Source: Promethearchaeota archaeon Loki_b32
GTDB taxonomy: Archaea > Asgardarchaeota > Lokiarchaeia > Sigyniarchaeales > SOKP01
DNA length: 53,446 nucleotides
Direction of reading: 5' to 3'
NCBI GenBank assembly: GCA_005223125.1
Contig: NJBH01000027.1
Span: 1-53,446 of the forward strand
Shown here: positions 1 to 53,446 of the stretch, piece by piece
Numbering within the stretch: position 1 is the first letter of the stretch
How the letters are laid out: the number at the start of each line of letters is the position of its first letter
Program-made: the position numbers and the translations under genes
The notes under the pieces: generated by a model
What the model was told of the DNA's origin: nothing
Databases searched by the model: none
Seen by the model: only the letters and a program-made list of their open reading frames with translations

Positions 1-94
1 AGAGACTCAAAACTGAAGATTTATAAAATATTTATGTGAAAAATAAAAAAATAAAAAAAAATTAAAAAGTTTGTTTTTAGCCCAAAGAACTTCT

Positions 95-313
95 TTATTT
101 GTACTTAATGGACAGAAGTAAATCGTTCTTGGTAATTTTCTTCCTATTCGCATGCATTGTAAAGGTTCTTGCTTGCTCAGTCAAAGCGGTTGCAGTTTTT
201 TCTAAATGATCAATTAATAAATCAACTGCGTTTCGGGCGACAATTGAAGCTCCTTGTTGTTTCATTAATCGGCGAATTGGGCTCCATGCGAAAGAATGTT
301 TCTTTTTTGCCAT
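95..313 (-). CDS. Archaeal histone-fold protein
   Basis: Small basic DNA-packaging protein of 72 residues, the usual size of an HMf-type archaeal histone. The sequence reads as one histone fold: a short first helix around SPIRRLMKQQGA (where HMf has PIGRIIKNAGA), a long central helix (VARNAVDLLIDHLEKTATALTEQA) and a third helix with the family pattern HANRKKITKNDLLLSIK. HMf proteins bind DNA as dimers or longer stacks. The N-terminus adds a short basic MAKKKH stretch rather than a eukaryote-like tail. The ATG is preceded on the minus strand by a clear Shine-Dalgarno GGAGGAA, which fixes the start. No partner gene lies beside it; a non-coding spacer of nearly 800 bases separates it from the proteasome gene. 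Confidence 0.9.
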   Translation of the reverse strand: MAKKKHSFAWSPIRRLMKQQGASIVARNAVDLLIDHLEKTATALTEQARTFTMHANRKKITKNDLLLSIKYK

Positions 314-1107
314 TTTTTTATTCCTCCAATTTTTTAACTAAAATTTTTAAAAATTTAAGTTTTTAATTTTTTTTGATGTTATAATTAAAGTGTCTTAGAT
401 AATATAATATCTGAAGAGTTATTTAAATGTTATGGAGAATCAGAAGAATCTCAAGAGTTAAATGAAAAAAAAATCACGACAAAAAATTTTTGAAGTCAAA
501 AATTACTCATCATCTATGATCATTGGATGGTTGATCATATTGAAGATATGAAATGTTTTTGTTAGTATCACCATTATTCAAATTTTAAATTTGATAAATT
601 TACTTTTTATCTTAGTTTGGCTATGATTTAGTGGCGAATTAAGAAAAATATAATTGATAAAAGTGATCCGCAACAAATGTTAATATCATCAATTATGTGA
701 TCATATAATGGTCAACCATTCAAAAAAAATGAATTAATTTTTGTAGAATTAAAATTATTCAAATATCAAGACTGATTAAATCTTCTTTATTTTAGGTTTT
801 ATTGAGATTTATTGACGAATTAAAAAATTTTTAATTGAAAAAAATAATCCCCATTGAATTTTATATGATAAATTATCTGATCATGTCAATTAAGATATGA
901 TCAAATTAAGAAGTAAAAATTAATTTCAATCTGGAGATCATAGGGTTAATCGAAATATTAAAAATGATATGGATTGAATGAGAATAAAAATTGCGTATTT
1001 TTAGAGGAAAATGATAAATTTTTATAAATTAAAAGAAAAATTTTAATTAAATCTGATTATTTACTATATCAAAAATACAAAATAATTCAATAATTTAGAT
1101 TTTAAAA
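314..1107. other. Spacer with degenerate coding-like repeats
   Basis: About 790 bases with no intact gene. The histone Shine-Dalgarno lies at its left edge. Two diverged direct copies can be aligned by eye, about 605-700 and 790-885. Each reads, through stops, as a peptide with the core WRIKK followed by IIDKSDP or LIEKNNP, and each ends near a TGATCAT word. GATCAT words recur through the spacer. All frames are interrupted by TGA or TAA, so this looks like the decayed remains of a duplicated gene or small element. I cannot name the family. The proteasome promoter must lie near its right end, but no single TATA box stands out in such AT-rich DNA. Confidence 0.35.
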
Positions 1108-1725
1108 ATGTCTCAACAGATAATGGTACCAGGAGCATGCGGTGTTGCTATAAAATGTAAAAACGGTGTTGTATTAGGCAACGACAGACGCGCGACTTGG
1201 GGATATACTGTCACAAATAAGTCAACTCAGAAAGTCTTCAAAATTACTGAATATATAGGCTTAGCTGCTTATGGGTTGATTGGTGATTTTCAGATATTAG
1301 TAAGGATCCTTCGAGCGCAAGCGAATCTGTACGAACTTGAAACTGGAGAACGCATCTCTACTAAAAGTATGGGTAAATTAGTTAGTAATTACCTCTACTC
1401 ACGTAAAATGGCTCCATTGTATACAAATTTAGTGGTTGCTGGATTGGATCAAGATGGTCCAAAACTCTACACATTGGACGCTCTTGGAAGTCTTATGCCT
1501 GATGACTATGGTACTGCTGGCACAGGAATGTTATTATCAATTGGTATTTTAGAAGCAGAATACAAACCTAATATGACCATAACGGCGGGTGAAAAATTAG
1601 TGGAAAAAGCAATCAGAAATGCAATTAAGCGAGATGCAATGACGGGGAACGGAATAGATATATTAATAATAACCAAAGATGGTGCAAAAGAAAAATTTAT
1701 AGAGATCAAAGAATTGGGAGAATAA
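1108..1725 (+). CDS. Proteasome beta-subunit paralogue lacking catalytic Thr1
   Basis: Ntn-hydrolase-fold 20S proteasome beta-type subunit, 205 residues, the normal length. Family marks are the strand CKNGVVLGNDRRAT (Asp26 equals Asp17 of the mature enzyme), QKVFKI (Lys42 equals Lys33) and KRDAMTGNGID (the conserved RD/SG region). The processing and nucleophile site differs: where active archaeal subunits read G-T-T-T-V-G-I, this one reads G-A-C-G-V-A-I. The Thr1 position is therefore Ala10, followed by Cys11. The GSG loop is GTG. Inference: a catalytically silent structural or regulatory subunit that would need an active beta partner encoded elsewhere; use of Cys11 as an alternative N-terminal nucleophile cannot be excluded. 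The next gene downstream carries a RING-like finger. Confidence 0.88.
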   Translation: MSQQIMVPGACGVAIKCKNGVVLGNDRRATWGYTVTNKSTQKVFKITEYIGLAAYGLIGDFQILVRILRAQANLYELETGERISTKSMGKLVSNYLYSRKMAPLYTNLVVAGLDQDGPKLYTLDALGSLMPDDYGTAGTGMLLSIGILEAEYKPNMTITAGEKLVEKAIRNAIKRDAMTGNGIDILIITKDGAKEKFIEIKELGE

Positions 1726-1807
1726 TTTCTCAAACACTTTGATTTTAGATTCTAAATATTCTACTTTCTTATCATTAAGAATTTATTCTATGAAAGCTTA
1801 TTAATTA

Positions 1808-3895
1808 TTGAATACTTATATGCTAATCACGGGTAGATTCAAGTTGAATTTTTCCAACAATACATTTAACGGAGCGAGGGAAATTCATGGTTTTACAAAA
1901 GATGAGATTTTAGAAATTAAAAAAATGCTTGGTAAGTTTAAGTCTGAAGAAACTGATGCTACTGAGATAGATGAGTATTTAAGATCGAAATTATACCTTT
2001 CTTCTGAAAGGCTTGATCAATATTCGAGCTATTTAGAGAGCCTAAAAGAGTTCATAAATACCTATGTATTATCTGCTGAGAGTTCAAATTATTTTTTTTT
2101 GAAAAACGGTGTAATGGCCGAATTAAGAGTTATTACAAATAATTTACAGAATCTCAGCTCAAATATAAGGAATATTAAAAGAATTACAAAAAATAGTATT
2201 GGAATAAATGATTCTTTGTTAATGATAGAAGAACTCCTAAGAGAAATGACTCATTTTGGTTCTAAAATACAGGATTCTATTGAAGAGAAAAAATCTACTC
2301 ATGAGGATACCACATATTTATGGTTTGAAATAAATAAAATTAAGAATTTGAAATTTAAATTAAATGAGATTCCAAAGAATTTAGAAAATTGGGATGACAT
2401 AGAAGAACTAATTACCTTTATTAAAAGTCTAAATGAATTATTTTTAAGTAAAAGAAAGAAAGATAAAAAAGAGAAGATCTTAACATTTCAATTTGATGAG
2501 ATTTATCAATTTTTTCAATCTAAGAATGAAAACAAAATTAAATTTTATGCTGATTTAATTTATCTTCTATATTTAAACAAACATTTTGAAGAATATCATG
2601 GAGAAGAATTCATTAATATACTTGAACGAAAAGAAGTTATAGAAAATCTAACAAATTTCATCCAACCCCTACTTAAACAATTAATTGAAGAAAAAACAAA
2701 AGATGTTCTAGTTGAGATCGAGGAATTTGATTTAAAGGAAAAAGATTTAGAGATTAATTTAAAAAATCTTAAAGAACAAAAAATTAGTGTATTTTTACCT
2801 AAGATCGTTGATTATTATATTGTTGGTTTGGAAAAGAGATTCCAAGAGAAAATTCATAATGTAATTGAAGCTGAGAAGTTTGAAGAAATTGCAAATTTTT
2901 ATTACCAAAAAATTGATAACTTTTCGAATGTCTTCACTGATATTGAGGATTGGGTATTAAGTTTTGAAAATTTACTCAAGCCTTATGAAAATATCACGAG
3001 TGGGTTACGTAAAATATTCACAAATTTATCATCTGAAATCTTTCGTAGAAAGAACGAATATCTAACTTTTATTAAAACGGTTAAGGATGAAGAATTAAGG
3101 GTTGGAGTGAGGAAATTTATATCTGATAAAATCTCAGAAGTTAATGATTTAATCAGAACCTATGAGGATGAAGCCTCATTAATAATTAAAGAAGAATTTC
3201 CACAATTAAAAAGGGTTAAAGAAATTTTAAATGAATTTAATCTAAAAATCAATAATATAAAAGATAAGGTTTTCAAGAAATTAGATTCTACAAAATCAAA
3301 TGATATTGATGTTTATCAAGTTATTAAATATTGGGAAGACAGTTTAAATCGTAAGAAGCAACAATTAACTTTTCTTATATCGCTTCTTTTAAACAAGTTA
3401 TTTAAAAGCTTTAAAGATTTAACGGATAAAGAAGGAATCTTATTTGCAACTATCACTGAAATTACTGAGCAAACAGAAAGTTTCGAGGGTTTACCTCTTA
3501 ATTTTGCGTTATCTTCTTTTTTGGCTGAGAAACTGAGCGAAGAAGAATTAAAGGAAAGGATTTCTGAGATAAATTCTAAAATTAATCAGTTAAATAACTC
3601 ATTGGGTCTCTATCAAGTAGAAGTAGCAAAATTAGAAACAATTCTTGCAAATAGGGTTAAAATAAGAAAAGGAATATCTCGATCTGATGTTCAGTGTACA
3701 GTTTGTCATAATTATATCAATTTTGCTAAAGATAGAGTCATTACTTGCCCTTTTTGTGCAAGTACATATCACTATTTATGTGTTGCATTTTGGCTCTCAA
3801 AATATAATTCATGTCCAATGTGTCAAAATAATTTTCTTGAACCCCATTCTGAATTATTTGAGAGTCAGGAAGATCAAGAATTAGGACGATTGTGA
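1808..3895 (+). CDS. Long coiled-coil protein with C-terminal RING-like zinc finger
   Basis: A 695-residue, probably cytoplasmic protein. Residues about 20-620 are almost entirely charged helix and coiled coil, with no membrane segment. The C-terminus holds eight evenly placed zinc ligands: Cys630-x2-Cys633, Cys647-x2-Cys650, His655-x2-Cys658 and Cys669-x2-Cys672, followed by an acidic tail. The core YHYLCVAFWLSKYNSCPMC strongly resembles the second half of RING-H2 fingers (H-x2-C-x-x-W-L then CPxC). The order C4HC3 is that of RING-CH or PHD fingers. Asgard archaea are known to encode ubiquitin, E1, E2 and small RING proteins, so an E3-like or scaffold role is plausible but inferred. The start is TTG at 1808; an in-frame ATG at 1820 is an alternative. 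It lies 82 bases after the proteasome paralogue, same strand. Confidence 0.8.
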   Translation: MNTYMLITGRFKLNFSNNTFNGAREIHGFTKDEILEIKKMLGKFKSEETDATEIDEYLRSKLYLSSERLDQYSSYLESLKEFINTYVLSAESSNYFFLKNGVMAELRVITNNLQNLSSNIRNIKRITKNSIGINDSLLMIEELLREMTHFGSKIQDSIEEKKSTHEDTTYLWFEINKIKNLKFKLNEIPKNLENWDDIEELITFIKSLNELFLSKRKKDKKEKILTFQFDEIYQFFQSKNENKIKFYADLIYLLYLNKHFEEYHGEEFINILERKEVIENLTNFIQPLLKQLIEEKTKDVLVEIEEFDLKEKDLEINLKNLKEQKISVFLPKIVDYYIVGLEKRFQEKIHNVIEAEKFEEIANFYYQKIDNFSNVFTDIEDWVLSFENLLKPYENITSGLRKIFTNLSSEIFRRKNEYLTFIKTVKDEELRVGVRKFISDKISEVNDLIRTYEDEASLIIKEEFPQLKRVKEILNEFNLKINNIKDKVFKKLDSTKSNDIDVYQVIKYWEDSLNRKKQQLTFLISLLLNKLFKSFKDLTDKEGILFATITEITEQTESFEGLPLNFALSSFLAEKLSEEELKERISEINSKINQLNNSLGLYQVEVAKLETILANRVKIRKGISRSDVQCTVCHNYINFAKDRVITCPFCASTYHYLCVAFWLSKYNSCPMCQNNFLEPHSELFESQEDQELGRL

Positions 3896-3965
3896 ACACT
3901 CAAACCAGAAGAATCGTTCTAAAATAAGTTTAAAATCTCATTACTTCTCGTATAAAGATCAACTC

Positions 3966-4625
3966 CTATATTATAGGGGGAAATATGAGGATGTTTAAAG
4001 TGAGATAAACGCCAAATATAATCATAAATGCTCCAGAGCCAATTAACACGTATTTGTATATTTTTTGGTTAAGAGATCTACCGCCAAAAAATACGAATAA
4101 AGATATTGGTACATACCATACGAAATCACCCAATTCATGACCAAGAAAAAAAAGCAAAATCCCTAACGGATTGTGGAATCCTATATTAAAGTTAATCATC
4201 ATTCCGAGTCCGATAACAGCCCACCAAAAAGTCCAGTAAGGATTAGTAATTGAATAAAAAATTCCTCCCAGAAAACTATTCCCTTTAAAATTCTTCATAT
4301 TTTGGTTGTCTATATCAAAATTAACCATATATTGTTTTTTAATCACGTTTTTTATTGTGAGAGAGCCAAACGTTATTAAACAACCTCCTCCAACGATCCC
4401 CATTATAATTAGAAAAATTAAATTTTGAAATAATAGAGAAGCTCCAAGCAATAAGATGATAATTAAATTAAATTCTAACACAGCATGACCTAATATAATT
4501 AATAATCCTGCTAAATATCCCTTTTTACTTTCAAGAGATTTATAAATAGTAAATGTTAATACAGGTCCTGGAGATAAAGCGCCAGTTAGAGCGACTAGGA
4601 AAGAGATGGTAAGAATTTCAATCAT
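3966..4625 (-). CDS. LysE/RhtB-type amino-acid exporter
   Basis: Integral membrane protein of 219 residues with about six hydrophobic helices. The N-terminal helix contains ALSPGPVLTF, the GxxPGP signature of the LysE/RhtB/CadD exporter superfamily, and a second conserved stretch (GGIFYSITNPYWTFWW) matches the NP..W region that follows the central loop in this family. Members export amino acids or related small molecules by proton antiport; the substrate cannot be told from sequence. It is convergent with the RING-like gene and lies on the same strand as, and about 50 bases downstream of, the tail-anchored protein, so the two may be cotranscribed. Confidence 0.82.
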   Translation of the reverse strand: MIEILTISFLVALTGALSPGPVLTFTIYKSLESKKGYLAGLLIILGHAVLEFNLIIILLLGASLLFQNLIFLIIMGIVGGGCLITFGSLTIKNVIKKQYMVNFDIDNQNMKNFKGNSFLGGIFYSITNPYWTFWWAVIGLGMMINFNIGFHNPLGILLFFLGHELGDFVWYVPISLFVFFGGRSLNQKIYKYVLIGSGAFMIIFGVYLTLNILIFPPII

Positions 4626-4675
4626 AAATTGATAAAACTTGAATGATAAAATAATGAAAAATGATATTTACAAAA

Positions 4676-5146
4676 TCATGGTAAAACCCAATTTACCAAT
4701 GCCGCTATTATAAGGATTATGATAACAATCGGTAGAATCAATAATAATGCCCAGAAATAAGCTTTAAAGAATCCTCTTCTAATAATTTTAAAACCATCAT
4801 TCCAATCTTGTCGAGTCTTTTCTTGCCAATTGTTAATTTCTTGTTTAACCTTTTTTGTGTGAACATCCCATTGTTCTTTTGTTTCTAATCTCCCTTTTTC
4901 CATTTCCGCATTTAATTCTTTAAGTTTATTTTCCCAATCTTTTTTAGTATCCTTAAAGAACTTATTAGCTTTTTCTTTATTTTCTTCCCAAAAATCCTTA
5001 TTTTTTTTTGATTGCTCTTCTAAAGATTGCTGAAAGTTTTCAAATCCACCCTTTATTCCATCAACGAAGCTTTTCCATCCTTTTTGAAAAGGTTTTTCTT
5101 GTTTTTCTTCTTTGACTGGTTCTTTTAAATTATTTTCATCGCTCAT
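4676..5146 (-). CDS. Tail-anchored amphipathic-helix protein, unknown function
   Basis: Not a recognised family. The 156 residues start with an acidic and lysine-rich segment, then about 85 residues of very regular charged helix with Trp or Phe recurring roughly every 11 residues (KDFWEENKEKANKFFKDTKK, DWENKLKEL, EQWDVHTK, NWQEKTRQDW). The pattern resembles apolipoprotein or LEA-type amphipathic helices that lie on membranes. The C-terminus is a single hydrophobic segment (about 131-152) with only a few residues after it, so the protein should be tail-anchored with the helix in the cytoplasm. A membrane-coating or shaping role is a guess. It lies upstream of the LysE-type exporter on the same strand. 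Confidence 0.6.
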   Translation of the reverse strand: MSDENNLKEPVKEEKQEKPFQKGWKSFVDGIKGGFENFQQSLEEQSKKNKDFWEENKEKANKFFKDTKKDWENKLKELNAEMEKGRLETKEQWDVHTKKVKQEINNWQEKTRQDWNDGFKIIRRGFFKAYFWALLLILPIVIIILIIAALVNWVLP

Positions 5147-5263
5147 AATTGTTCTTAAATCTTTTTTAATATTTAAATTCAGTAAGTAAATTTCATTTTA
5201 CATATTTAATTACATATTGATAATAAGATTTTAGTAAATATTAAGAATAAACTCTAATAAATC

Positions 5264-6640
5264 ATGAAGTTTAATTATATCCAAAATACACCCTTATACA
5301 GTGCGTTATCAGAGATAGGAAAAAGAATCTTTCTTCCAGATGGTATCTTTTATTGGTCTGGAAGAGCTAAAAATGAAGCTGAATTAATTGGAACACTTGG
5401 AGCCGCATACGGATATGAGAAGGATTTCATTGAGGGAGGGAATTCCGATTGGTTACCTTGTTATCTCAAAGAGATTACAGATTTCTCAAAACTTTCTGTG
5501 AAAGAAATTATTCCATATACATCCATTGGTGGCTTACTAGAAACAAGAAAGATTTGGAAAGAATGGATAATTAAGAAATCACAATATAACCAAAAAGATG
5601 ATTCATTGTTACATAGATTAGAAAAATATATAACAACTCCAATAATAACGGGAGGAGTTACTAATGGAATTTTTCAAGCCTGTTCAATGTTTTTAGATGC
5701 AAGTGATTATATTATCGTACCAAATAAGAGATGGGGGAATTATGATAATATAATTTACAAATTTATCGGTGCAAAAACTCAATCATTTGAATTTTTTAAA
5801 GACAGTGAGATGAACATTAAGGGTTTGAAAACAGCTATAGAAAAAATTGCTAAAATTCAGGAAAAAGTTGTACTTCTTTTGAATTTTCCAAATAACCCGA
5901 CAGGATATGTTCCTACCAAAGAAGAGGCATCGAATCTAGTTGAGATGTTAAAAGAAAGCCAAATAACTCACAAAAAACCTATAATCGTGTTGGTTGATGA
6001 CGCATATGAGCCATATGTTTATAAAGACAATGTTTTAAACAGGTCCATATTTTATGATCTACACCAATTAGATGAAAATGTAATTCCAATTAAATTAGAT
6101 GGAATTACTAAAGAACTCTTAATTTATGGAGGGCGAGTAGGGTTTATCACTATTGGATTAAAACCATCTTGGATAATAGATGATACAGAACTACAAAACT
6201 TAAAGGAAGAGATACATAATAAATTAGAAGGGTTTATCCGTGCAACAATATCTAACTGTAATAGTTTTTACCAAGTTCTCGTTCATAAATTGTTTGAAGA
6301 GAATGGATTTGAGCAAATCATCAAATCAAGGGAGGAGGTATATAGATTACTTAAAATTAGGTATGAAACTATTAATTCAGAGCTAAGAAAAATAAATAAC
6401 CCGAATATATCAATTGATCCTAATTCTGGTGGATTTTTTGTTTTCATAAATTTAAATTCTACCAAAATTAAAGCAAGAGAATTCGCAGATCACCTATTGA
6501 AAGAATATAGGGTTGGAATTATACCAATTGAAAAATTAGATGAGAATATTAACGGTGTAAGGATTGCTTATTGCTCAATAGATCTTAGTAAAATACCAGA
6601 ACTAGTAAAAAGAATTGATTTAGCCCTTAAAGATTTTTGA
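5264..6640 (+). CDS. PLP-dependent class I/II aminotransferase
   Basis: Fold-type I PLP enzyme of 458 residues. Cofactor-site motifs are in the expected order: the glycine-rich turn ITGGVTNGIFQA, the NFPNNPTGY segment near residue 210, the Asp245/Tyr248 pair in VDDAYE, the Schiff-base lysine Lys283 in DGITKE, and Arg291 in YGGRVGF. The family moves an amino group between an amino acid and a 2-oxoacid in the cytoplasm. The sequence is longer than typical AspC-like enzymes, with an extended N-terminal part, and I cannot assign a substrate. It stands alone between divergent and same-strand neighbours about 120-130 bases away. Confidence 0.88.
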   Translation: MKFNYIQNTPLYSALSEIGKRIFLPDGIFYWSGRAKNEAELIGTLGAAYGYEKDFIEGGNSDWLPCYLKEITDFSKLSVKEIIPYTSIGGLLETRKIWKEWIIKKSQYNQKDDSLLHRLEKYITTPIITGGVTNGIFQACSMFLDASDYIIVPNKRWGNYDNIIYKFIGAKTQSFEFFKDSEMNIKGLKTAIEKIAKIQEKVVLLLNFPNNPTGYVPTKEEASNLVEMLKESQITHKKPIIVLVDDAYEPYVYKDNVLNRSIFYDLHQLDENVIPIKLDGITKELLIYGGRVGFITIGLKPSWIIDDTELQNLKEEIHNKLEGFIRATISNCNSFYQVLVHKLFEENGFEQIIKSREEVYRLLKIRYETINSELRKINNPNISIDPNSGGFFVFINLNSTKIKAREFADHLLKEYRVGIIPIEKLDENINGVRIAYCSIDLSKIPELVKRIDLALKDF

Positions 6641-6770
6641 TATTGAATTTGGATTAGTCCAAGAAATTATAAAAATCAAATAATTTTAATAATCTTGAAT
6701 TTTATAATGTTGTTAAGATATTTTTAAAAAAACTATATTGCAATATTAAAAAAAAAATAGGTGGATTTAA

Positions 6771-7778
6771 TTGAAACTATACCTAGTTGATCAAGGAAAT
6801 TTAAAGGAAATCAAAAAACTTATCTTTTCAAGTGGAGATGTTTATCTCCTAGATGATGAAAAAACAATCTACGTGTGGATTGGTAACAAATGTTCTGTAG
6901 ATGAAAAAACCGCTGGTGCTGCGCAAGCAAGAACGCTTGACCAGCAAAGAGGTGGTGCCGCAAAAATAATTACAGTTGATCAAGGACAAGAATCGAGAGA
7001 ATTTATGAAAGCGATAAATCCATTAGGAGCTATGAAGATTGTGGAGAAAAACTATGCTAAAACATTACTTATAGATGTAACAACAGGAGATTTTGCGGGT
7101 TTTACAGAGTGGAAGAATATTTTATACCGAGTTTCTTCGGAAGAATTCGAAGATATCAACGCTATGAAAATGATACAAGTTCCATTTAAAAAAGAATCAT
7201 TAGATTCAGAAGATTGTTTTGTTGCTGATTTAGGAACTAAAGTCTATATTTGGCAAGGAAAAACCAGTTCAGTTAAAGAACGTGTTAAAGCAGGTCAATG
7301 GGCACGAGCTATAGATGTAGATAGAGCTGGATTACAACAGGAAACTATCTTTGAAGAAGGTGATGATGTAGAGTTTATGGTCGCTTTAGGAAAAGGAGAG
7401 GATTATAAAGAATCTGATGCTGTACAATTGAAAGCAGAATCTATTTTAGAAGGTGAAGATGAAGATGATAGAATCGCGAAAGCAATCCAACCTGAATTGA
7501 AATCAGAAGTTAGAGATGTTTCTCCAGAAGAAGTAAAAGCCGATATTTCAGAAGTAAAAGCCTCAGGAGCAGCCCCGGGAATACCTGGTAGAACAGATAG
7601 TTCAATTTTAACAGTGGAACATATCGAAGGGCGTAGAAAATGTCCTGAGTGCGGAATGGATAAACCTCTTATGATTCATGAGAGTGTTGATAAGTCCAAT
7701 ATTATCCTAGACTACCCAAGAATCTATGGTAAAAAATATTTATGTGGACAGTGTGGAATTCAATGGCGTGAAAAATAA
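6771..7778 (+). CDS. Two-domain gelsolin-like protein with C-terminal zinc ribbon
   Basis: Two gelsolin-homology domains: residues about 1-105 (SSGDVYLLDDEKTIYVWIG then AGAAQARTLD) and about 115-215 (SEDCFVADLGTKVYIWQGK then KAGQWARAID). Each has the gelsolin pattern of a D-x-Y/F-hydrophobic strand, a WxG turn and a helix. An acidic, Glu/Val-rich linker (about 220-285) leads to a zinc ribbon, Cys291-x2-Cys294 and Cys325-x2-Cys328. Asgard two-domain gelsolins bind Asgard and eukaryotic actin and can sever or sequester filaments in a calcium-dependent way. The ribbon is an addition and closely matches the tail of the small protein at 11881-12228. The start is TTG, with GGTGG upstream. No actin gene is in the window. 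Confidence 0.87.
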   Translation: MKLYLVDQGNLKEIKKLIFSSGDVYLLDDEKTIYVWIGNKCSVDEKTAGAAQARTLDQQRGGAAKIITVDQGQESREFMKAINPLGAMKIVEKNYAKTLLIDVTTGDFAGFTEWKNILYRVSSEEFEDINAMKMIQVPFKKESLDSEDCFVADLGTKVYIWQGKTSSVKERVKAGQWARAIDVDRAGLQQETIFEEGDDVEFMVALGKGEDYKESDAVQLKAESILEGEDEDDRIAKAIQPELKSEVRDVSPEEVKADISEVKASGAAPGIPGRTDSSILTVEHIEGRRKCPECGMDKPLMIHESVDKSNIILDYPRIYGKKYLCGQCGIQWREK

Positions 7779-7853
7779 AGAAATACTTTTATATTTTATT
7801 TTTTCTCTTTTTTTAATGATTTTAAATAAATAACAAGGTAAGACCATTTTGAA

Positions 7854-8954
7854 TTAAGTTTTTTGAAGATCTCTGCGCATTAATTTGATTTTCTTTTTTA
7901 GTTCAATTATTTCTTTATTTTTTTCTTCGAGATCTAATTCTAACTTTAACTTTTCATCTTTTAATTGTTGAAGGTCGCTTAAAAACTTCTCTTCTTTTTG
8001 TTTTGTATAACCTGTTTTGCTCTGTAATTCATTCAAATTTTCTCTAAGGCTTTTAATCTCCTGTCCTCTGTCATCAAGCATACTTCGCATATTAGCTAAT
8101 TCTAATTCAAATTTACCAGTGAGATTTCCAGATTTTCTATGTGCTTCCTCTAATTTTACTTCAAGATGCTCTATTAATTCTTGGTTTGTGATATTTTTTT
8201 GTTTCAATTCTTCAATTTCTACAACTAAAGCTTTATTACGTTCGGTTTTTTTCTCAAGATCTTTTTTTACCAAATTGAATGTCTCAAATTGTTGTTGAAG
8301 ATCATGAATTTTTTGATTAGCATTTTTCAAATCATTCTCAATGCTAAAAATGACTTTCTCTTTTTCAGTTATAATCTCATCTTTCTTTTCTAAAAGGACT
8401 TCAACTTTTTCAAACTTAGATTTTTGGATTGAATCACTTTCAAGGTAGTTTAATTGTTCTTTTAAGTCTTTAATCACAAGCTCTTTTTCATTTAACTTAT
8501 TAGCTAAATTTTGATTTTCAGTTTGATCAGATTGAACTTGTTCAATTTTGGTTGTTAAGCTTTTAATTTTTTCAATTTGATCATTGATTATTTTGTTTAA
8601 TTTTGTAGTTTCCTCAGTAAAACGAGAATTTAAATCTTCAAGATCATCATTTTTATTCTCAATAGTTTCATATAATTTTTGAACTGCTTGGTTCTGGACT
8701 TCTTTGTCTTTTACTTTTTGAGAAAATTTTTGGATTTGTTCTTCTAAGTTTTGAATTTTTTCGCTTTTTTCATGCATCTCTCCTATTAATCGTTTATTCT
8801 CCTCCTTAAAGAACTCTAATTGCTCTTTAATATTATCTTCTGTATCTATTCTTTCTTCTTCTTCGTTAGATTCCTCCACCCAGCCGAGTTGACCCAAAGC
8901 CTCAATGATCGATTTATCTCTATCTTCCTCTTGACCTTCACGTTCGTTAGACAT
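7854..8954 (-). CDS. Long coiled-coil protein, unknown function
   Basis: No enzymatic domain is recognisable. After a very acidic N-terminal tail of about 40 residues, which contains a short hydrophobic patch IIEALGQLGWVEE, residues about 45-366 are continuous heptad-type coiled coil, rich in Glu, Lys, Leu and Asn, like SMC arms or eukaryotic golgin and myosin rods. It lacks Walker motifs and hinge, so it is not an SMC or Rad50 protein, and it has no membrane segment. The C-terminus ends in a basic stretch (KKKIKLMRRDLQK). A structural or tethering role is plausible for Asgard cells but unproven. It converges on the gelsolin gene, with only 75 T-rich bases between them. Confidence 0.65.
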   Translation of the reverse strand: MSNEREGQEEDRDKSIIEALGQLGWVEESNEEEERIDTEDNIKEQLEFFKEENKRLIGEMHEKSEKIQNLEEQIQKFSQKVKDKEVQNQAVQKLYETIENKNDDLEDLNSRFTEETTKLNKIINDQIEKIKSLTTKIEQVQSDQTENQNLANKLNEKELVIKDLKEQLNYLESDSIQKSKFEKVEVLLEKKDEIITEKEKVIFSIENDLKNANQKIHDLQQQFETFNLVKKDLEKKTERNKALVVEIEELKQKNITNQELIEHLEVKLEEAHRKSGNLTGKFELELANMRSMLDDRGQEIKSLRENLNELQSKTGYTKQKEEKFLSDLQQLKDEKLKLELDLEEKNKEIIELKKKIKLMRRDLQKT

Positions 8955-8989
8955 ATGTTTTAAATCACTATTTTATTTATTAAATTTTT

Positions 8990-9484
8990 TTATTTTTCAA
9001 TTTTTTCTTCGTTAATATTAAATACATATCGCTTATCCAAGAAAAATTTTGTCAGATATCCGATAGATAGTGCAATAATAAAGCTTATTTCGAGTGGCGT
9101 ATTGAGAAAATTTGTTAGTAAAAATTGAATTCCGATATTTTCTATAGTTGTAAGTATCGCAAACCCAAAGTATTTTATAAATTCAATTGAAGTTTCTTTT
9201 AATTCAGTGCTGGTTTTTTTAAAAACTATAAACTTATCTAAGAAAAACTTAATGATATATGTGATACCAACAGCAAATATAGAACCAATTAATTCTCGCA
9301 TATCAAATGGTTCAGTTGAACAATAAAATACATGAAAGAATTCAATTGTACCAAAATTTTGACAGATGAATGGAGCAACAACTATTTGGTTTAATTTTTG
9401 AATCAAATAATTTAGTCCGATCATAGCAGCAGCAAATACAAAATAGAGGGTCATCTGTCTTTTCATATCATTCTCATTAACCAT
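8990..9484 (-). CDS. GtrA-like four-helix membrane protein
   Basis: Membrane protein of 164 residues with about four hydrophobic helices and the GtrA-family layout: two helical hairpins, each with a conserved aromatic and basic exit (YIIKFFLDKFIVFK and YLTKFFLDKRYVFN). This (I/L)-x-K-F-F-L-D-K repeat is internal, suggesting an ancient duplication of the hairpin. GtrA proteins are thought to help move polyprenyl-linked sugars across membranes or to support cell-surface glycosylation. No glycosyltransferase is adjacent. The first ATG (9484) and a second ATG six codons later are both possible starts. It belongs to a run of minus-strand membrane genes up to 10478. Confidence 0.72.
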   Translation of the reverse strand: MVNENDMKRQMTLYFVFAAAMIGLNYLIQKLNQIVVAPFICQNFGTIEFFHVFYCSTEPFDMRELIGSIFAVGITYIIKFFLDKFIVFKKTSTELKETSIEFIKYFGFAILTTIENIGIQFLLTNFLNTPLEISFIIALSIGYLTKFFLDKRYVFNINEEKIEK

Positions 9485-9497
9485 AACTTATCACATC

Positions 9498-9791
9498 TTA
9501 TATATTATTTAATTTTTCTCCACAATGATAGCAAAATTTCGCAATTGATTTCGTTATTTCTCCCCCACAACTAGAACAATATATAACTTCTGAACCTTTA
9601 AAGTTCTGAAAAGATGAATTTTCAGTTGTTCCCTTTTCAATATTAATTTTATTTCGATATCGTGTTCTAAATGAAAAAGGTAAAAAACAGATAATCGGAA
9701 TAAAAAAAAAGAAATCAATCATAAAAGACAAGATTAAAGAAACTAAAAATATTGTTATAAAAATTATGTTCAATAGAATATTTCGCTTCAT
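9498..9791 (-). CDS. Small membrane protein with zinc-ribbon tail
   Basis: A 97-residue protein of unknown function. The N-terminal 45 residues are a long hydrophobic stretch, probably two closely spaced membrane helices, ending in FRTRYRNK (positive-inside). The C-terminus is a short zinc ribbon, YCSSCGG then FCYHCGE (two Cys-x2-Cys pairs), of the common 'zinc-ribbon_2' type found at protein ends. The topology would place the ribbon in the cytoplasm. It ends 13 bases before the GtrA-like gene and starts about 50 bases after the EMC3-like gene, so the three may form one transcript. Confidence 0.6.
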   Translation of the reverse strand: MKRNILLNIIFITIFLVSLILSFMIDFFFFIPIICFLPFSFRTRYRNKINIEKGTTENSSFQNFKGSEVIYCSSCGGEITKSIAKFCYHCGEKLNNI

Positions 9792-9839
9792 TGTTATTTG
9801 AATTAAAAAATATTCAACAAATTAAGTAAATTAATTATG

Positions 9840-10478
9840 TTATTCTTCTATGCGATCTTTCCAGGAATTTTTTCTTGGTGATAAATCTTCATTTGTTCTT
9901 CCAACATTAACATCCCTATAATCATTCATATGATTCTGTGTGTTGGAAGAAATCTGAAAAGGAAGTTCGTTGCTTTGTTGAGGAGAAGAAATTATTCCCA
10001 TGATTTCTTTTAAATAACTCTGTGTTTTTGTCCCTTTCCCCGTAATTTTTCTATATAGTCTTTTTACTCCATATATTATCAAAGAAATACTAATTGAGAA
10101 GATAATGTAAATTGCGACCCAACCACTACCAAAAATGAGAAGCGGGAAAGGTAAAAGTCCAGATTTATAATCCGAATAAATAATTCCAAGAACTGCAAAA
10201 ATACTTATAAAAATCACACATCTTAAACATAATGGAATAAATTGTTTTTTCATCATCAGTTTCATAAACTGTAATGATTCCTGTTGTGTTTGTGCCATTA
10301 ATTGATAATCACCTAAAAGTTGAGCGTTTTTAATACGTTCTTGAAGATTTTTTGCTTTTTTCCTCATTTCTCTTAAAGCTTCTTTTCTTAATCCTAAAAT
10401 ATAATTAAGACCCATTCCTAAAACAATCATGCCAAGAGTTACAAACAGAATTTGAATAATTATTACTACATTTGACAT
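9840..10478 (-). CDS. EMC3/TMCO1-like (DUF106) membrane insertase
   Basis: Member of the Oxa1/YidC/EMC3/TMCO1 superfamily in its archaeal (DUF106) form. Seen in the 212 residues: an N-terminal helix (about 5-28), a cytosolic helical hairpin of positively charged coiled coil (about 30-72, RKKAKNLQERIKNAQ then QLMAQTQQESLQFMKLMMKK), and two further membrane segments (about 82-105 and 115-140) with the hydrophobic PFPLL..GSGW loop between them, followed by a polar tail. Homologues insert membrane proteins with short translocated parts, including tail-anchored proteins. This window encodes at least two such tail-anchored candidates (4676-5146 and 15820-16143). The C-terminal tail of about 65 residues is low-complexity and family-atypical. 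Confidence 0.78.
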   Translation of the reverse strand: MSNVVIIIQILFVTLGMIVLGMGLNYILGLRKEALREMRKKAKNLQERIKNAQLLGDYQLMAQTQQESLQFMKLMMKKQFIPLCLRCVIFISIFAVLGIIYSDYKSGLLPFPLLIFGSGWVAIYIIFSISISLIIYGVKRLYRKITGKGTKTQSYLKEIMGIISSPQQSNELPFQISSNTQNHMNDYRDVNVGRTNEDLSPRKNSWKDRIEE

Positions 10479-10593
10479 TATACCATCACTATATTAGGAA
10501 AAACATGTTTAAAATTAAATTTTTTGAATTATATTTTATTTTTAATTAAAGATTTATACCATTGGAAAAAACTAAGTCTATGTAAGACTTTTT

Positions 10594-11616
10594 TTATCTT
10601 AACCCACCATCTATAAAGCCTTTAATATATTTAGCATAAACTGTTTTCCATCGAGTCGGTATTGATGATGCTATGGCACAACCTAAACGGCAATTATCAC
10701 AGAAAGGATAATTATCATGCATTTTCATTATTTCTTTTACTTCATGAGAATTATAAATCGTTGATACAGGATATTTTAAAGCGTTAAATCTCTTTATTGG
10801 GTGAATTTTGCATGGATAACTAATAAATCCATCATGACTTATGAATAAATAAGCTTCAGCTACATGACAACGTAAAGTTTTTTGACTATATTGCGGATAT
10901 CCTCCGAAACCTTTCTCGACTACCTCGATACTGGTAGGATCTGTTAAAATGTTGCGATATTTTTTTCTTAAAATTCGAATTTGATTAGCCCAAATAGAGA
11001 TATCAGGGATCATTTCTTGAATATCTGGGATCTGATAACTTTTATTTTGAAAATCTCTTATTATATCTTCACAAGGATATATTTCAATTGAACACCCTAA
11101 TTTTTCTGCTAATTGGCAAATATCATCTAAGAGATGGATATTATTTTTCATAACCACTGTACTAATAATAACTTTAACATCTTGTTTATTTGCTAACTTA
11201 ATGGATTCAATAATTCTGTCAAATGTTTTAAGTCCTCGCATTTTATCATGAAGTTCTGCGGTGGGATAATCCAGTGATATTAAAACATAATCTAATCCTT
11301 CAATTTTATGCTCTTTAAATAATTTTGGTAATAAGTATCCATTAGTAGCCATTCCATTCATCAAACCATGTTCTATTCCGGTATAATATATAAGTTCTGG
11401 AAGATCTTTTCTTAATGTTGGCTCACCCCCTGTAAAAGAAAGAGCTAGTACACCTAAGTCCGTAATCTGGTCAATAAGAAATTTTATTTGTTCTGTAGTC
11501 ATATCCGCGCCTAAAATAGATTCAGGTAAAGAATGAATTGAGCAGAATGAACATTTACCATTACAATGTAATGTCAATTCTATCTGAGCAGAATAAGGAA
11601 TCTTGTGATCAGTCAA
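10594..11616 (-). CDS. Radical SAM protein with SPASM-like C-terminus
   Basis: Cytoplasmic iron-sulfur enzyme of 340 residues. The radical-SAM cluster motif is Cys18-x3-Cys22-x2-Cys25 (LHCNGKCSFC). The SAM-binding GGEP motif (SFTGGEPTLRKDLPEL) follows, and then the ATNGYLL and SLDYPTAELHDKMRG strands of the partial TIM barrel. A second cysteine set in the last 110 residues (one Cys in LRCHVAEAY, one in YPCKIHP, then FCDNCRLGC) resembles a SPASM or twitch auxiliary cluster, as in PqqE/MoaA/HpnH relatives. These proteins modify peptides or small molecules by radical chemistry. No obvious precursor peptide gene lies next to it, so the substrate is unknown. It is isolated by AT-rich spacers on both sides. 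Confidence 0.85.
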   Translation of the reverse strand: MTDHKIPYSAQIELTLHCNGKCSFCSIHSLPESILGADMTTEQIKFLIDQITDLGVLALSFTGGEPTLRKDLPELIYYTGIEHGLMNGMATNGYLLPKLFKEHKIEGLDYVLISLDYPTAELHDKMRGLKTFDRIIESIKLANKQDVKVIISTVVMKNNIHLLDDICQLAEKLGCSIEIYPCEDIIRDFQNKSYQIPDIQEMIPDISIWANQIRILRKKYRNILTDPTSIEVVEKGFGGYPQYSQKTLRCHVAEAYLFISHDGFISYPCKIHPIKRFNALKYPVSTIYNSHEVKEIMKMHDNYPFCDNCRLGCAIASSIPTRWKTVYAKYIKGFIDGGLR

Positions 11617-11880
11617 ATTGTTTAAAATGAAATTTCTAATATATTGGATATATTTTTTAATTCTCCTTTGAGGAATTTAGTAGGACACCATTATCTTTGA
11701 TTTGAGGTTTTATTAAAGATTTTAAGCATATTTAAGTTAAAAAATATTATTGAATTGACATATAAAAAGATAATTTAAATAAATAAATATTTGAATTTGA
11801 TTTGATATTAAAAAATTGAAATAAAAAAAAAGATTAAACAAATTTAATATGCTAATTTATTGATTTGGCAGAGAAAAGCA

Positions 11881-12228
11881 TTACTTTTCATATCCACATT
11901 TACGACATACATATTTTTTAGCGTAGATCTTAACTCCACCCATCTGATGTAAAACTTGGCTTTTATCTTCATGTGTGGCAAAAGAGGTTCCTCCACACTC
12001 AGGACAAATCCTTCTACCCTCAACAGGAGGTTTTTCTTCTAACCGTGCTTCTTCCTCTTGTTTATCTACAACTGCTGAAGGTTTAACTGTAGTAGCTGCG
12101 GGGAAAGGTGCGGCTGAGGTTGATGGTACAGGACTAGCTGTAGCAGCTGGTTCGGTTTTTAATAATTTGTCTAGTTTACTATTAATATCTTCAAGTAGCT
12201 TTAATACATTTTGTTCAAATTCTGACAA
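11881..12228 (-). CDS. Small coiled-coil, linker and zinc-ribbon protein
   Basis: A 115-residue protein in three parts: a short N-terminal coiled coil (FEQNVLKLLEDINSKLDKLL), an Ala/Pro/Thr-rich flexible linker (about 25-55), and a C-terminal zinc ribbon, Cys75-x2-Cys78 and Cys108-x2-Cys111. The ribbon shares EGRR-x-CPECG, HE-DKS and IY-x-KKY-x-C-x2-CG with the tail of the gelsolin-like protein at 6771-7778, so the two were probably built from one mobile domain. The N-terminal coil suggests a homo-oligomer presenting several ribbons. The start is TTG, eight bases after a strong Shine-Dalgarno GGAGGAG, which supports it over later codons. Function unknown. Confidence 0.72.
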   Translation of the reverse strand: MSEFEQNVLKLLEDINSKLDKLLKTEPAATASPVPSTSAAPFPAATTVKPSAVVDKQEEEARLEEKPPVEGRRICPECGGTSFATHEDKSQVLHQMGGVKIYAKKYVCRKCGYEK

Positions 12229-12363
12229 TAAAAATCTCCTCCAAAATAGGTTTTTTAAAATTTGATGAAGTAATTTTTAACAATCTAATCTAAGTCTGAA
12301 TTTAAATATTTTAGTAAAATGAAAATATCAATAAGATCAATTTAGGATAAATTTAGGTAAACC

Positions 12364-12380
12364 TTCAATTGTCAATTGAA
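12364..12380. repeat. Perfect 17-base palindrome between operons
   Basis: TTCAATTG, a single T, then CAATTGAA: an exact inverted repeat in the spacer between the DUF1667 stop and the zinc-ribbon gene. On the plus strand it is followed by a short A run. It could be an operator for the zinc-ribbon gene (about 135 bases downstream on the minus strand) or a weak hairpin after the Glp-like operon. In DNA this AT-rich, chance is also possible. Confidence 0.35.
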
Positions 12381-12437
12381 AAAATCGTAAAATTATAAAA
12401 AAGATACTATAAAATAGTTTAAAGAGTAAAAGTTTTA

Positions 12438-12833
12438 TTACATTTCAATTAAATCCCTACTTGCAATTATATTAATATCAAGTCCAAATACATTTTCAAG
12501 TAGAGTATCACCCATTTTTATTGGAGCTGTAGTTTGAGCTTTTGCGATTAATTTTAAAGTTTCTTCTAATCTATCTTTTGGAATCGGTTTATCAGATCTA
12601 ACAGGGATTAATGGTAAAAACCCTTTTTCTACTCGCATTGTAGTAGTAAGAATTCTTTTTGGTGCGACGAATTCCTCTCTTGCATATTCTTCCCCTCTCT
12701 TACATGAATGACCTTCAATTATCAGTTCTCCATTAATATTTTCAACATGTACAAGGCAGCCTGTAGGGCAAATAATGCATCTTATATCCTTAAAACCTTC
12801 AGGAAGTTCACTTTCATTAGTTTTTGTTGACAT
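12438..12833 (-). CDS. DUF1667 protein, third gene of the GlpA/GlpB-like operon
   Basis: A 131-residue protein of the DUF1667 family, which almost always follows FAD-dependent GlpA/GlpB-like dehydrogenase genes in anaerobes. Seen here: CIICPTGC near the N-terminus and SCKRGEEYA about 25 residues later. This gives four cysteines arranged C-x2-C-x3-C and a distant C, a likely iron-sulfur or zinc site, followed by the family segment PKRILTTTMRVEKGFLPLIPVRSDKPIPK. It probably acts as a small electron-transfer or assembly subunit of the neighbouring dehydrogenase. It starts with ATG 22 bases after the upstream oxidoreductase stop and is the last gene of the operon. Confidence 0.85.
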   Translation of the reverse strand: MSTKTNESELPEGFKDIRCIICPTGCLVHVENINGELIIEGHSCKRGEEYAREEFVAPKRILTTTMRVEKGFLPLIPVRSDKPIPKDRLEETLKLIAKAQTTAPIKMGDTLLENVFGLDINIIASRDLIEM

Positions 12834-12855
12834 TTCTTATTACCTCTTTCTGAAA

Positions 12856-14154
12856 TTAATCTTCCTCAATTAATACCTCTGGTCGGGGGATTACTTCAAC
12901 TTCCAAACTTTTACAATCAGGATCAATTTGTTGTTCTCTTAAATTTAACTTTAATTCAATCATTTCGCTTGGAATAACATATATTTTCTTTCTTTTATAA
13001 ACTATTTTGTTTTTATCATCTTTAAATTGAATTAAGAGTCTACGATCTGGTCGTTTAACTCTAAAAGTAAAAATAATATCTCTTTCTAAGTCAGCATTAT
13101 TAATTAAATCAGGCTTTATGTAATTAACATTTTCTCCTGCAGTGCATTTAATTTGTGTTTTTTTTCCAATCTCTTTACCATATTTTTCTTTAACATATTC
13201 TATGGCATTCAATCCAGCTCGTTTTGCTTCAGCAGTCACGAGGTCAACTAGATCATGGACTTGTAATACATTTCCGCATGCGAATACACCATCAATTGTA
13301 GTTTCTAAATTGTTATCCACCACAGGACCTCCCATTACCGAAATTTTAGCACCTGCTTCTCGTGTTAACTCGTTTTCAGGGATTAAACCTACAGATAATA
13401 ATAAGGTATCACATTCGATAAATTTTTCAGAGCCTATTACCCGATCGAAGTTGCGATCTACTTTACTTACTGTTACGCCTTGAACCCTCTCCTTTCCATG
13501 AATCTTTGTTACTGTATAACTTGTAATTAATGGTATTCCATAATCTTCTAAACATTGTACTTCATTCCTAATTAGGCCACTTACATAAGGTTGAATTTCT
13601 ACGACTGCTTTAACTTGACAACCTTCCCATGTTAGACGACGTGCCATAATCATTCCAATATCTCCACTTCCCAAAATAACATAAGTTCTACCAGGTAAAT
13701 ATCCTTCAATATTAACAAATCTTTGAGCTTGCCCTGCAGTAAGTATTCCAGCAGGGCGAAAACCAGGTATATTAATTGCTCCCCGTGTTTTTTCACGGCA
13801 TCCCATAGCAAGGATTATGGCTTTAGCTTTAATCTCAATAAGTCCTTCCTTATTATTTACAGCATAAATTGTTTTATCTGGGGTAAATTCAATCACCATT
13901 GTATCTAATTTATAAGGAATGTTAAGATCTTTAGCTTGATTTATAAATCTCTGAACATATTCAGGTCCTGTTAATTCTTCTTCAAATTCATGAAGTCCAA
14001 AGCCATTGTGAATGCACTGGAGAGTTATTCCTCCTATTTCTTTATCTCTTTCCAAGATTAAAACATCCAATTCCGCCTTTTTAACAACTATAGCAGCAGC
14101 AATCCCCGCAGATCCACCACCTATTACGGCAACATCCACTTCGTATTTTTTCAT
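12856..14154 (-). CDS. FAD/NAD(P)-dependent oxidoreductase, GlpB-like partner
   Basis: Two-dinucleotide-fold flavoprotein of 432 residues. The FAD-binding site is at the N-terminus (VAVIGGGSAGIAAAI, then LILERD). A second nucleotide-binding fold begins near residue 160 (YVILGSGDIGMIMARRL). The FAD-closing motif is VDNNLETTIDGVFACGN. A C-terminal all-beta extension of about 80 residues follows. It lacks a CxxC redox disulfide. In many anaerobes this gene sits between a GlpA-like dehydrogenase and a DUF1667 gene, exactly as here, and passes electrons from the GlpA-like subunit. The ATG starts on the base after the upstream stop codon, implying translational coupling. Electron acceptor unknown. 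Confidence 0.87.
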   Translation of the reverse strand: MKKYEVDVAVIGGGSAGIAAAIVVKKAELDVLILERDKEIGGITLQCIHNGFGLHEFEEELTGPEYVQRFINQAKDLNIPYKLDTMVIEFTPDKTIYAVNNKEGLIEIKAKAIILAMGCREKTRGAINIPGFRPAGILTAGQAQRFVNIEGYLPGRTYVILGSGDIGMIMARRLTWEGCQVKAVVEIQPYVSGLIRNEVQCLEDYGIPLITSYTVTKIHGKERVQGVTVSKVDRNFDRVIGSEKFIECDTLLLSVGLIPENELTREAGAKISVMGGPVVDNNLETTIDGVFACGNVLQVHDLVDLVTAEAKRAGLNAIEYVKEKYGKEIGKKTQIKCTAGENVNYIKPDLINNADLERDIIFTFRVKRPDRRLLIQFKDDKNKIVYKRKKIYVIPSEMIELKLNLREQQIDPDCKSLEVEVIPRPEVLIEED

Positions 14155-15624
14155 TTATTTCCTAGCACCTCCTCTTTCTCTCTTTAATAGGAAATCTTTT
14201 GTTTTCCCCATCAAAATATTAGTATCTTCTCCACTCTTCGTAATTTCTTCGTATTTCTTGTTCAATTCTCTTGATAGGATTTCAATAACTCGAGGACGAC
14301 AGAATCCTCCTTGACATCTACCCATACCGGGTCGACAACGGAATTTGACTCCATCTACAGTATTAGCACCAACTGGAGCGTGGATTGCGTTTATTATCTC
14401 TTTTTCAGGTATCGTTTCACAGCGACAAATGATTCGACCCCATGCTGGGTCTTCTTTTATTTTTATATCAAGCTCTTCTTTTGTGAAATCTTTAAATCTT
14501 TCAGGTTTGGGGCGAATAGGGTTATAATCCTCCTTAACTTTTAATTCTACACCTAATAATTCGAGAAATTCAACTACTTTTTCTGCGATTGCGAATGTTG
14601 CGGTTAGTCCTGGTGATAATATTCCTGCCACGTTAATAAACCCATATACATCAGTATTGTCAATAATAAAATCATAAGTGTCTGGAACAGCTCTTAATCC
14701 TGCAAAGTTTCTAATCGAACTTCTTGCGGGGATATTTGGTACTAATTTCATCCCACCTTCCAAAATTTCTTTTAAACCGGCAGTAGTAGTTGAAATATTT
14801 TCCCGATCAGTAATATTTTGAGCATTAGGACCAACAAATGTGTTACCATGTAAAGTAGGACAGACCAAAATTCCTTTTGATACTTTAGTAGGAATAGGGA
14901 ATAAGATTTTATTTAATTGAATAGCATTACGATCAAAGAGAATATATTCACCTTTTCTTGGCATTATGCTAAAATAATCTAAACCTAACATTCTAGAAAT
15001 TCTCGCAGCATACAATCCAGAAGCATTAATAAGATTTCTTCCTTGGAATTCACCTGCGAATGTTCGTACGGTGAAAACGTAATCTTGATGTTTGATTTTA
15101 ACAACTTCATGATTTCTGAAAAATTTCGCGCCATTCATCACAGCATTTTCAGCTAATGCAAAAGTTAATTCATATGGGCTAGCAAGTCCGGCTGAAGGTG
15201 CATGTAATACACCAACAACCTCATCAGTTAAATTTGGTTCCATTTGTTTAATTTTCTTTTTATCTAAAATTACCTCTAGTCCAGGTACACCATCCTCAGT
15301 TCCTTTTTTTCTTTCCTCTTCCAATTGTTTTATCTGATTATCTTCTAAAGCTACAACAAAAGAACCAATTCGTTTGAAAGGGAAATTCAATTCCTCTGCT
15401 GCTTGGGTATACATTTTATTTCCCCCAATACATAAGTGTCGTTTAATATAATCTCTAGGAGAAGCATATCCAGCGTGTATTACTCCTGAATTAGCCTTAG
15501 TAGTCCCAACAGCAATCTCTGCCTCCTTTTCTAATAAACAAATATCTAAATTATATTTTGAAAGCGTGCGAGCTATAGAACAACCGGTAACACCGCCTCC
15601 AATAATAATAACATCGTAAATCAA
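14155..15624 (-). CDS. GlpA-like FAD dehydrogenase with BFD-type [2Fe-2S] domain
   Basis: DAO-family flavoprotein of 489 residues. The N-terminal FAD site is IIGGGVTGCSIARTLSKY, followed by the substrate-domain start ANSGVIHAGY typical of glycerol-3-phosphate dehydrogenases and L-2-hydroxyglutarate oxidases. Residues about 400-470 form a BFD-like domain with four cysteines (ICRCET, then FRCRPGMGRCQGGFC), a [2Fe-2S] ligand set. It probably oxidises sn-glycerol-3-phosphate or a 2-hydroxyacid and hands electrons to the next gene product. Archaeal lipids use glycerol-1-phosphate, so a G3P role would imply catabolism or a link to the lipid-divide question in Asgards. The start is TTG at 15624. First gene of a three-gene operon. 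Confidence 0.87.
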   Translation of the reverse strand: MIYDVIIIGGGVTGCSIARTLSKYNLDICLLEKEAEIAVGTTKANSGVIHAGYASPRDYIKRHLCIGGNKMYTQAAEELNFPFKRIGSFVVALEDNQIKQLEEERKKGTEDGVPGLEVILDKKKIKQMEPNLTDEVVGVLHAPSAGLASPYELTFALAENAVMNGAKFFRNHEVVKIKHQDYVFTVRTFAGEFQGRNLINASGLYAARISRMLGLDYFSIMPRKGEYILFDRNAIQLNKILFPIPTKVSKGILVCPTLHGNTFVGPNAQNITDRENISTTTAGLKEILEGGMKLVPNIPARSSIRNFAGLRAVPDTYDFIIDNTDVYGFINVAGILSPGLTATFAIAEKVVEFLELLGVELKVKEDYNPIRPKPERFKDFTKEELDIKIKEDPAWGRIICRCETIPEKEIINAIHAPVGANTVDGVKFRCRPGMGRCQGGFCRPRVIEILSRELNKKYEEITKSGEDTNILMGKTKDFLLKRERGGARK

Positions 15625-15819
15625 TTATACACTAACCTTTCATGTAATATTTTTATTAAAAATACTAGTAATGGATATTAAATGTAATAGATATTAAATT
15701 CTAGTCTTAAAAAATATAAATACCTTTTAAATTTATTAAAGAGAAAGTAAATTTAATTACCCAGTATAAAATCAATTTACACGTACTTCTGACTTTTCTA
15801 TTAACTTCATGTTTTACAT

Positions 15820-16143
15820 CTATAAAACATAAATGAATAAGAGCCAGAAAAGATTAAAAATGATGGCTAGAGTTACTAAAATCTTTGTTACTGGATTAAA
15901 AAGTGTGTTTTTTAATGATCTAGTCATCTTTAATTTTAGTTCGCTTTCTATAAGATTACCAACTAAGTTAGAATTAGGAGATGATTCTTTTTTCATATGA
16001 ATAGATCCCAAAAATCGTGGTTTTGATAAGTTTTTAATAATATTATTTAAATTATTCGAAGTAAGTAAGTGATTATTATTAATCAATGGAAGATCTTCGA
16101 TATTATCATTATTAGCTGATTCTTTCTTATCAGTTGGGTTCAT
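15820..16143 (-). CDS. Small tail-anchored protein, unknown function
   Basis: About 107 residues, no recognised domain. The first 80 residues are polar, Asn/Ser/Lys-rich and probably partly disordered. The C-terminus is one hydrophobic segment (ILVTLAIIFNLFWLLFIYVL) that ends the protein, so it should be tail-anchored in the cytoplasmic membrane. A TTG six codons upstream (16161) is in frame, but I prefer the ATG at 16143 because AAAGGAAAA sits directly upstream of it as a ribosome-binding site. It lies between the Glp-like operon and the longin-like gene on the same strand. Confidence 0.55.
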   Translation of the reverse strand: MNPTDKKESANNDNIEDLPLINNNHLLTSNNLNNIIKNLSKPRFLGSIHMKKESSPNSNLVGNLIESELKLKMTRSLKNTLFNPVTKILVTLAIIFNLFWLLFIYVL

Positions 16144-16289
16144 TCTTTTTTCCTTTAACAATTTACTTATTTTATTTTTTTCATGATTAAAGAATCAAAT
16201 TAGTCTTAAAATTTTTACGTTTATAAAAATAAATTGATAAGATTTGAAACCATTTCAGAAAATTTATTATTTAAAGATATTTGAAATTT

Positions 16290-16679
16290 TTAGATAATTT
16301 CTTCTAATGAATCACTTATATGATTTGTAAAATCAGCAAAAACTCGAATATTTTTATAATAATTCTTAATAGTCTCTTCAGGGTACACTATAAAAAAATT
16401 TTTTGAAATGTTTTTAAGTTCATTCAAGATTTTTTTACTTTTAATTTCATTTGATGAATTCGCAACAAAAAGGAAATTGTTGTTTTTAACGATTGTGAAA
16501 CGAACACTGCTTAATTCAAAATGTGACATTCCCCCCTCACTAAGCGTCTCTGCAAATGTATTTAAAGCACTCATCAATCCTCCAAAAACTTGTGGTCCTA
16601 CTGTTGGATCAATTGTTCGATTGAATAAGGTCACTCCACTTTCAGCTAAAATCCATAAATTTCTTATAACTTTTCCCAA
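16290..16679 (-). CDS. Longin-like domain protein
   Basis: A single-domain protein of 129 residues with the strand-helix-strand order of small longin folds. It opens with a hairpin IRNLWILAESGVTLFNR (like the 'lwIl..sG..lF' opening of longin and AP-complex small chains), then a helix QVFGGLMSALNTFAETL, a hairpin SSVRFTIVKNNNFLFVA, and a C-terminal helical part. Asgard genomes are rich in longin and roadblock proteins that in eukaryotes are GTPase partners and trafficking-complex subunits (TRAPP, adaptins, SNARE N-domains). No small GTPase is nearby, so a partner cannot be named. The start codon appears to be TTG, with no strong Shine-Dalgarno. A roadblock-type assignment is the main alternative. 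Confidence 0.65.
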   Translation of the reverse strand: MGKVIRNLWILAESGVTLFNRTIDPTVGPQVFGGLMSALNTFAETLSEGGMSHFELSSVRFTIVKNNNFLFVANSSNEIKSKKILNELKNISKNFFIVYPEETIKNYYKNIRVFADFTNHISDSLEEII

Positions 16680-16838
16680 ATAATTTCACATGTATAAAAT
16701 AATTCCCTACTCTTAACAAAATAATTAATCATTATTAAATTACGATCTTTTTGAAATGATATTCATTTTTAAAAGAATAAAATATATCTAAAATCGTTTA
16801 ACTAAATAATATAAGGCTTTAACCTAAATATTTGTAAT

Positions 16839-18584
16839 ATGGAACCTCGATATAATAAAATCTCTGAACAGTTATCAAATAAATTTAAGAAAATTGTTGG
16901 AGAAAGGTTTTTTTCTAATAAATTTGAAGTTAGATGGACTTATGCTTTTGGAGGTTCAATTTTTAATAAAGATTGGGTTCCAGACTTGATATTAATTCCA
17001 CAAAATTCTAAGCAAATTTCTGAAATATTAAAATTATCAAATAAGAATAATATCCCAGTAACTCCTCGAGGAAGCGGTACAAGTTTATCCTCTGGTTCAT
17101 TAAGTCCCTACGGGGGAATCATTTTAGATTTGAGTCAGATGAAAGAAATACTTACAATAAATATTGAAAATAACTTTGTAGAAGTTGAGCCTGGAGTAAT
17201 ATGTGATGAGTTAAATGAAATTTTGAAACCCTACGGATACTTTTTTCCCCCGGATCCAGGATCAAGTTCTGTTGCTACTATAGGGGGAATGGTCGCGAGT
17301 AATGCTGGAGGTATACAAGCATTTAAATACGGGGTTACTAAAAATTATGTAATGTATTTAGAAGTTGTATTACCAGATGGACAGATTTTGAACTTAGGTT
17401 CAAAAGTCTTAAAATCTGTATCTTCATATAATATTAAAGACCTACTTATCGGTTCTGAAGGCACATTAGGGGTTATTACGAAAATTGGTTTAAGAATCAG
17501 ACCTTTACCAAAAACAAGAAAATTAGGTTTGTTTATTTTTAAAAATGTTGATGATTTGAAAGATGCAGTTATAGAATTAAGACGCAAGGGGATTGTACCC
17601 AATTTGCTAGAATTCATGGATAAACTGATCTTAAAAGCAGTTACAGAATATTTAGGTGGTGAATTTATAGATTTTCCAAATGGATATGTATTATTAGCTG
17701 AAGTAGATGGAAATTCTACACGAGAAGTTGATGAAGAATTCGCTATTATGTTTGATATCATTATCCAAAAAGACCCCATATTTCATAAAGTAGCTATGAA
17801 CGAAGAGGAAAGAGAAAGATTAATCCTAGCAAGGAAGGCTAATCTTCCAGCGCTCTCAAGAGTTAGGCCAAATACATGTGTAGAAGATTGTACAATTCAA
17901 ATATCACAATTTTCTGATGTTATTAAAAAAATTGAAGATATTCCCAATAAAATAAATGCTAAAAATTTATTAGTTGCAATTATTTGTCATATGGAGGGAA
18001 ATTTGCATCCTACATTTTTGTTTAATGAAAATGATGAACAAGATGTAAAAGATTTTGAAAAGGCAATAGATTACTTATATAGAGAAATAATAATTCCCGC
18101 AGGGGGGACCTTAACGGGTGAACATGGAATTGGTAAAACAAAAACACCATATTTAGAACTCGAACATGACTCAAATGTAATAAATTTGATGGCAAAAATT
18201 AAAAAACTCTTTGATCCGAATATGATCTTAAATCCTGGGATTGGAAAAGGGGACAATCGAGCCATAATTACTAAAAATGAAAAACGTACCTTAAGAACAC
18301 AGACTGATAAAATATTAGAATTAAAATGTATGAGATGTGGGTTTTGTATTTCATGTCCATCTAGAATTAATCATTTCTTAGAGACTTATAGTCCAAGAGG
18401 ACGATTAAGTCTTTTAAATGGATTGGTTCATGGTGATTTGGAATTAAATGATTTAATCATTGACGTATTACATACTTGCACTTTATGTGGGCTTTGTCAA
18501 ATTAAATGTCCTGCTGGTGTTAATACAATAGAAATATTTGAAAAAGCCAGAGAAATTATTCATAAAAGAAGCGAAAAATCATGA
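16839..18584 (+). CDS. GlcD-type FAD oxidase fused to a ferredoxin-like domain
   Basis: A 581-residue 2-hydroxyacid (D-lactate or glycolate) dehydrogenase. The N-terminal PCMH FAD-binding domain has TPRGSGTSLSSGSLSP and PDPGSSSVATIGGMVASNAG. The C-terminal substrate domain ends in the family motif GEHGIGKTKTPYLELE, then FDPNMILNPG. An added C-terminal part of about 95 residues has two cysteine groups, CMRCGFCISCP and CTLCGLCQIKCP, which fit two [4Fe-4S] clusters like the first part of GlcF. The fusion lets the flavoprotein pass electrons on directly. Its last four bases overlap the start of the LarA-family gene (ATGA), so the pair is translationally coupled. Confidence 0.9.
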   Translation: MEPRYNKISEQLSNKFKKIVGERFFSNKFEVRWTYAFGGSIFNKDWVPDLILIPQNSKQISEILKLSNKNNIPVTPRGSGTSLSSGSLSPYGGIILDLSQMKEILTINIENNFVEVEPGVICDELNEILKPYGYFFPPDPGSSSVATIGGMVASNAGGIQAFKYGVTKNYVMYLEVVLPDGQILNLGSKVLKSVSSYNIKDLLIGSEGTLGVITKIGLRIRPLPKTRKLGLFIFKNVDDLKDAVIELRRKGIVPNLLEFMDKLILKAVTEYLGGEFIDFPNGYVLLAEVDGNSTREVDEEFAIMFDIIIQKDPIFHKVAMNEEERERLILARKANLPALSRVRPNTCVEDCTIQISQFSDVIKKIEDIPNKINAKNLLVAIICHMEGNLHPTFLFNENDEQDVKDFEKAIDYLYREIIIPAGGTLTGEHGIGKTKTPYLELEHDSNVINLMAKIKKLFDPNMILNPGIGKGDNRAIITKNEKRTLRTQTDKILELKCMRCGFCISCPSRINHFLETYSPRGRLSLLNGLVHGDLELNDLIIDVLHTCTLCGLCQIKCPAGVNTIEIFEKAREIIHKRSEKS

Positions 18585-19864
18585 AACTAGATTATGGAAA
18601 AACGGGTATTGAAATAAATCTTGATCCAGAATGGAATGTAACCATCTTTCACCCTCTAAAAAAGAACCCTATTGAGAACCCTATTGAAAGAATTAAAGAA
18701 TCAATTAATAATCCAGTAGATAGTCCATCTCTTAAAGAGATAGTAAAAAATAAAGGTGATATAAAGTCAGTGTGTATTGTAGCAAGTGATGCAACGCGAC
18801 CAGTTCCCTCACATCTAATTCTTGAAGCATTAATAGCGGAACTAAATATTTATGGAATTGAAGATGAAAAAATAATGATTCTAATTTCCACAGGATTACA
18901 TCGTAATTCTCGTGAAGAGGAATTGGAACGAATATTAGGAGAGAATCTAAAAAAGAGAATTAAAGTAATTGATCATATAGCAACTGATGAAAATTCATTG
19001 ATCAGGGTAGGAATAACAGCCGATAATCATCCAATTTTAATAAACAAACATTATATTGAAGCAGATTTAAAAATCCTAACGGGTTATGTCGAACCACACT
19101 TCTTCTTTGGATTTGCGGGAGGAAGAAAATCTTTATTTCCAGGAATAGGTGGGGCAAAAATAATTCAAAATAATCATTCTGCTGAAAATATTGCATCTCC
19201 ATTCGCTCGATTTGGAACTTATAAAGAAAATCCACTACATAAAAATTCAATTGAAATATCCAAAAAAGTTGGAATAGATTTCATTGTAAATGTATGTATT
19301 AATGAACAACATGACATAATTCAAGTAGCTTCTGGAGATTTTGAGAAAGCTCATGAAATCCTTGTAAGTTATCAGTTAAAACATGTATTTAGAGAAATTA
19401 GTAAACCATACGATATTGTAATATGTGGAAACGGAGGTTATCCCTTAGATCTTAATTTATACCAAGCTGTAAAGAGTATGGCTATTGGAGAAATGGCGGT
19501 TAAAGAAGGAGGAACGATTATTTCTGTAAATGAGTGTACTGATGGTGTAGGGTTTGGACAAGATAAGTTTAAGGAATTAATTTTTTCGGGTATGAAACCT
19601 AAGGAAATCTATAATAAAATTCTAAATAAGGAAATTATTGTCTCAGATCAATGGGAAATTCAGATTTTAACTCGAATTCTTATGAAGGCTGATATATATG
19701 TGATATCAAAATTAAATGAAGATGAGATTGGTAATATTGGATTGAAACATGCGAAAACTGTTGAGGACGCTATTAGAAACTGTTTAAAGAAACATCAGTC
19801 AGATTCTTCTATTCTAATTTTACCTAATGGCCCCCAAGTACTCCCTTTATTGAAGGAATCATAG
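18581..19864 (+). CDS. larA: LarA-family nickel-pincer 2-hydroxyacid racemase/epimerase
   Basis: LarA-family protein of 427 residues, the family's usual length. The residues that hold the nickel-pincer nucleotide in the Lactobacillus enzyme are all present: Lys183 in GFAGGRKSLFPG (forms the thioamide link), His107 in TGLHR, His173 in VEPHFF and His199 in NNHS. It should interconvert D and L isomers of lactate or another 2-hydroxyacid. The LarB/C/E genes that make the cofactor are not in the window. It is coupled by a four-base ATGA overlap to the GlcD-FeS gene, which suggests that the racemase supplies the correct isomer to the stereospecific dehydrogenase. Substrate specificity within this broad family is uncertain. 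Confidence 0.88.
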   Translation: MKLDYGKTGIEINLDPEWNVTIFHPLKKNPIENPIERIKESINNPVDSPSLKEIVKNKGDIKSVCIVASDATRPVPSHLILEALIAELNIYGIEDEKIMILISTGLHRNSREEELERILGENLKKRIKVIDHIATDENSLIRVGITADNHPILINKHYIEADLKILTGYVEPHFFFGFAGGRKSLFPGIGGAKIIQNNHSAENIASPFARFGTYKENPLHKNSIEISKKVGIDFIVNVCINEQHDIIQVASGDFEKAHEILVSYQLKHVFREISKPYDIVICGNGGYPLDLNLYQAVKSMAIGEMAVKEGGTIISVNECTDGVGFGQDKFKELIFSGMKPKEIYNKILNKEIIVSDQWEIQILTRILMKADIYVISKLNEDEIGNIGLKHAKTVEDAIRNCLKKHQSDSSILILPNGPQVLPLLKES

Positions 19865-20057
19865 TCAAATACATACACATACAGGATATTATTACCAAAT
19901 ATTTTTATACTATATGGAACGCTTTCTATATCTTCATCAGTAGTACTTTTTTTTCGACTGTAGACTACAAAAAACGCAACATTCATTTACTTATAATTTA
20001 TAATTCCCACTAAATACCCATATTTCGTCCGTTCGTGGACATATCACAAATTTGTAT

Positions 20058-20074
20058 GGAAAAGCTTTTATATA
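20058..20074 (+). promoter_or_regulatory. BRE and TATA box of the TFB gene
   Basis: GGAAAAG (BRE-like, purine then A-rich) followed directly by CTTTTATATA, a textbook archaeal TATA element. Transcription should start about 25 bases downstream, near 20097, giving an unusually long leader of roughly 175 bases before the TFB ATG. The 409-base spacer 19865-20273 otherwise holds the palindrome at 20112-20137 and two weaker inverted repeats: TGATCA...GCAT against ATGC..TGATCA at 20173-20209, and CAATAT-CCC-ATATTG just after it. Confidence 0.65.
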
Positions 20075-20111
20075 GTGGAATAACAATTAGTGACATAACT
20101 CATAAATAGAC

Positions 20112-20137
20112 ATATTATATTTTAAAAAATATAATAT
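20112..20137. repeat. Perfect 12-base inverted repeat in the TFB leader
   Basis: ATATTATATTTT, two central A bases, then AAAATATAATAT. The arms match perfectly over 12 bases. It lies about 15 bases downstream of the expected transcription start, where a bound protein would block RNA polymerase, so it could be an autoregulatory operator. AT-richness means that chance is not excluded. Confidence 0.45.
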
Positions 20138-20273
20138 TTATAATTTAGAACAAATAATAATTTATGCTAAACTGATCATTTGCATCACAGTACAAAAATG
20201 CGTTGATCAATATCCCATATTGGTTATTATTAATGCTGAAGATGAGTAATAATATAGTAAAAAGTGAACAGAA

Positions 20274-21203
20274 ATGAGCTATAAAGATAGATTACGTTCA
20301 ACCAAAACCGAGTCGGAAGAACTTAGCAGTAGTTCAGATGCTCAATGTTGCAGTAATCCTAGTATTGAATCAAGAGATGGCGATAATGTATGCTTGAATT
20401 GTGGTATGAGTTATGGACGCAATTTAGTTGGAAACGAGCGTAGAGCGTACACAATAGAAGAAGTGAATAAGAGGAGGCGCACTGAACCTCGTTGGAGGGA
20501 ATTTGGGCCACGGACAATGTTGCCTAATTCAAAAATCGATTCTAAAGGTCGACTTATAAATGCACGTGGTAAAACATTATTTTCAAGATTATCCAAAATT
20601 CAAAATTCATTAATTTCAAGTATAGAAAGAAATTTCTGGGAAGCAAAACCAAAACTCAAAATGCTAACCAGTAAAATGAATATACCTGAATACATTAAAG
20701 AAACAGCATGGAAGATTTATTCAGTAGTAGCAAAGAAGAAATTGACGATGGGGAGATCTATCGATGGTTTCATTGCTGCCGCGTTATATGCTGCAATTCG
20801 AGTCCATGAATTCCCAAGGTTACTTGAAGAAGTTTGTGAAGCCTCTATGACCCCAAGAAGAACTGTACATCGTTCATTAGGCATGATCGTTAAGGAAGTA
20901 TTGTCCGAACTTGGACTTAAGTATCGGCCTATCACGGCAGAGCAATTGGTATTTCGGTTCGGGAACGACCTCGGTTTACCAATGGAAACACAGAAACATG
21001 CAATTAATATGCTTGTTGAAGCTTCCAGAAACGGATTATTACGAACTGGTAAAGATCCTAAAGGTTTAGCCGCAAGTGTAATTTATATGGCAGCAAAAGC
21101 AGGAAATTGCCGAAAGACTCAAGCAGAAGTATCAGAAGTGGCAAAAGTCACAGAAGTGACATTGCGAAGTCGGTCTAAGCAAATAAGAAACAAATTATCA
21201 TAA
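20274..21203 (+). CDS. tfb: Transcription initiation factor B (TFB)
   Basis: Archaeal TFIIB homologue of 309 residues that bridges TBP, BRE DNA and RNA polymerase. In order: an N-terminal zinc ribbon (about 24-45), the B-reader/linker (RRTEPRWREFGPRTMLP, about 66-85), and two cyclin-like repeats (about 115-205 and 215-305), the second ending in the helix-turn-helix VTEVTLRSRSKQIRNKL. The ribbon is atypical: the first ligand pair reads C-C-S-N-P where TFIIB has C-P-N-H-P, so the histidine ligand is Asn28, and Cys25/Cys26 must supply the ligands with Cys40 and Cys43. This could be one of several TFB paralogues. It has a long leader with inverted repeats. Confidence 0.93.
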   Translation: MSYKDRLRSTKTESEELSSSSDAQCCSNPSIESRDGDNVCLNCGMSYGRNLVGNERRAYTIEEVNKRRRTEPRWREFGPRTMLPNSKIDSKGRLINARGKTLFSRLSKIQNSLISSIERNFWEAKPKLKMLTSKMNIPEYIKETAWKIYSVVAKKKLTMGRSIDGFIAAALYAAIRVHEFPRLLEEVCEASMTPRRTVHRSLGMIVKEVLSELGLKYRPITAEQLVFRFGNDLGLPMETQKHAINMLVEASRNGLLRTGKDPKGLAASVIYMAAKAGNCRKTQAEVSEVAKVTEVTLRSRSKQIRNKLS

Positions 21204-21371
21204 AAAGCAAGTTGCAGTAAAGAGATAACCCAATTTCGAACGATTAGATTAATTTTTTTATTTTTTTCTTTTTCTTAATATTTTATTTTGATGTTCATGA
21301 ATTAACCTTATTAGTGGAATTTGATATTATTTTTATAGTAGGAACCTTAAAAAAGATAGATATGATAAGAA

Positions 21372-21851
21372 ATGAGTTGGCGAAATATATATGAAAAATT
21401 TGATGAAATGATCGCAAGATATAATATGGATGAGATTGATGATAGAAATTTCATTAATTTCTTGACAACTTTAAGTCGAATGTGTGAAAGTTTCTTAAAT
21501 GATGGAAAAGTAAACTATTATGAACTAATATTGACACCTGTATTGAATGGCTTAGAAAGTGATAATTGGGTTTTTAAAAATCAATCTAAAACAATCGTGA
21601 GAAGGGTAGGAACATATTTAGAACGGAGTGATTTTATGTTTTATCCTTTTGCTTTACATTTCTTAGAGAATGTCTATAATCATGGGGGAGAGACGTATAT
21701 GACTGACTATTTTAAAGTAATATCTAAGAAATTAAAAGTCAAATATGGGAAAAAGATAACAGAAGAATATCGTTTTTTAAGCGGTTCCGATAAATATTAT
21801 AAGAAGAATAAAATTAATTATAAGGATGAGTACATTTTTCGGGAATTTTAA
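21372..21851 (+). CDS. Unknown small helical protein
   Basis: Not recognised. The 159 residues are mostly helical and soluble, without cysteine clusters or membrane segments. The middle part (YYELILTPVLNGLESDNWVFKNQSKTIVRRVGTYLE and the following FMFYPFALHFLENVY) resembles HEAT-like helical hairpins, and the C-terminus is Lys/Tyr-rich. The ATG lies about 170 bases after TFB and 93 bases before another unknown helical protein on the same strand; the three may be expressed together but nothing proves it. Confidence 0.55.
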   Translation: MSWRNIYEKFDEMIARYNMDEIDDRNFINFLTTLSRMCESFLNDGKVNYYELILTPVLNGLESDNWVFKNQSKTIVRRVGTYLERSDFMFYPFALHFLENVYNHGGETYMTDYFKVISKKLKVKYGKKITEEYRFLSGSDKYYKKNKINYKDEYIFREF

Positions 21852-21943
21852 TAATTGGTTATTTATTAGGAGGAATTTTGTCCGCGTTTCTTTAGGAGAA
21901 AAATAACATTATATAGGAGTATTTTTATCTTTTTTTTAGACGA

Positions 21944-22684
21944 ATGAGCTATATAGAAAAAAAATATCGGCTTAAGATCAATGAAATTTTCGAAGATTTA
22001 CCAATTTTAGAAAATTATTTAATTGAACTGTTGAACAGAAATTCTATCAAAGTTATTAATGAGATAGCTAGCGTTTGCGCTAAATTTAATAAGAGTATTA
22101 ATCTAATTCTTAAAAAGTATTATCCTGAAATAAAAGAAATGAAAGATAAACTAGAAATAAAATCATTCTTAAAATTCTATTATGAATTGATTGCTAAGTT
22201 GACAGATTTAGTTAGAAACATAATAAACTTTCAAAAAATTGATCCAGAATACTATGATAAGTTAATTGAGTTCATAGATAATAAGGAAACGTTAATTAAT
22301 GGAAAATATAAAACCATATGTACTAAAGAATTAACTGCTTTTTATGATCCAACCTCACGTGCAAATTTAGAGAAAATAATATCAGAAAAATTCTTGATGA
22401 AAAGTAAGCAATATTTTACAATTGGTTCATTAGAGGAAGAAATAAAGAAAATTGCTAAAATTGCTGGTGCCAATCAAGTATTAATATTACCCGTTGAGGA
22501 ATCATATAGAAAGGAATTGGAATCAGCAGAGTCTATAATTAGTTACACAGTTTTGGATGATAAAGATAAAAAGATTCTCCATAAAATTGGAACAGAACTT
22601 AAGCAATATTTAGAGTCAAAAAATTATAATGTAGTAGTTAAACCAAGTTTTATAATTACTAATGCAAAACTATTTTCTGATTAA
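21944..22684 (+). CDS. Unknown 246-residue protein
   Basis: Not recognised. Residues about 1-150 look all-helical, with many Ile and Leu spaced as in helical bundles. Residues about 160-246 alternate strands and helices (AGANQVLILPVEESYRKEL, then YTVLDDKDKKILHKIGTELKQYLESKNYNVVVKPSFIITNAKL), which suggests a small alpha/beta domain. No catalytic motif is evident. AGGAG upstream (near 21915) is rather far for a ribosome site. It lies 90 bases upstream of ProS on the same strand. Confidence 0.5.
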   Translation: MSYIEKKYRLKINEIFEDLPILENYLIELLNRNSIKVINEIASVCAKFNKSINLILKKYYPEIKEMKDKLEIKSFLKFYYELIAKLTDLVRNIINFQKIDPEYYDKLIEFIDNKETLINGKYKTICTKELTAFYDPTSRANLEKIISEKFLMKSKQYFTIGSLEEEIKKIAKIAGANQVLILPVEESYRKELESAESIISYTVLDDKDKKILHKIGTELKQYLESKNYNVVVKPSFIITNAKLFSD

Positions 22685-22773
22685 AATTAATAAGATGTCT
22701 TGAATAAGTCTTAAAATAAGAAGTATTCTCATAAAGTATATAATTTTTGAATTATTATATTTGATGATTTTCT

Positions 22774-24249
22774 ATGGCAAAAAAGAAAAAGGAAGCACCT
22801 ATAACGGGAATAACAGTTTCAAAAGAAGAAGATTTTTCAGCTTGGTATACTGAATTAATTAATAAAGCAGAGTTAGCGGATATAAGGTATAATGTAAAAG
22901 GTTTTGTTGTTTATAGAGAATGGGCTACAATTACAATAAAGAAAATGTATGCAAAGTATGAAGAATTATTAGAAAAGAATGGTCATTTGCCGCTTATTAT
23001 GCCATCTCTTATACCTGAATCAAATTTTCTTTTAGAATCGCAACACGTGGAGGGTTTTGCTCCTGAAGTATTTTGGGTTACTGAAGCAGGTAGCTCCGGT
23101 GAATTAACTGAGAGACTAGCTTTACGTCCCACAAGTGAAACTGCTTTATATAAAATGTATCCATTATGGATTCGAAGTTATAAAGATCTGCCATTTAAAA
23201 GGTACCTATCGTGTCAAGTTTGGCGATATGAAACAAAAATGACAAGACCTTTTTTTAGAGGAAGAGAATTTCATTGGATTGAGTCTCATAATGTTTTCTC
23301 TACAATGGAAGGCGCAATGGATCAAGTTAAAGAAGATATGGAAATGACGTATCAAATGCTTCAAGATGAATTTGGAATACCAATAATCTTTTTTGAAAGA
23401 CCACAGTGGGATAAATTTGCTGGAGCAGTCTCTACATACGCAGCAGATGCCCTAATGGGTTCAGGAAAAGTGCTTCAGCAACCTTCAACACATCTTCTTG
23501 GCCAAAACTTTTCAAAACCTTTTAATATAAAGTTTATTGATAAAGATGGCAAAGAAAAGTATGGTTATCAAACTTGCTATGGCCCTGCAATAAGTAGAAT
23601 CTATGGCGCAATGATTGCATATCTAGGTGATGATAAAGGATTAATTCTCCCTTTCGATATAGCACCTGTTCAAATAGCTATTATTCCAATTCTCTATAAG
23701 GGAAAAGAAGAACAAGTCTTAGAAAAAAGTCGTGAAGTATTTGAAAAATTAAAGAAAAAATATATTGTTAAGATCGATGGTTCTGATGAATCAGTTGGAA
23801 GTAAATTTTATTATTGGGAATTGAAAGGGGTTCCATTAAGAATTGAGATCGGACCAAAAGACGTAGAAAATCAGCAATTAGTTATCGTCAAGAGACATGA
23901 TGGAAAGAAGTTTACCATCAAAGAAGATGATTTAATAAATAAAGTTGATGAACTTGCTCAAAACTATACCAAAGAGATAAAAGAGAAATCTTTGGTTGAT
24001 TTCGAAGCTCAAATCGAGATTACTTATGAAAAAGATGCCGCAATTGAAGCAATTAACAATGGTAAAATTGTTTGTTGTGGTTTTTGCTCAATTGACATGG
24101 ATGCTTACCAATGTGCAGAAGTGGTTGAAAAAGAAACCGGAGGAGAAGTTCGTGGAAAACGAGTTGATGAAGAAAAACATGAATTCACCACTTGTCTGAT
24201 ATGTGGAAAGCCTGCTGGATGTACTGTTTATATCGCTAAAAGTTATTAA
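22774..24249 (+). CDS. proS: Prolyl-tRNA synthetase, archaeal/eukaryotic type
   Basis: Class II aminoacyl-tRNA synthetase charging tRNA-Pro, 491 residues. The core has RPTSETALYKMYPLWIRSY, the motif 2 loop FRGREFHWIESH, and the motif 3 region ISRIYGAMIAYLGDDKG. The anticodon-binding domain starts near residue 300 (LPFDIAPVQIAIIPI). The C-terminal domain carries a zinc site (CCGFC...CLICG) and ends in a Tyr, as in the eukaryotic and archaeal ProS3 group. There is no bacterial editing insertion. The start is ATG at 22774, fitting the usual N-terminal length. It is not fused to GluRS as in eukaryotes. Confidence 0.96.
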   Translation: MAKKKKEAPITGITVSKEEDFSAWYTELINKAELADIRYNVKGFVVYREWATITIKKMYAKYEELLEKNGHLPLIMPSLIPESNFLLESQHVEGFAPEVFWVTEAGSSGELTERLALRPTSETALYKMYPLWIRSYKDLPFKRYLSCQVWRYETKMTRPFFRGREFHWIESHNVFSTMEGAMDQVKEDMEMTYQMLQDEFGIPIIFFERPQWDKFAGAVSTYAADALMGSGKVLQQPSTHLLGQNFSKPFNIKFIDKDGKEKYGYQTCYGPAISRIYGAMIAYLGDDKGLILPFDIAPVQIAIIPILYKGKEEQVLEKSREVFEKLKKKYIVKIDGSDESVGSKFYYWELKGVPLRIEIGPKDVENQQLVIVKRHDGKKFTIKEDDLINKVDELAQNYTKEIKEKSLVDFEAQIEITYEKDAAIEAINNGKIVCCGFCSIDMDAYQCAEVVEKETGGEVRGKRVDEEKHEFTTCLICGKPAGCTVYIAKSY

Positions 24250-24377
24250 TGAAAATTAATCATCAATACCTATTTGTAACAAACTAATTATACAGTAATC
24301 AATAATAATTAGTTTTGTATTTTAGCTTTCTAATTACTAAAGCTAGTATTAAATTCTATCAAAGACTAGAAAATAAT

Positions 24378-24554
24378 ATGGCAACTAAAGATAAAGTTTT
24401 AAACGTTTTTAAAAATACTGATAAGCCTTTACGCCCTGGTGAAATTGCTGAACAAACAGGTATTGAATCAAAGGAAGTATCTAAAATCATAAAAGAATTA
24501 CGTGAAGAAGGAACAGTTTTTTCTCCTAAACGATGCTATTATGCATTAAAATAA
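24378..24554 (+). CDS. Small winged-helix DNA-binding protein
   Basis: A 58-residue protein that is a bare winged helix: helix KDKVLNVFKNT, helix LRPGEIAEQTG, recognition helix ESKEVSKIIKELREEG, then a short wing TVFSPKRCYYALK. The frame is open 21 codons further upstream (24315), but that part has no start context. The ATG at 24378 begins exactly at the domain, as in many archaeal MarR/ArsR-like mini-regulators. It probably binds DNA as a dimer; targets unknown. It follows ProS by about 130 bases. Confidence 0.72.
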   Translation: MATKDKVLNVFKNTDKPLRPGEIAEQTGIESKEVSKIIKELREEGTVFSPKRCYYALK

Positions 24555-24670
24555 AGGTTTATTATCATTTCACTTTATTTTTAATTTAATCCTTTTTATA
24601 ACATTATAATAGTGAGTTTATCTTTTGTAGTATCATATTTTATATTAAAAAAAAGAAAAATATTGGGGCT

Positions 24671-24835
24671 TCAATGAGAATAATGAAGTGGCGTAAATTT
24701 TTCTTCATGTTCTTTAATAAATTTAGTTTCTGTATTAATGTAACCGCAATTCTCACATTTTACAGTTTTTGGCGGGAAATAGTTCAAGACTTTAGGTAGT
24801 TTCATTGAAGCACAATTAGGACAATAATAATACAT
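24671..24835 (-). CDS. 54-residue zinc-ribbon protein
   Basis: A short gene on the minus strand beginning ATG TAT TAT TAT. The product has two zinc knuckles, YYCPNCAS and VKCENCGY, 22 residues apart, then a charged tail ending HYSH. Such small ribbons are common in archaea as nucleic-acid or protein binders. Its codon pattern and clean zinc spacing support it being real. It is convergent with the winged-helix gene and divergent from the MBL gene. The rest of the spacer 24555-25040 shows nothing else convincing. Confidence 0.68.
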   Translation of the reverse strand: MYYYCPNCASMKLPKVLNYFPPKTVKCENCGYINTETKFIKEHEEKFTPLHYSH

Positions 24836-25040
24836 TTTTTATAACCCTTTGATTCAAACTATTATTATCTTAACTTAATGTTTTTAAATACCATTAAAAA
24901 GTCCTATAATTTAATAATGAAGGAAATCTCAGCAAGGTCTTATTTTGCACATGTAGTTTTAATTGAAGTATATAATAATCCGAAAATTTAATTGATAAAA
25001 ATTCTTTTACTTTTTAAAATTGCTGAATGATTGATTTTTA

Positions 25041-25943
25041 ATGGAAGAATTTGTTCAACATATTTCTGAAGAGTTTAAGAATATCTTTTTTATAAAAGGA
25101 GCAAATAATGGAAGATATCCCTTTTCCCACTCTTTGCTTATTGATGATTTTTTGATTGATACAGGGATTTCAAGCAGACTTTTGAGAAAATTAAAGCGAA
25201 ATTTTCAATTAAAAAATATATTACTGAGTCATTGGCACGAAGATCATATATCTGGAAATAGATTGCTCCCATCAGCAAAATTCTATATTCATACTAATGA
25301 TAAAATGCTGGTTCAAAACGTTGATAGATTTGATGAGTTTTATGGTGTTTCAAATACTCCAGCTGCTAATGAGTTTGAATGGCTAATGGATAGCTTAAAA
25401 CTGATTAATACGAAAATAGAAAGAGTTTATAAAGATAAAGAAACTGTGTCTGTTGGAGATGATTATCAAATAGAAATTATACATACACCAGGACATACAG
25501 CAGGACATTGCGCGTTTATAGAACTTAATTCTAAAATTGCATTTTTAGCTGATATTGATCTAACTAAATTTGTATTCTATGCGGGAAATGATTCAAATCT
25601 TATTCAGTTCGAAGAATCTATCGAAAAATTAAAGCAAATTGACATGGAAATAGCGGTTACTGGACATCGAGGAGTAATTAGAGGAGAAAAGAACATAAAA
25701 AAAGAATTAGATGACTATAAATCAATTATACATAAGAGAGATGAAAGAGTTCTATCATATCTCTCCAATTCTAAACCTATCTTTTTAGATGATTTAAAGG
25801 GGAAAAATCTAATATATAAGTACTATAGTGAATTCAAGCAGTATGAGATTATCGCTGAATTGATAATGATTCAAAAACATTTCGATAAATTTCTTGAAAA
25901 AAAACTAGTTATAACAAAAAATAATGGCTTTATCTTGAATTAA
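25041..25943 (+). CDS. MBL-fold metallo-hydrolase
   Basis: Metallo-beta-lactamase-fold enzyme of 300 residues. The metal motif is His64-x-His66-x-Asp68-His69 (SHWHEDHI), followed by HTPGHTAGHCAFIE (third-histidine region), LADIDL (bridging Asp) and TGHRG (last His), so both metal sites look complete. The C-terminal 80 residues, with a helical KRDERVLSYL segment, resemble the LACTB2/glyoxalase-II-like branch with a winged-helix-like extension. The substrate, RNA or thioester, cannot be told. Monocistronic by spacing. Confidence 0.85.
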   Translation: MEEFVQHISEEFKNIFFIKGANNGRYPFSHSLLIDDFLIDTGISSRLLRKLKRNFQLKNILLSHWHEDHISGNRLLPSAKFYIHTNDKMLVQNVDRFDEFYGVSNTPAANEFEWLMDSLKLINTKIERVYKDKETVSVGDDYQIEIIHTPGHTAGHCAFIELNSKIAFLADIDLTKFVFYAGNDSNLIQFEESIEKLKQIDMEIAVTGHRGVIRGEKNIKKELDDYKSIIHKRDERVLSYLSNSKPIFLDDLKGKNLIYKYYSEFKQYEIIAELIMIQKHFDKFLEKKLVITKNNGFILN

Positions 25944-26032
25944 TAATAATAAAAAAATAGTTTTTATTCGAATATAGAATAATTGGATAAGAGATCTAAT
26001 AACTTTTTTTTATATATATTATTTATAAAACT

Positions 26033-27328
26033 ATGGAATTAGGGAAACCGGTATTATTTTATTTCTATCCTAATTTGGAGAAAAAAATTCCATGGATTCC
26101 ATTGCTAATGGGCTTACCAACTAATTTAGATAGGCTTACAGAATTAGAAAACGAATTTGATTTAAAAGGTGGAGAAATTTATATCAAACGTGATGACAAA
26201 ATTCATCATATCTATGGGGGAAATAAACTAAGAAAATTTGAATTTATTTTTGGAAAAGTTAAAAAAAAAAAGAAAAAAGGAGTTTTAACAACGGGAGGTA
26301 TTGGAACCAATCACGGGTTAGCTTGTGCTATTATTTGTCACGAATTAAGTCCAACTTTAAAATGCCAGCTTTATCTTTTTCATCAACCGTTAACTTGGCA
26401 TGTTCAACGTTCATTATTGTTATTTAATTATTTTGGAGCGAAGATTCATCTTGGTAAGGGAGATGTTGGTACTTTTATTAAAAGTTTATTTTTCAAAGTA
26501 CTACATCCAAGATATTTTTGGATGTTTCCAGGAGGATCACCATTATTCGGGATTGGGTCTTCTCTTGGGACTTTTGGATTTGTGAACGCTGCATTTGAGT
26601 TAAAAAAACAAATTGATCAGAAATTTGTTCCTGAACCTGATGCCATTTTTATAGCTGGAGGATCAGTGGGAACTGCAGCGGGACTTATTGCAGGTTGTAA
26701 GTTATTAGGTTTAAAATCAAAAGTTCATGTTGTAGCGGTTTATACTAGTTTAACATCAAATCCATCAGCAGTTATGAAGAATGCTAATAAAGCAATTAAA
26801 TTCTTAAGAAAAAGGGATAAATCAATTCCTAATATAAAAGTTAACGAAGATGACTTTGTTTTTATTACTGGTTATTTAGGATCTGGTTATGGTATTAAAA
26901 CATCAAGGGGTCAAAATGCTGTTGATAGAGTATTTGAATTAGAAGGACATAAAAAAGGTTTTAAACTTGAAACCACATATACAGGAAAAGCAATGGCTGC
27001 ATTATTCGATTATTTAAAACAAGAAGAGAATAAAAATAAGACAATCCTATTTTGGAATACTTATAATTCTAATGATTTGGATAAATATCTTAAGGAAACT
27101 GATTTTCAATATAAAAAGCTACCAAAAAAATTTCATAAATTCTACGAGGAAAGTAAATTTCAATGCTGGCAAATCACAAATTGCCCACAAGATATAAAAA
27201 AAAGTTGTCCTGCGTATTTAAACCATGAATATAGGTTTTGGAAATTTACAGATTGTATGCTTGATGAACAAAAACAAAGGAAAGCTTTGGAAGAATTAAA
27301 AAACGTAATAAAATTAGAAGATGCTTAA
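26033..27328 (+). CDS. D-cysteine desulfhydrase/ACC deaminase-like PLP enzyme with Cys-rich tail
   Basis: Fold-type II PLP enzyme of 431 residues. The cofactor lysine is Lys65 in YGGNKLRKFEF, the family's signature. GGIGTNHGLACA and IFIAGGSVGTAAGLIAG form the phosphate-binding part, and TYTGKAMAALFDYL is the closing segment. Relatives desulfurate D-cysteine or deaminate aminocyclopropane carboxylate. Unlike the bacterial enzymes it carries about 50 extra residues at the C-terminus with five cysteines (FQCWQITNCPQ, SCPAYL, TDCML), a pattern resembling short Cys-rich metal- or cluster-binding tails. The function of the tail is unknown. The membrane is not involved. Confidence 0.83.
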   Translation: MELGKPVLFYFYPNLEKKIPWIPLLMGLPTNLDRLTELENEFDLKGGEIYIKRDDKIHHIYGGNKLRKFEFIFGKVKKKKKKGVLTTGGIGTNHGLACAIICHELSPTLKCQLYLFHQPLTWHVQRSLLLFNYFGAKIHLGKGDVGTFIKSLFFKVLHPRYFWMFPGGSPLFGIGSSLGTFGFVNAAFELKKQIDQKFVPEPDAIFIAGGSVGTAAGLIAGCKLLGLKSKVHVVAVYTSLTSNPSAVMKNANKAIKFLRKRDKSIPNIKVNEDDFVFITGYLGSGYGIKTSRGQNAVDRVFELEGHKKGFKLETTYTGKAMAALFDYLKQEENKNKTILFWNTYNSNDLDKYLKETDFQYKKLPKKFHKFYEESKFQCWQITNCPQDIKKSCPAYLNHEYRFWKFTDCMLDEQKQRKALEELKNVIKLEDA

Positions 27329-27415
27329 TATTAATTTTTTTTCGAGACTGGGACATTTGGTTAATAATGCGTTATTTTAAATAATATTTCATCATTACAA
27401 ATTATTAAGCTAAAA

Positions 27416-27967
27416 ATGTCTTTAATCCCTAAGAAAATCTTTTTTGTAAAAGGAAAAGGTTTTTCCTCAAATTCAAAATTACGTTCATTTGAAGAAGCGT
27501 TAAGAGACGCGGGTATTGAAAAATTTAACCTTGTAAAGGTTTCATCAATTATACCCCCACATTGCAAGGAAGTGATGAAATCGAAGGGATTAAAACACCT
27601 TGAAACAGGTCAAGTTGTGTATTCTGTTTTAAGTAAAATTAGTTCTAATAATAGAGATGACCTAATCTGCGCTTCAATAGGAGTAGCCAAGCCTGCCAAC
27701 GAAGAGTTTTATGGTTATTTAAGTGAACATCACTCTATTGATATTAAACCGGAAAAATTAGGGGAAATCTCAGAAGGATTGGCTGCTGAAATGCTTGCAA
27801 CAACACTCGGAATCCCTTTTAATTCTGAATCTGATTATGCTAAGAAGAAAGAAATATTGAGCATTGATGGGAAAATAATTGAAACAAAAAATATTACAGA
27901 ATCTACAACAGTTAAAAAAGATGATGAATGGGCAACTGTTTTAGCAGCCGCAATATTTATTTTATAA
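27416..27967 (+). CDS. pdaD: Pyruvoyl-dependent arginine decarboxylase
   Basis: PdaD-family enzyme, 183 residues, making agmatine from arginine, the first step of archaeal polyamine synthesis. The self-cleavage site is the Ser43-Ser44 pair in LVKVSSIIPPHC, matching the SS-I-x-PP motif where the proenzyme splits and the new N-terminal Ser becomes the pyruvoyl group. The downstream signatures ICASIGVAKP and SEGLAAEMLATTLG also match, and the protein ends in WATVLAAAIFIL, as expected. It starts with ATG at 27416. The gene converges on the GH57 enzyme with eight bases between stops. Confidence 0.9.
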   Translation: MSLIPKKIFFVKGKGFSSNSKLRSFEEALRDAGIEKFNLVKVSSIIPPHCKEVMKSKGLKHLETGQVVYSVLSKISSNNRDDLICASIGVAKPANEEFYGYLSEHHSIDIKPEKLGEISEGLAAEMLATTLGIPFNSESDYAKKKEILSIDGKIIETKNITESTTVKKDDEWATVLAAAIFIL

Positions 27968-27975
27968 AAAAAGAT

Positions 27976-29568
27976 TCAATTAATTTTCTTAAAATATTTA
28001 ATGTTAATATTTTGAAAGCAGGAATCAATTGATTCAATTTCTTCTAAAGTTTCTAAGGTTATTCTCTTATTATCATTAAAATCTTTAGCTGCCCAAATTA
28101 ATTTGTTAAATCGCTGATGGTGATGATGAAATCTTTGGTTTGCATACTCTTTTGCCTGTTTTGTGTATAGAAGAAAGGGCCAATCACTACCTTCCATCAA
28201 TAAGAGTTCACGTGCAATTTGCTTAAGAATCCTTACTTCCCAATTATTGGGATGTGGATTAATTTCTAATACATTTTCAAATTCTTTTACTGAACCATTA
28301 ATATAAGACCAAATCCAACCATGTTCTGGATTTTTCCATACTTGAAAATGACCTCCTTCTCCCCAACTACTTTCTCCCATTTTGATTATAGAAAAATCAT
28401 CCTTAACTTTCGAAATATAGTCAGAAATAGCGATCATTTCAATATCACTATGGTTATGGATCAATTCGAAGATTTTCTTTAACCATAATATCCCCTCCAT
28501 CCACCAATGACCATAAAGCTCAAAATCGTAAGGAGAAACAATAATCCCATTTATTTTGAATTTTTCTGAAAATTGTTTTAATTCTTCATTAACTAAGGAA
28601 ACAAAGTGATTTGCATGAGAATTAACAATTGCTCCTGCCTTTTCAATGTCATAAAATTGCTTTTCACTTTTTCCTAGATCTTTATTAGTGATTCTCCAAT
28701 AGTGTAATCCTGATTCATGATCTTTTCTATGAAATTCCCTATAATATTCATTTCCAGGATATCCTATTTTTGAATCCCACACTTGTCTACTTGTCTTTTT
28801 ATTTCTACCAAATACAGAAAGTTTCGTTTCTAGTGTATATCCAAAATTAGTATTCAATCCAATATCGTTTTTCTGCTCTAAGATTTCAGCATTTAAAATT
28901 CCATGAGAATCAACAAAAAAGTATTTAATTCCAGAATTATTTAACCAATAATCAATACTTTCTCGTAGTTTGCTATTTTTAAATTCTTTAGGTCGGTAAG
29001 CACATTCGGGAAGCCAGATACCTTTTGGTTCTTTTTGGAAGTGCTCCTTATGAGTTTCTACAGCTACTTGAATTTGTGAAAAAATTCCAGAATCACTCTC
29101 AAAAAGGGGTAAAAATCCATGTGTTGCGCCACATGTTATTAATTCAATCATCCCTTCATCTTGGAGCCATTTAAATGAACCTAATAAATCTCTATAATAA
29201 TTATGATAATATGAATCTAATACATGCTCAAGATTCTTTAAATAAAATTCTGCTATGTTCTTTCTGACTTGATGGTTTTCAAATCTCTTAACATCATTTT
29301 TAGTTCTTATTATTAGACTTTCCATATATTCCGTAAATCTCTGTTTCATGTAGTCATCTGCTAATTGTTCAGCTAATATTGGTGTTATATTAATAGTAAT
29401 TGCGGTTTTGATTTTCTTCTCTTTTAATTCTCTTAATACATTTAATAATGGAATATATGTTTCATTCATTGCTTCCATGAGCCATTCTTCCCCTGCAGGC
29501 CAAGTTCCCGACTTTTTACACCACGGAATATGCCCATGTAGAACTAAACCAAAATATCCAATAGTCAT
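27976..29568 (-). CDS. GH57 1,4-alpha-glucan branching enzyme
   Basis: Glycoside hydrolase family 57 protein of 530 residues in the DUF1957 branching-enzyme group. The N-terminal strand FGLVLHGHIPWC is typical. The catalytic nucleophile is Glu188 in GIWLPECAYRP, and the second catalytic residue is the Asp of VSPYDFELYGHWWMEG. The family-specific C-terminal helical domain ends near ANQRFHHHHQRFNKL. It introduces alpha-1,6 branches into glycogen-like polymers, implying an intracellular glucan store. No other glycogen gene is adjacent. The M24-like gene is divergent, sharing a 168-base spacer that must hold both promoters. Confidence 0.9.
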   Translation of the reverse strand: MTIGYFGLVLHGHIPWCKKSGTWPAGEEWLMEAMNETYIPLLNVLRELKEKKIKTAITINITPILAEQLADDYMKQRFTEYMESLIIRTKNDVKRFENHQVRKNIAEFYLKNLEHVLDSYYHNYYRDLLGSFKWLQDEGMIELITCGATHGFLPLFESDSGIFSQIQVAVETHKEHFQKEPKGIWLPECAYRPKEFKNSKLRESIDYWLNNSGIKYFFVDSHGILNAEILEQKNDIGLNTNFGYTLETKLSVFGRNKKTSRQVWDSKIGYPGNEYYREFHRKDHESGLHYWRITNKDLGKSEKQFYDIEKAGAIVNSHANHFVSLVNEELKQFSEKFKINGIIVSPYDFELYGHWWMEGILWLKKIFELIHNHSDIEMIAISDYISKVKDDFSIIKMGESSWGEGGHFQVWKNPEHGWIWSYINGSVKEFENVLEINPHPNNWEVRILKQIARELLLMEGSDWPFLLYTKQAKEYANQRFHHHHQRFNKLIWAAKDFNDNKRITLETLEEIESIDSCFQNINIKYFKKIN

Positions 29569-29736
29569 TTTCAGAAAAATTAAATATTTTATTTATAACA
29601 ATGTCTTTTATGACATTTATATTCCAATGGATTAATGATAAGGATTAATGTAATAAAACTTTAGGTTATGCTAAATCTATTTTTAATAACTAATATTATT
29701 TGATTATAACACAAACTTAAATTTTGTTATAGAACA

Positions 29737-30903
29737 ATGAGTCTAAAACTAAAATCTATTACGTCTCCACCTAGTAGTGAAGAGTTGTCTAATCGTTTAA
29801 AAAATATCAGAAGGTTAATGAAAGAACAGAACTTGGATTATTATATTTCATTTAATCCAGTAAATATCTATTATTTAACCAACTTTGCTTTCTATGTTCA
29901 TGAAAGGCCTTTTATTTTAATAATAGAAAATGAAGGATTACCTAAAATGGTAATTCCAAGATTAGAAAAAGGTCATTTTGAATCTAGAGCCCTATGTGAA
30001 CTTGAATTTGTAGTATATTATGAATTTCCCGCCCAGAAAGGTGAAAATTGGAATGATTATTATCAAGAACAAATCAGAGGAGATGCTACTGTGGGAATAG
30101 AGTCTGAGTTACCGATAGGGATCGCTAATAAGACTCCAGGAAAAAAGATTGTCAGCGATATCATTGATGAAACCAGAATAATTAAAACGGATTATGAAAT
30201 TGGGCGCATTTATCATGCGTGCCGAGTTGTAAATAAGGGTCATAGAGTATTGCTTAAAAAATGTCGACCAAAGGTTCTTGAGTTTGCTTTATACAAAGAA
30301 GTTACTGATTCTATGACTTCTAAGATTGTACAAGATATACCTCATGCTAACTTTAGAGCCACACAGACAACAGGAGCTGTTTGGCCACCATCTATTTCAC
30401 ATGACCCTCACTTAATACCACATATCTTTAAAGAGATGGAAGAAGGAGGTCCTCATGTTTCAATAGTATCTGCTCAGGTAGATGGTTATGGTGTTGAGAT
30501 TGAAAGAACCTTTTTCTTAGGACATGTACCCGAGGAGACTATAAAACCTTTTGAAGTGATGTTTGAGGCAAGAGCTCTAGCATATAGTATGCTCAAACCA
30601 GGTACAATTATGAGTGAAGTGGATAAAAAAGTAAGGAAATTAATTACAGAAAAAGGTTACGGTGATTATATCATACACCGTACTGGACATGGTCTTGGTA
30701 TTACAGGGCATGAAGCGCCATTTCTAGCTGAGGGTTATGATAAACCTTTAGAAAAAAATATGGTAATAAGTGTCGAACCTGGTATATATATTCCAGGAAT
30801 AGGCGGATTTCGTCATTCTGACACTGTTTTGATAACAGAAGAAGGATATCAAAAATTAACTAAAGCCCCAGAGACTCTTGAAGAAGTAACAATTTCACTA
30901 TAA
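29737..30903 (+). CDS. M24 (pita-bread) family protein with degraded metal site
   Basis: A 388-residue protein with the Xaa-Pro dipeptidase architecture: N-terminal creatinase-like domain (about 10-160) and C-terminal pita-bread domain. Of the five metal ligands expected in aminopeptidase P and methionine aminopeptidase, the His of RTGHGLG and the Glu of ISVEPGIY are kept. The first Asp is Ile243, the second Asp is Glu254 (DGYGVEIERT) and the last Glu is Ser361 (GFRHSDT). The dinuclear site is therefore broken, as in creatinase, ectoine-hydrolase-like or Spt16-like members that work without metal. It probably hydrolyses a non-peptide C-N bond or only binds a ligand. The catalytic HE-x-P histidine remains. 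Confidence 0.82.
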   Translation: MSLKLKSITSPPSSEELSNRLKNIRRLMKEQNLDYYISFNPVNIYYLTNFAFYVHERPFILIIENEGLPKMVIPRLEKGHFESRALCELEFVVYYEFPAQKGENWNDYYQEQIRGDATVGIESELPIGIANKTPGKKIVSDIIDETRIIKTDYEIGRIYHACRVVNKGHRVLLKKCRPKVLEFALYKEVTDSMTSKIVQDIPHANFRATQTTGAVWPPSISHDPHLIPHIFKEMEEGGPHVSIVSAQVDGYGVEIERTFFLGHVPEETIKPFEVMFEARALAYSMLKPGTIMSEVDKKVRKLITEKGYGDYIIHRTGHGLGITGHEAPFLAEGYDKPLEKNMVISVEPGIYIPGIGGFRHSDTVLITEEGYQKLTKAPETLEEVTISL

Positions 30904-30917
30904 TTGTTCTGAGAAAA

Positions 30918-31421
30918 TTATACATTTTTTACTATTTTATTTAGAGGTTTCCTAGGTTTAGGATCAGGAATATCTCCTTTAATATAACCAAAAGGTAAAA
31001 CTGTAAGAAGGTAATCATTTTCGTCTAATCCTAGTAATTCTTTTACTTTCTCTCTATTCATTGCTCCAATCCAGCATGTTCCGATACCTAGAACCCATGC
31101 CATCAACATCATATTCATTGATACTAGAGAAGTGTCAATCACATGCCACTTAGGACTAATATTTAGTTTACCGACAATAACAATTGCTACAGGTGCTTCT
31201 TTAATAAATTTACCATAATAAGCATTTTTAGAAATTTTCTCTAAAAGCTCTTTATGTTCTATAACAATAAACTCCCATGGTTGCCTATGTGAGGCACTTG
31301 GAGTCCATCTTCCCGCTTCTAAAATCATTTCGATTTCTTTTTCTGATATGGGATCAGCTTGAAATGATCTAATACTTCTTCTCCCCTTAAGAAATTTAAG
31401 AAATAGTTCAGGTTCTATCAT
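30918..31421 (-). CDS. Nitroreductase-family FMN oxidoreductase
   Basis: Flavoprotein of 167 residues with the family opening RRSIRSFQADPISEKEIEMIL, the FMN contact segment WTPSASHRQPWEFIVIE, and the C-terminal MLMAWVLGIGTCWIGAM followed by VLPFGYIKGD. It would act as a homodimer reducing quinones, nitro or ene substrates with NAD(P)H; the natural substrate is unknown. It converges with the M24-like gene with only 14 bases between stops. Confidence 0.88.
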   Translation of the reverse strand: MIEPELFLKFLKGRRSIRSFQADPISEKEIEMILEAGRWTPSASHRQPWEFIVIEHKELLEKISKNAYYGKFIKEAPVAIVIVGKLNISPKWHVIDTSLVSMNMMLMAWVLGIGTCWIGAMNREKVKELLGLDENDYLLTVLPFGYIKGDIPDPKPRKPLNKIVKNV

Positions 31422-31538
31422 TTTTGAATTTTTTTAATTTTTTAATGATTATTAATCATATAATTATTAAAAATCCTTTTTCAATATCTTATAACCTTTT
31501 CTAAATTAAGAAGCTTTTAATTTTAAGAGTTAATTTAA

Positions 31539-32792
31539 TCATTCTTGATTAAAATAATCAGATTCAAGATTAGGATAAATTTTCTTTTTTCTTCCATCTT
31601 TTTTAAATCTTATAAGTCCTAAATCAATTAATTTATTTAAGTGGTATTGAATTGTTTTATGATCTACCTTAAATTCTTTAGTGATTAAGTTATTCCACAT
31701 CCCCGGTTTTTTCTCAATCATTTGTAAAATCTCTAAAGTTAATTTACTCTTTTGTAACTTTAAATCTACATTAGAGATAGGATTTTTCTGATAATATGGG
31801 AAATATGCTATAAAATATCCTATACGTTTTTTTCCAATAACCTTATAAGTAAGTAACATATCAAGATGCCAAACCAAGTTCCCTGCAGCTAACCCTGTTC
31901 TGCGTAGTAATTCATTAAAATGAATTCCGGGTTCATTTAAGATTAAATCTATTATTTTGTTCCGATTTTGATTCTCTAAAACCTCATCTAAAGATAATCG
32001 GTGGGCTCCTTTCTCAATTGGAATTGTTCTTGTTCTTAAGTATTGGAAATAATCTTTTTTTGAGATTAAAACTACTAAAGCAACAATTCCAATCCCTATT
32101 ACGGAAATTGTTACTATTAGCCAAGTCCAATCCTTTTGGATCACCTCTACTTCAAATAGTGTAATGTAATAATCAGTATCTTGTTGAAGAGATGTAATAG
32201 AACCTTCTATATATTTTTCAGAGGTAGTTTCATTGGCATTCTCTATAGTATCAACTAATTCCCATGATTCTTTGTTAGTTTCAAATATAGCCAATGAATA
32301 TGTAGAATCAGGATTAATGCCATATAATTGAACCTTTCTGTATCTAATGGTTATGTTATCTATTGATGTATTCGATCTTATCCTAAAGATACAATTATAG
32401 CCAAATCGAAATCTTGAATTGCTTCTTTGTGGCTGTTGTGGCGATTGCATTATACCAAAACTCTGTAATTCCGATTTAATTGAGATATTTAGTGAAATTG
32501 GAATACTGTTATTTATTATAAAATAGGTTTGGCGAAACATAATATTGTTTTCGTACTCAATATAAAGATCAATATAAGTATCTGTTGAGATTTCGAATGT
32601 GTTATTATTCATGAAATCATACAAAACTCTTTCTTTTGGTTTAATAGAGTCTTGAGTAGAAAAACCATTAATTTTTTCTTTTCTTGCACTGGCATTAGCA
32701 ATTAATAAATTAGATTCAAGGAAAAATATAAATAGAAATAGTATAACGACATACAAGTACTTTTTCCTTTTTCCTAACTCAAATATCGCCAA
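31539..32792 (-). CDS. Membrane-bound regulator with tandem winged-helix domains
   Basis: A 417-residue one-component membrane regulator. It has a signal-anchor (about 10-33), an external beta-rich sensor-like domain (about 50-215, with one cysteine), a transmembrane helix (about 222-245, WTWLIVTISVIGIGIVALVVLI), and then a cytoplasmic part with two winged helices, about 265-335 (NEPGIHFNELLRRTGLAAGNLVWHLDML) and about 345-410 (GMWNNLITKEFKVDHKTIQYHLNKL). Signals outside the cell would act directly on DNA binding inside. The start is TTG, with GAAGGA seven bases upstream. It lies 67 bases after the surface protein gene and is probably cotranscribed with it; that protein is the natural candidate for sensing or target. 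Confidence 0.75.
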   Translation of the reverse strand: MAIFELGKRKKYLYVVILFLFIFFLESNLLIANASARKEKINGFSTQDSIKPKERVLYDFMNNNTFEISTDTYIDLYIEYENNIMFRQTYFIINNSIPISLNISIKSELQSFGIMQSPQQPQRSNSRFRFGYNCIFRIRSNTSIDNITIRYRKVQLYGINPDSTYSLAIFETNKESWELVDTIENANETTSEKYIEGSITSLQQDTDYYITLFEVEVIQKDWTWLIVTISVIGIGIVALVVLISKKDYFQYLRTRTIPIEKGAHRLSLDEVLENQNRNKIIDLILNEPGIHFNELLRRTGLAAGNLVWHLDMLLTYKVIGKKRIGYFIAYFPYYQKNPISNVDLKLQKSKLTLEILQMIEKKPGMWNNLITKEFKVDHKTIQYHLNKLIDLGLIRFKKDGRKKKIYPNLESDYFNQE

Positions 32793-32859
32793 TTAATTTC
32801 CTTCAATTATATTTAATTAATATATAAAATCTTAAAAAAAAAAATATTTTTGAATATAT

Positions 32860-33537
32860 TTACTTTCGTTTTTTTAGATATATTACTAAAACCACAGCAA
32901 TAACTGCTACTCCAATAACCGCAGCTCCAACACTGATATAAATCCAAAGAGTATTATCCGCTTCAGGTATGAGTATTGTCCAATAAGAGAAGTGGTCAGT
33001 TTCAGCAACTAAATTTCCATCTTCAATGGTAGTTGGAACTGTAACCCATTCTCCTTCATAGTAGTATGCCCATTCTCCATTTCGATTTTCATTGGTTGCC
33101 TTTATTTTAAGCTTAGCATCACAAGTACCATTACATTGTATTTGAAGACAGAATCCTTCTTCATACCGATAACGGTGTCGCTCTTTTATCCTAAAAGTAG
33201 AACCTTTTTGTAAACCAAGTTGAATTTGTTCTTCTCTGCAAGTCATGGTCATTTCTAAGTCTCCATCTGCATCTATTTCAATTTCAAAATCTTTTTCTCC
33301 AATCCTAAAGGAGTCACAATCAAGGTTTAAATCAATATTAACGTTTGAGGTAAAGTTCAATCTAGTTTGGTACTCAAATTGGAACATTGTTCTATTGTTT
33401 GCCTGTACTTGGCTTGTAATCGTATTACCAACAACTGGAATTGAAGCATCCGCGCCTAAAACTGTAGTAACGTTGAATAATGAAATTAAAATTGCGAAAG
33501 TAAAAATTCCGATAAGTATTTTATTAAATTTTTTCAT
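32860..33537 (-). CDS. Secreted, C-terminally anchored surface protein
   Basis: Unknown 225-residue protein with a clear signal peptide (MKKFNKILIGIFTFAILISL, cleavage after VLGA), an external beta-rich domain of about 165 residues with several cysteines (DCDS, MTCREE, FCLQIQCNGTCD) that could form disulfides, and a C-terminal membrane helix (about 198-220) followed by KKRK. This is type I topology with nearly everything outside. Its end YWTILIPEADNTLWIYISVGAAV is like PGF/S-layer-type anchors, but no sorting motif is seen. It is the first gene of a pair with the membrane-bound regulator and has its own promoter. Confidence 0.7.
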   Translation of the reverse strand: MKKFNKILIGIFTFAILISLFNVTTVLGADASIPVVGNTITSQVQANNRTMFQFEYQTRLNFTSNVNIDLNLDCDSFRIGEKDFEIEIDADGDLEMTMTCREEQIQLGLQKGSTFRIKERHRYRYEEGFCLQIQCNGTCDAKLKIKATNENRNGEWAYYYEGEWVTVPTTIEDGNLVAETDHFSYWTILIPEADNTLWIYISVGAAVIGVAVIAVVLVIYLKKRK

Positions 33538-33581
33538 TCTTTTTTTAACACCTAAATTGGTCTAAGTTAATTAACGTGTGT

Positions 33582-33592
33582 CATATAAAAAG
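33582..33592 (-). promoter_or_regulatory. TATA box of the surface protein/regulator operon
   Basis: On the minus strand the sequence reads CAATACTTTTTATATGA, a good archaeal TATA element about 50 bases before the ATG at 33537, predicting a short leader of about 20-25 bases. The remaining spacer up to 33861 shows no gene; only a GATGGAG ribosome site for the divergent HTH/coiled-coil gene stands out. Confidence 0.55.
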
Positions 33593-33861
33593 TATTGAGG
33601 AATAATCTTTCCCAATTAAATTAAAATTATTTAACACATCTCGTTTAAGATTGTATACTATTATGTAATATGAATCTAAAGCTACTTTAGAGTTCTATTA
33701 CTTTTATTCAAATAAACACCCTTGAAGCTTAAATTTTAATATTAGAATTTTGAAAATATTAATAAGAATTTTCAGATTAAACTATTAATAAGGAATTCAT
33801 CTTAAATTTATTTTAATTTGAATTTTACAAAAATATTTATTATTACGATGGAGAAAAATTT

Positions 33862-36117
33862 ATGTCGTTAAAGGATTTCACTAAAGAAGTCTTTACTCGT
33901 TATGGCTTTACCGAAGATCATATTAATATCTATCTTGTGTTTTTAAGGGTTCCCAGAGCAACCACATCTGAAGTATACATGACTCTAACTGAGAAACATG
34001 AAGATTTGACTTATGAAACTGTATTAGAAATTACTAATTGGCTAGTTGAGAAAGGATTTCTTAAAAGAATTGAAGGAATTATTGAGAGATATATTCCTCT
34101 TCAGCCATTTTTTGAACTATTCACCAATGAATCAGAGAATTTTAGAAATGAAATTGCGAAGATTAAAGATACGATTTTATCTGATCAATCAGATCGTTTT
34201 GAAAAACTCGAAGCGATTCAAGATAAAAGTATTGGTGAAGTAGAAAATGCTGTTGATAAACAAGTCACCGCATTTTTTGAAGATTCTGATTCAAAAAATA
34301 ACACTAAAAAAAATCGCATTGACAGTGCTACTAATCGGTTTACTGAAACTTCCAAAACATTAGAAAGTAATATCCATGGGATAATGGACACATTAAATTC
34401 GAATTTAAAAAATATTTCAGAAACAAATGTTAGTAAAAATGAAGCGGAAGTTACTAAAACAAAAGACGATCTTACATCATTGATTTCGAAATTATTACTT
34501 GATTTTTCAACTAGAGTTGAGACCCTAGAAAAAGAATTGAAGATGGAGCTGGATGAACACGTTGAGAGACATAAAAATACAGCAAATCAACTTAAACCTA
34601 AAATGGAACAAATTTTAGAGAAATATTTAGAACGTATGGATAAAGTTATCGCGGATTTAAAAGTAAAAATCTCGAATTTATTAAAAGAACACTCGAATCA
34701 TGTAAAAAATACTACAGATACTTTACAAACAAACTTAAAAGCGACCGTTGATGAAAGACATAGAATATTAACAGACCAGACTAATGATTTTAAAAGTATG
34801 ACTTTGACCTTAATCGATAATTTACTTGAACATGCAAATAGATTTTCTGATTTTACTGAAGATATAGGAAAAAAAGGATTTTTATGGATGGGTAAAAAGA
34901 AAAAATATAAAGCTAGACATAAAACAACTATTGAAAATATATTGACTTACACTGAACCAATGAAACCAGATTTTATTAAATCATGCGATGATTATATAGC
35001 AGATACACGAGGAACCACCGATCAAATTAAAACTGATACAACAGATATTATGGCAAAAGAAAATGAAGGGCTAGCTGCAGAAACTAATGACCTTGACTAT
35101 AGGGCTCAAGAAACTGTTGATGCACAATTGGAGACCCTAGCTACTGATCTAGTAGGAGAAGTTGATGATACTTTACAAAGTGGTGTAAAAGATTGTTCTG
35201 ATACTAATTTAAAACTTAAAGATTCCTTAGAAAATTCATTGAAAACACATCATAGACAATATGATGATGCAATAAACAATCATAAGGAAAATTCATTAAA
35301 AAATTATACCGATTTTGACATTGAAATTAAGAGAATAAGTGCGGATTGGACCAGAGATATAGATATGAATTTTGCTGATGGTAAAAGAGATTGCTCCGAA
35401 AAAATTGATGGTGAAATTAGATTATGGGATGCTGAAGCTAAAGGTATGAACACTAACTTAAGTGATATGCTTGTGGATCACAAATCCAAATATGAACAAA
35501 ACGCAAAAACACTTCAAAATAGTTTGTCAAATACCACAAGAGATACTATTCAAAATGTTAAGGACGCAATCGCAGATTTCACTCTACAATTCATGAATTC
35601 TATTGATGATTCCACTGAATTAGGCGAAAATAATGAGAGTAAATTAACTGATATTCATAATGCTTCTAGTTCGATTCCAGAAATTGCTAAAGTAACAACT
35701 TGGCCTGTAATCGGAAAAGATGCTATGGTTTCTGCGATAAAAGATGCAATTTATCGTGTAAAATCTTCAATTATTATTGTTACTCCATATGTCGTCCCTG
35801 AAATACTACAAGTCGTCTCTGAATACGCTTTCCAGAAAAAGGCAGTGCGATTCATGCTGACAAGCAGGTGGGAAATGGATAGATATTCAGGAATTATAAC
35901 AAAGATGAAGCAACTTGGAAACATACAGTTCCGCCAATTACAGACAGCCGGCGAGTTCTTCGCAGTTACCCGAGATGCTGAGGAAGTAATTCTTGCTCCT
36001 GCCACAAAAAAAGAAACTGAAATGATCGCGATCGTCTCAAACCAAGAGGGATATGCTAAACTTTATTCTCAATTCATCGGGCCAATTTTTCAAGCAAATA
36101 GCCGGCCGATAAAGTAA
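33862..36117 (+). CDS. TrmB-type HTH, long coiled coil and PLD-like domain protein
   Basis: A 751-residue protein in three parts. Residues about 1-85 are a TrmB-like winged helix (VFTRYGFTEDHINIYLVFL, then TSEVYMTLTEK, VLEITNWLVEKGFLKRI). Residues about 90-600 are continuous charged helix rich in Asp, Thr, Lys and Asn, a very long coiled coil resembling chemoreceptor or apolipoprotein rods. Residues about 615-751 form an alpha/beta domain (SSIIIVTPYVVPEILQVV, VRFMLTSRWEMDR, AEEVILAPA) like the PLD-related sensor domain of TrmB regulators, but without an HKD catalytic motif. A DNA-binding head on a long rod could bridge chromatin to another structure. The last 300 bases look less AT-rich than the middle. 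Function unknown. Confidence 0.72.
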   Translation: MSLKDFTKEVFTRYGFTEDHINIYLVFLRVPRATTSEVYMTLTEKHEDLTYETVLEITNWLVEKGFLKRIEGIIERYIPLQPFFELFTNESENFRNEIAKIKDTILSDQSDRFEKLEAIQDKSIGEVENAVDKQVTAFFEDSDSKNNTKKNRIDSATNRFTETSKTLESNIHGIMDTLNSNLKNISETNVSKNEAEVTKTKDDLTSLISKLLLDFSTRVETLEKELKMELDEHVERHKNTANQLKPKMEQILEKYLERMDKVIADLKVKISNLLKEHSNHVKNTTDTLQTNLKATVDERHRILTDQTNDFKSMTLTLIDNLLEHANRFSDFTEDIGKKGFLWMGKKKKYKARHKTTIENILTYTEPMKPDFIKSCDDYIADTRGTTDQIKTDTTDIMAKENEGLAAETNDLDYRAQETVDAQLETLATDLVGEVDDTLQSGVKDCSDTNLKLKDSLENSLKTHHRQYDDAINNHKENSLKNYTDFDIEIKRISADWTRDIDMNFADGKRDCSEKIDGEIRLWDAEAKGMNTNLSDMLVDHKSKYEQNAKTLQNSLSNTTRDTIQNVKDAIADFTLQFMNSIDDSTELGENNESKLTDIHNASSSIPEIAKVTTWPVIGKDAMVSAIKDAIYRVKSSIIIVTPYVVPEILQVVSEYAFQKKAVRFMLTSRWEMDRYSGIITKMKQLGNIQFRQLQTAGEFFAVTRDAEEVILAPATKKETEMIAIVSNQEGYAKLYSQFIGPIFQANSRPIK

Positions 36118-36194
36118 ATTCTGTTTTTTTCCTCTATTTTTTATTTATTTTGGATTAATAGCTTAACGAAAAATGAAATTATCACAAGTTTAAA

Positions 36195-36284
36195 TTATAA
36201 AAGAAAATCTTTAAGATCTTTACTCATATCTGACTTGATTTTTCTTTCAAGTTCCTCTGATTTTATTCTTGAAGAAATATAGAA
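36195..36284 (-). pseudogene. Decayed C-terminal fragment of a CPYG-type Cys protein
   Basis: Thirty in-frame codons on the minus strand end in a stop and encode a peptide that includes SEELERKIKSDMSKDLKDF. The intact protein at 39830-40540 ends with SEKLEKEIKADISKDLKDF. The similarity also holds at the DNA level over about 85 bases. A stop lies two codons upstream and no start or cysteine region remains, so this is the tail of a lost paralogue, left 3.6 kb from the living copy. Confidence 0.72.
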
Positions 36285-36309
36285 ATTCAATTAAATAGAC
36301 AAAAAAAGG

Positions 36310-37161
36310 TTATAACAAGTCCAGAATATTATTAAATTTAAGATTTGTTTGATCCTTTAGATTATTCTTAAGAAATAATTCAAAATAATCAATATTCTTT
36401 AGTAAAGAAGCCAGTTCTAATAGTGCTTTTTTATAAACATAGATATCAGATGTGCTTTTAATAAGATCCTCAAAAAAATAGTTAATTTTAGACACTATAT
36501 TTATTAATTCTAAATCTTTAAACCTGCCACACTTTTCCATTAAATAATCCCATCGATTAAAGACATGATAATAAACAGAGGGATAAAGAAATTTGTAGTA
36601 AAATAGAAGTATTAAATCATTTAACGATATTGTAGAATTTGGAAACTTGAGAAATTTTATAAGTGTAAAAACTTCTTCTATGTTTTGAAATACTTGATCA
36701 AGATAGAAATTTGGAATATTGGATCCGGTCATTTTTGCCTGCCAATCAGCAAAAAATTCTCTAAAAATGAAAATTATAGTCTTTAGAATAATATTTCTTT
36801 TAGATTTGGTTGTAATTACTCTTTTATTTAATACATTAAAAGATTTTTTAGTGGATTCATTAAGTAAAGAATGTCCATATTCATGATGAGCTAAATATTT
36901 AAATATATCCTCAAGAGTTTCATCAGTGATATTAGGCACATTTAGATACTCTTTATTGATTTTAAGTGGATTATAATATACTTCAATTATATTTTGATTA
37001 TATTGGCATAAAAAACAAAAATCTTCTTTTTCGAATGTTGAATTTGTCAGGAAACTACGACTCCCAATTTTTTTTAATTCAAACTTACGGTTATCTTTTC
37101 TCAGTTTTATTTCTTCAATTTCCTTTGAAAATATATTCAAATATTTGGTTAATTGGCTCAT
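36310..37161 (-). CDS. Gluzincin-like HExxH zinc metalloprotease
   Basis: A 283-residue soluble protein. The zinc site is His93-Glu94-x2-His97 (YLAHHEYGHSLLNE), and about 40 residues later Glu135-x3-Asp139 (FREFFADWQAK) gives the gluzincin-type third ligand. The remaining C-terminal 140 residues are helical and Phe/Tyr/Asn-rich with no recognised domain. A pair of cysteines (FCFLC, about 49-52) lies before the protease core. It is not close to any protease family I can name. It sits in the accessory stretch between the decayed CPYG fragment and the radical SAM/TcmP pair, so a role in defence or peptide processing is possible but inferred. Confidence 0.68.
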   Translation of the reverse strand: MSQLTKYLNIFSKEIEEIKLRKDNRKFELKKIGSRSFLTNSTFEKEDFCFLCQYNQNIIEVYYNPLKINKEYLNVPNITDETLEDIFKYLAHHEYGHSLLNESTKKSFNVLNKRVITTKSKRNIILKTIIFIFREFFADWQAKMTGSNIPNFYLDQVFQNIEEVFTLIKFLKFPNSTISLNDLILLFYYKFLYPSVYYHVFNRWDYLMEKCGRFKDLELINIVSKINYFFEDLIKSTSDIYVYKKALLELASLLKNIDYFELFLKNNLKDQTNLKFNNILDLL

Positions 37162-37418
37162 ATAGTAGATAAAGCTAACCTATTATTAAGTTTTAATTAG
37201 TTTTGAAATATCTATAAACAAATTATAATCATTATTGAAGTAGATAATTATTTCATAACTGAGATGTTCTTAAATGATATCATTGATTCTTTTTATGTCT
37301 TATGAATATTACTTAGTTTGAATAATTACCAACTATATTTTTAATTAAGTGATAAAATTGATTTTAAGAAATTTTTTATAGATTTTTTATTTATAAAAGT
37401 AGAATAGAGGATATATTA

Positions 37419-38195
37419 ATGTTAAGTAGATCAAGAAAAATAACTTTAGGAACCAAAGAATGGGCAGATAGTAATGTTAATTGCTATTTCGGATGCTCCA
37501 ATAATTGTCGTTATTGTTATGCTAAGAAGATGGCTATCCGATTTAAAAGAAAAACAGAAAAAACATGGAAGATTATGGAACCTAATCTTAAAGCAATTAA
37601 AAAAGGATACTTAAAGCGAAAAGGAAGAATAATGTTTCCGACATCTCATGATATAACAATGGAAAGCCTAAGCAGTTGTCTTATAGTTTTAAAGAAAATC
37701 ATCGATGCTGGAAATGAGATTTTAATTACTACTAAACCTAGATTGAGTTGTATCAAATTAATATGCAATGATTTTTATAAAAAAAAGAATTCAATTCAAT
37801 TTCGGTTTACTATTACTTCGAAAAATAATGAATTATTAAAATTTTGGGAACCGTATGCGCCATTATTTAAAGAAAGAATCGAAGCATTGAAATTTGCATA
37901 TCATAAAGGTTATAAAACAAGTGTTTCAATTGAACCATTTCTAGATGAAGACCCCTATACTTTAGTTGATATATTATATCCTTATATAACTGAATCCATA
38001 TGGATTGGAAAAATGAATTATGTTTTCTCCAAAAATAAAACGCCAAAATTAATCAATTTTTATAATTACATAGATAAAATTAACTCTAAAGAAAATTTGT
38101 TAAGAATCTTTGATATGGCTAAAAATTATGATAATTCTATTGTTAGAATCAAAGATAGTATTTACAATTTTTTAAATAAAGTTAATTTAAAATAA
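37419..38195 (+). CDS. Gp37/Gp68-like three-Cys-motif radical SAM protein
   Basis: A 258-residue radical-SAM-like protein. The cluster motif is Cys26-x3-Cys30-x2-Cys33 within NCYFGCSNNCRYCYAKKMAIRF, and the following CYA..MA.R is the signature of the phage Gp37/Gp68 (DUF5131) family rather than generic radical SAM enzymes. Later strands include FPTSHDITM, ILITTKPRLSCI and TSVSIEPFLD, as in spore-photoproduct-lyase-type barrels. In many genomes this family is paired with TcmP, the three-Cys-motif partner, and the next gene here matches that partner. The reaction is unknown. A TATA-like TTTATAAAAG about 30 bases before the ATG suggests an almost leaderless transcript. Confidence 0.75.
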   Translation: MLSRSRKITLGTKEWADSNVNCYFGCSNNCRYCYAKKMAIRFKRKTEKTWKIMEPNLKAIKKGYLKRKGRIMFPTSHDITMESLSSCLIVLKKIIDAGNEILITTKPRLSCIKLICNDFYKKKNSIQFRFTITSKNNELLKFWEPYAPLFKERIEALKFAYHKGYKTSVSIEPFLDEDPYTLVDILYPYITESIWIGKMNYVFSKNKTPKLINFYNYIDKINSKENLLRIFDMAKNYDNSIVRIKDSIYNFLNKVNLK

Positions 38196-38305
38196 TTAAA
38201 TTTAAATTTAAAATTCTGTATCAAAAATCATTAAACTTATACTCATTTGAAAAATATAATAGTTATTTTGATCGTAATTTTTAGATAAAACGAATCAGTA
38301 ATTTG

Positions 38306-38324
38306 TGTCGGTTTTTGTCGGTTT
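38306..38324. repeat. Tandem TGTCGGTTT direct repeat upstream of the TcmP-like gene
   Basis: Two exact copies of TGTCGGTTT begin ten bases apart, one helical turn, about 40 bases upstream of the TATA box of the next gene. GC-bearing words like this stand out in the AT-rich spacer. The placement fits a dimeric activator or repressor site. Confidence 0.45.
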
Positions 38325-38360
38325 GAATAAAGAACAACTAATAATTACCAAATAATTTAA

Positions 38361-38368
38361 TTTATAAA
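38361..38368 (+). promoter_or_regulatory. TATA box of the TcmP-like gene
   Basis: TTTATAAA preceded by AATAATTTAA (weak BRE). The expected start site, 22-27 bases downstream, falls at or just before the ATG at 38394, so the message should be leaderless or nearly so. It gives this gene its own promoter, separate from the radical SAM gene upstream. Confidence 0.55.
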
Positions 38369-38393
38369 GGCGTTCCTTATTATTATTAATGAA

Positions 38394-39398
38394 ATGGCTA
38401 ATACTAAGAAGATAACCAATTTTGAATTTCATCTACAAAATATAAAGAAGTTAGATGATGAATGGAGATTTTTAAAAAAAATTCCAACGTTTCCTTTTGG
38501 AGATCCTAGATATTATTACTCGAGAGATGACAACAGTGGATGGTGGATGGCAATCAAACAAACTGCATTCAGAGGATATATTAGTGCATACCTCTCAATT
38601 TTAGGAAAAGAAAAAGATCGGAAGCTCTATTTTATTGATCCATTAAGTAGTTATGGTATGGTAAGGGTTACGAAAAATTATGGGAAAGATAAGTTTACAT
38701 TCCCAGGTACTTCAATTAATGCAGCATTAATATCCAATCAGAAAAAAAAGGGATTTGATGGCTTCTATATTAATGATTTAGACCTATTTACAAGAAATAT
38801 ATTAAGCGAGAGAATATTATCTATTAAAACTCATTATAACAATAAGGCTGAAATTAATATTGACATAAGTAACAATAAGATTGATTCTAATAACTGGCTT
38901 ATTAATATTATGAGATGTATTAACGAAGAAAATAGTTTCTATCATTGTTTAATTATTATTGATAACCAAGCTATGAATATATATTATGATACTATTCAAA
39001 AAATTAGAGAAATCAGTGAATATTGTGATGTTATCATTACTTTCCAAGATGCTAATATTGCTCGTGCAATACCATCAGGATCACCAAAAATTGAAAGGTT
39101 TTTTGGATGTGAAATTCCACCTAACACTAAAAATCTCAGAAATGTGTTGTGTGACAAATATTGTGACCAATTAAGTAAAGTTAATTTGCCTAAAATTGAA
39201 AGAATGAAAGTCGCATCTGAAACGGGATATTTTTATACTTTACTTTTTTGCTGTCGACAGAAAGCAAGTGGGGAATGGTTTAAAATAATTAGGTATTACA
39301 ATGATGAGAGATTTAAGAACTTCACAGATAGAGAGCAAAAACGAATGTGGGATATTAGGAAAGGCAAGCAGCTAAGTCTTACTCATGATTGGAATTAA
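38394..39398 (+). CDS. Three-Cys-motif partner (TcmP-like) protein
   Basis: A 334-residue protein resembling TcmP, the conserved partner of Gp37/Gp68-like radical SAM proteins. Matching features run in the expected order: a lysine and aromatic helix (WMAIKQTAFRGYISAYLSIL), the strand LYFIDPLSSYG (where the family has an Asp-containing 'yiD.faG.G' segment), FPGTSINAALISN, FDGFYINDLD, and IIIDNQAMNIYYD (a methyltransferase-like strand 4). The fold order suggests a Rossmann-like enzyme. The C-terminus CRQKASGEWFKIIRYYND fits the family end. The function of the pair is not established. The immediate upstream neighbour is the matching radical SAM gene; this gene has its own promoter and direct repeats. 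Confidence 0.7.
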   Translation: MANTKKITNFEFHLQNIKKLDDEWRFLKKIPTFPFGDPRYYYSRDDNSGWWMAIKQTAFRGYISAYLSILGKEKDRKLYFIDPLSSYGMVRVTKNYGKDKFTFPGTSINAALISNQKKKGFDGFYINDLDLFTRNILSERILSIKTHYNNKAEINIDISNNKIDSNNWLINIMRCINEENSFYHCLIIIDNQAMNIYYDTIQKIREISEYCDVIITFQDANIARAIPSGSPKIERFFGCEIPPNTKNLRNVLCDKYCDQLSKVNLPKIERMKVASETGYFYTLLFCCRQKASGEWFKIIRYYNDERFKNFTDREQKRMWDIRKGKQLSLTHDWN

Positions 39399-39521
39399 AC
39401 TTTAATACCATTTCTTCTTATTATTTCTTTTTTACTAAGCCATAAGATTTTTTGGCAATGTCATTTGAATATCTTTTTTAAAGCCTTAAGATTAATTTAA
39501 AAATCCAATTTGAAGTAATAC

Positions 39522-39785
39522 TTATGTATAAGCATTCCAAGTATCAACAGCTTTAAAATATTTAGAAGCAAGATCTCTTGAACCAATATATTGAACCCAT
39601 TTTATGAAAGCCTCATCTTTCGATCCAATATTAGGAATATAAGCATCATATGTTATTTCAATAAATTTATCTATATTTGTTTTAAACTTATCGAAGTTTG
39701 GGATAATTTGAGGCTTTGATATTTTTATGAATATATGGTAAATTTCCATATATTCTTTTTCGGTAAATTCTACTTTTTTCTTCAT
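39522..39785 (-). CDS. Unknown 87-residue protein
   Basis: Not recognised. A small, soluble, mostly helical protein (EFTEKEYMEIYHIFIKI, then FDKFKTNIDKFIEITYDAY), with many aromatics and no cysteines. ATG start with GGGAAGA upstream. It lies 45 bases after the CPYG-type Cys protein on the same strand and is probably cotranscribed with it, so a shared role in the accessory island is plausible. Confidence 0.5.
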   Translation of the reverse strand: MKKKVEFTEKEYMEIYHIFIKISKPQIIPNFDKFKTNIDKFIEITYDAYIPNIGSKDEAFIKWVQYIGSRDLASKYFKAVDTWNAYT

Positions 39786-39829
39786 GTCTTTTCTTCCCTA
39801 AATTGTATCCTCAAGATACTATGTTAAAA

Positions 39830-40540
39830 TTATATAAGAAAATCTTTAAGATCCTTGCTTATGTCTGCCTTTATTTCTTTTTCAAGCTTCTCTGATGCAT
39901 ATTCTGCTTTATAGAAAACAGGACAATCAAATCCAAAAAGTTTACAAGTAAACTCATTATATACATTTCTCTTTTTAGAAACTAAACTGATCACACCATA
40001 AGGGCAATATTTAAGAAGTATACAAGGTTTTTCAAATTCTGGTCTAAAATATTTCTTTAAATGTTTAAATCTGATTCGTTTTGCTTCATTTCTTAATTCT
40101 TCATTAAATTTTGGTCTATTTAATGATTTTTCTATAACTTTTTCAGAAATATAAAAAACAGGACAGTCATGACCAAAAACTTGGCAGGTATATCTCGATA
40201 TCTCTCTGCGGATTCTAAAAGCTTCAACAAGCCCACCATAAGGGCACCACTTAAGTATATAACAAGGTTTTTCTGCGTTCTCATCAACCATGATACTCTC
40301 ATTGAACCATCTTTTAGGATCAGTGGTTTCCTGTATATCATTATAGCATTCTTCGCAAAACCATCCCTCATATTGAGCAATATAGACCATATTTTTCATA
40401 GTATCATCCCCCTTACACCTACAACATAAAATTGAGTGATGAAATGCGGTTAAAAGTTCGTTATATTCTCTATTTAGTTGCCCTCTCCTTTTCTCATCCA
40501 ACTTAGTATACTCATTGATAAGTCGGTTTTTCCAAGCCAA
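39830..40540 (-). CDS. Duplicated CPYG/FGxDCPVFY cysteine-cluster protein
   Basis: A 236-residue protein of unknown function with a striking internal duplication. Residues 91-130 and 171-210, exactly 80 apart, share KPC-x5-CPYG and FTC/YTC-x4-FG-x-DCPVFY. Each repeat has four cysteines spaced C-x5-C-x19-C-x6-C: Cys93/99/119/126 and Cys173/179/199/206. Each could hold an iron-sulfur cluster or zinc. An N-terminal pair of knuckles (SILCCRCKG and WFCEECYND) adds another likely zinc site. The C-terminal helix matches the decayed fragment at 36195-36284, so this island once held two copies. Similar CPYG/FGHDCPVFY proteins occur in archaeal accessory regions as uncharacterised genes. Confidence 0.72.
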   Translation of the reverse strand: MAWKNRLINEYTKLDEKRRGQLNREYNELLTAFHHSILCCRCKGDDTMKNMVYIAQYEGWFCEECYNDIQETTDPKRWFNESIMVDENAEKPCYILKWCPYGGLVEAFRIRREISRYTCQVFGHDCPVFYISEKVIEKSLNRPKFNEELRNEAKRIRFKHLKKYFRPEFEKPCILLKYCPYGVISLVSKKRNVYNEFTCKLFGFDCPVFYKAEYASEKLEKEIKADISKDLKDFLI

Positions 40541-40626
40541 ATTTTTTAATTTTCTTAAAGTTCTAAGTCTCTCCTCGACAACCTTTTTAAAAATAATCCT
40601 AAAATTATAAAATAAGGTGATTAAAA

Positions 40627-40845
40627 ATTACATTAAAATTTCCAAGTTCTATAATTTGTCCTAGCTGCAACAAGGAAATTAGGATCGAAAGCGGTGTAAA
40701 GGGTATGCTAAAGACTGATGAACTTCTCACAATGCGAATAAGGACCCCACTTTATACAGTTCCCGGAAAAATAACAGATGCCCGTTTAGATATAAGTATA
40801 TGTTCTCAATGTAGAACGATAGTTGGACTCGGTAGAAAAATGTAA
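40627..40845 (+). CDS. Small zinc-ribbon protein, start uncertain
   Basis: An open frame of 72 codons with two knuckles, IICPSCNKE and SICSQCRTI, and a compact coding-like middle (LLTMRIRTPLYTVPGKITDARLD). No ATG, GTG or TTG precedes the first knuckle in frame: the frame opens after a TGA at 40618, and the only candidate is ATT at 40627, which lies just after AAGGTGAT, an excellent Shine-Dalgarno. The first in-frame ATG (40705) would remove half of the zinc site. Either a rare ATT start or a base error or frameshift near 40620 must be assumed. Function unknown. Confidence 0.55.
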   Translation: MTLKFPSSIICPSCNKEIRIESGVKGMLKTDELLTMRIRTPLYTVPGKITDARLDISICSQCRTIVGLGRKM

Positions 40846-40886
40846 ATTCTGCTTAAATTTTATATAGCTATAATCTAATTTACTAA

Positions 40887-41060
40887 TTAAAGCTGTACTT
40901 TAAAGTTTTCCATCCATTTTTTGATCTTTTCAATGAGGTCGGCATAATCCACCACTTCGACACCCTTTGGTAAATTATTCGCATCGATGGAATGAGAATC
41001 GAATACCTTTTGATTATACAACCATTCGAAGTAAAAAACTAAAGAAATCTTTAATTCTTT
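40887..41060 (-). pseudogene. Coding-like gene fragment without a start
   Basis: About 55 in-frame codons ending at a TAA read convincingly as protein on the minus strand (EWLYNQKVFDSHSIDANN, then LPKGVEVVDYADLIEKI) with more GC in third positions than the surroundings. There is no start codon before the upstream stop, and poly-A/poly-T runs flank it. It looks like the surviving C-terminal end of a gene, or a frameshifted small gene. I do not recognise the family. Confidence 0.4.
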
Positions 41061-41109
41061 TTTTTAAAAAAGTAATAAAAGATAAAATTAAGAAAAAAAT
41101 GAAATTTAA

Positions 41110-41907
41110 TTATTTAATTTTTTTAGCTTCTTCAATCCAATCTTCAATTTCTTCTAATCGAGGAGGCTTTCTAAACACATCTGGTTTTTCTTTATCTAAT
41201 GCTGTTATCCGATCCAGAGTATTCTTAGGGTTTCGTTGGGCTAATTCTTTAACGCTATCAATTCCAATCTGATTAAGAACATCTGAATATTCAGGGCCTA
41301 CACCACCTATTCTCATTAAATCTGCATGTTCTGCCCATTTATCTATTAGTTTCTCCGAAATTTTTGTAGATGCTGCTAGATTTTTAATTTTAACTGAATC
41401 AAACGATATCAAATTTTCAACATTGGATATTCCCGCTTTTTCTAATGTTTTGGAATATTTGCTACCAATTCCCTCAATTTCAATAATTGGAGTCGTTTTT
41501 GGACTTGTTTTGGCTTTTTTATCTTCATACATTCCTTTTGCTTCACTTATCCAGCCCCCTATTTCTTCAACTTTAGGTATTTTTCTGATTACGTCAGGTT
41601 GTTTTTTATCCAAAATAACTATTTTATCCAATGTTTTTTGAGGATTCCTGTAAGAGAGTTCTTTAATAGAATCAATTCCGACTATATTTAAAACTTCAGA
41701 ATATTCAGGACCAATACCCTTGAGTTCCATTAGCTCTGCTTGATCTTGCCATTTTTCAAGTAATTTTACTGAGATCTTTGTTTTTTCTGCTAATTCTTTT
41801 AGTTCCCGCCATGTTAAGGGTATTAGATTTTCTACTTCAGCAATACCTTCTTTCTCTAATATTTTAGCATATTTCTCGCCAATACCCTCAATTTCAATAA
41901 TTTTCAT
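41110..41907 (-). CDS. Tandem helix-hairpin-helix (DUF4332-like) protein
   Basis: A 265-residue protein made of two near-copies, residues about 2-124 and 140-265, joined by a Lys/Thr/Pro linker. Each copy has two helix-hairpin-helix motifs: IEGIGEKYAKILEKEGI and LKGIGPEYSEVLNIVGI in the first, IEGIGSKYSKTLEKAGI and IGGVGPEYSDVLNQIGI in the second. Each copy then ends with a helix containing W (GGWISEAK or EDWIEEAK). This is the DUF4332 pattern, likely to bind DNA or act as a protein-interaction module without enzymatic activity. ATG start at 41907. It stands alone; its mate may have been lost at the chimeric junction downstream. Confidence 0.75.
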   Translation of the reverse strand: MKIIEIEGIGEKYAKILEKEGIAEVENLIPLTWRELKELAEKTKISVKLLEKWQDQAELMELKGIGPEYSEVLNIVGIDSIKELSYRNPQKTLDKIVILDKKQPDVIRKIPKVEEIGGWISEAKGMYEDKKAKTSPKTTPIIEIEGIGSKYSKTLEKAGISNVENLISFDSVKIKNLAASTKISEKLIDKWAEHADLMRIGGVGPEYSDVLNQIGIDSVKELAQRNPKNTLDRITALDKEKPDVFRKPPRLEEIEDWIEEAKKIK

Positions 41908-42080
41908 AATATTCGCCTTATTATATTTTAAAACTAATTTTATTGTTGGTAAGATAAATATGGGGTGTTCTTTTTTAATATTTTACTCAATCAAAAATAA
42001 GTTTAAAAAATGATTGGAATCAGAATTTTAAACAATGTGAAACTATTTTCATTTAGTTAAATCTGGAATCAAATAATTGG

Positions 42081-42461
42081 ATGAAGAAAAATACAATGAT
42101 GGATACTTCTAAAAAAAGAGTTGAATTAATGGCTCCGCTGAAAAACTATAAATCCCTAAACGCTGTGTTAGGTAAAGCTGATGCTGTGTATTTTGGTGTT
42201 GAATCGTTTAACATGCGAATGTATAGTGACAATTTTAAACTAGAAGAACTAAATGATATTGTAAAAATTTGCCATAATCATAATATTAACGCTTACCTAA
42301 CAACAAATGTAGTAATTTATGAAAATGAATTTTCTCTTTTAGATCAAATATTAGATAAAGCAGTAGAGGCCGAAATTGATGCTGTAATCATTCATGACAT
42401 TGGTGCTATTCAATTAGCAAAGGAAAAAGGATTACATTTCCATATTTCTGACCTCAATTAA
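42081..42461 (+). CDS. U32 peptidase family protein, cut off by the chimeric junction
   Basis: The first about 122 codons are the N-terminus of a U32-family protein (collagenase-like, also used in tRNA hydroxylation and ubiquinone synthesis): VELMAPLKNYKSLNAVLGKADAVYFGVESFNMRM, DIVKICHNHNINAYLTTNVV, and IDAVIIHDIGAIQLAKEKG. Family members run to 300-400 or more residues and continue with HISTQ where this frame reads HISDLN and stops. The reading frame therefore leaves archaeal sequence near 42449 and ends by chance in foreign DNA. Treat it as a partial gene. The true start may be either of the first two ATG codons. Confidence 0.8.
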   Translation: MKKNTMMDTSKKRVELMAPLKNYKSLNAVLGKADAVYFGVESFNMRMYSDNFKLEELNDIVKICHNHNINAYLTTNVVIYENEFSLLDQILDKAVEAEIDAVIIHDIGAIQLAKEKGLHFHISDLN

Positions 42462-42470
42462 CTGCAAAGG
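42440..42470. other. Chimeric junction: Asgard-like to Acinetobacter-like DNA
   Basis: The U32 gene loses its family match after the codons for HIS near 42449. From about 42465 onward the base composition, codon use and gene content are those of Acinetobacter, and the first gene met is the 3' end of pilQ. No integrase, tRNA, insertion sequence or direct repeat marks the boundary. This fits an assembly or amplification join, not a natural insertion. Confidence 0.8.
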
Positions 42471-42648
42471 TTTTTAATGGACCGTTTTAAAACAGATTTG
42501 ATTTCATCCCCAATAACTTCAAGTGATAACTAACAAAGAATAAAAACCTTTGATGGTTTGTTATCTTGTTAAGAGAAAGCTATCTTTGCCTCGAACATGC
42601 AATATGTCAAATCAGAGGTTGAGTTCATTTGCAATTATTGAAAATATA
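42462..42648. other. Spacer downstream of pilQ with a separated inverted repeat
   Basis: No gene is seen. Arms CAAAGGTTTTT (42465-42475) and AAAAACCTTTG (42542-42552) are perfectly inverted over 11 bases with 66 bases between, and could be a long hairpin or an amplification scar. In Acinetobacter aroK normally follows pilQ; no aroK start is visible here, which agrees with the bacterial sequence being cut at the junction. Confidence 0.45.
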
Positions 42649-44826
42649 TTAATGATTTCTTGTCAAAGTGTCATTAACAATTCTCGGTGTCACAAAAATT
42701 AGCAGTTCACGCTTATTATCCGTTTTAAGATCACGACGGAATAATCGACCAATGTAAGGAATATCGCCTAAGAAAGGTACTTTTGTTTGAGAGCTAATAT
42801 TTTCCTGCTCAAAAATCCCACCTAAAACAACGGTTTCGCCATTATCCACTAATACATTGGTATCAATAGAGTTTTTGCTAATCGTTAATTGACCAGTAGG
42901 TGTTGGCGTACTAGGTGCATCCTTAGTGATATTCAACTTCATCATTACTTTACCATCAGGTGTAATGCTAGGAGTTACATCCAAACTTAAGGTTGCGTCA
43001 ATAAATTCAGTTTTAGGAACTGCATTTGCTCCGCCGCCAGACGAAGAGGTATATGGGATTTTTGTACCTGACTCAATTTTTGCCGCTTGTTTATCAGCAG
43101 TCATCACTTTCGGTGTAGAAATTACCTCACCATAACCATCAGCCTGTACTGCTGAAAGCTCTAAATCCAACATAAAGTCAGATAAACTGATTAGACCAAA
43201 GGCAATTCTACTGGCACCTGGTGTAACAGCCCCCAAATCAACATTCAGATTATCTGGCCGTTCAATTTCATACGTCCAACCACCAGTATCTGAATTCTTT
43301 GTTGGTTCTCGCAAATTCCATAAAGTTGTATCACTACCACCAACCAATAAATCATTATTACTCGTAATGCCTTGTGATAAAATACCCCACTTCACACCCA
43401 TCTCTTTTGTGAAATCGGTACTTGCTCGTACAATGCGCGCTTCAATCATCACTTGCTTAACCGAAACATCCAGTAAATCAATCATTTTACGTATTTTATC
43501 AATATTAACTGCCGTATCATTGACAATTAAAGTATTCGTTCGTGTATCAGCTACAACACTCCCCCTTGAACTCAACAAACTTTCTAAAGCAAGAGAATCA
43601 GAATTCGCTGTACGATTTGCAACAGCGCCCTTCCCATCTCTTGAGTCTTCTATTAACTTTAAAATATCTGCAGCTTTTGCATAACTTAATTTAATATATT
43701 CAGACTGAATAGGCGCTAATTTAATGCTTTGAGCAATCGCTTTCGCCTCATCTTCCTCAGATTTAATCAACTCAGGAATAGGCGCAATCCAAATCACATT
43801 ACCATTGCGACGCTTATCTAAATTTTTAGTTTTCAGTACAATATCTAGCGCCTGATCCCATGGAACATCCTTTAAACGCAAAGTAATGTTTCCTTGCACC
43901 GTATCCGCAGCAACCATATTGATTCCAGTAAAGTCTGCCAACAGCTGTAATACTCGACGGACCTCAATATCTTGGAAGTCCAAAGAAATTTTATTACCCG
44001 TATAGGTCTGAGCTTTGGCTTTTTGCGGTGTGTTATCTTGAGGGCGCTTAAGACTAATCGTCAGCTTATTTTCTGCTTGATATGCCATATACTCATAGCT
44101 ACCTGCAGACTGGATATTAATAATTCCATTACCTTTATCATTATATGCGTCAATACTGGCAACTGGTGTCGCAAAATCATTGGTATTTAAGCGGCGCGCT
44201 AAATGAGTCGGGATTTTACTTCCCATTGTCCGAACAACGATCTTACTTCCTTGTTGTTGAACATCAACTGGCGTATTACTTCCCAGCAGATCAATAACAA
44301 CTAAACCTTCACCATCTTTACCACGCTGAAAACCAATATTTGATACACCTTGCTGTACCTGATTCACTGAAGATTTCATTACAGCACTAGTCTGAGGTTG
44401 TACAGAATTAATTTTCAGTACAAAAGTATTACCTTCAACACGAGTCGTAAATGCACCAGCATCTTTTAGATTTACAATTACACGAGAACGCTGATCATCA
44501 GAAGCTACATCAATCGAATTTGCTTCATTCGTAGACACTGGAATAGACGTTCTTTTCAATGTTTGTTGAGCTTTATCGAAATCTAGAATTAATCGACCTG
44601 GCTGCTCAAGTTGATATGCTTGTGGCTGAGGTGGTAAACCATTAAACATGATTCGAATCTCAGTACCTTGCTCAGCCAAACTCATCGGTACAATGTTCGT
44701 CATCGCTACCTGAGCTGAAGCAGCCTGCATTACCGCTATAGTAATAGCAGCCATAGAAAATTGTCGGAATGCACGATTCATGGTCTTCGCTTCCCCAAAT
44801 AAAGAATCTTTAAACTGTTTTTTCAT
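42649..44826 (-). CDS. pilQ: Type IV pilus outer-membrane secretin PilQ
   Basis: A 725-residue secretin forming the outer-membrane pore for type IV pili and DNA uptake. After a signal sequence (MNRAFRQFSMAAITIAVMQA, from Met16; the first ATG would add 15 residues) come two AMIN domains (about 45-260), the short N-terminal secretin domain (KISLDFQDIEVRRVLQLLAD, about 285-350), the N1 domain (YIKLSYAKAADILKLI) and the C-terminal secretin domain ending DIPYIGRLFRRDLKTDNKRELLIFVTPRIV. The length and sequence are those of Acinetobacter PilQ. Last gene of pilMNOPQ; base composition is unlike the archaeal part. Confidence 0.97.
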   Translation of the reverse strand: MKKQFKDSLFGEAKTMNRAFRQFSMAAITIAVMQAASAQVAMTNIVPMSLAEQGTEIRIMFNGLPPQPQAYQLEQPGRLILDFDKAQQTLKRTSIPVSTNEANSIDVASDDQRSRVIVNLKDAGAFTTRVEGNTFVLKINSVQPQTSAVMKSSVNQVQQGVSNIGFQRGKDGEGLVVIDLLGSNTPVDVQQQGSKIVVRTMGSKIPTHLARRLNTNDFATPVASIDAYNDKGNGIINIQSAGSYEYMAYQAENKLTISLKRPQDNTPQKAKAQTYTGNKISLDFQDIEVRRVLQLLADFTGINMVAADTVQGNITLRLKDVPWDQALDIVLKTKNLDKRRNGNVIWIAPIPELIKSEEDEAKAIAQSIKLAPIQSEYIKLSYAKAADILKLIEDSRDGKGAVANRTANSDSLALESLLSSRGSVVADTRTNTLIVNDTAVNIDKIRKMIDLLDVSVKQVMIEARIVRASTDFTKEMGVKWGILSQGITSNNDLLVGGSDTTLWNLREPTKNSDTGGWTYEIERPDNLNVDLGAVTPGASRIAFGLISLSDFMLDLELSAVQADGYGEVISTPKVMTADKQAAKIESGTKIPYTSSSGGGANAVPKTEFIDATLSLDVTPSITPDGKVMMKLNITKDAPSTPTPTGQLTISKNSIDTNVLVDNGETVVLGGIFEQENISSQTKVPFLGDIPYIGRLFRRDLKTDNKRELLIFVTPRIVNDTLTRNH

Positions 44827-44842
44827 TTTTATTCCCTTAATC

Positions 44843-45370
44843 TTACGGTGCTAGCCCAATTAAAACGAGAGTTCTAGGTCTTTCAACATACCCTTCTCGC
44901 CCATCAGGTACAATTTCCACCAAATCAATCTGTGTCGGGCTGATTTTAACAATTCGTCCTTGATTTACACCCAAGTAACTTCCAACTTGCACACGCTCTA
45001 CCTGCCCATCTGGTGTTTGAATCAAAGCAATCGTCTCATTACTTTTCCCACGCATACTACCTTTCATATTCAGAGACTCTAGTGCATAGCTCTCTAAAGG
45101 TTGTGGTTGACGATTAAAGTTTGGATAAACACGTTTACCCGCCATGATTCTTAATTCCGCAGCCAAAGAACTTGGCATAAATGGACTTTTTAATTGGTGT
45201 GCTGAATAATTAAATAAAGGTACTGGTGTAAAAATAGGTGCTGGTTCAATCGGTAGTGGAGCTTCATTACGAATAGCAGCCATCTGTTGATTTACAGCGT
45301 CAATACGAGAATCACAACCAGACAAACCAAGCAGCGATAATACGCCGAGTAATAATGTTGTTTTATTCAT
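44843..45370 (-). CDS. pilP: Type IV pilus inner-membrane lipoprotein PilP
   Basis: A 175-residue lipoprotein of the pilus alignment complex. The N-terminus has a lipobox (LLGLSGCDSR). A proline-rich stretch that contacts PilN/PilO follows (PLPIEPAPIFTPVPLFNY), then the beta-barrel domain (SLNMKGSMRGKSNETIALIQTPDGQVERV, then YLGVNQGRIVKI) that contacts the PilQ N-domains. ATG start two bases after the pilO stop, so the genes are coupled. 16 bases precede pilQ. Confidence 0.95.
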   Translation of the reverse strand: MNKTTLLLGVLSLLGLSGCDSRIDAVNQQMAAIRNEAPLPIEPAPIFTPVPLFNYSAHQLKSPFMPSSLAAELRIMAGKRVYPNFNRQPQPLESYALESLNMKGSMRGKSNETIALIQTPDGQVERVQVGSYLGVNQGRIVKISPTQIDLVEIVPDGREGYVERPRTLVLIGLAP

Positions 45371-45372
45371 TA

Positions 45373-46107
45373 TTACTTCCCTCCTTGAGCATTAGCAGCT
45401 GGTTGAGTTGCTGGAGAAACCGTGTCCGTACCAGCTTGATCATCTGCCCCAATATAACGATATGTTTTTGCTTTAACTGAGTAATTAATCACAGGAATAT
45501 CTGATTTCTTTTGTGTATCAGGTTTAGCTTCTACAACAAAATCATGTAGCGTTACGATTCGAGGTAACGCAGCAATCCCCGTAACGAACGCGCCAAATGC
45601 ATGATAATCACCCGTTGCCTCAATGCTTATTGGTTGCTCAATAAAGAATTCTTGCTTAACTTCACTCTCTAAACGGATATTTTTAAATTTCAGACCAGAA
45701 TTCACGCCTGTTAAGTTAATATCTTCAACCAAACTTGGAATTTCTGTTTCTTTTGGAAGCTGTTCAAGCTGTTGATTAAAATTCGCTTCCATTTCTTGTA
45801 ATTGTGCTTGGTATTGCTGCAAGTTTCTTAACTTCGAGTCCTTCTCTCTAAACTCGTTTAATAAGCTTTGCTCTTTAGCTTGCGCATTTGCAATCGATTC
45901 AAGCTGAGATTTAATGACGACGAAATAACCAAGCGCCACCACCGCCAAGAAAACAAAAATCCAGCATGTAATTTTAACTGACAGAGGCCAACTGCCGTAG
46001 TTGTTCATATCCAACGTGTTAAATTGTTGGAAGAACTGCTCTACTGTCATTTTCTTTTTCTTGACTACAACATCTTGATTGAGGTCATTTAGTTCTTCTT
46101 GACTCAT
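45373..46107 (-). CDS. pilO: Type IV pilus assembly protein PilO
   Basis: A 244-residue bitopic inner-membrane protein: a cytoplasmic N-terminus, one helix (about 48-68, ITCWIFVFLAVVALGYFVVI), a periplasmic coiled coil (KEQSLLNEFREKDSKLRNLQ) and a ferredoxin-like domain (GDYHAFGAFVTGIAALPRIVTLHDF) that dimerises with PilN. The low-complexity C-terminus (TQPAANAQGGK) is typical of Acinetobacter. The start overlaps the pilN stop by four bases. Confidence 0.95.
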   Translation of the reverse strand: MSQEELNDLNQDVVVKKKKMTVEQFFQQFNTLDMNNYGSWPLSVKITCWIFVFLAVVALGYFVVIKSQLESIANAQAKEQSLLNEFREKDSKLRNLQQYQAQLQEMEANFNQQLEQLPKETEIPSLVEDINLTGVNSGLKFKNIRLESEVKQEFFIEQPISIEATGDYHAFGAFVTGIAALPRIVTLHDFVVEAKPDTQKKSDIPVINYSVKAKTYRYIGADDQAGTDTVSPATQPAANAQGGK

Positions 46108-46748
46108 TGTGCACCTCCAGCCGTTGCAGAAGCAGCTGTTTCCGCTGATGGGTCAACTTCAGTCACCGCCCCAATCTCCCCTAAATCAACTGTTACAACA
46201 AAGCTTCCATAGTTTTCCTCGACTCGAGGAACTAAAGAACTAGCAGCTTTATCTTTTTTCTCTTCGGCCGCTAAGAACGAATTCATAAATGCATTTCGAT
46301 ACCAAGGGGATGCTTCCAAATTACGCAGCAATTCAGCAACTGTATTTGGACTTTCCGCTTTTCCTTCAATCGTGAATTTATCACCCGTTCTTGTGAACTT
46401 GGTTAAATACATCGTAGGTGGCGTAACCCGAACCAGTTCATCTACCAATCGCACAGTTACAGGACGCTGACCTTGCAATCCTTGAATCAGCTTCATACGT
46501 TCAATAATTGCATTACGTCGTTCTTGCAAACCTTCTAATGATTTTAACTGAGTATCTAGATTTTGATTGGTACTTACAATTAATTGATTCGCTTGCTCTT
46601 GATCATCCAGTTTTTGATCAAAGTAAACCCAACCTGAAAATATTGATGCCACACCTAAAGCAGCAACACCAACACACAAAGCGACAAACTGTTTCTTTCT
46701 TTGTTCTCTTAGCTCATCACGCCAAGGGAGTAAGTTAATCTTTGCCAT
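46104..46748 (-). CDS. pilN: Type IV pilus assembly protein PilN
   Basis: A 214-residue bitopic membrane protein. The N-terminal INLLPWRDELR motif binds PilM. One membrane helix follows (about 22-44), then a periplasmic coiled coil and a ferredoxin-like domain (TPPTMYLTKFTRTGDKFTIEGKAES). It overlaps pilO by four bases and its ATG overlaps the last base of the pilM stop, a fully coupled operon. Confidence 0.95.
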   Translation of the reverse strand: MAKINLLPWRDELREQRKKQFVALCVGVAALGVASIFSGWVYFDQKLDDQEQANQLIVSTNQNLDTQLKSLEGLQERRNAIIERMKLIQGLQGQRPVTVRLVDELVRVTPPTMYLTKFTRTGDKFTIEGKAESPNTVAELLRNLEASPWYRNAFMNSFLAAEEKKDKAASSLVPRVEENYGSFVVTVDLGEIGAVTEVDPSAETAASATAGGAQ

Positions 46749-47806
46749 TAATCAAAACTCCTCAATGCTAGACCACATGCCACCATCAAAGAGGAAGCAT
46801 CATTTTCTATTTTTTTAATGTCAATTTGGGGAGAAAAGCCCATTTGTAGGAATGGGTTAGCAATCGTAACGCGATAACCTAGTTTTTGTTGCAATAGCTT
46901 CGCTAAGCCAGGAATATTGGCATTACCGCCAGCCAATAAAATATGATCAATTTCATTAAATTGCGATGATGAGAAGAAAAATTGCAGTGAGCGTGCAGCT
47001 TGCTGCACAACCGCATCAAGGAAAGGTTCCAAAACTTCAGTGTCATAATCATCTGGGAGCGATCTTTCTTTTTTTGCCCGACCTGCTTCTTCAAATGATA
47101 AACCGTAGCGGTTTTGCACATCTTGGGTAAGCTGGCGACCACCAAATACTTGCTCACGCGTATAAATGATTTTACCTTTTTGCATCACAGATAAAGTTGT
47201 CATGGTATGACCAATATCTAGAATGCCGACAGTATTCGCGCCCATTGGAAGCGTATCAGAAAACACACTAAAAGCTCGTTCCATTGCATAACTTTCAACT
47301 TCAGCAATTTTTGCTGTTAAGTTCGCAAGTTCAAGAACTTCGACACGCGTGTCAACATTTTCTGTTCGGGTAGCAACTAATAGGACGTTAACGCGATTGG
47401 GATTTGGCAATTTATCAGGCAGAACCTCAAAATCAAGGCTCACCTCATCTAATGGAAACGGAATGTACTGTTCAGCATCCATACGAATTTGCACTTCACG
47501 CTCTTCATCTGACATATCAGCATCCATCTCAATGATCTTATTAATCACCATTGATGTTGGAACTGCGATTGCCACATTGGTAGTGTGAGGGTTCGCTAAA
47601 TTGACAACACGCTCAAGGGCATCACCAACTGCTTCAGGATTAAGAATGCTTTTTTCGACGACACTGTTTTCTGGCAGCGGCATCAACGCATAACTTTCAA
47701 CCCAATATCTACCGTTCTTTACAGAGAGCTCCAATAACTTAACAGTTGTCGAACTAATATCGACCCCTACTAACCCCTTATTTGGTTTACGATATAACCT
47801 GAGCAC
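46748..47806 (-). CDS. pilM: Type IV pilus actin-like ATPase PilM
   Basis: A 352-residue FtsA/actin-fold cytoplasmic protein. Phosphate-binding loops are at GVDISSTTVKLLEL and VGILDIGHTMTTLSVM, and the adenosine motif at ILLAGGNANIPGLAKLL. It binds ATP and the PilN N-terminus, organising the alignment complex. The start is GTG, placed by AGGAAAG four bases upstream; it is the first gene of the operon. Confidence 0.96.
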   Translation of the reverse strand: MLRLYRKPNKGLVGVDISSTTVKLLELSVKNGRYWVESYALMPLPENSVVEKSILNPEAVGDALERVVNLANPHTTNVAIAVPTSMVINKIIEMDADMSDEEREVQIRMDAEQYIPFPLDEVSLDFEVLPDKLPNPNRVNVLLVATRTENVDTRVEVLELANLTAKIAEVESYAMERAFSVFSDTLPMGANTVGILDIGHTMTTLSVMQKGKIIYTREQVFGGRQLTQDVQNRYGLSFEEAGRAKKERSLPDDYDTEVLEPFLDAVVQQAARSLQFFFSSSQFNEIDHILLAGGNANIPGLAKLLQQKLGYRVTIANPFLQMGFSPQIDIKKIENDASSLMVACGLALRSFD

Positions 47807-47968
47807 AGTACTTTCCTATTTATTTTTTTATCCCCAAAAATACAACATACTAATTTGTTTTGGTCTTTAATTTATACGGATACAATAACTCATCTAACAA
47901 TCCGCATGTCTAAAGGATATACTGACCACAATTAGTTTGCCATTCGCTCTTATTAAAACTTACTTATT
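47807..47968. promoter_or_regulatory. Divergent promoter region pilM / ponA
   Basis: A 162-base AT-rich spacer between divergently transcribed pilM and ponA, so it must carry both promoters. I could not single out convincing -35/-10 pairs by eye. The pilM ribosome site AGGAAAG lies at its left edge. Confidence 0.4.
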
Positions 47969-50557
47969 ATGAAAAAGCTATCCAGTTCTGGCATTGTTCG
48001 CCCATTTTTTTTGATGCTTATTATTATCTTAGTCTCACTTCCAATGGGATTTTATGGCATGTATCTCTATCTTGCACCATCTTTGCCAGATATGAGTTCT
48101 CTAAAAAAAGCGCCATTACTAAAACCATTGCAAGTCTATACAGCTGATAATAAGTTAATCGCGGAATATGGTGGCAAACTATCAATACCAGTAAAGTATG
48201 AGCAAATTCCCCCAACATTTATCCATGCATTTCTAGCAGCGGAAGACTCTTCCTTTTTTGAGCATAATGGCATTAGCTTCAAAGGTCTTGGTCGCGCAGT
48301 CACTGAATCAATTACTGGATCCGATGTCCAAACTGGTGGCTCAACGATCACCATGCAAGTTGCGAAGAACTATTATTTAAGCCCAGACCGTACATTAAGA
48401 CGCAAACTAACAGAGGTTTTCCTTGCACGAAAAATTGAACAAAACCTAACAAAACAAGAAATTCTAACAGCTTATGTCAATAAAATTTTCTTAGGAAAAA
48501 ATGCTTACGGTATCGCAGCAGCAGCTCGAATCTACTACAACAAAAATATAAATGAACTAACAACAGCACAAATGGCAATGATCGCTGGATTGCCTAAAGC
48601 ACCATCAAAGTATAATCCTGTTGTAAATCCTGAACGAGCACTTGAACGTCGTAATTGGATTTTAGGTCGTATGTTGCAGCTTGGTTATATTAATCAAACC
48701 CAATATCAAAAAGCAGTTGCTGAACCAATTAGTTTAAACATGGTGGATCGTTCAGTCAGTAACGTATTTCCCTATGTAGGTGAAATGGTTCGTGCTGAGC
48801 TTGTTGAACATTTTGGCGCTCAAGCAATCGACTCTGGCTATAAGGTTTATACTACGATTGATAGCAAACGTCAGCGCTATGCAGAACAATCAATTCAAGA
48901 TGGCCTTGAAGCTTATGATCGTCGTCATGGCTGGCGTGGTCCTGAAGCTCATGATAAACCACTTAATCAGTTCATGGCATATGCCAACACCTACCCCGCA
49001 CAAGTTGTAAAAGTAAAGAGCAACTCTTTTGATGCTTTGATGCAAGATGGTTCAACAGTCACCGTGAATTGGTCAGGCATGTCATGGGTGCGTCCTTATC
49101 GTAATGCCAATAGCGTTGGCGGCGCTCCATCCAATGCTTCTCAAATTGTTAAGGTTAAAGATATTATTCGCTTACGACCAAATGAAGATAAAACCGTTTG
49201 GTCTTTAGTTCAAGTTCCAAAAGTCCAAGGACAATTGATTGCATTAAATCCAAATGATGGTTCAATTGAAGCAATCGTAGGTGGATATAATTTCTATCAA
49301 ACAAAATTTAATCGTGCTTTACAAGGCTGGAGACAGCCTGGTTCAACCATTAAACCATTTGTCTATGCATTAGCATTAGAGCGCGGCATGACACCATTTA
49401 GCATGGTGAATGACAGTCCCATTACGATTGGCAAATGGTCTCCTCGAAACTCTGATGGTCGCTATCTCGGTATGATTCCGCTACGTCGTGCATTGTATTT
49501 ATCTCGAAATACAGTCTCTGTGCGCTTATTACAGAATGTAGGAATCGAAAGAGCTCGCCAATTATTTATGGATTTTGGCTTACAGGATGATCAAATTCCA
49601 CGCAACTACACGATTGCGCTCGGCACACCTCAAGTTCTTCCAGTGCAAATGGCAACAGGTTATGCAACCTTTGCAAATGGCGGTTATCGTATTCAGCCTC
49701 ATTTCATCAAAAGAATTGAGGACAATAATGGCAATATCATTTATGAAGCTAAGCCTGAATATGCATGTATTCCATGCATCAGCGACTCAAATGCTTATAA
49801 CCAAGCACAAGACACCAACCAAGATGATGAAACACAAGAGATCACCAATGAAAGCTTAGAGAACGCTCTAGCATCATCAGAAACTCAAGCGACAGATGCA
49901 AATCCTGATCGATTACTCAAGACCAATAGCAATTACAAACAAGCTCAACGAATTTTAAAATCCAGTTCAGCTTATGATATGGCAAATATCCTACATGACG
50001 TAATTCAGCGTGGTACAGGTCGTGCTGCACTCAAAATTGGACGAGATGACTTAGGTGGTAAAACAGGAACAACCAATGATGCGAAAGATGCTTGGTTCGC
50101 AGGCTTTAATGGCAAGCTCGTCGCGATTGCTTGGGTTGGATTTGATCAACCTCGCACATTAGGTCGTCGTGAATATGGTGGTGTTGCTGCACTACCTATT
50201 TGGTCGAACTTTATGGCGAAGTCACTTGCAGGCACACCGTCTACATGGGTTCGTTTTGATAAAGATGCAAGTGCACCAATCTCTCGTGATGAACTACAAG
50301 TTCAACAAAGCGAAGATCAAAAAGTTTATCGTGCATCTCCACCATTAGCGCGTCCTCTCTATCGCCCAGCACCAGTTGTTCCAACACGTTCAATAGATAA
50401 CGATTTCTCAGACTTACCTGGCACAGCACCTTCAGCTGATGAACAAATTATTGTTCCCTCAAAAAAACAACCACCTGCTTTAGGTACGGAGACTCAAAGT
50501 CCGTCACCGAAGAAAGAAAGAGATAATATAGAAAACCTCATTAACCAAATCCAATAA
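47969..50557 (+). CDS. ponA: Penicillin-binding protein 1A
   Basis: Class A bifunctional peptidoglycan synthase, 862 residues. Features are an N-terminal membrane anchor (about 12-35) and a GT51 glycosyltransferase domain with AAEDSSFFEHNGIS and GGSTITMQVAKNYYL (catalytic Glu in EDS..F). An OB-like insert follows. The transpeptidase domain has the active-site Ser in GSTIKPF, the LSRNTVS motif, and KTGTTNDAK. The C-terminal tail is Pro/Ser-rich and disordered. Typical Acinetobacter length and neighbourhood (divergent from pilM). Confidence 0.97.
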   Translation: MKKLSSSGIVRPFFLMLIIILVSLPMGFYGMYLYLAPSLPDMSSLKKAPLLKPLQVYTADNKLIAEYGGKLSIPVKYEQIPPTFIHAFLAAEDSSFFEHNGISFKGLGRAVTESITGSDVQTGGSTITMQVAKNYYLSPDRTLRRKLTEVFLARKIEQNLTKQEILTAYVNKIFLGKNAYGIAAAARIYYNKNINELTTAQMAMIAGLPKAPSKYNPVVNPERALERRNWILGRMLQLGYINQTQYQKAVAEPISLNMVDRSVSNVFPYVGEMVRAELVEHFGAQAIDSGYKVYTTIDSKRQRYAEQSIQDGLEAYDRRHGWRGPEAHDKPLNQFMAYANTYPAQVVKVKSNSFDALMQDGSTVTVNWSGMSWVRPYRNANSVGGAPSNASQIVKVKDIIRLRPNEDKTVWSLVQVPKVQGQLIALNPNDGSIEAIVGGYNFYQTKFNRALQGWRQPGSTIKPFVYALALERGMTPFSMVNDSPITIGKWSPRNSDGRYLGMIPLRRALYLSRNTVSVRLLQNVGIERARQLFMDFGLQDDQIPRNYTIALGTPQVLPVQMATGYATFANGGYRIQPHFIKRIEDNNGNIIYEAKPEYACIPCISDSNAYNQAQDTNQDDETQEITNESLENALASSETQATDANPDRLLKTNSNYKQAQRILKSSSAYDMANILHDVIQRGTGRAALKIGRDDLGGKTGTTNDAKDAWFAGFNGKLVAIAWVGFDQPRTLGRREYGGVAALPIWSNFMAKSLAGTPSTWVRFDKDASAPISRDELQVQQSEDQKVYRASPPLARPLYRPAPVVPTRSIDNDFSDLPGTAPSADEQIIVPSKKQPPALGTETQSPSPKKERDNIENLINQIQ

Positions 50558-50560
50558 GCT

Positions 50561-50588
50561 AAAAAGCCATCAAATTGATGGCTTTTTT
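50561..50588. terminator. Bidirectional intrinsic terminator ponA / rlmA
   Basis: AAAAAGCCATCAA paired with TTGATGGCTTTTTT: a stem with A and T runs on both sides, placed between and overlapping the convergent 3' ends of ponA and the rRNA methyltransferase gene, whose stop lies inside the hairpin. Confidence 0.9.
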
Positions 50589-51388
50589 CTTTTTTGAAAT
50601 AAATAAATCTGAAAAGCGGCACTTACCGTGAATACTGGATTCTGCTCTAACAACATCCGTCGTTCGGGATTGGCTTTATAAGCATAAGGCGTCATTGCGA
50701 TTAAGTTCTTTAAGGCCATTTGATCCAAACTTAACGGCGCTTCAATCACTTGCTCTTGTATCAACTCAAACTCAGCTTCAAGTTGCTCAACAAACTTATG
50801 AGGCTCATGTAAATTTACCTGTTCAAATAAAGCAGCTCTTAAATCATATAAATGCTTAGGTGCAGGCGTTACAACAATTAAATGTCCGCCATGATTTAAA
50901 ACTCGAGCAATTTCTGCTTGAGGAATTGGACTAAATAAACTCGTACAAACATCAACACAATGATTTTGAACGGGCAATGTTGCACCTGTTCCAACAATCC
51001 ATGTTACTTTGGAATTTAGTTTTGCTGCACGTTGTACCGCTGTTTTAGCAATATCAACACCAATACAATCGTTAGCAACCGTTTGCATCGCATCGGTATA
51101 ATAACCCTCACCACAGCCAATATCTAAAATTGCTTTTGGTTTAAGCAGCTGAAGTATCTCAACAACCGCTTGCTGTAATGGCTGGTAATAACCTGCTTGT
51201 AAAAATTCACGGCGTGCTAATACAGATTCAGCAGTATCACCCGGTGTCTTACTATGTTTGTGTTGAACCACATGAAGATTTACATAACCTTGTTTGGCCA
51301 CATCATAGCTATGTCCTTGTTCACATCGCCATTTATTCTCCGCCAAATTCAACGATTGGCGACAAACAGGACACATCAACAAACTCAT
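50570..51388 (-). CDS. rlmA: 23S rRNA guanine-N1 methyltransferase RlmA-like
   Basis: A 272-residue SAM-dependent rRNA methyltransferase. The N-terminal zinc finger is MCPVCRQSL with CEQGHSYDVAKQGYVNL (Cys-x2-Cys and Cys-x3-His). The SAM site is ILDIGCGEGYYTDAM, with Asp at GVDIAKTAV and the product loop VVTPAPKHLYDL. In E. coli the enzyme methylates G745. ATG start with GGAG eight bases upstream. It converges on ponA and shares its terminator. Confidence 0.92.
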   Translation of the reverse strand: MSLLMCPVCRQSLNLAENKWRCEQGHSYDVAKQGYVNLHVVQHKHSKTPGDTAESVLARREFLQAGYYQPLQQAVVEILQLLKPKAILDIGCGEGYYTDAMQTVANDCIGVDIAKTAVQRAAKLNSKVTWIVGTGATLPVQNHCVDVCTSLFSPIPQAEIARVLNHGGHLIVVTPAPKHLYDLRAALFEQVNLHEPHKFVEQLEAEFELIQEQVIEAPLSLDQMALKNLIAMTPYAYKANPERRMLLEQNPVFTVSAAFQIYLFQKRKKPSI

Positions 51389-51412
51389 CTATTTTCTCCA
51401 AACATAAAAAAA

Positions 51413-51430
51413 AGCTGGTCATCACCAGCT
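51413..51430 (-). terminator. Intrinsic terminator of mraY
   Basis: On the minus strand AGCTGGT-GATG-ACCAGCT is followed by eight T bases, just after the mraY stop and before the rlmA start: a seven-base stem with a four-base loop. Confidence 0.9.
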
Positions 51431-51448
51431 CTTTTCTCGAATCTTGGC

Positions 51449-52567
51449 TTAACGTAATTTTAACGTCATCAACCCTAACACAACGAGGAAAATGGTAATA
51501 ATCCAAAAGCGGATTACGACTTGTGTTTCTTTCCAACCTTGCTTTTCATAATGATGATGTAATGGCGCCATTAAGAATACACGTTTATTTCGCATACGTA
51601 ATGAACCGATTTGCAAGAATACAGAAACAGCCTCCATGACAAATACACCGCCCATAATTGCAAAGACAATTTCTTGACGAACCATCACCGCAATCGTACC
51701 AAGCATCGCGCCAAGCGCTAAAGCTCCGACATCACCCATAAAGACTTGGGCAGGATGCGCATTGTACCAAAGGAAAGCAAGACCCGCTCCGATCATTGCA
51801 GAGCAAATCACTACGAGCTCAGAGGTATATTTAACGTATGGAATATGCAAATAATTCGCAAAACGAATGTCACCAGATAAATAAGCAAAAACGCCCAAGC
51901 CTGCTGCAACCATAACGATTGGCATAATCGCCAAACCATCTAGACCATCCGTCAAGTTAACCGCATTTGATGCACCATTAATCACAAGATAAGTGAAAAC
52001 AATAAATGCTAAACCCAGCGGCACAACAGATAGAGGAATCGACAAATTCTTAAAGAAAGGAATCAGCAAATCCAGCATATTCGCTGTATGTACGGCACTA
52101 TCCTGCTGTTTCGCAATCACATATAAGGCAATACCCGCTCCCAGAGATGCCACCGAAGTCCAAAAAAACTTCTTACGTGCGGGCAAGCCGGCATTATCTT
52201 TATAACGAACTTTAATCCAGTCATCGGCCCAGCCTACCGCACCAAACACCACCATCACACCAAGTACGATCCAGACATATGGATTGGATAAATCAGCCCA
52301 TAATAGCGTGCTGATCCCGATAGAGAGCAAAATGAGAATCCCGCCCATCGTTGGGGTGCCCATTTTTTTGGCATGGTTTTCTGGCGCAAAAGAGCTCACA
52401 GCCTGACCATATTTTAATGCCTGTAATTTACGAATCATGACTGGACCTAAAACTAGTCCGATCGTCAGAGCAGTCAGCAAGCTCAACAAAGAGCGCAACG
52501 TTAAATAACGAACAACCTGAAACGAACTGTTATAGTCCGCCAATTGCTCAAATAACCATAACAACAT
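51449..52567 (-). CDS. mraY: Phospho-MurNAc-pentapeptide transferase MraY
   Basis: A 372-residue enzyme with about ten membrane helices that makes lipid I from UDP-MurNAc-pentapeptide and undecaprenyl phosphate. Conserved parts are the N-terminal [12 protein letters not shown], the Asp pair in [22 protein letters not shown], and the C-terminal [11 protein letters not shown] and [23 protein letters not shown]. The ATG follows the murF stop immediately, the normal dcw-cluster order. Confidence 0.97.
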
Positions 52568-53072
52568 TTAAATTTTCTCCATCAAGTCAGCCATCAACGT
52601 TTCCATATGGGTATAACGAGACCCTTTAAACAGGAAACTCATGGACTGGGGTTGATGTGTTTGGACTAAATTAATTAAGAATGGTAACGCATCTGCTTGA
52701 GATGCAAAGGCATGCAGTTTTGCAGAATCTGTCGCACCTTGTTGTGCAGCTGTAGCAAACTCACCAACAACAACCAAATGATCTAATGGCTGACCCACTA
52801 AATCTCGACCAAGATCATGATGTTCTTGCCAGCTACTCTCACCGAGTTCACCGATATCCCCCATCACCATGACTTTTAGGCCTTGTTGTTGTAGCAAAAC
52901 CTGTGCTGCTGCACGCATTGATGTTGGGTTCGCATTATAAGTATCATCAATGAAAAGATGATTTTGATGTTGGATAAAGTTTAAACGACCTTTAGCACCC
53001 TGCGCTTGCTCTAAGCCTTCTACAATCTGATCAAGCTCAACACCAATCGCAAGTGCAAATGCTGCGGCAGCA
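52568..53072 (-). CDS. murF: MurF, 3' part only (cut by a second chimeric junction)
   Basis: C-terminal about 165 residues of UDP-MurNAc-tripeptide:D-Ala-D-Ala ligase, the last step of cytoplasmic peptidoglycan-precursor synthesis. It holds the end of the central domain (ALAIGVELDQIVEGLEQAQ, GRLNFIQHQNHLFIDDTYNANPTSM) and the C-terminal domain (VMGDIGELGESSWQEH through the end). About 290 N-terminal residues with the ATP P-loop are missing: upstream of the Ala-rich AAAAFA the frame continues into an unrelated Bacteroidota-like start. Directly upstream of mraY. Confidence 0.9.
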
Positions 53073-53152
53073 TATACCGGAATGACTCCGATAACCTTTC
53101 TGCGTTTGATTTCCTGCCAGAAACTCATGGGATTTTCTGGTTTTTCAGGCAT
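53061..53152 (-). CDS. 5' start of a Bacteroidota-like TolB/cyclase-type gene, fused to murF by the join
   Basis: Reading from an ATG at 53152 (or 53128), the first about 28 residues include MSFWQEIKRRKVIGVIPVYA, the stereotyped N-terminus of Bacteroidota proteins with a juxtamembrane FWQELKRRKV..V..VYAAAAF helix in front of TolB-like or adenylate-cyclase-associated TPR domains. It then runs in frame into Acinetobacter MurF within the shared Ala codons. It is therefore a fragment. An upstream extension to 53245 is open but unlikely to be coding. Confidence 0.6.
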
Positions 53153-53446
53153 AGAAATGGGGTGAGTGATTTTGTTAATATAAATGTACGATACTTGAGC
53201 ACCAATGTCAAGACTGGGTTTTCTTAATTTCAAATTGCATGCCACACCATGTGTGGTCGGTTTGTGGAGGGTTTTGGTGGAATTTCAAAGAGGAAATATG
53301 CCTTGAGCTTTGGGAACAGGAAAAAGAGGATTTATGTGGGAAAATGGAAACTCATTTTTCTCTCCCATCACTATGCGAAAAACAATAAAATATCGAGGTT
53401 TGTTTTTGTTTATGAGTTCTATATGATGTATGGTACGGTTAGGGGT
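53153..53446. other. Non-coding end, Bacteroidota-like upstream region
   Basis: Nearly 300 bases without a convincing gene, presumably the promoter region of the TolB/cyclase-like fragment. One short hairpin is seen, CCACAC-CAT-GTGTGG (53242-53256). I see no other structure. Confidence 0.4.

Follow-up and report, generated by a model that had tools for sequence, protein, structure and literature searches.

The 53,446-nucleotide contig NJBH01000027.1 of Promethearchaeota archaeon Loki_b32 (the window) carries two adjacent genes, separated by 198 bp, that encode a radical SAM protein and a TcmP-like protein; both open reading frames were confirmed. They lie in the following setting, in which "unstranded" marks stretches to which no strand applies:

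33862-36117, plus strand: conserved coiled-coil ("coil") gene, the left flank, present in 17 of the 19 genomes of the genus
36118-39515, unstranded: segment missing from the nearest congener (G011), where the coil gene and p87 lie 168 bp apart
36188-36261, unstranded: left copy of a 74-nt direct repeat (84% identity), a remnant of the 3' end of the CPYG gene
36310-37161, minus strand: HExxH protein of 283 aa that matches no family, lies in the insertion and is not a recurrent partner
37384-39434, plus strand: DNA common to the window and the paralogous copy G000:C64 (79% identity), the pair alone plus ~35 bp on each side
37419-38195, plus strand: radical SAM protein of the GTKEWA clade, 258 aa
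38394-39398, plus strand: TcmP-like protein, 334 aa, predicted class I methyltransferase fold
39522-39785, minus strand: p87, a resident gene of the site, which also adjoins the coil gene in G011 and G004
39823-39896, unstranded: right copy of the 74-nt direct repeat, at the 3' end of the CPYG gene
39830-40540, minus strand: CPYG cysteine-cluster protein, a resident-type gene whose full-length relative (62%) adjoins the coil gene in G017
42029-42449, plus strand: 5' part of a U32 peptidase gene, the right flank, which directly follows the coil gene in G010 and G015 and is cut here by a chimeric junction

The radical SAM protein carries the CX3CX2C cluster motif (residues 26-33) and matches PF04055 (E 3.7e-5), and its confident AF2 model (pLDDT 92.9, pTM 0.90) has radical SAM folds as best matches, which places it in the superfamily, defined by that motif in a (partial) TIM barrel. 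The original prediction had named it a Gp37/Gp68 (DUF5131) enzyme. Its relationship to phage-borne radical SAM enzymes stands (phrog_13321, E 3.4e-16, 60 bits), but the DUF5131 profile itself (PF07505) aligned only to residues 14-50 and fell short of the gathering threshold (E 5.8e-5; 23.1 bits vs 28.9); from these profile scores, we place the protein in a clade sister to DUF5131. The best NCBIfam match was TIGR04470, rSAM_mob_pairB (E 4.3e-10; 39 bits vs a cut-off of 410), a family that with TIGR04471 (mobile pair B/A) pairs two radical SAM proteins, whereas the partner in the window is TcmP. The spore photoproduct lyase profile TIGR04070 scored only 17.2 bits against a cut-off of 400, below both TIGR04470 and phrog_13321, and the best solved structure was not a spore photoproduct lyase (SPL); as anticipated, the protein is not an ordinary SPL. 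Searching the PDB by sequence returned no match. Foldseek comparison of the model with solved structures gave TM-scores up to 0.54 (SuiB, MoaA, DesII, SPL and viperin), with the peptide-modifying SuiB and SkfB among the top matches; all solved radical SAM enzymes are thus remote from the model.

The signature GTKEWA..N...GC.NNC.YCYAK...RF is common to the window protein and nine close Lokiarchaeia relatives (54-78% identity), and a clade-wide scan of our collection identified 43 genome loci in Lokiarchaeia, Desulfobacterota, Bacteroidota, Spirochaetota and others. Across 32 aligned members, CX3CX2C is fully invariant, and HD (77-78), SxEP (170-173) and WxGK (195-198) vary little or not at all.

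The prediction that the second gene encodes a TcmP was borne out: it matched PADLOC PDC-M41A (E 1.2e-12) and, over residues 53-294, NCBIfam TIGR04474 (TcmP, three-Cys-motif partner), the latter below the cut-off (E 2.4e-10; 40.8 bits vs 53). A close relative, L006/L025 (34% identical), reaches 76 bits in a genome search, above that cut-off. Because every match of the pair to a profile with a curated cut-off falls below it, we regard both proteins as divergent relatives and not canonical members of their families. A single-protein scan of the genome contigs with TcmP found no relatives, and the protein had no sequence match in the PDB; an alignment of all TcmPs was too diverse for scanning viral contigs.

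To what fold does TcmP belong? An AF2 model built from 14 sequences (pLDDT 85, pTM 0.87) found E. coli RlmJ (1.8e-6) and A. aeolicus Trm1 (2.6e-6) as its best PDB matches by Foldseek, both at probability 1.00, with moderate TM-scores to RlmJ (0.48 by query, 0.56-0.58 by target). A structure-free, independent profile alignment by hhalign agrees with this assignment: the TcmP profile matched the host genome's own Trm1 (85%, E 6e-6), with motifs I, II and IV (IDPFG) aligned, and E. coli RlmJ (27%, 7e-4), as compared to 0.1-0.3% for four controls (an FtsJ-like methyltransferase, glutathione reductase, RsmJ and a transporter). We thus predict, with good confidence, that TcmP adopts a class I fold of the METHYLTRANSFERASE type, nearest to the RNA-base methyltransferases RlmJ (23S rRNA m6A2030) and Trm1 (tRNA G26). 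In the TcmP alignment an N-terminal W...K precedes ID..AG.G and GSPL.A; beyond the following strand come an acidic residue and then FIDP.G with the invariant D190. E. coli RlmJ (K..YLDTHAGAGRY..GSPLIA..LILIDPPY) has its motifs in this order too; features in common include a lysine in the N-terminal helix, D-x-x-(A/S)-x-x-G, GSPLIA (RlmJ) and D-P-x-G (Trm1).

The window protein follows the motif order of TIGR04474, with K55, motif I FIDPLSSYG at ~80-88, motif II INDLD at 126-130 and D190 within IIDNQAM. In its clade, however, motif I reads DPLSSYG (SSYG) and motif IV DNQ(A/G)M: the catalytic DPPY, DPFG or similar is not kept, and in the window copy DNQAM replaces DPxG. L049 even lacks the motif I aspartate. 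Because of these changes, the window's copy may not methylate; its clade keeps D190 and the predicted fold, with classical catalysis in doubt.

Across Asgard archaea, a radical SAM gene adjoins TcmP in 19 of 25 TcmP loci (those without such a neighbour include L029, L036 and L042), and in one Asgard genome a CX3CX3C radical SAM domain and TcmP are fused in a single 585-aa ORF (L014:1639-3393). The neighbours fall into at least three subgroups, namely GTKEWA (CX3CX2C), the GCPFNCAYCYLQG type (CX3CX2C) and a CX3CX3C type. The window and C64 copies are 78% (radical SAM) and 79% (TcmP) identical in protein sequence, with dN/dS of 0.083 for the radical SAM gene, approximate because the synonymous distance is near saturation, and 0.145 for TcmP. 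Both genes are under purifying selection; together with the Asgard-wide association, these values indicate that their adjacency in the window is not due to chance.

Viewed from the radical SAM side, 16 loci of the clade have an adjoining TcmP, as counted with a TcmP profile built from the related pair loci themselves: three in this genome, eight in other Lokiarchaeia and five in Spirochaetota and Bacteroidota. A phylum-wide search found TcmP beside 13 of 29 matches. Gene order among the pairs varies (radical SAM first, TcmP first or convergent), and on an 86-row radical SAM tree the paired state requires seven changes, at least five of them forced by well-supported branches, which argues that the partnership has been gained or lost repeatedly.

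The accessory, mobile setting that had been proposed for the pair was corroborated by comparison with 18 congeners. Only one of these, G007, holds the radical SAM gene (two copies), so that within the 19 genomes of the genus it is confined to G007 and to this genome, with its three pairs. Where G011 has its short gap between the coil gene and p87, the window holds 3.4 kb encoding the HExxH protein, the radical SAM protein and TcmP; in G010 and G015 the coil gene leads directly to the U32 gene across a gap of 158 bp (an empty site), and other congeners carry varied genes between the two. The C64 copy (L037:6684-10884) is a cleaner case of insertion: in seven congeners the alignment runs as far as L037:6761 and resumes at 10793, which leaves in the C64 copy 4.03 kb that encodes a leucine-rich-repeat protein, the radical SAM protein, TcmP and a 68-aa ORF. 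The N-terminal domain of this leucine-rich-repeat protein (L037:6966-8153) occurs in many copies across the genus, with at least nine matches in this genome. The pair is thus a mobile, accessory module with a patchy spread.

The C64 insertion is bracketed by a 92-bp direct repeat (87%) of which relatives hold a single copy, a candidate target duplication for which shared derived bases offer one weak site only. In the window, the 74-nt repeat is a candidate target duplication, though p87 lies inside the repeat pair and G011 has p87 without the radical SAM and TcmP genes. Direct repeats of 60 bp or more, a limit set after seeing the data, flank 5 of 16 paired loci and none of 55 lone loci (p 0.0003); counting repeats of any length, the figures are 5 of 16 and 4 of 55 (p 0.02). 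One of the five repeat-bracketed loci, L063, lies where the DNA is repetitive in general. Neither the window insert nor the C64 insert contained a recognisable transposase or integrase.

We also considered the neighbouring genes as part of the system, since the metalloprotease and the CPYG protein had been put forward as recurrent companions. This did not hold: the HExxH, CPYG and p87 genes are absent from every related pair locus compared, the DNA shared with C64 is limited to the pair and its immediate margins, and the G017 relative of CPYG stands beside the coil gene, ruling out HExxH and CPYG as companions. Instead, CPYG and p87 belong to the site and not to the system, as their relatives beside the coil gene in G017 (CPYG) and in G011 and G004 (p87) indicate. 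The HExxH protein contains HEYGH and EFFADW motifs and matched no Pfam or NCBIfam family; it is possibly a new metallopeptidase-like family. The gene debris noted earlier is indeed present, in the form of the left repeat copy.

The Asgard assignment of the DNA holds for part of the contig. From position 1 to ~42450, the nearest named relatives support an Asgard (Lokiarchaeia) host, but 42649-53446 is bacterial, with a gammaproteobacterial-type pilus operon (PilQ TIGR02515, 1.5e-161) and a G+C content of 0.40 vs 0.30. The contig is chimeric over 42449-53446, the cut archaeal U32 peptidase gene being followed by a pilQPONM operon and a penicillin-binding-protein gene; this right end may be Acinetobacter-like. 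Near it, a DUF4332 gene block (41064-42005) differs in both place and orientation from its counterparts in congeners, which come after the U32 gene and share the strand of the coil gene; this inversion and relocation could be either a real rearrangement or an assembly error near the chimeric end. The chimera leaves the pair untouched; C64 and other genomes support the pair independently.

Relatives of the radical SAM gene are also found in viruses. Among the 80 best viral contigs, 34 carry a relative at ~36% identity or more, and in none of the 30 viral loci where the gene was resolved did TcmP lie beside it. DNA methyltransferase genes near the viral gene were not significantly enriched (8/107 vs 2/89, p 0.12), and enrichment of ParB next to it was likewise suggestive only (p 0.06). 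Several lone Asgard members of the clade (L178, L182-L186 and L055) lie amid short ORFs and ASCH-like, DNA methyltransferase, CopG-like or ThyX genes, settings suggesting Asgard viruses or plasmids. A further group of lone genes in Desulfobulbaceae and kin (L059, L065, L072, L074, L076, L078 and L079) shares a conserved neighbourhood, comprising a PaaK-like ligase, a 233-aa protein, the radical SAM protein, a 205-aa protein and often SHMT; this branch may have a metabolic role.

Is the pair a defence or modification system, as originally suggested? Its type is indeed catalogued as a putative defence candidate, PADLOC PDC-M41 (TcmP plus a DUF5131-type radical SAM protein), and both components, adjacent in the window, were matched (PDC-M41A as above; PDC-M41B, E 1.2e-5). 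The window pair differs from PDC-M41 in that these matches are weak, its radical SAM protein is of the GTKEWA clade, its methyltransferase motifs are altered, and it is archaeal and present in several copies. The PDC systems originate in a guilt-by-embedding screen and are mostly without validation (PMC12988326); our literature search found no test of protection against viruses by PDC-M41. Expression data from S. meliloti (PMC12445080) list a TcmP gene next to hna, a defence gene. Near the paired loci PADLOC also flags mads, AriA, HEC-01A and RM methyltransferases, a tally that shared ATPase domains inflate. While the pair type is therefore already known as a defence candidate, what is new is the predicted TcmP fold, the mobility in three copies, the lone viral relatives and the pairing in Asgard archaea; an antiviral role is plausible.

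Our preferred reading, held tentatively and at a little under an even chance, is that the pair is a mobile nucleic-acid-modification module, an RlmJ/Trm1-type TcmP with a radical SAM enzyme, that acts in conflict with viruses or mobile elements. In such a module, TcmP would bind nucleic acid, and probably S-adenosylmethionine too, and position a base; the radical SAM enzyme would then perform a radical step, acting either on the positioned base or on a methyl group that this base had received. The outcome would be to mark host nucleic acid or to inactivate foreign nucleic acid, and so to serve the conflict. RNA is favoured over DNA as the substrate for one reason only, that rRNA and tRNA are the targets of the nearest folds. 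A more elaborate version, which we consider decidedly improbable, is that a virus-derived radical SAM enzyme was recruited more than once to a mobile RlmJ/Trm1-like module, with an undescribed two-step RNA or DNA base modification as an immune mark or weapon and an unusual mode of insertion that leaves 70-90-bp direct repeats.

Other explanations would account for parts of these data. The pair could be an ordinary accessory metabolism or repair pair without a conflict role, as the ordinary genes among the flanks would allow, although defence genes are seen near paired loci; we think this unlikely, given that the pair is present in some genomes of the genus and absent from others, comes in several copies and inserts with direct repeats, that its radical SAM gene has lone viral relatives and that PADLOC lists the pair type. 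It is distinctly unlikely, in our judgement, that the radical SAM enzyme modifies a peptide or TcmP itself, the latter being a substrate or scaffold that uses an old methyltransferase fold for binding only. The matches to SuiB and SkfB and the altered motifs I and IV would fit such a role, as would the fast divergence of TcmP (17-48% identity vs 54-68% for its radical SAM partner at the same Lokiarchaeal loci). Peptide-modifying radical SAM enzymes typically carry SPASM or RRE domains, however, for which the 258-aa model would have no room; the structural matches to SuiB and SkfB are weak, and TcmP cannot be the sole substrate of the clade, since its viral members lack TcmP.

A toxin-antitoxin-like addiction pair, in which TcmP would methylate rRNA or tRNA and stop growth while the radical SAM enzyme counteracts it, would explain the strict two-gene association, the mobility, the several copies per genome and the resemblance of TcmP to rRNA and tRNA methyltransferases. 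We nevertheless find it highly doubtful: gene order varies, the gap between the genes in the window is unlike most tightly coupled toxin-antitoxin operons, and TcmP occurs without a radical SAM neighbour at L029, L036 and L042. Finally, viperins are frequent in Asgard archaea and are among the radical SAM folds matched (TM 0.43-0.52), raising the idea that an antiviral small molecule is the product of the radical SAM enzyme, with TcmP only in support; as SPL, MoaA and DesII lie at least as close as viperin and the sequence families do not point to it, this is very improbable indeed.

Returning to the mobile nucleic-acid-modification module, the predicted RNA-methyltransferase-type fold turns a TcmP family of "function unknown" into a specific test, the search for a modified base. 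Empty sites in congeners show the pair to be mobile, and the relatives of its radical SAM gene that stand alone in viruses suggest exchange between viruses and archaeal cells.
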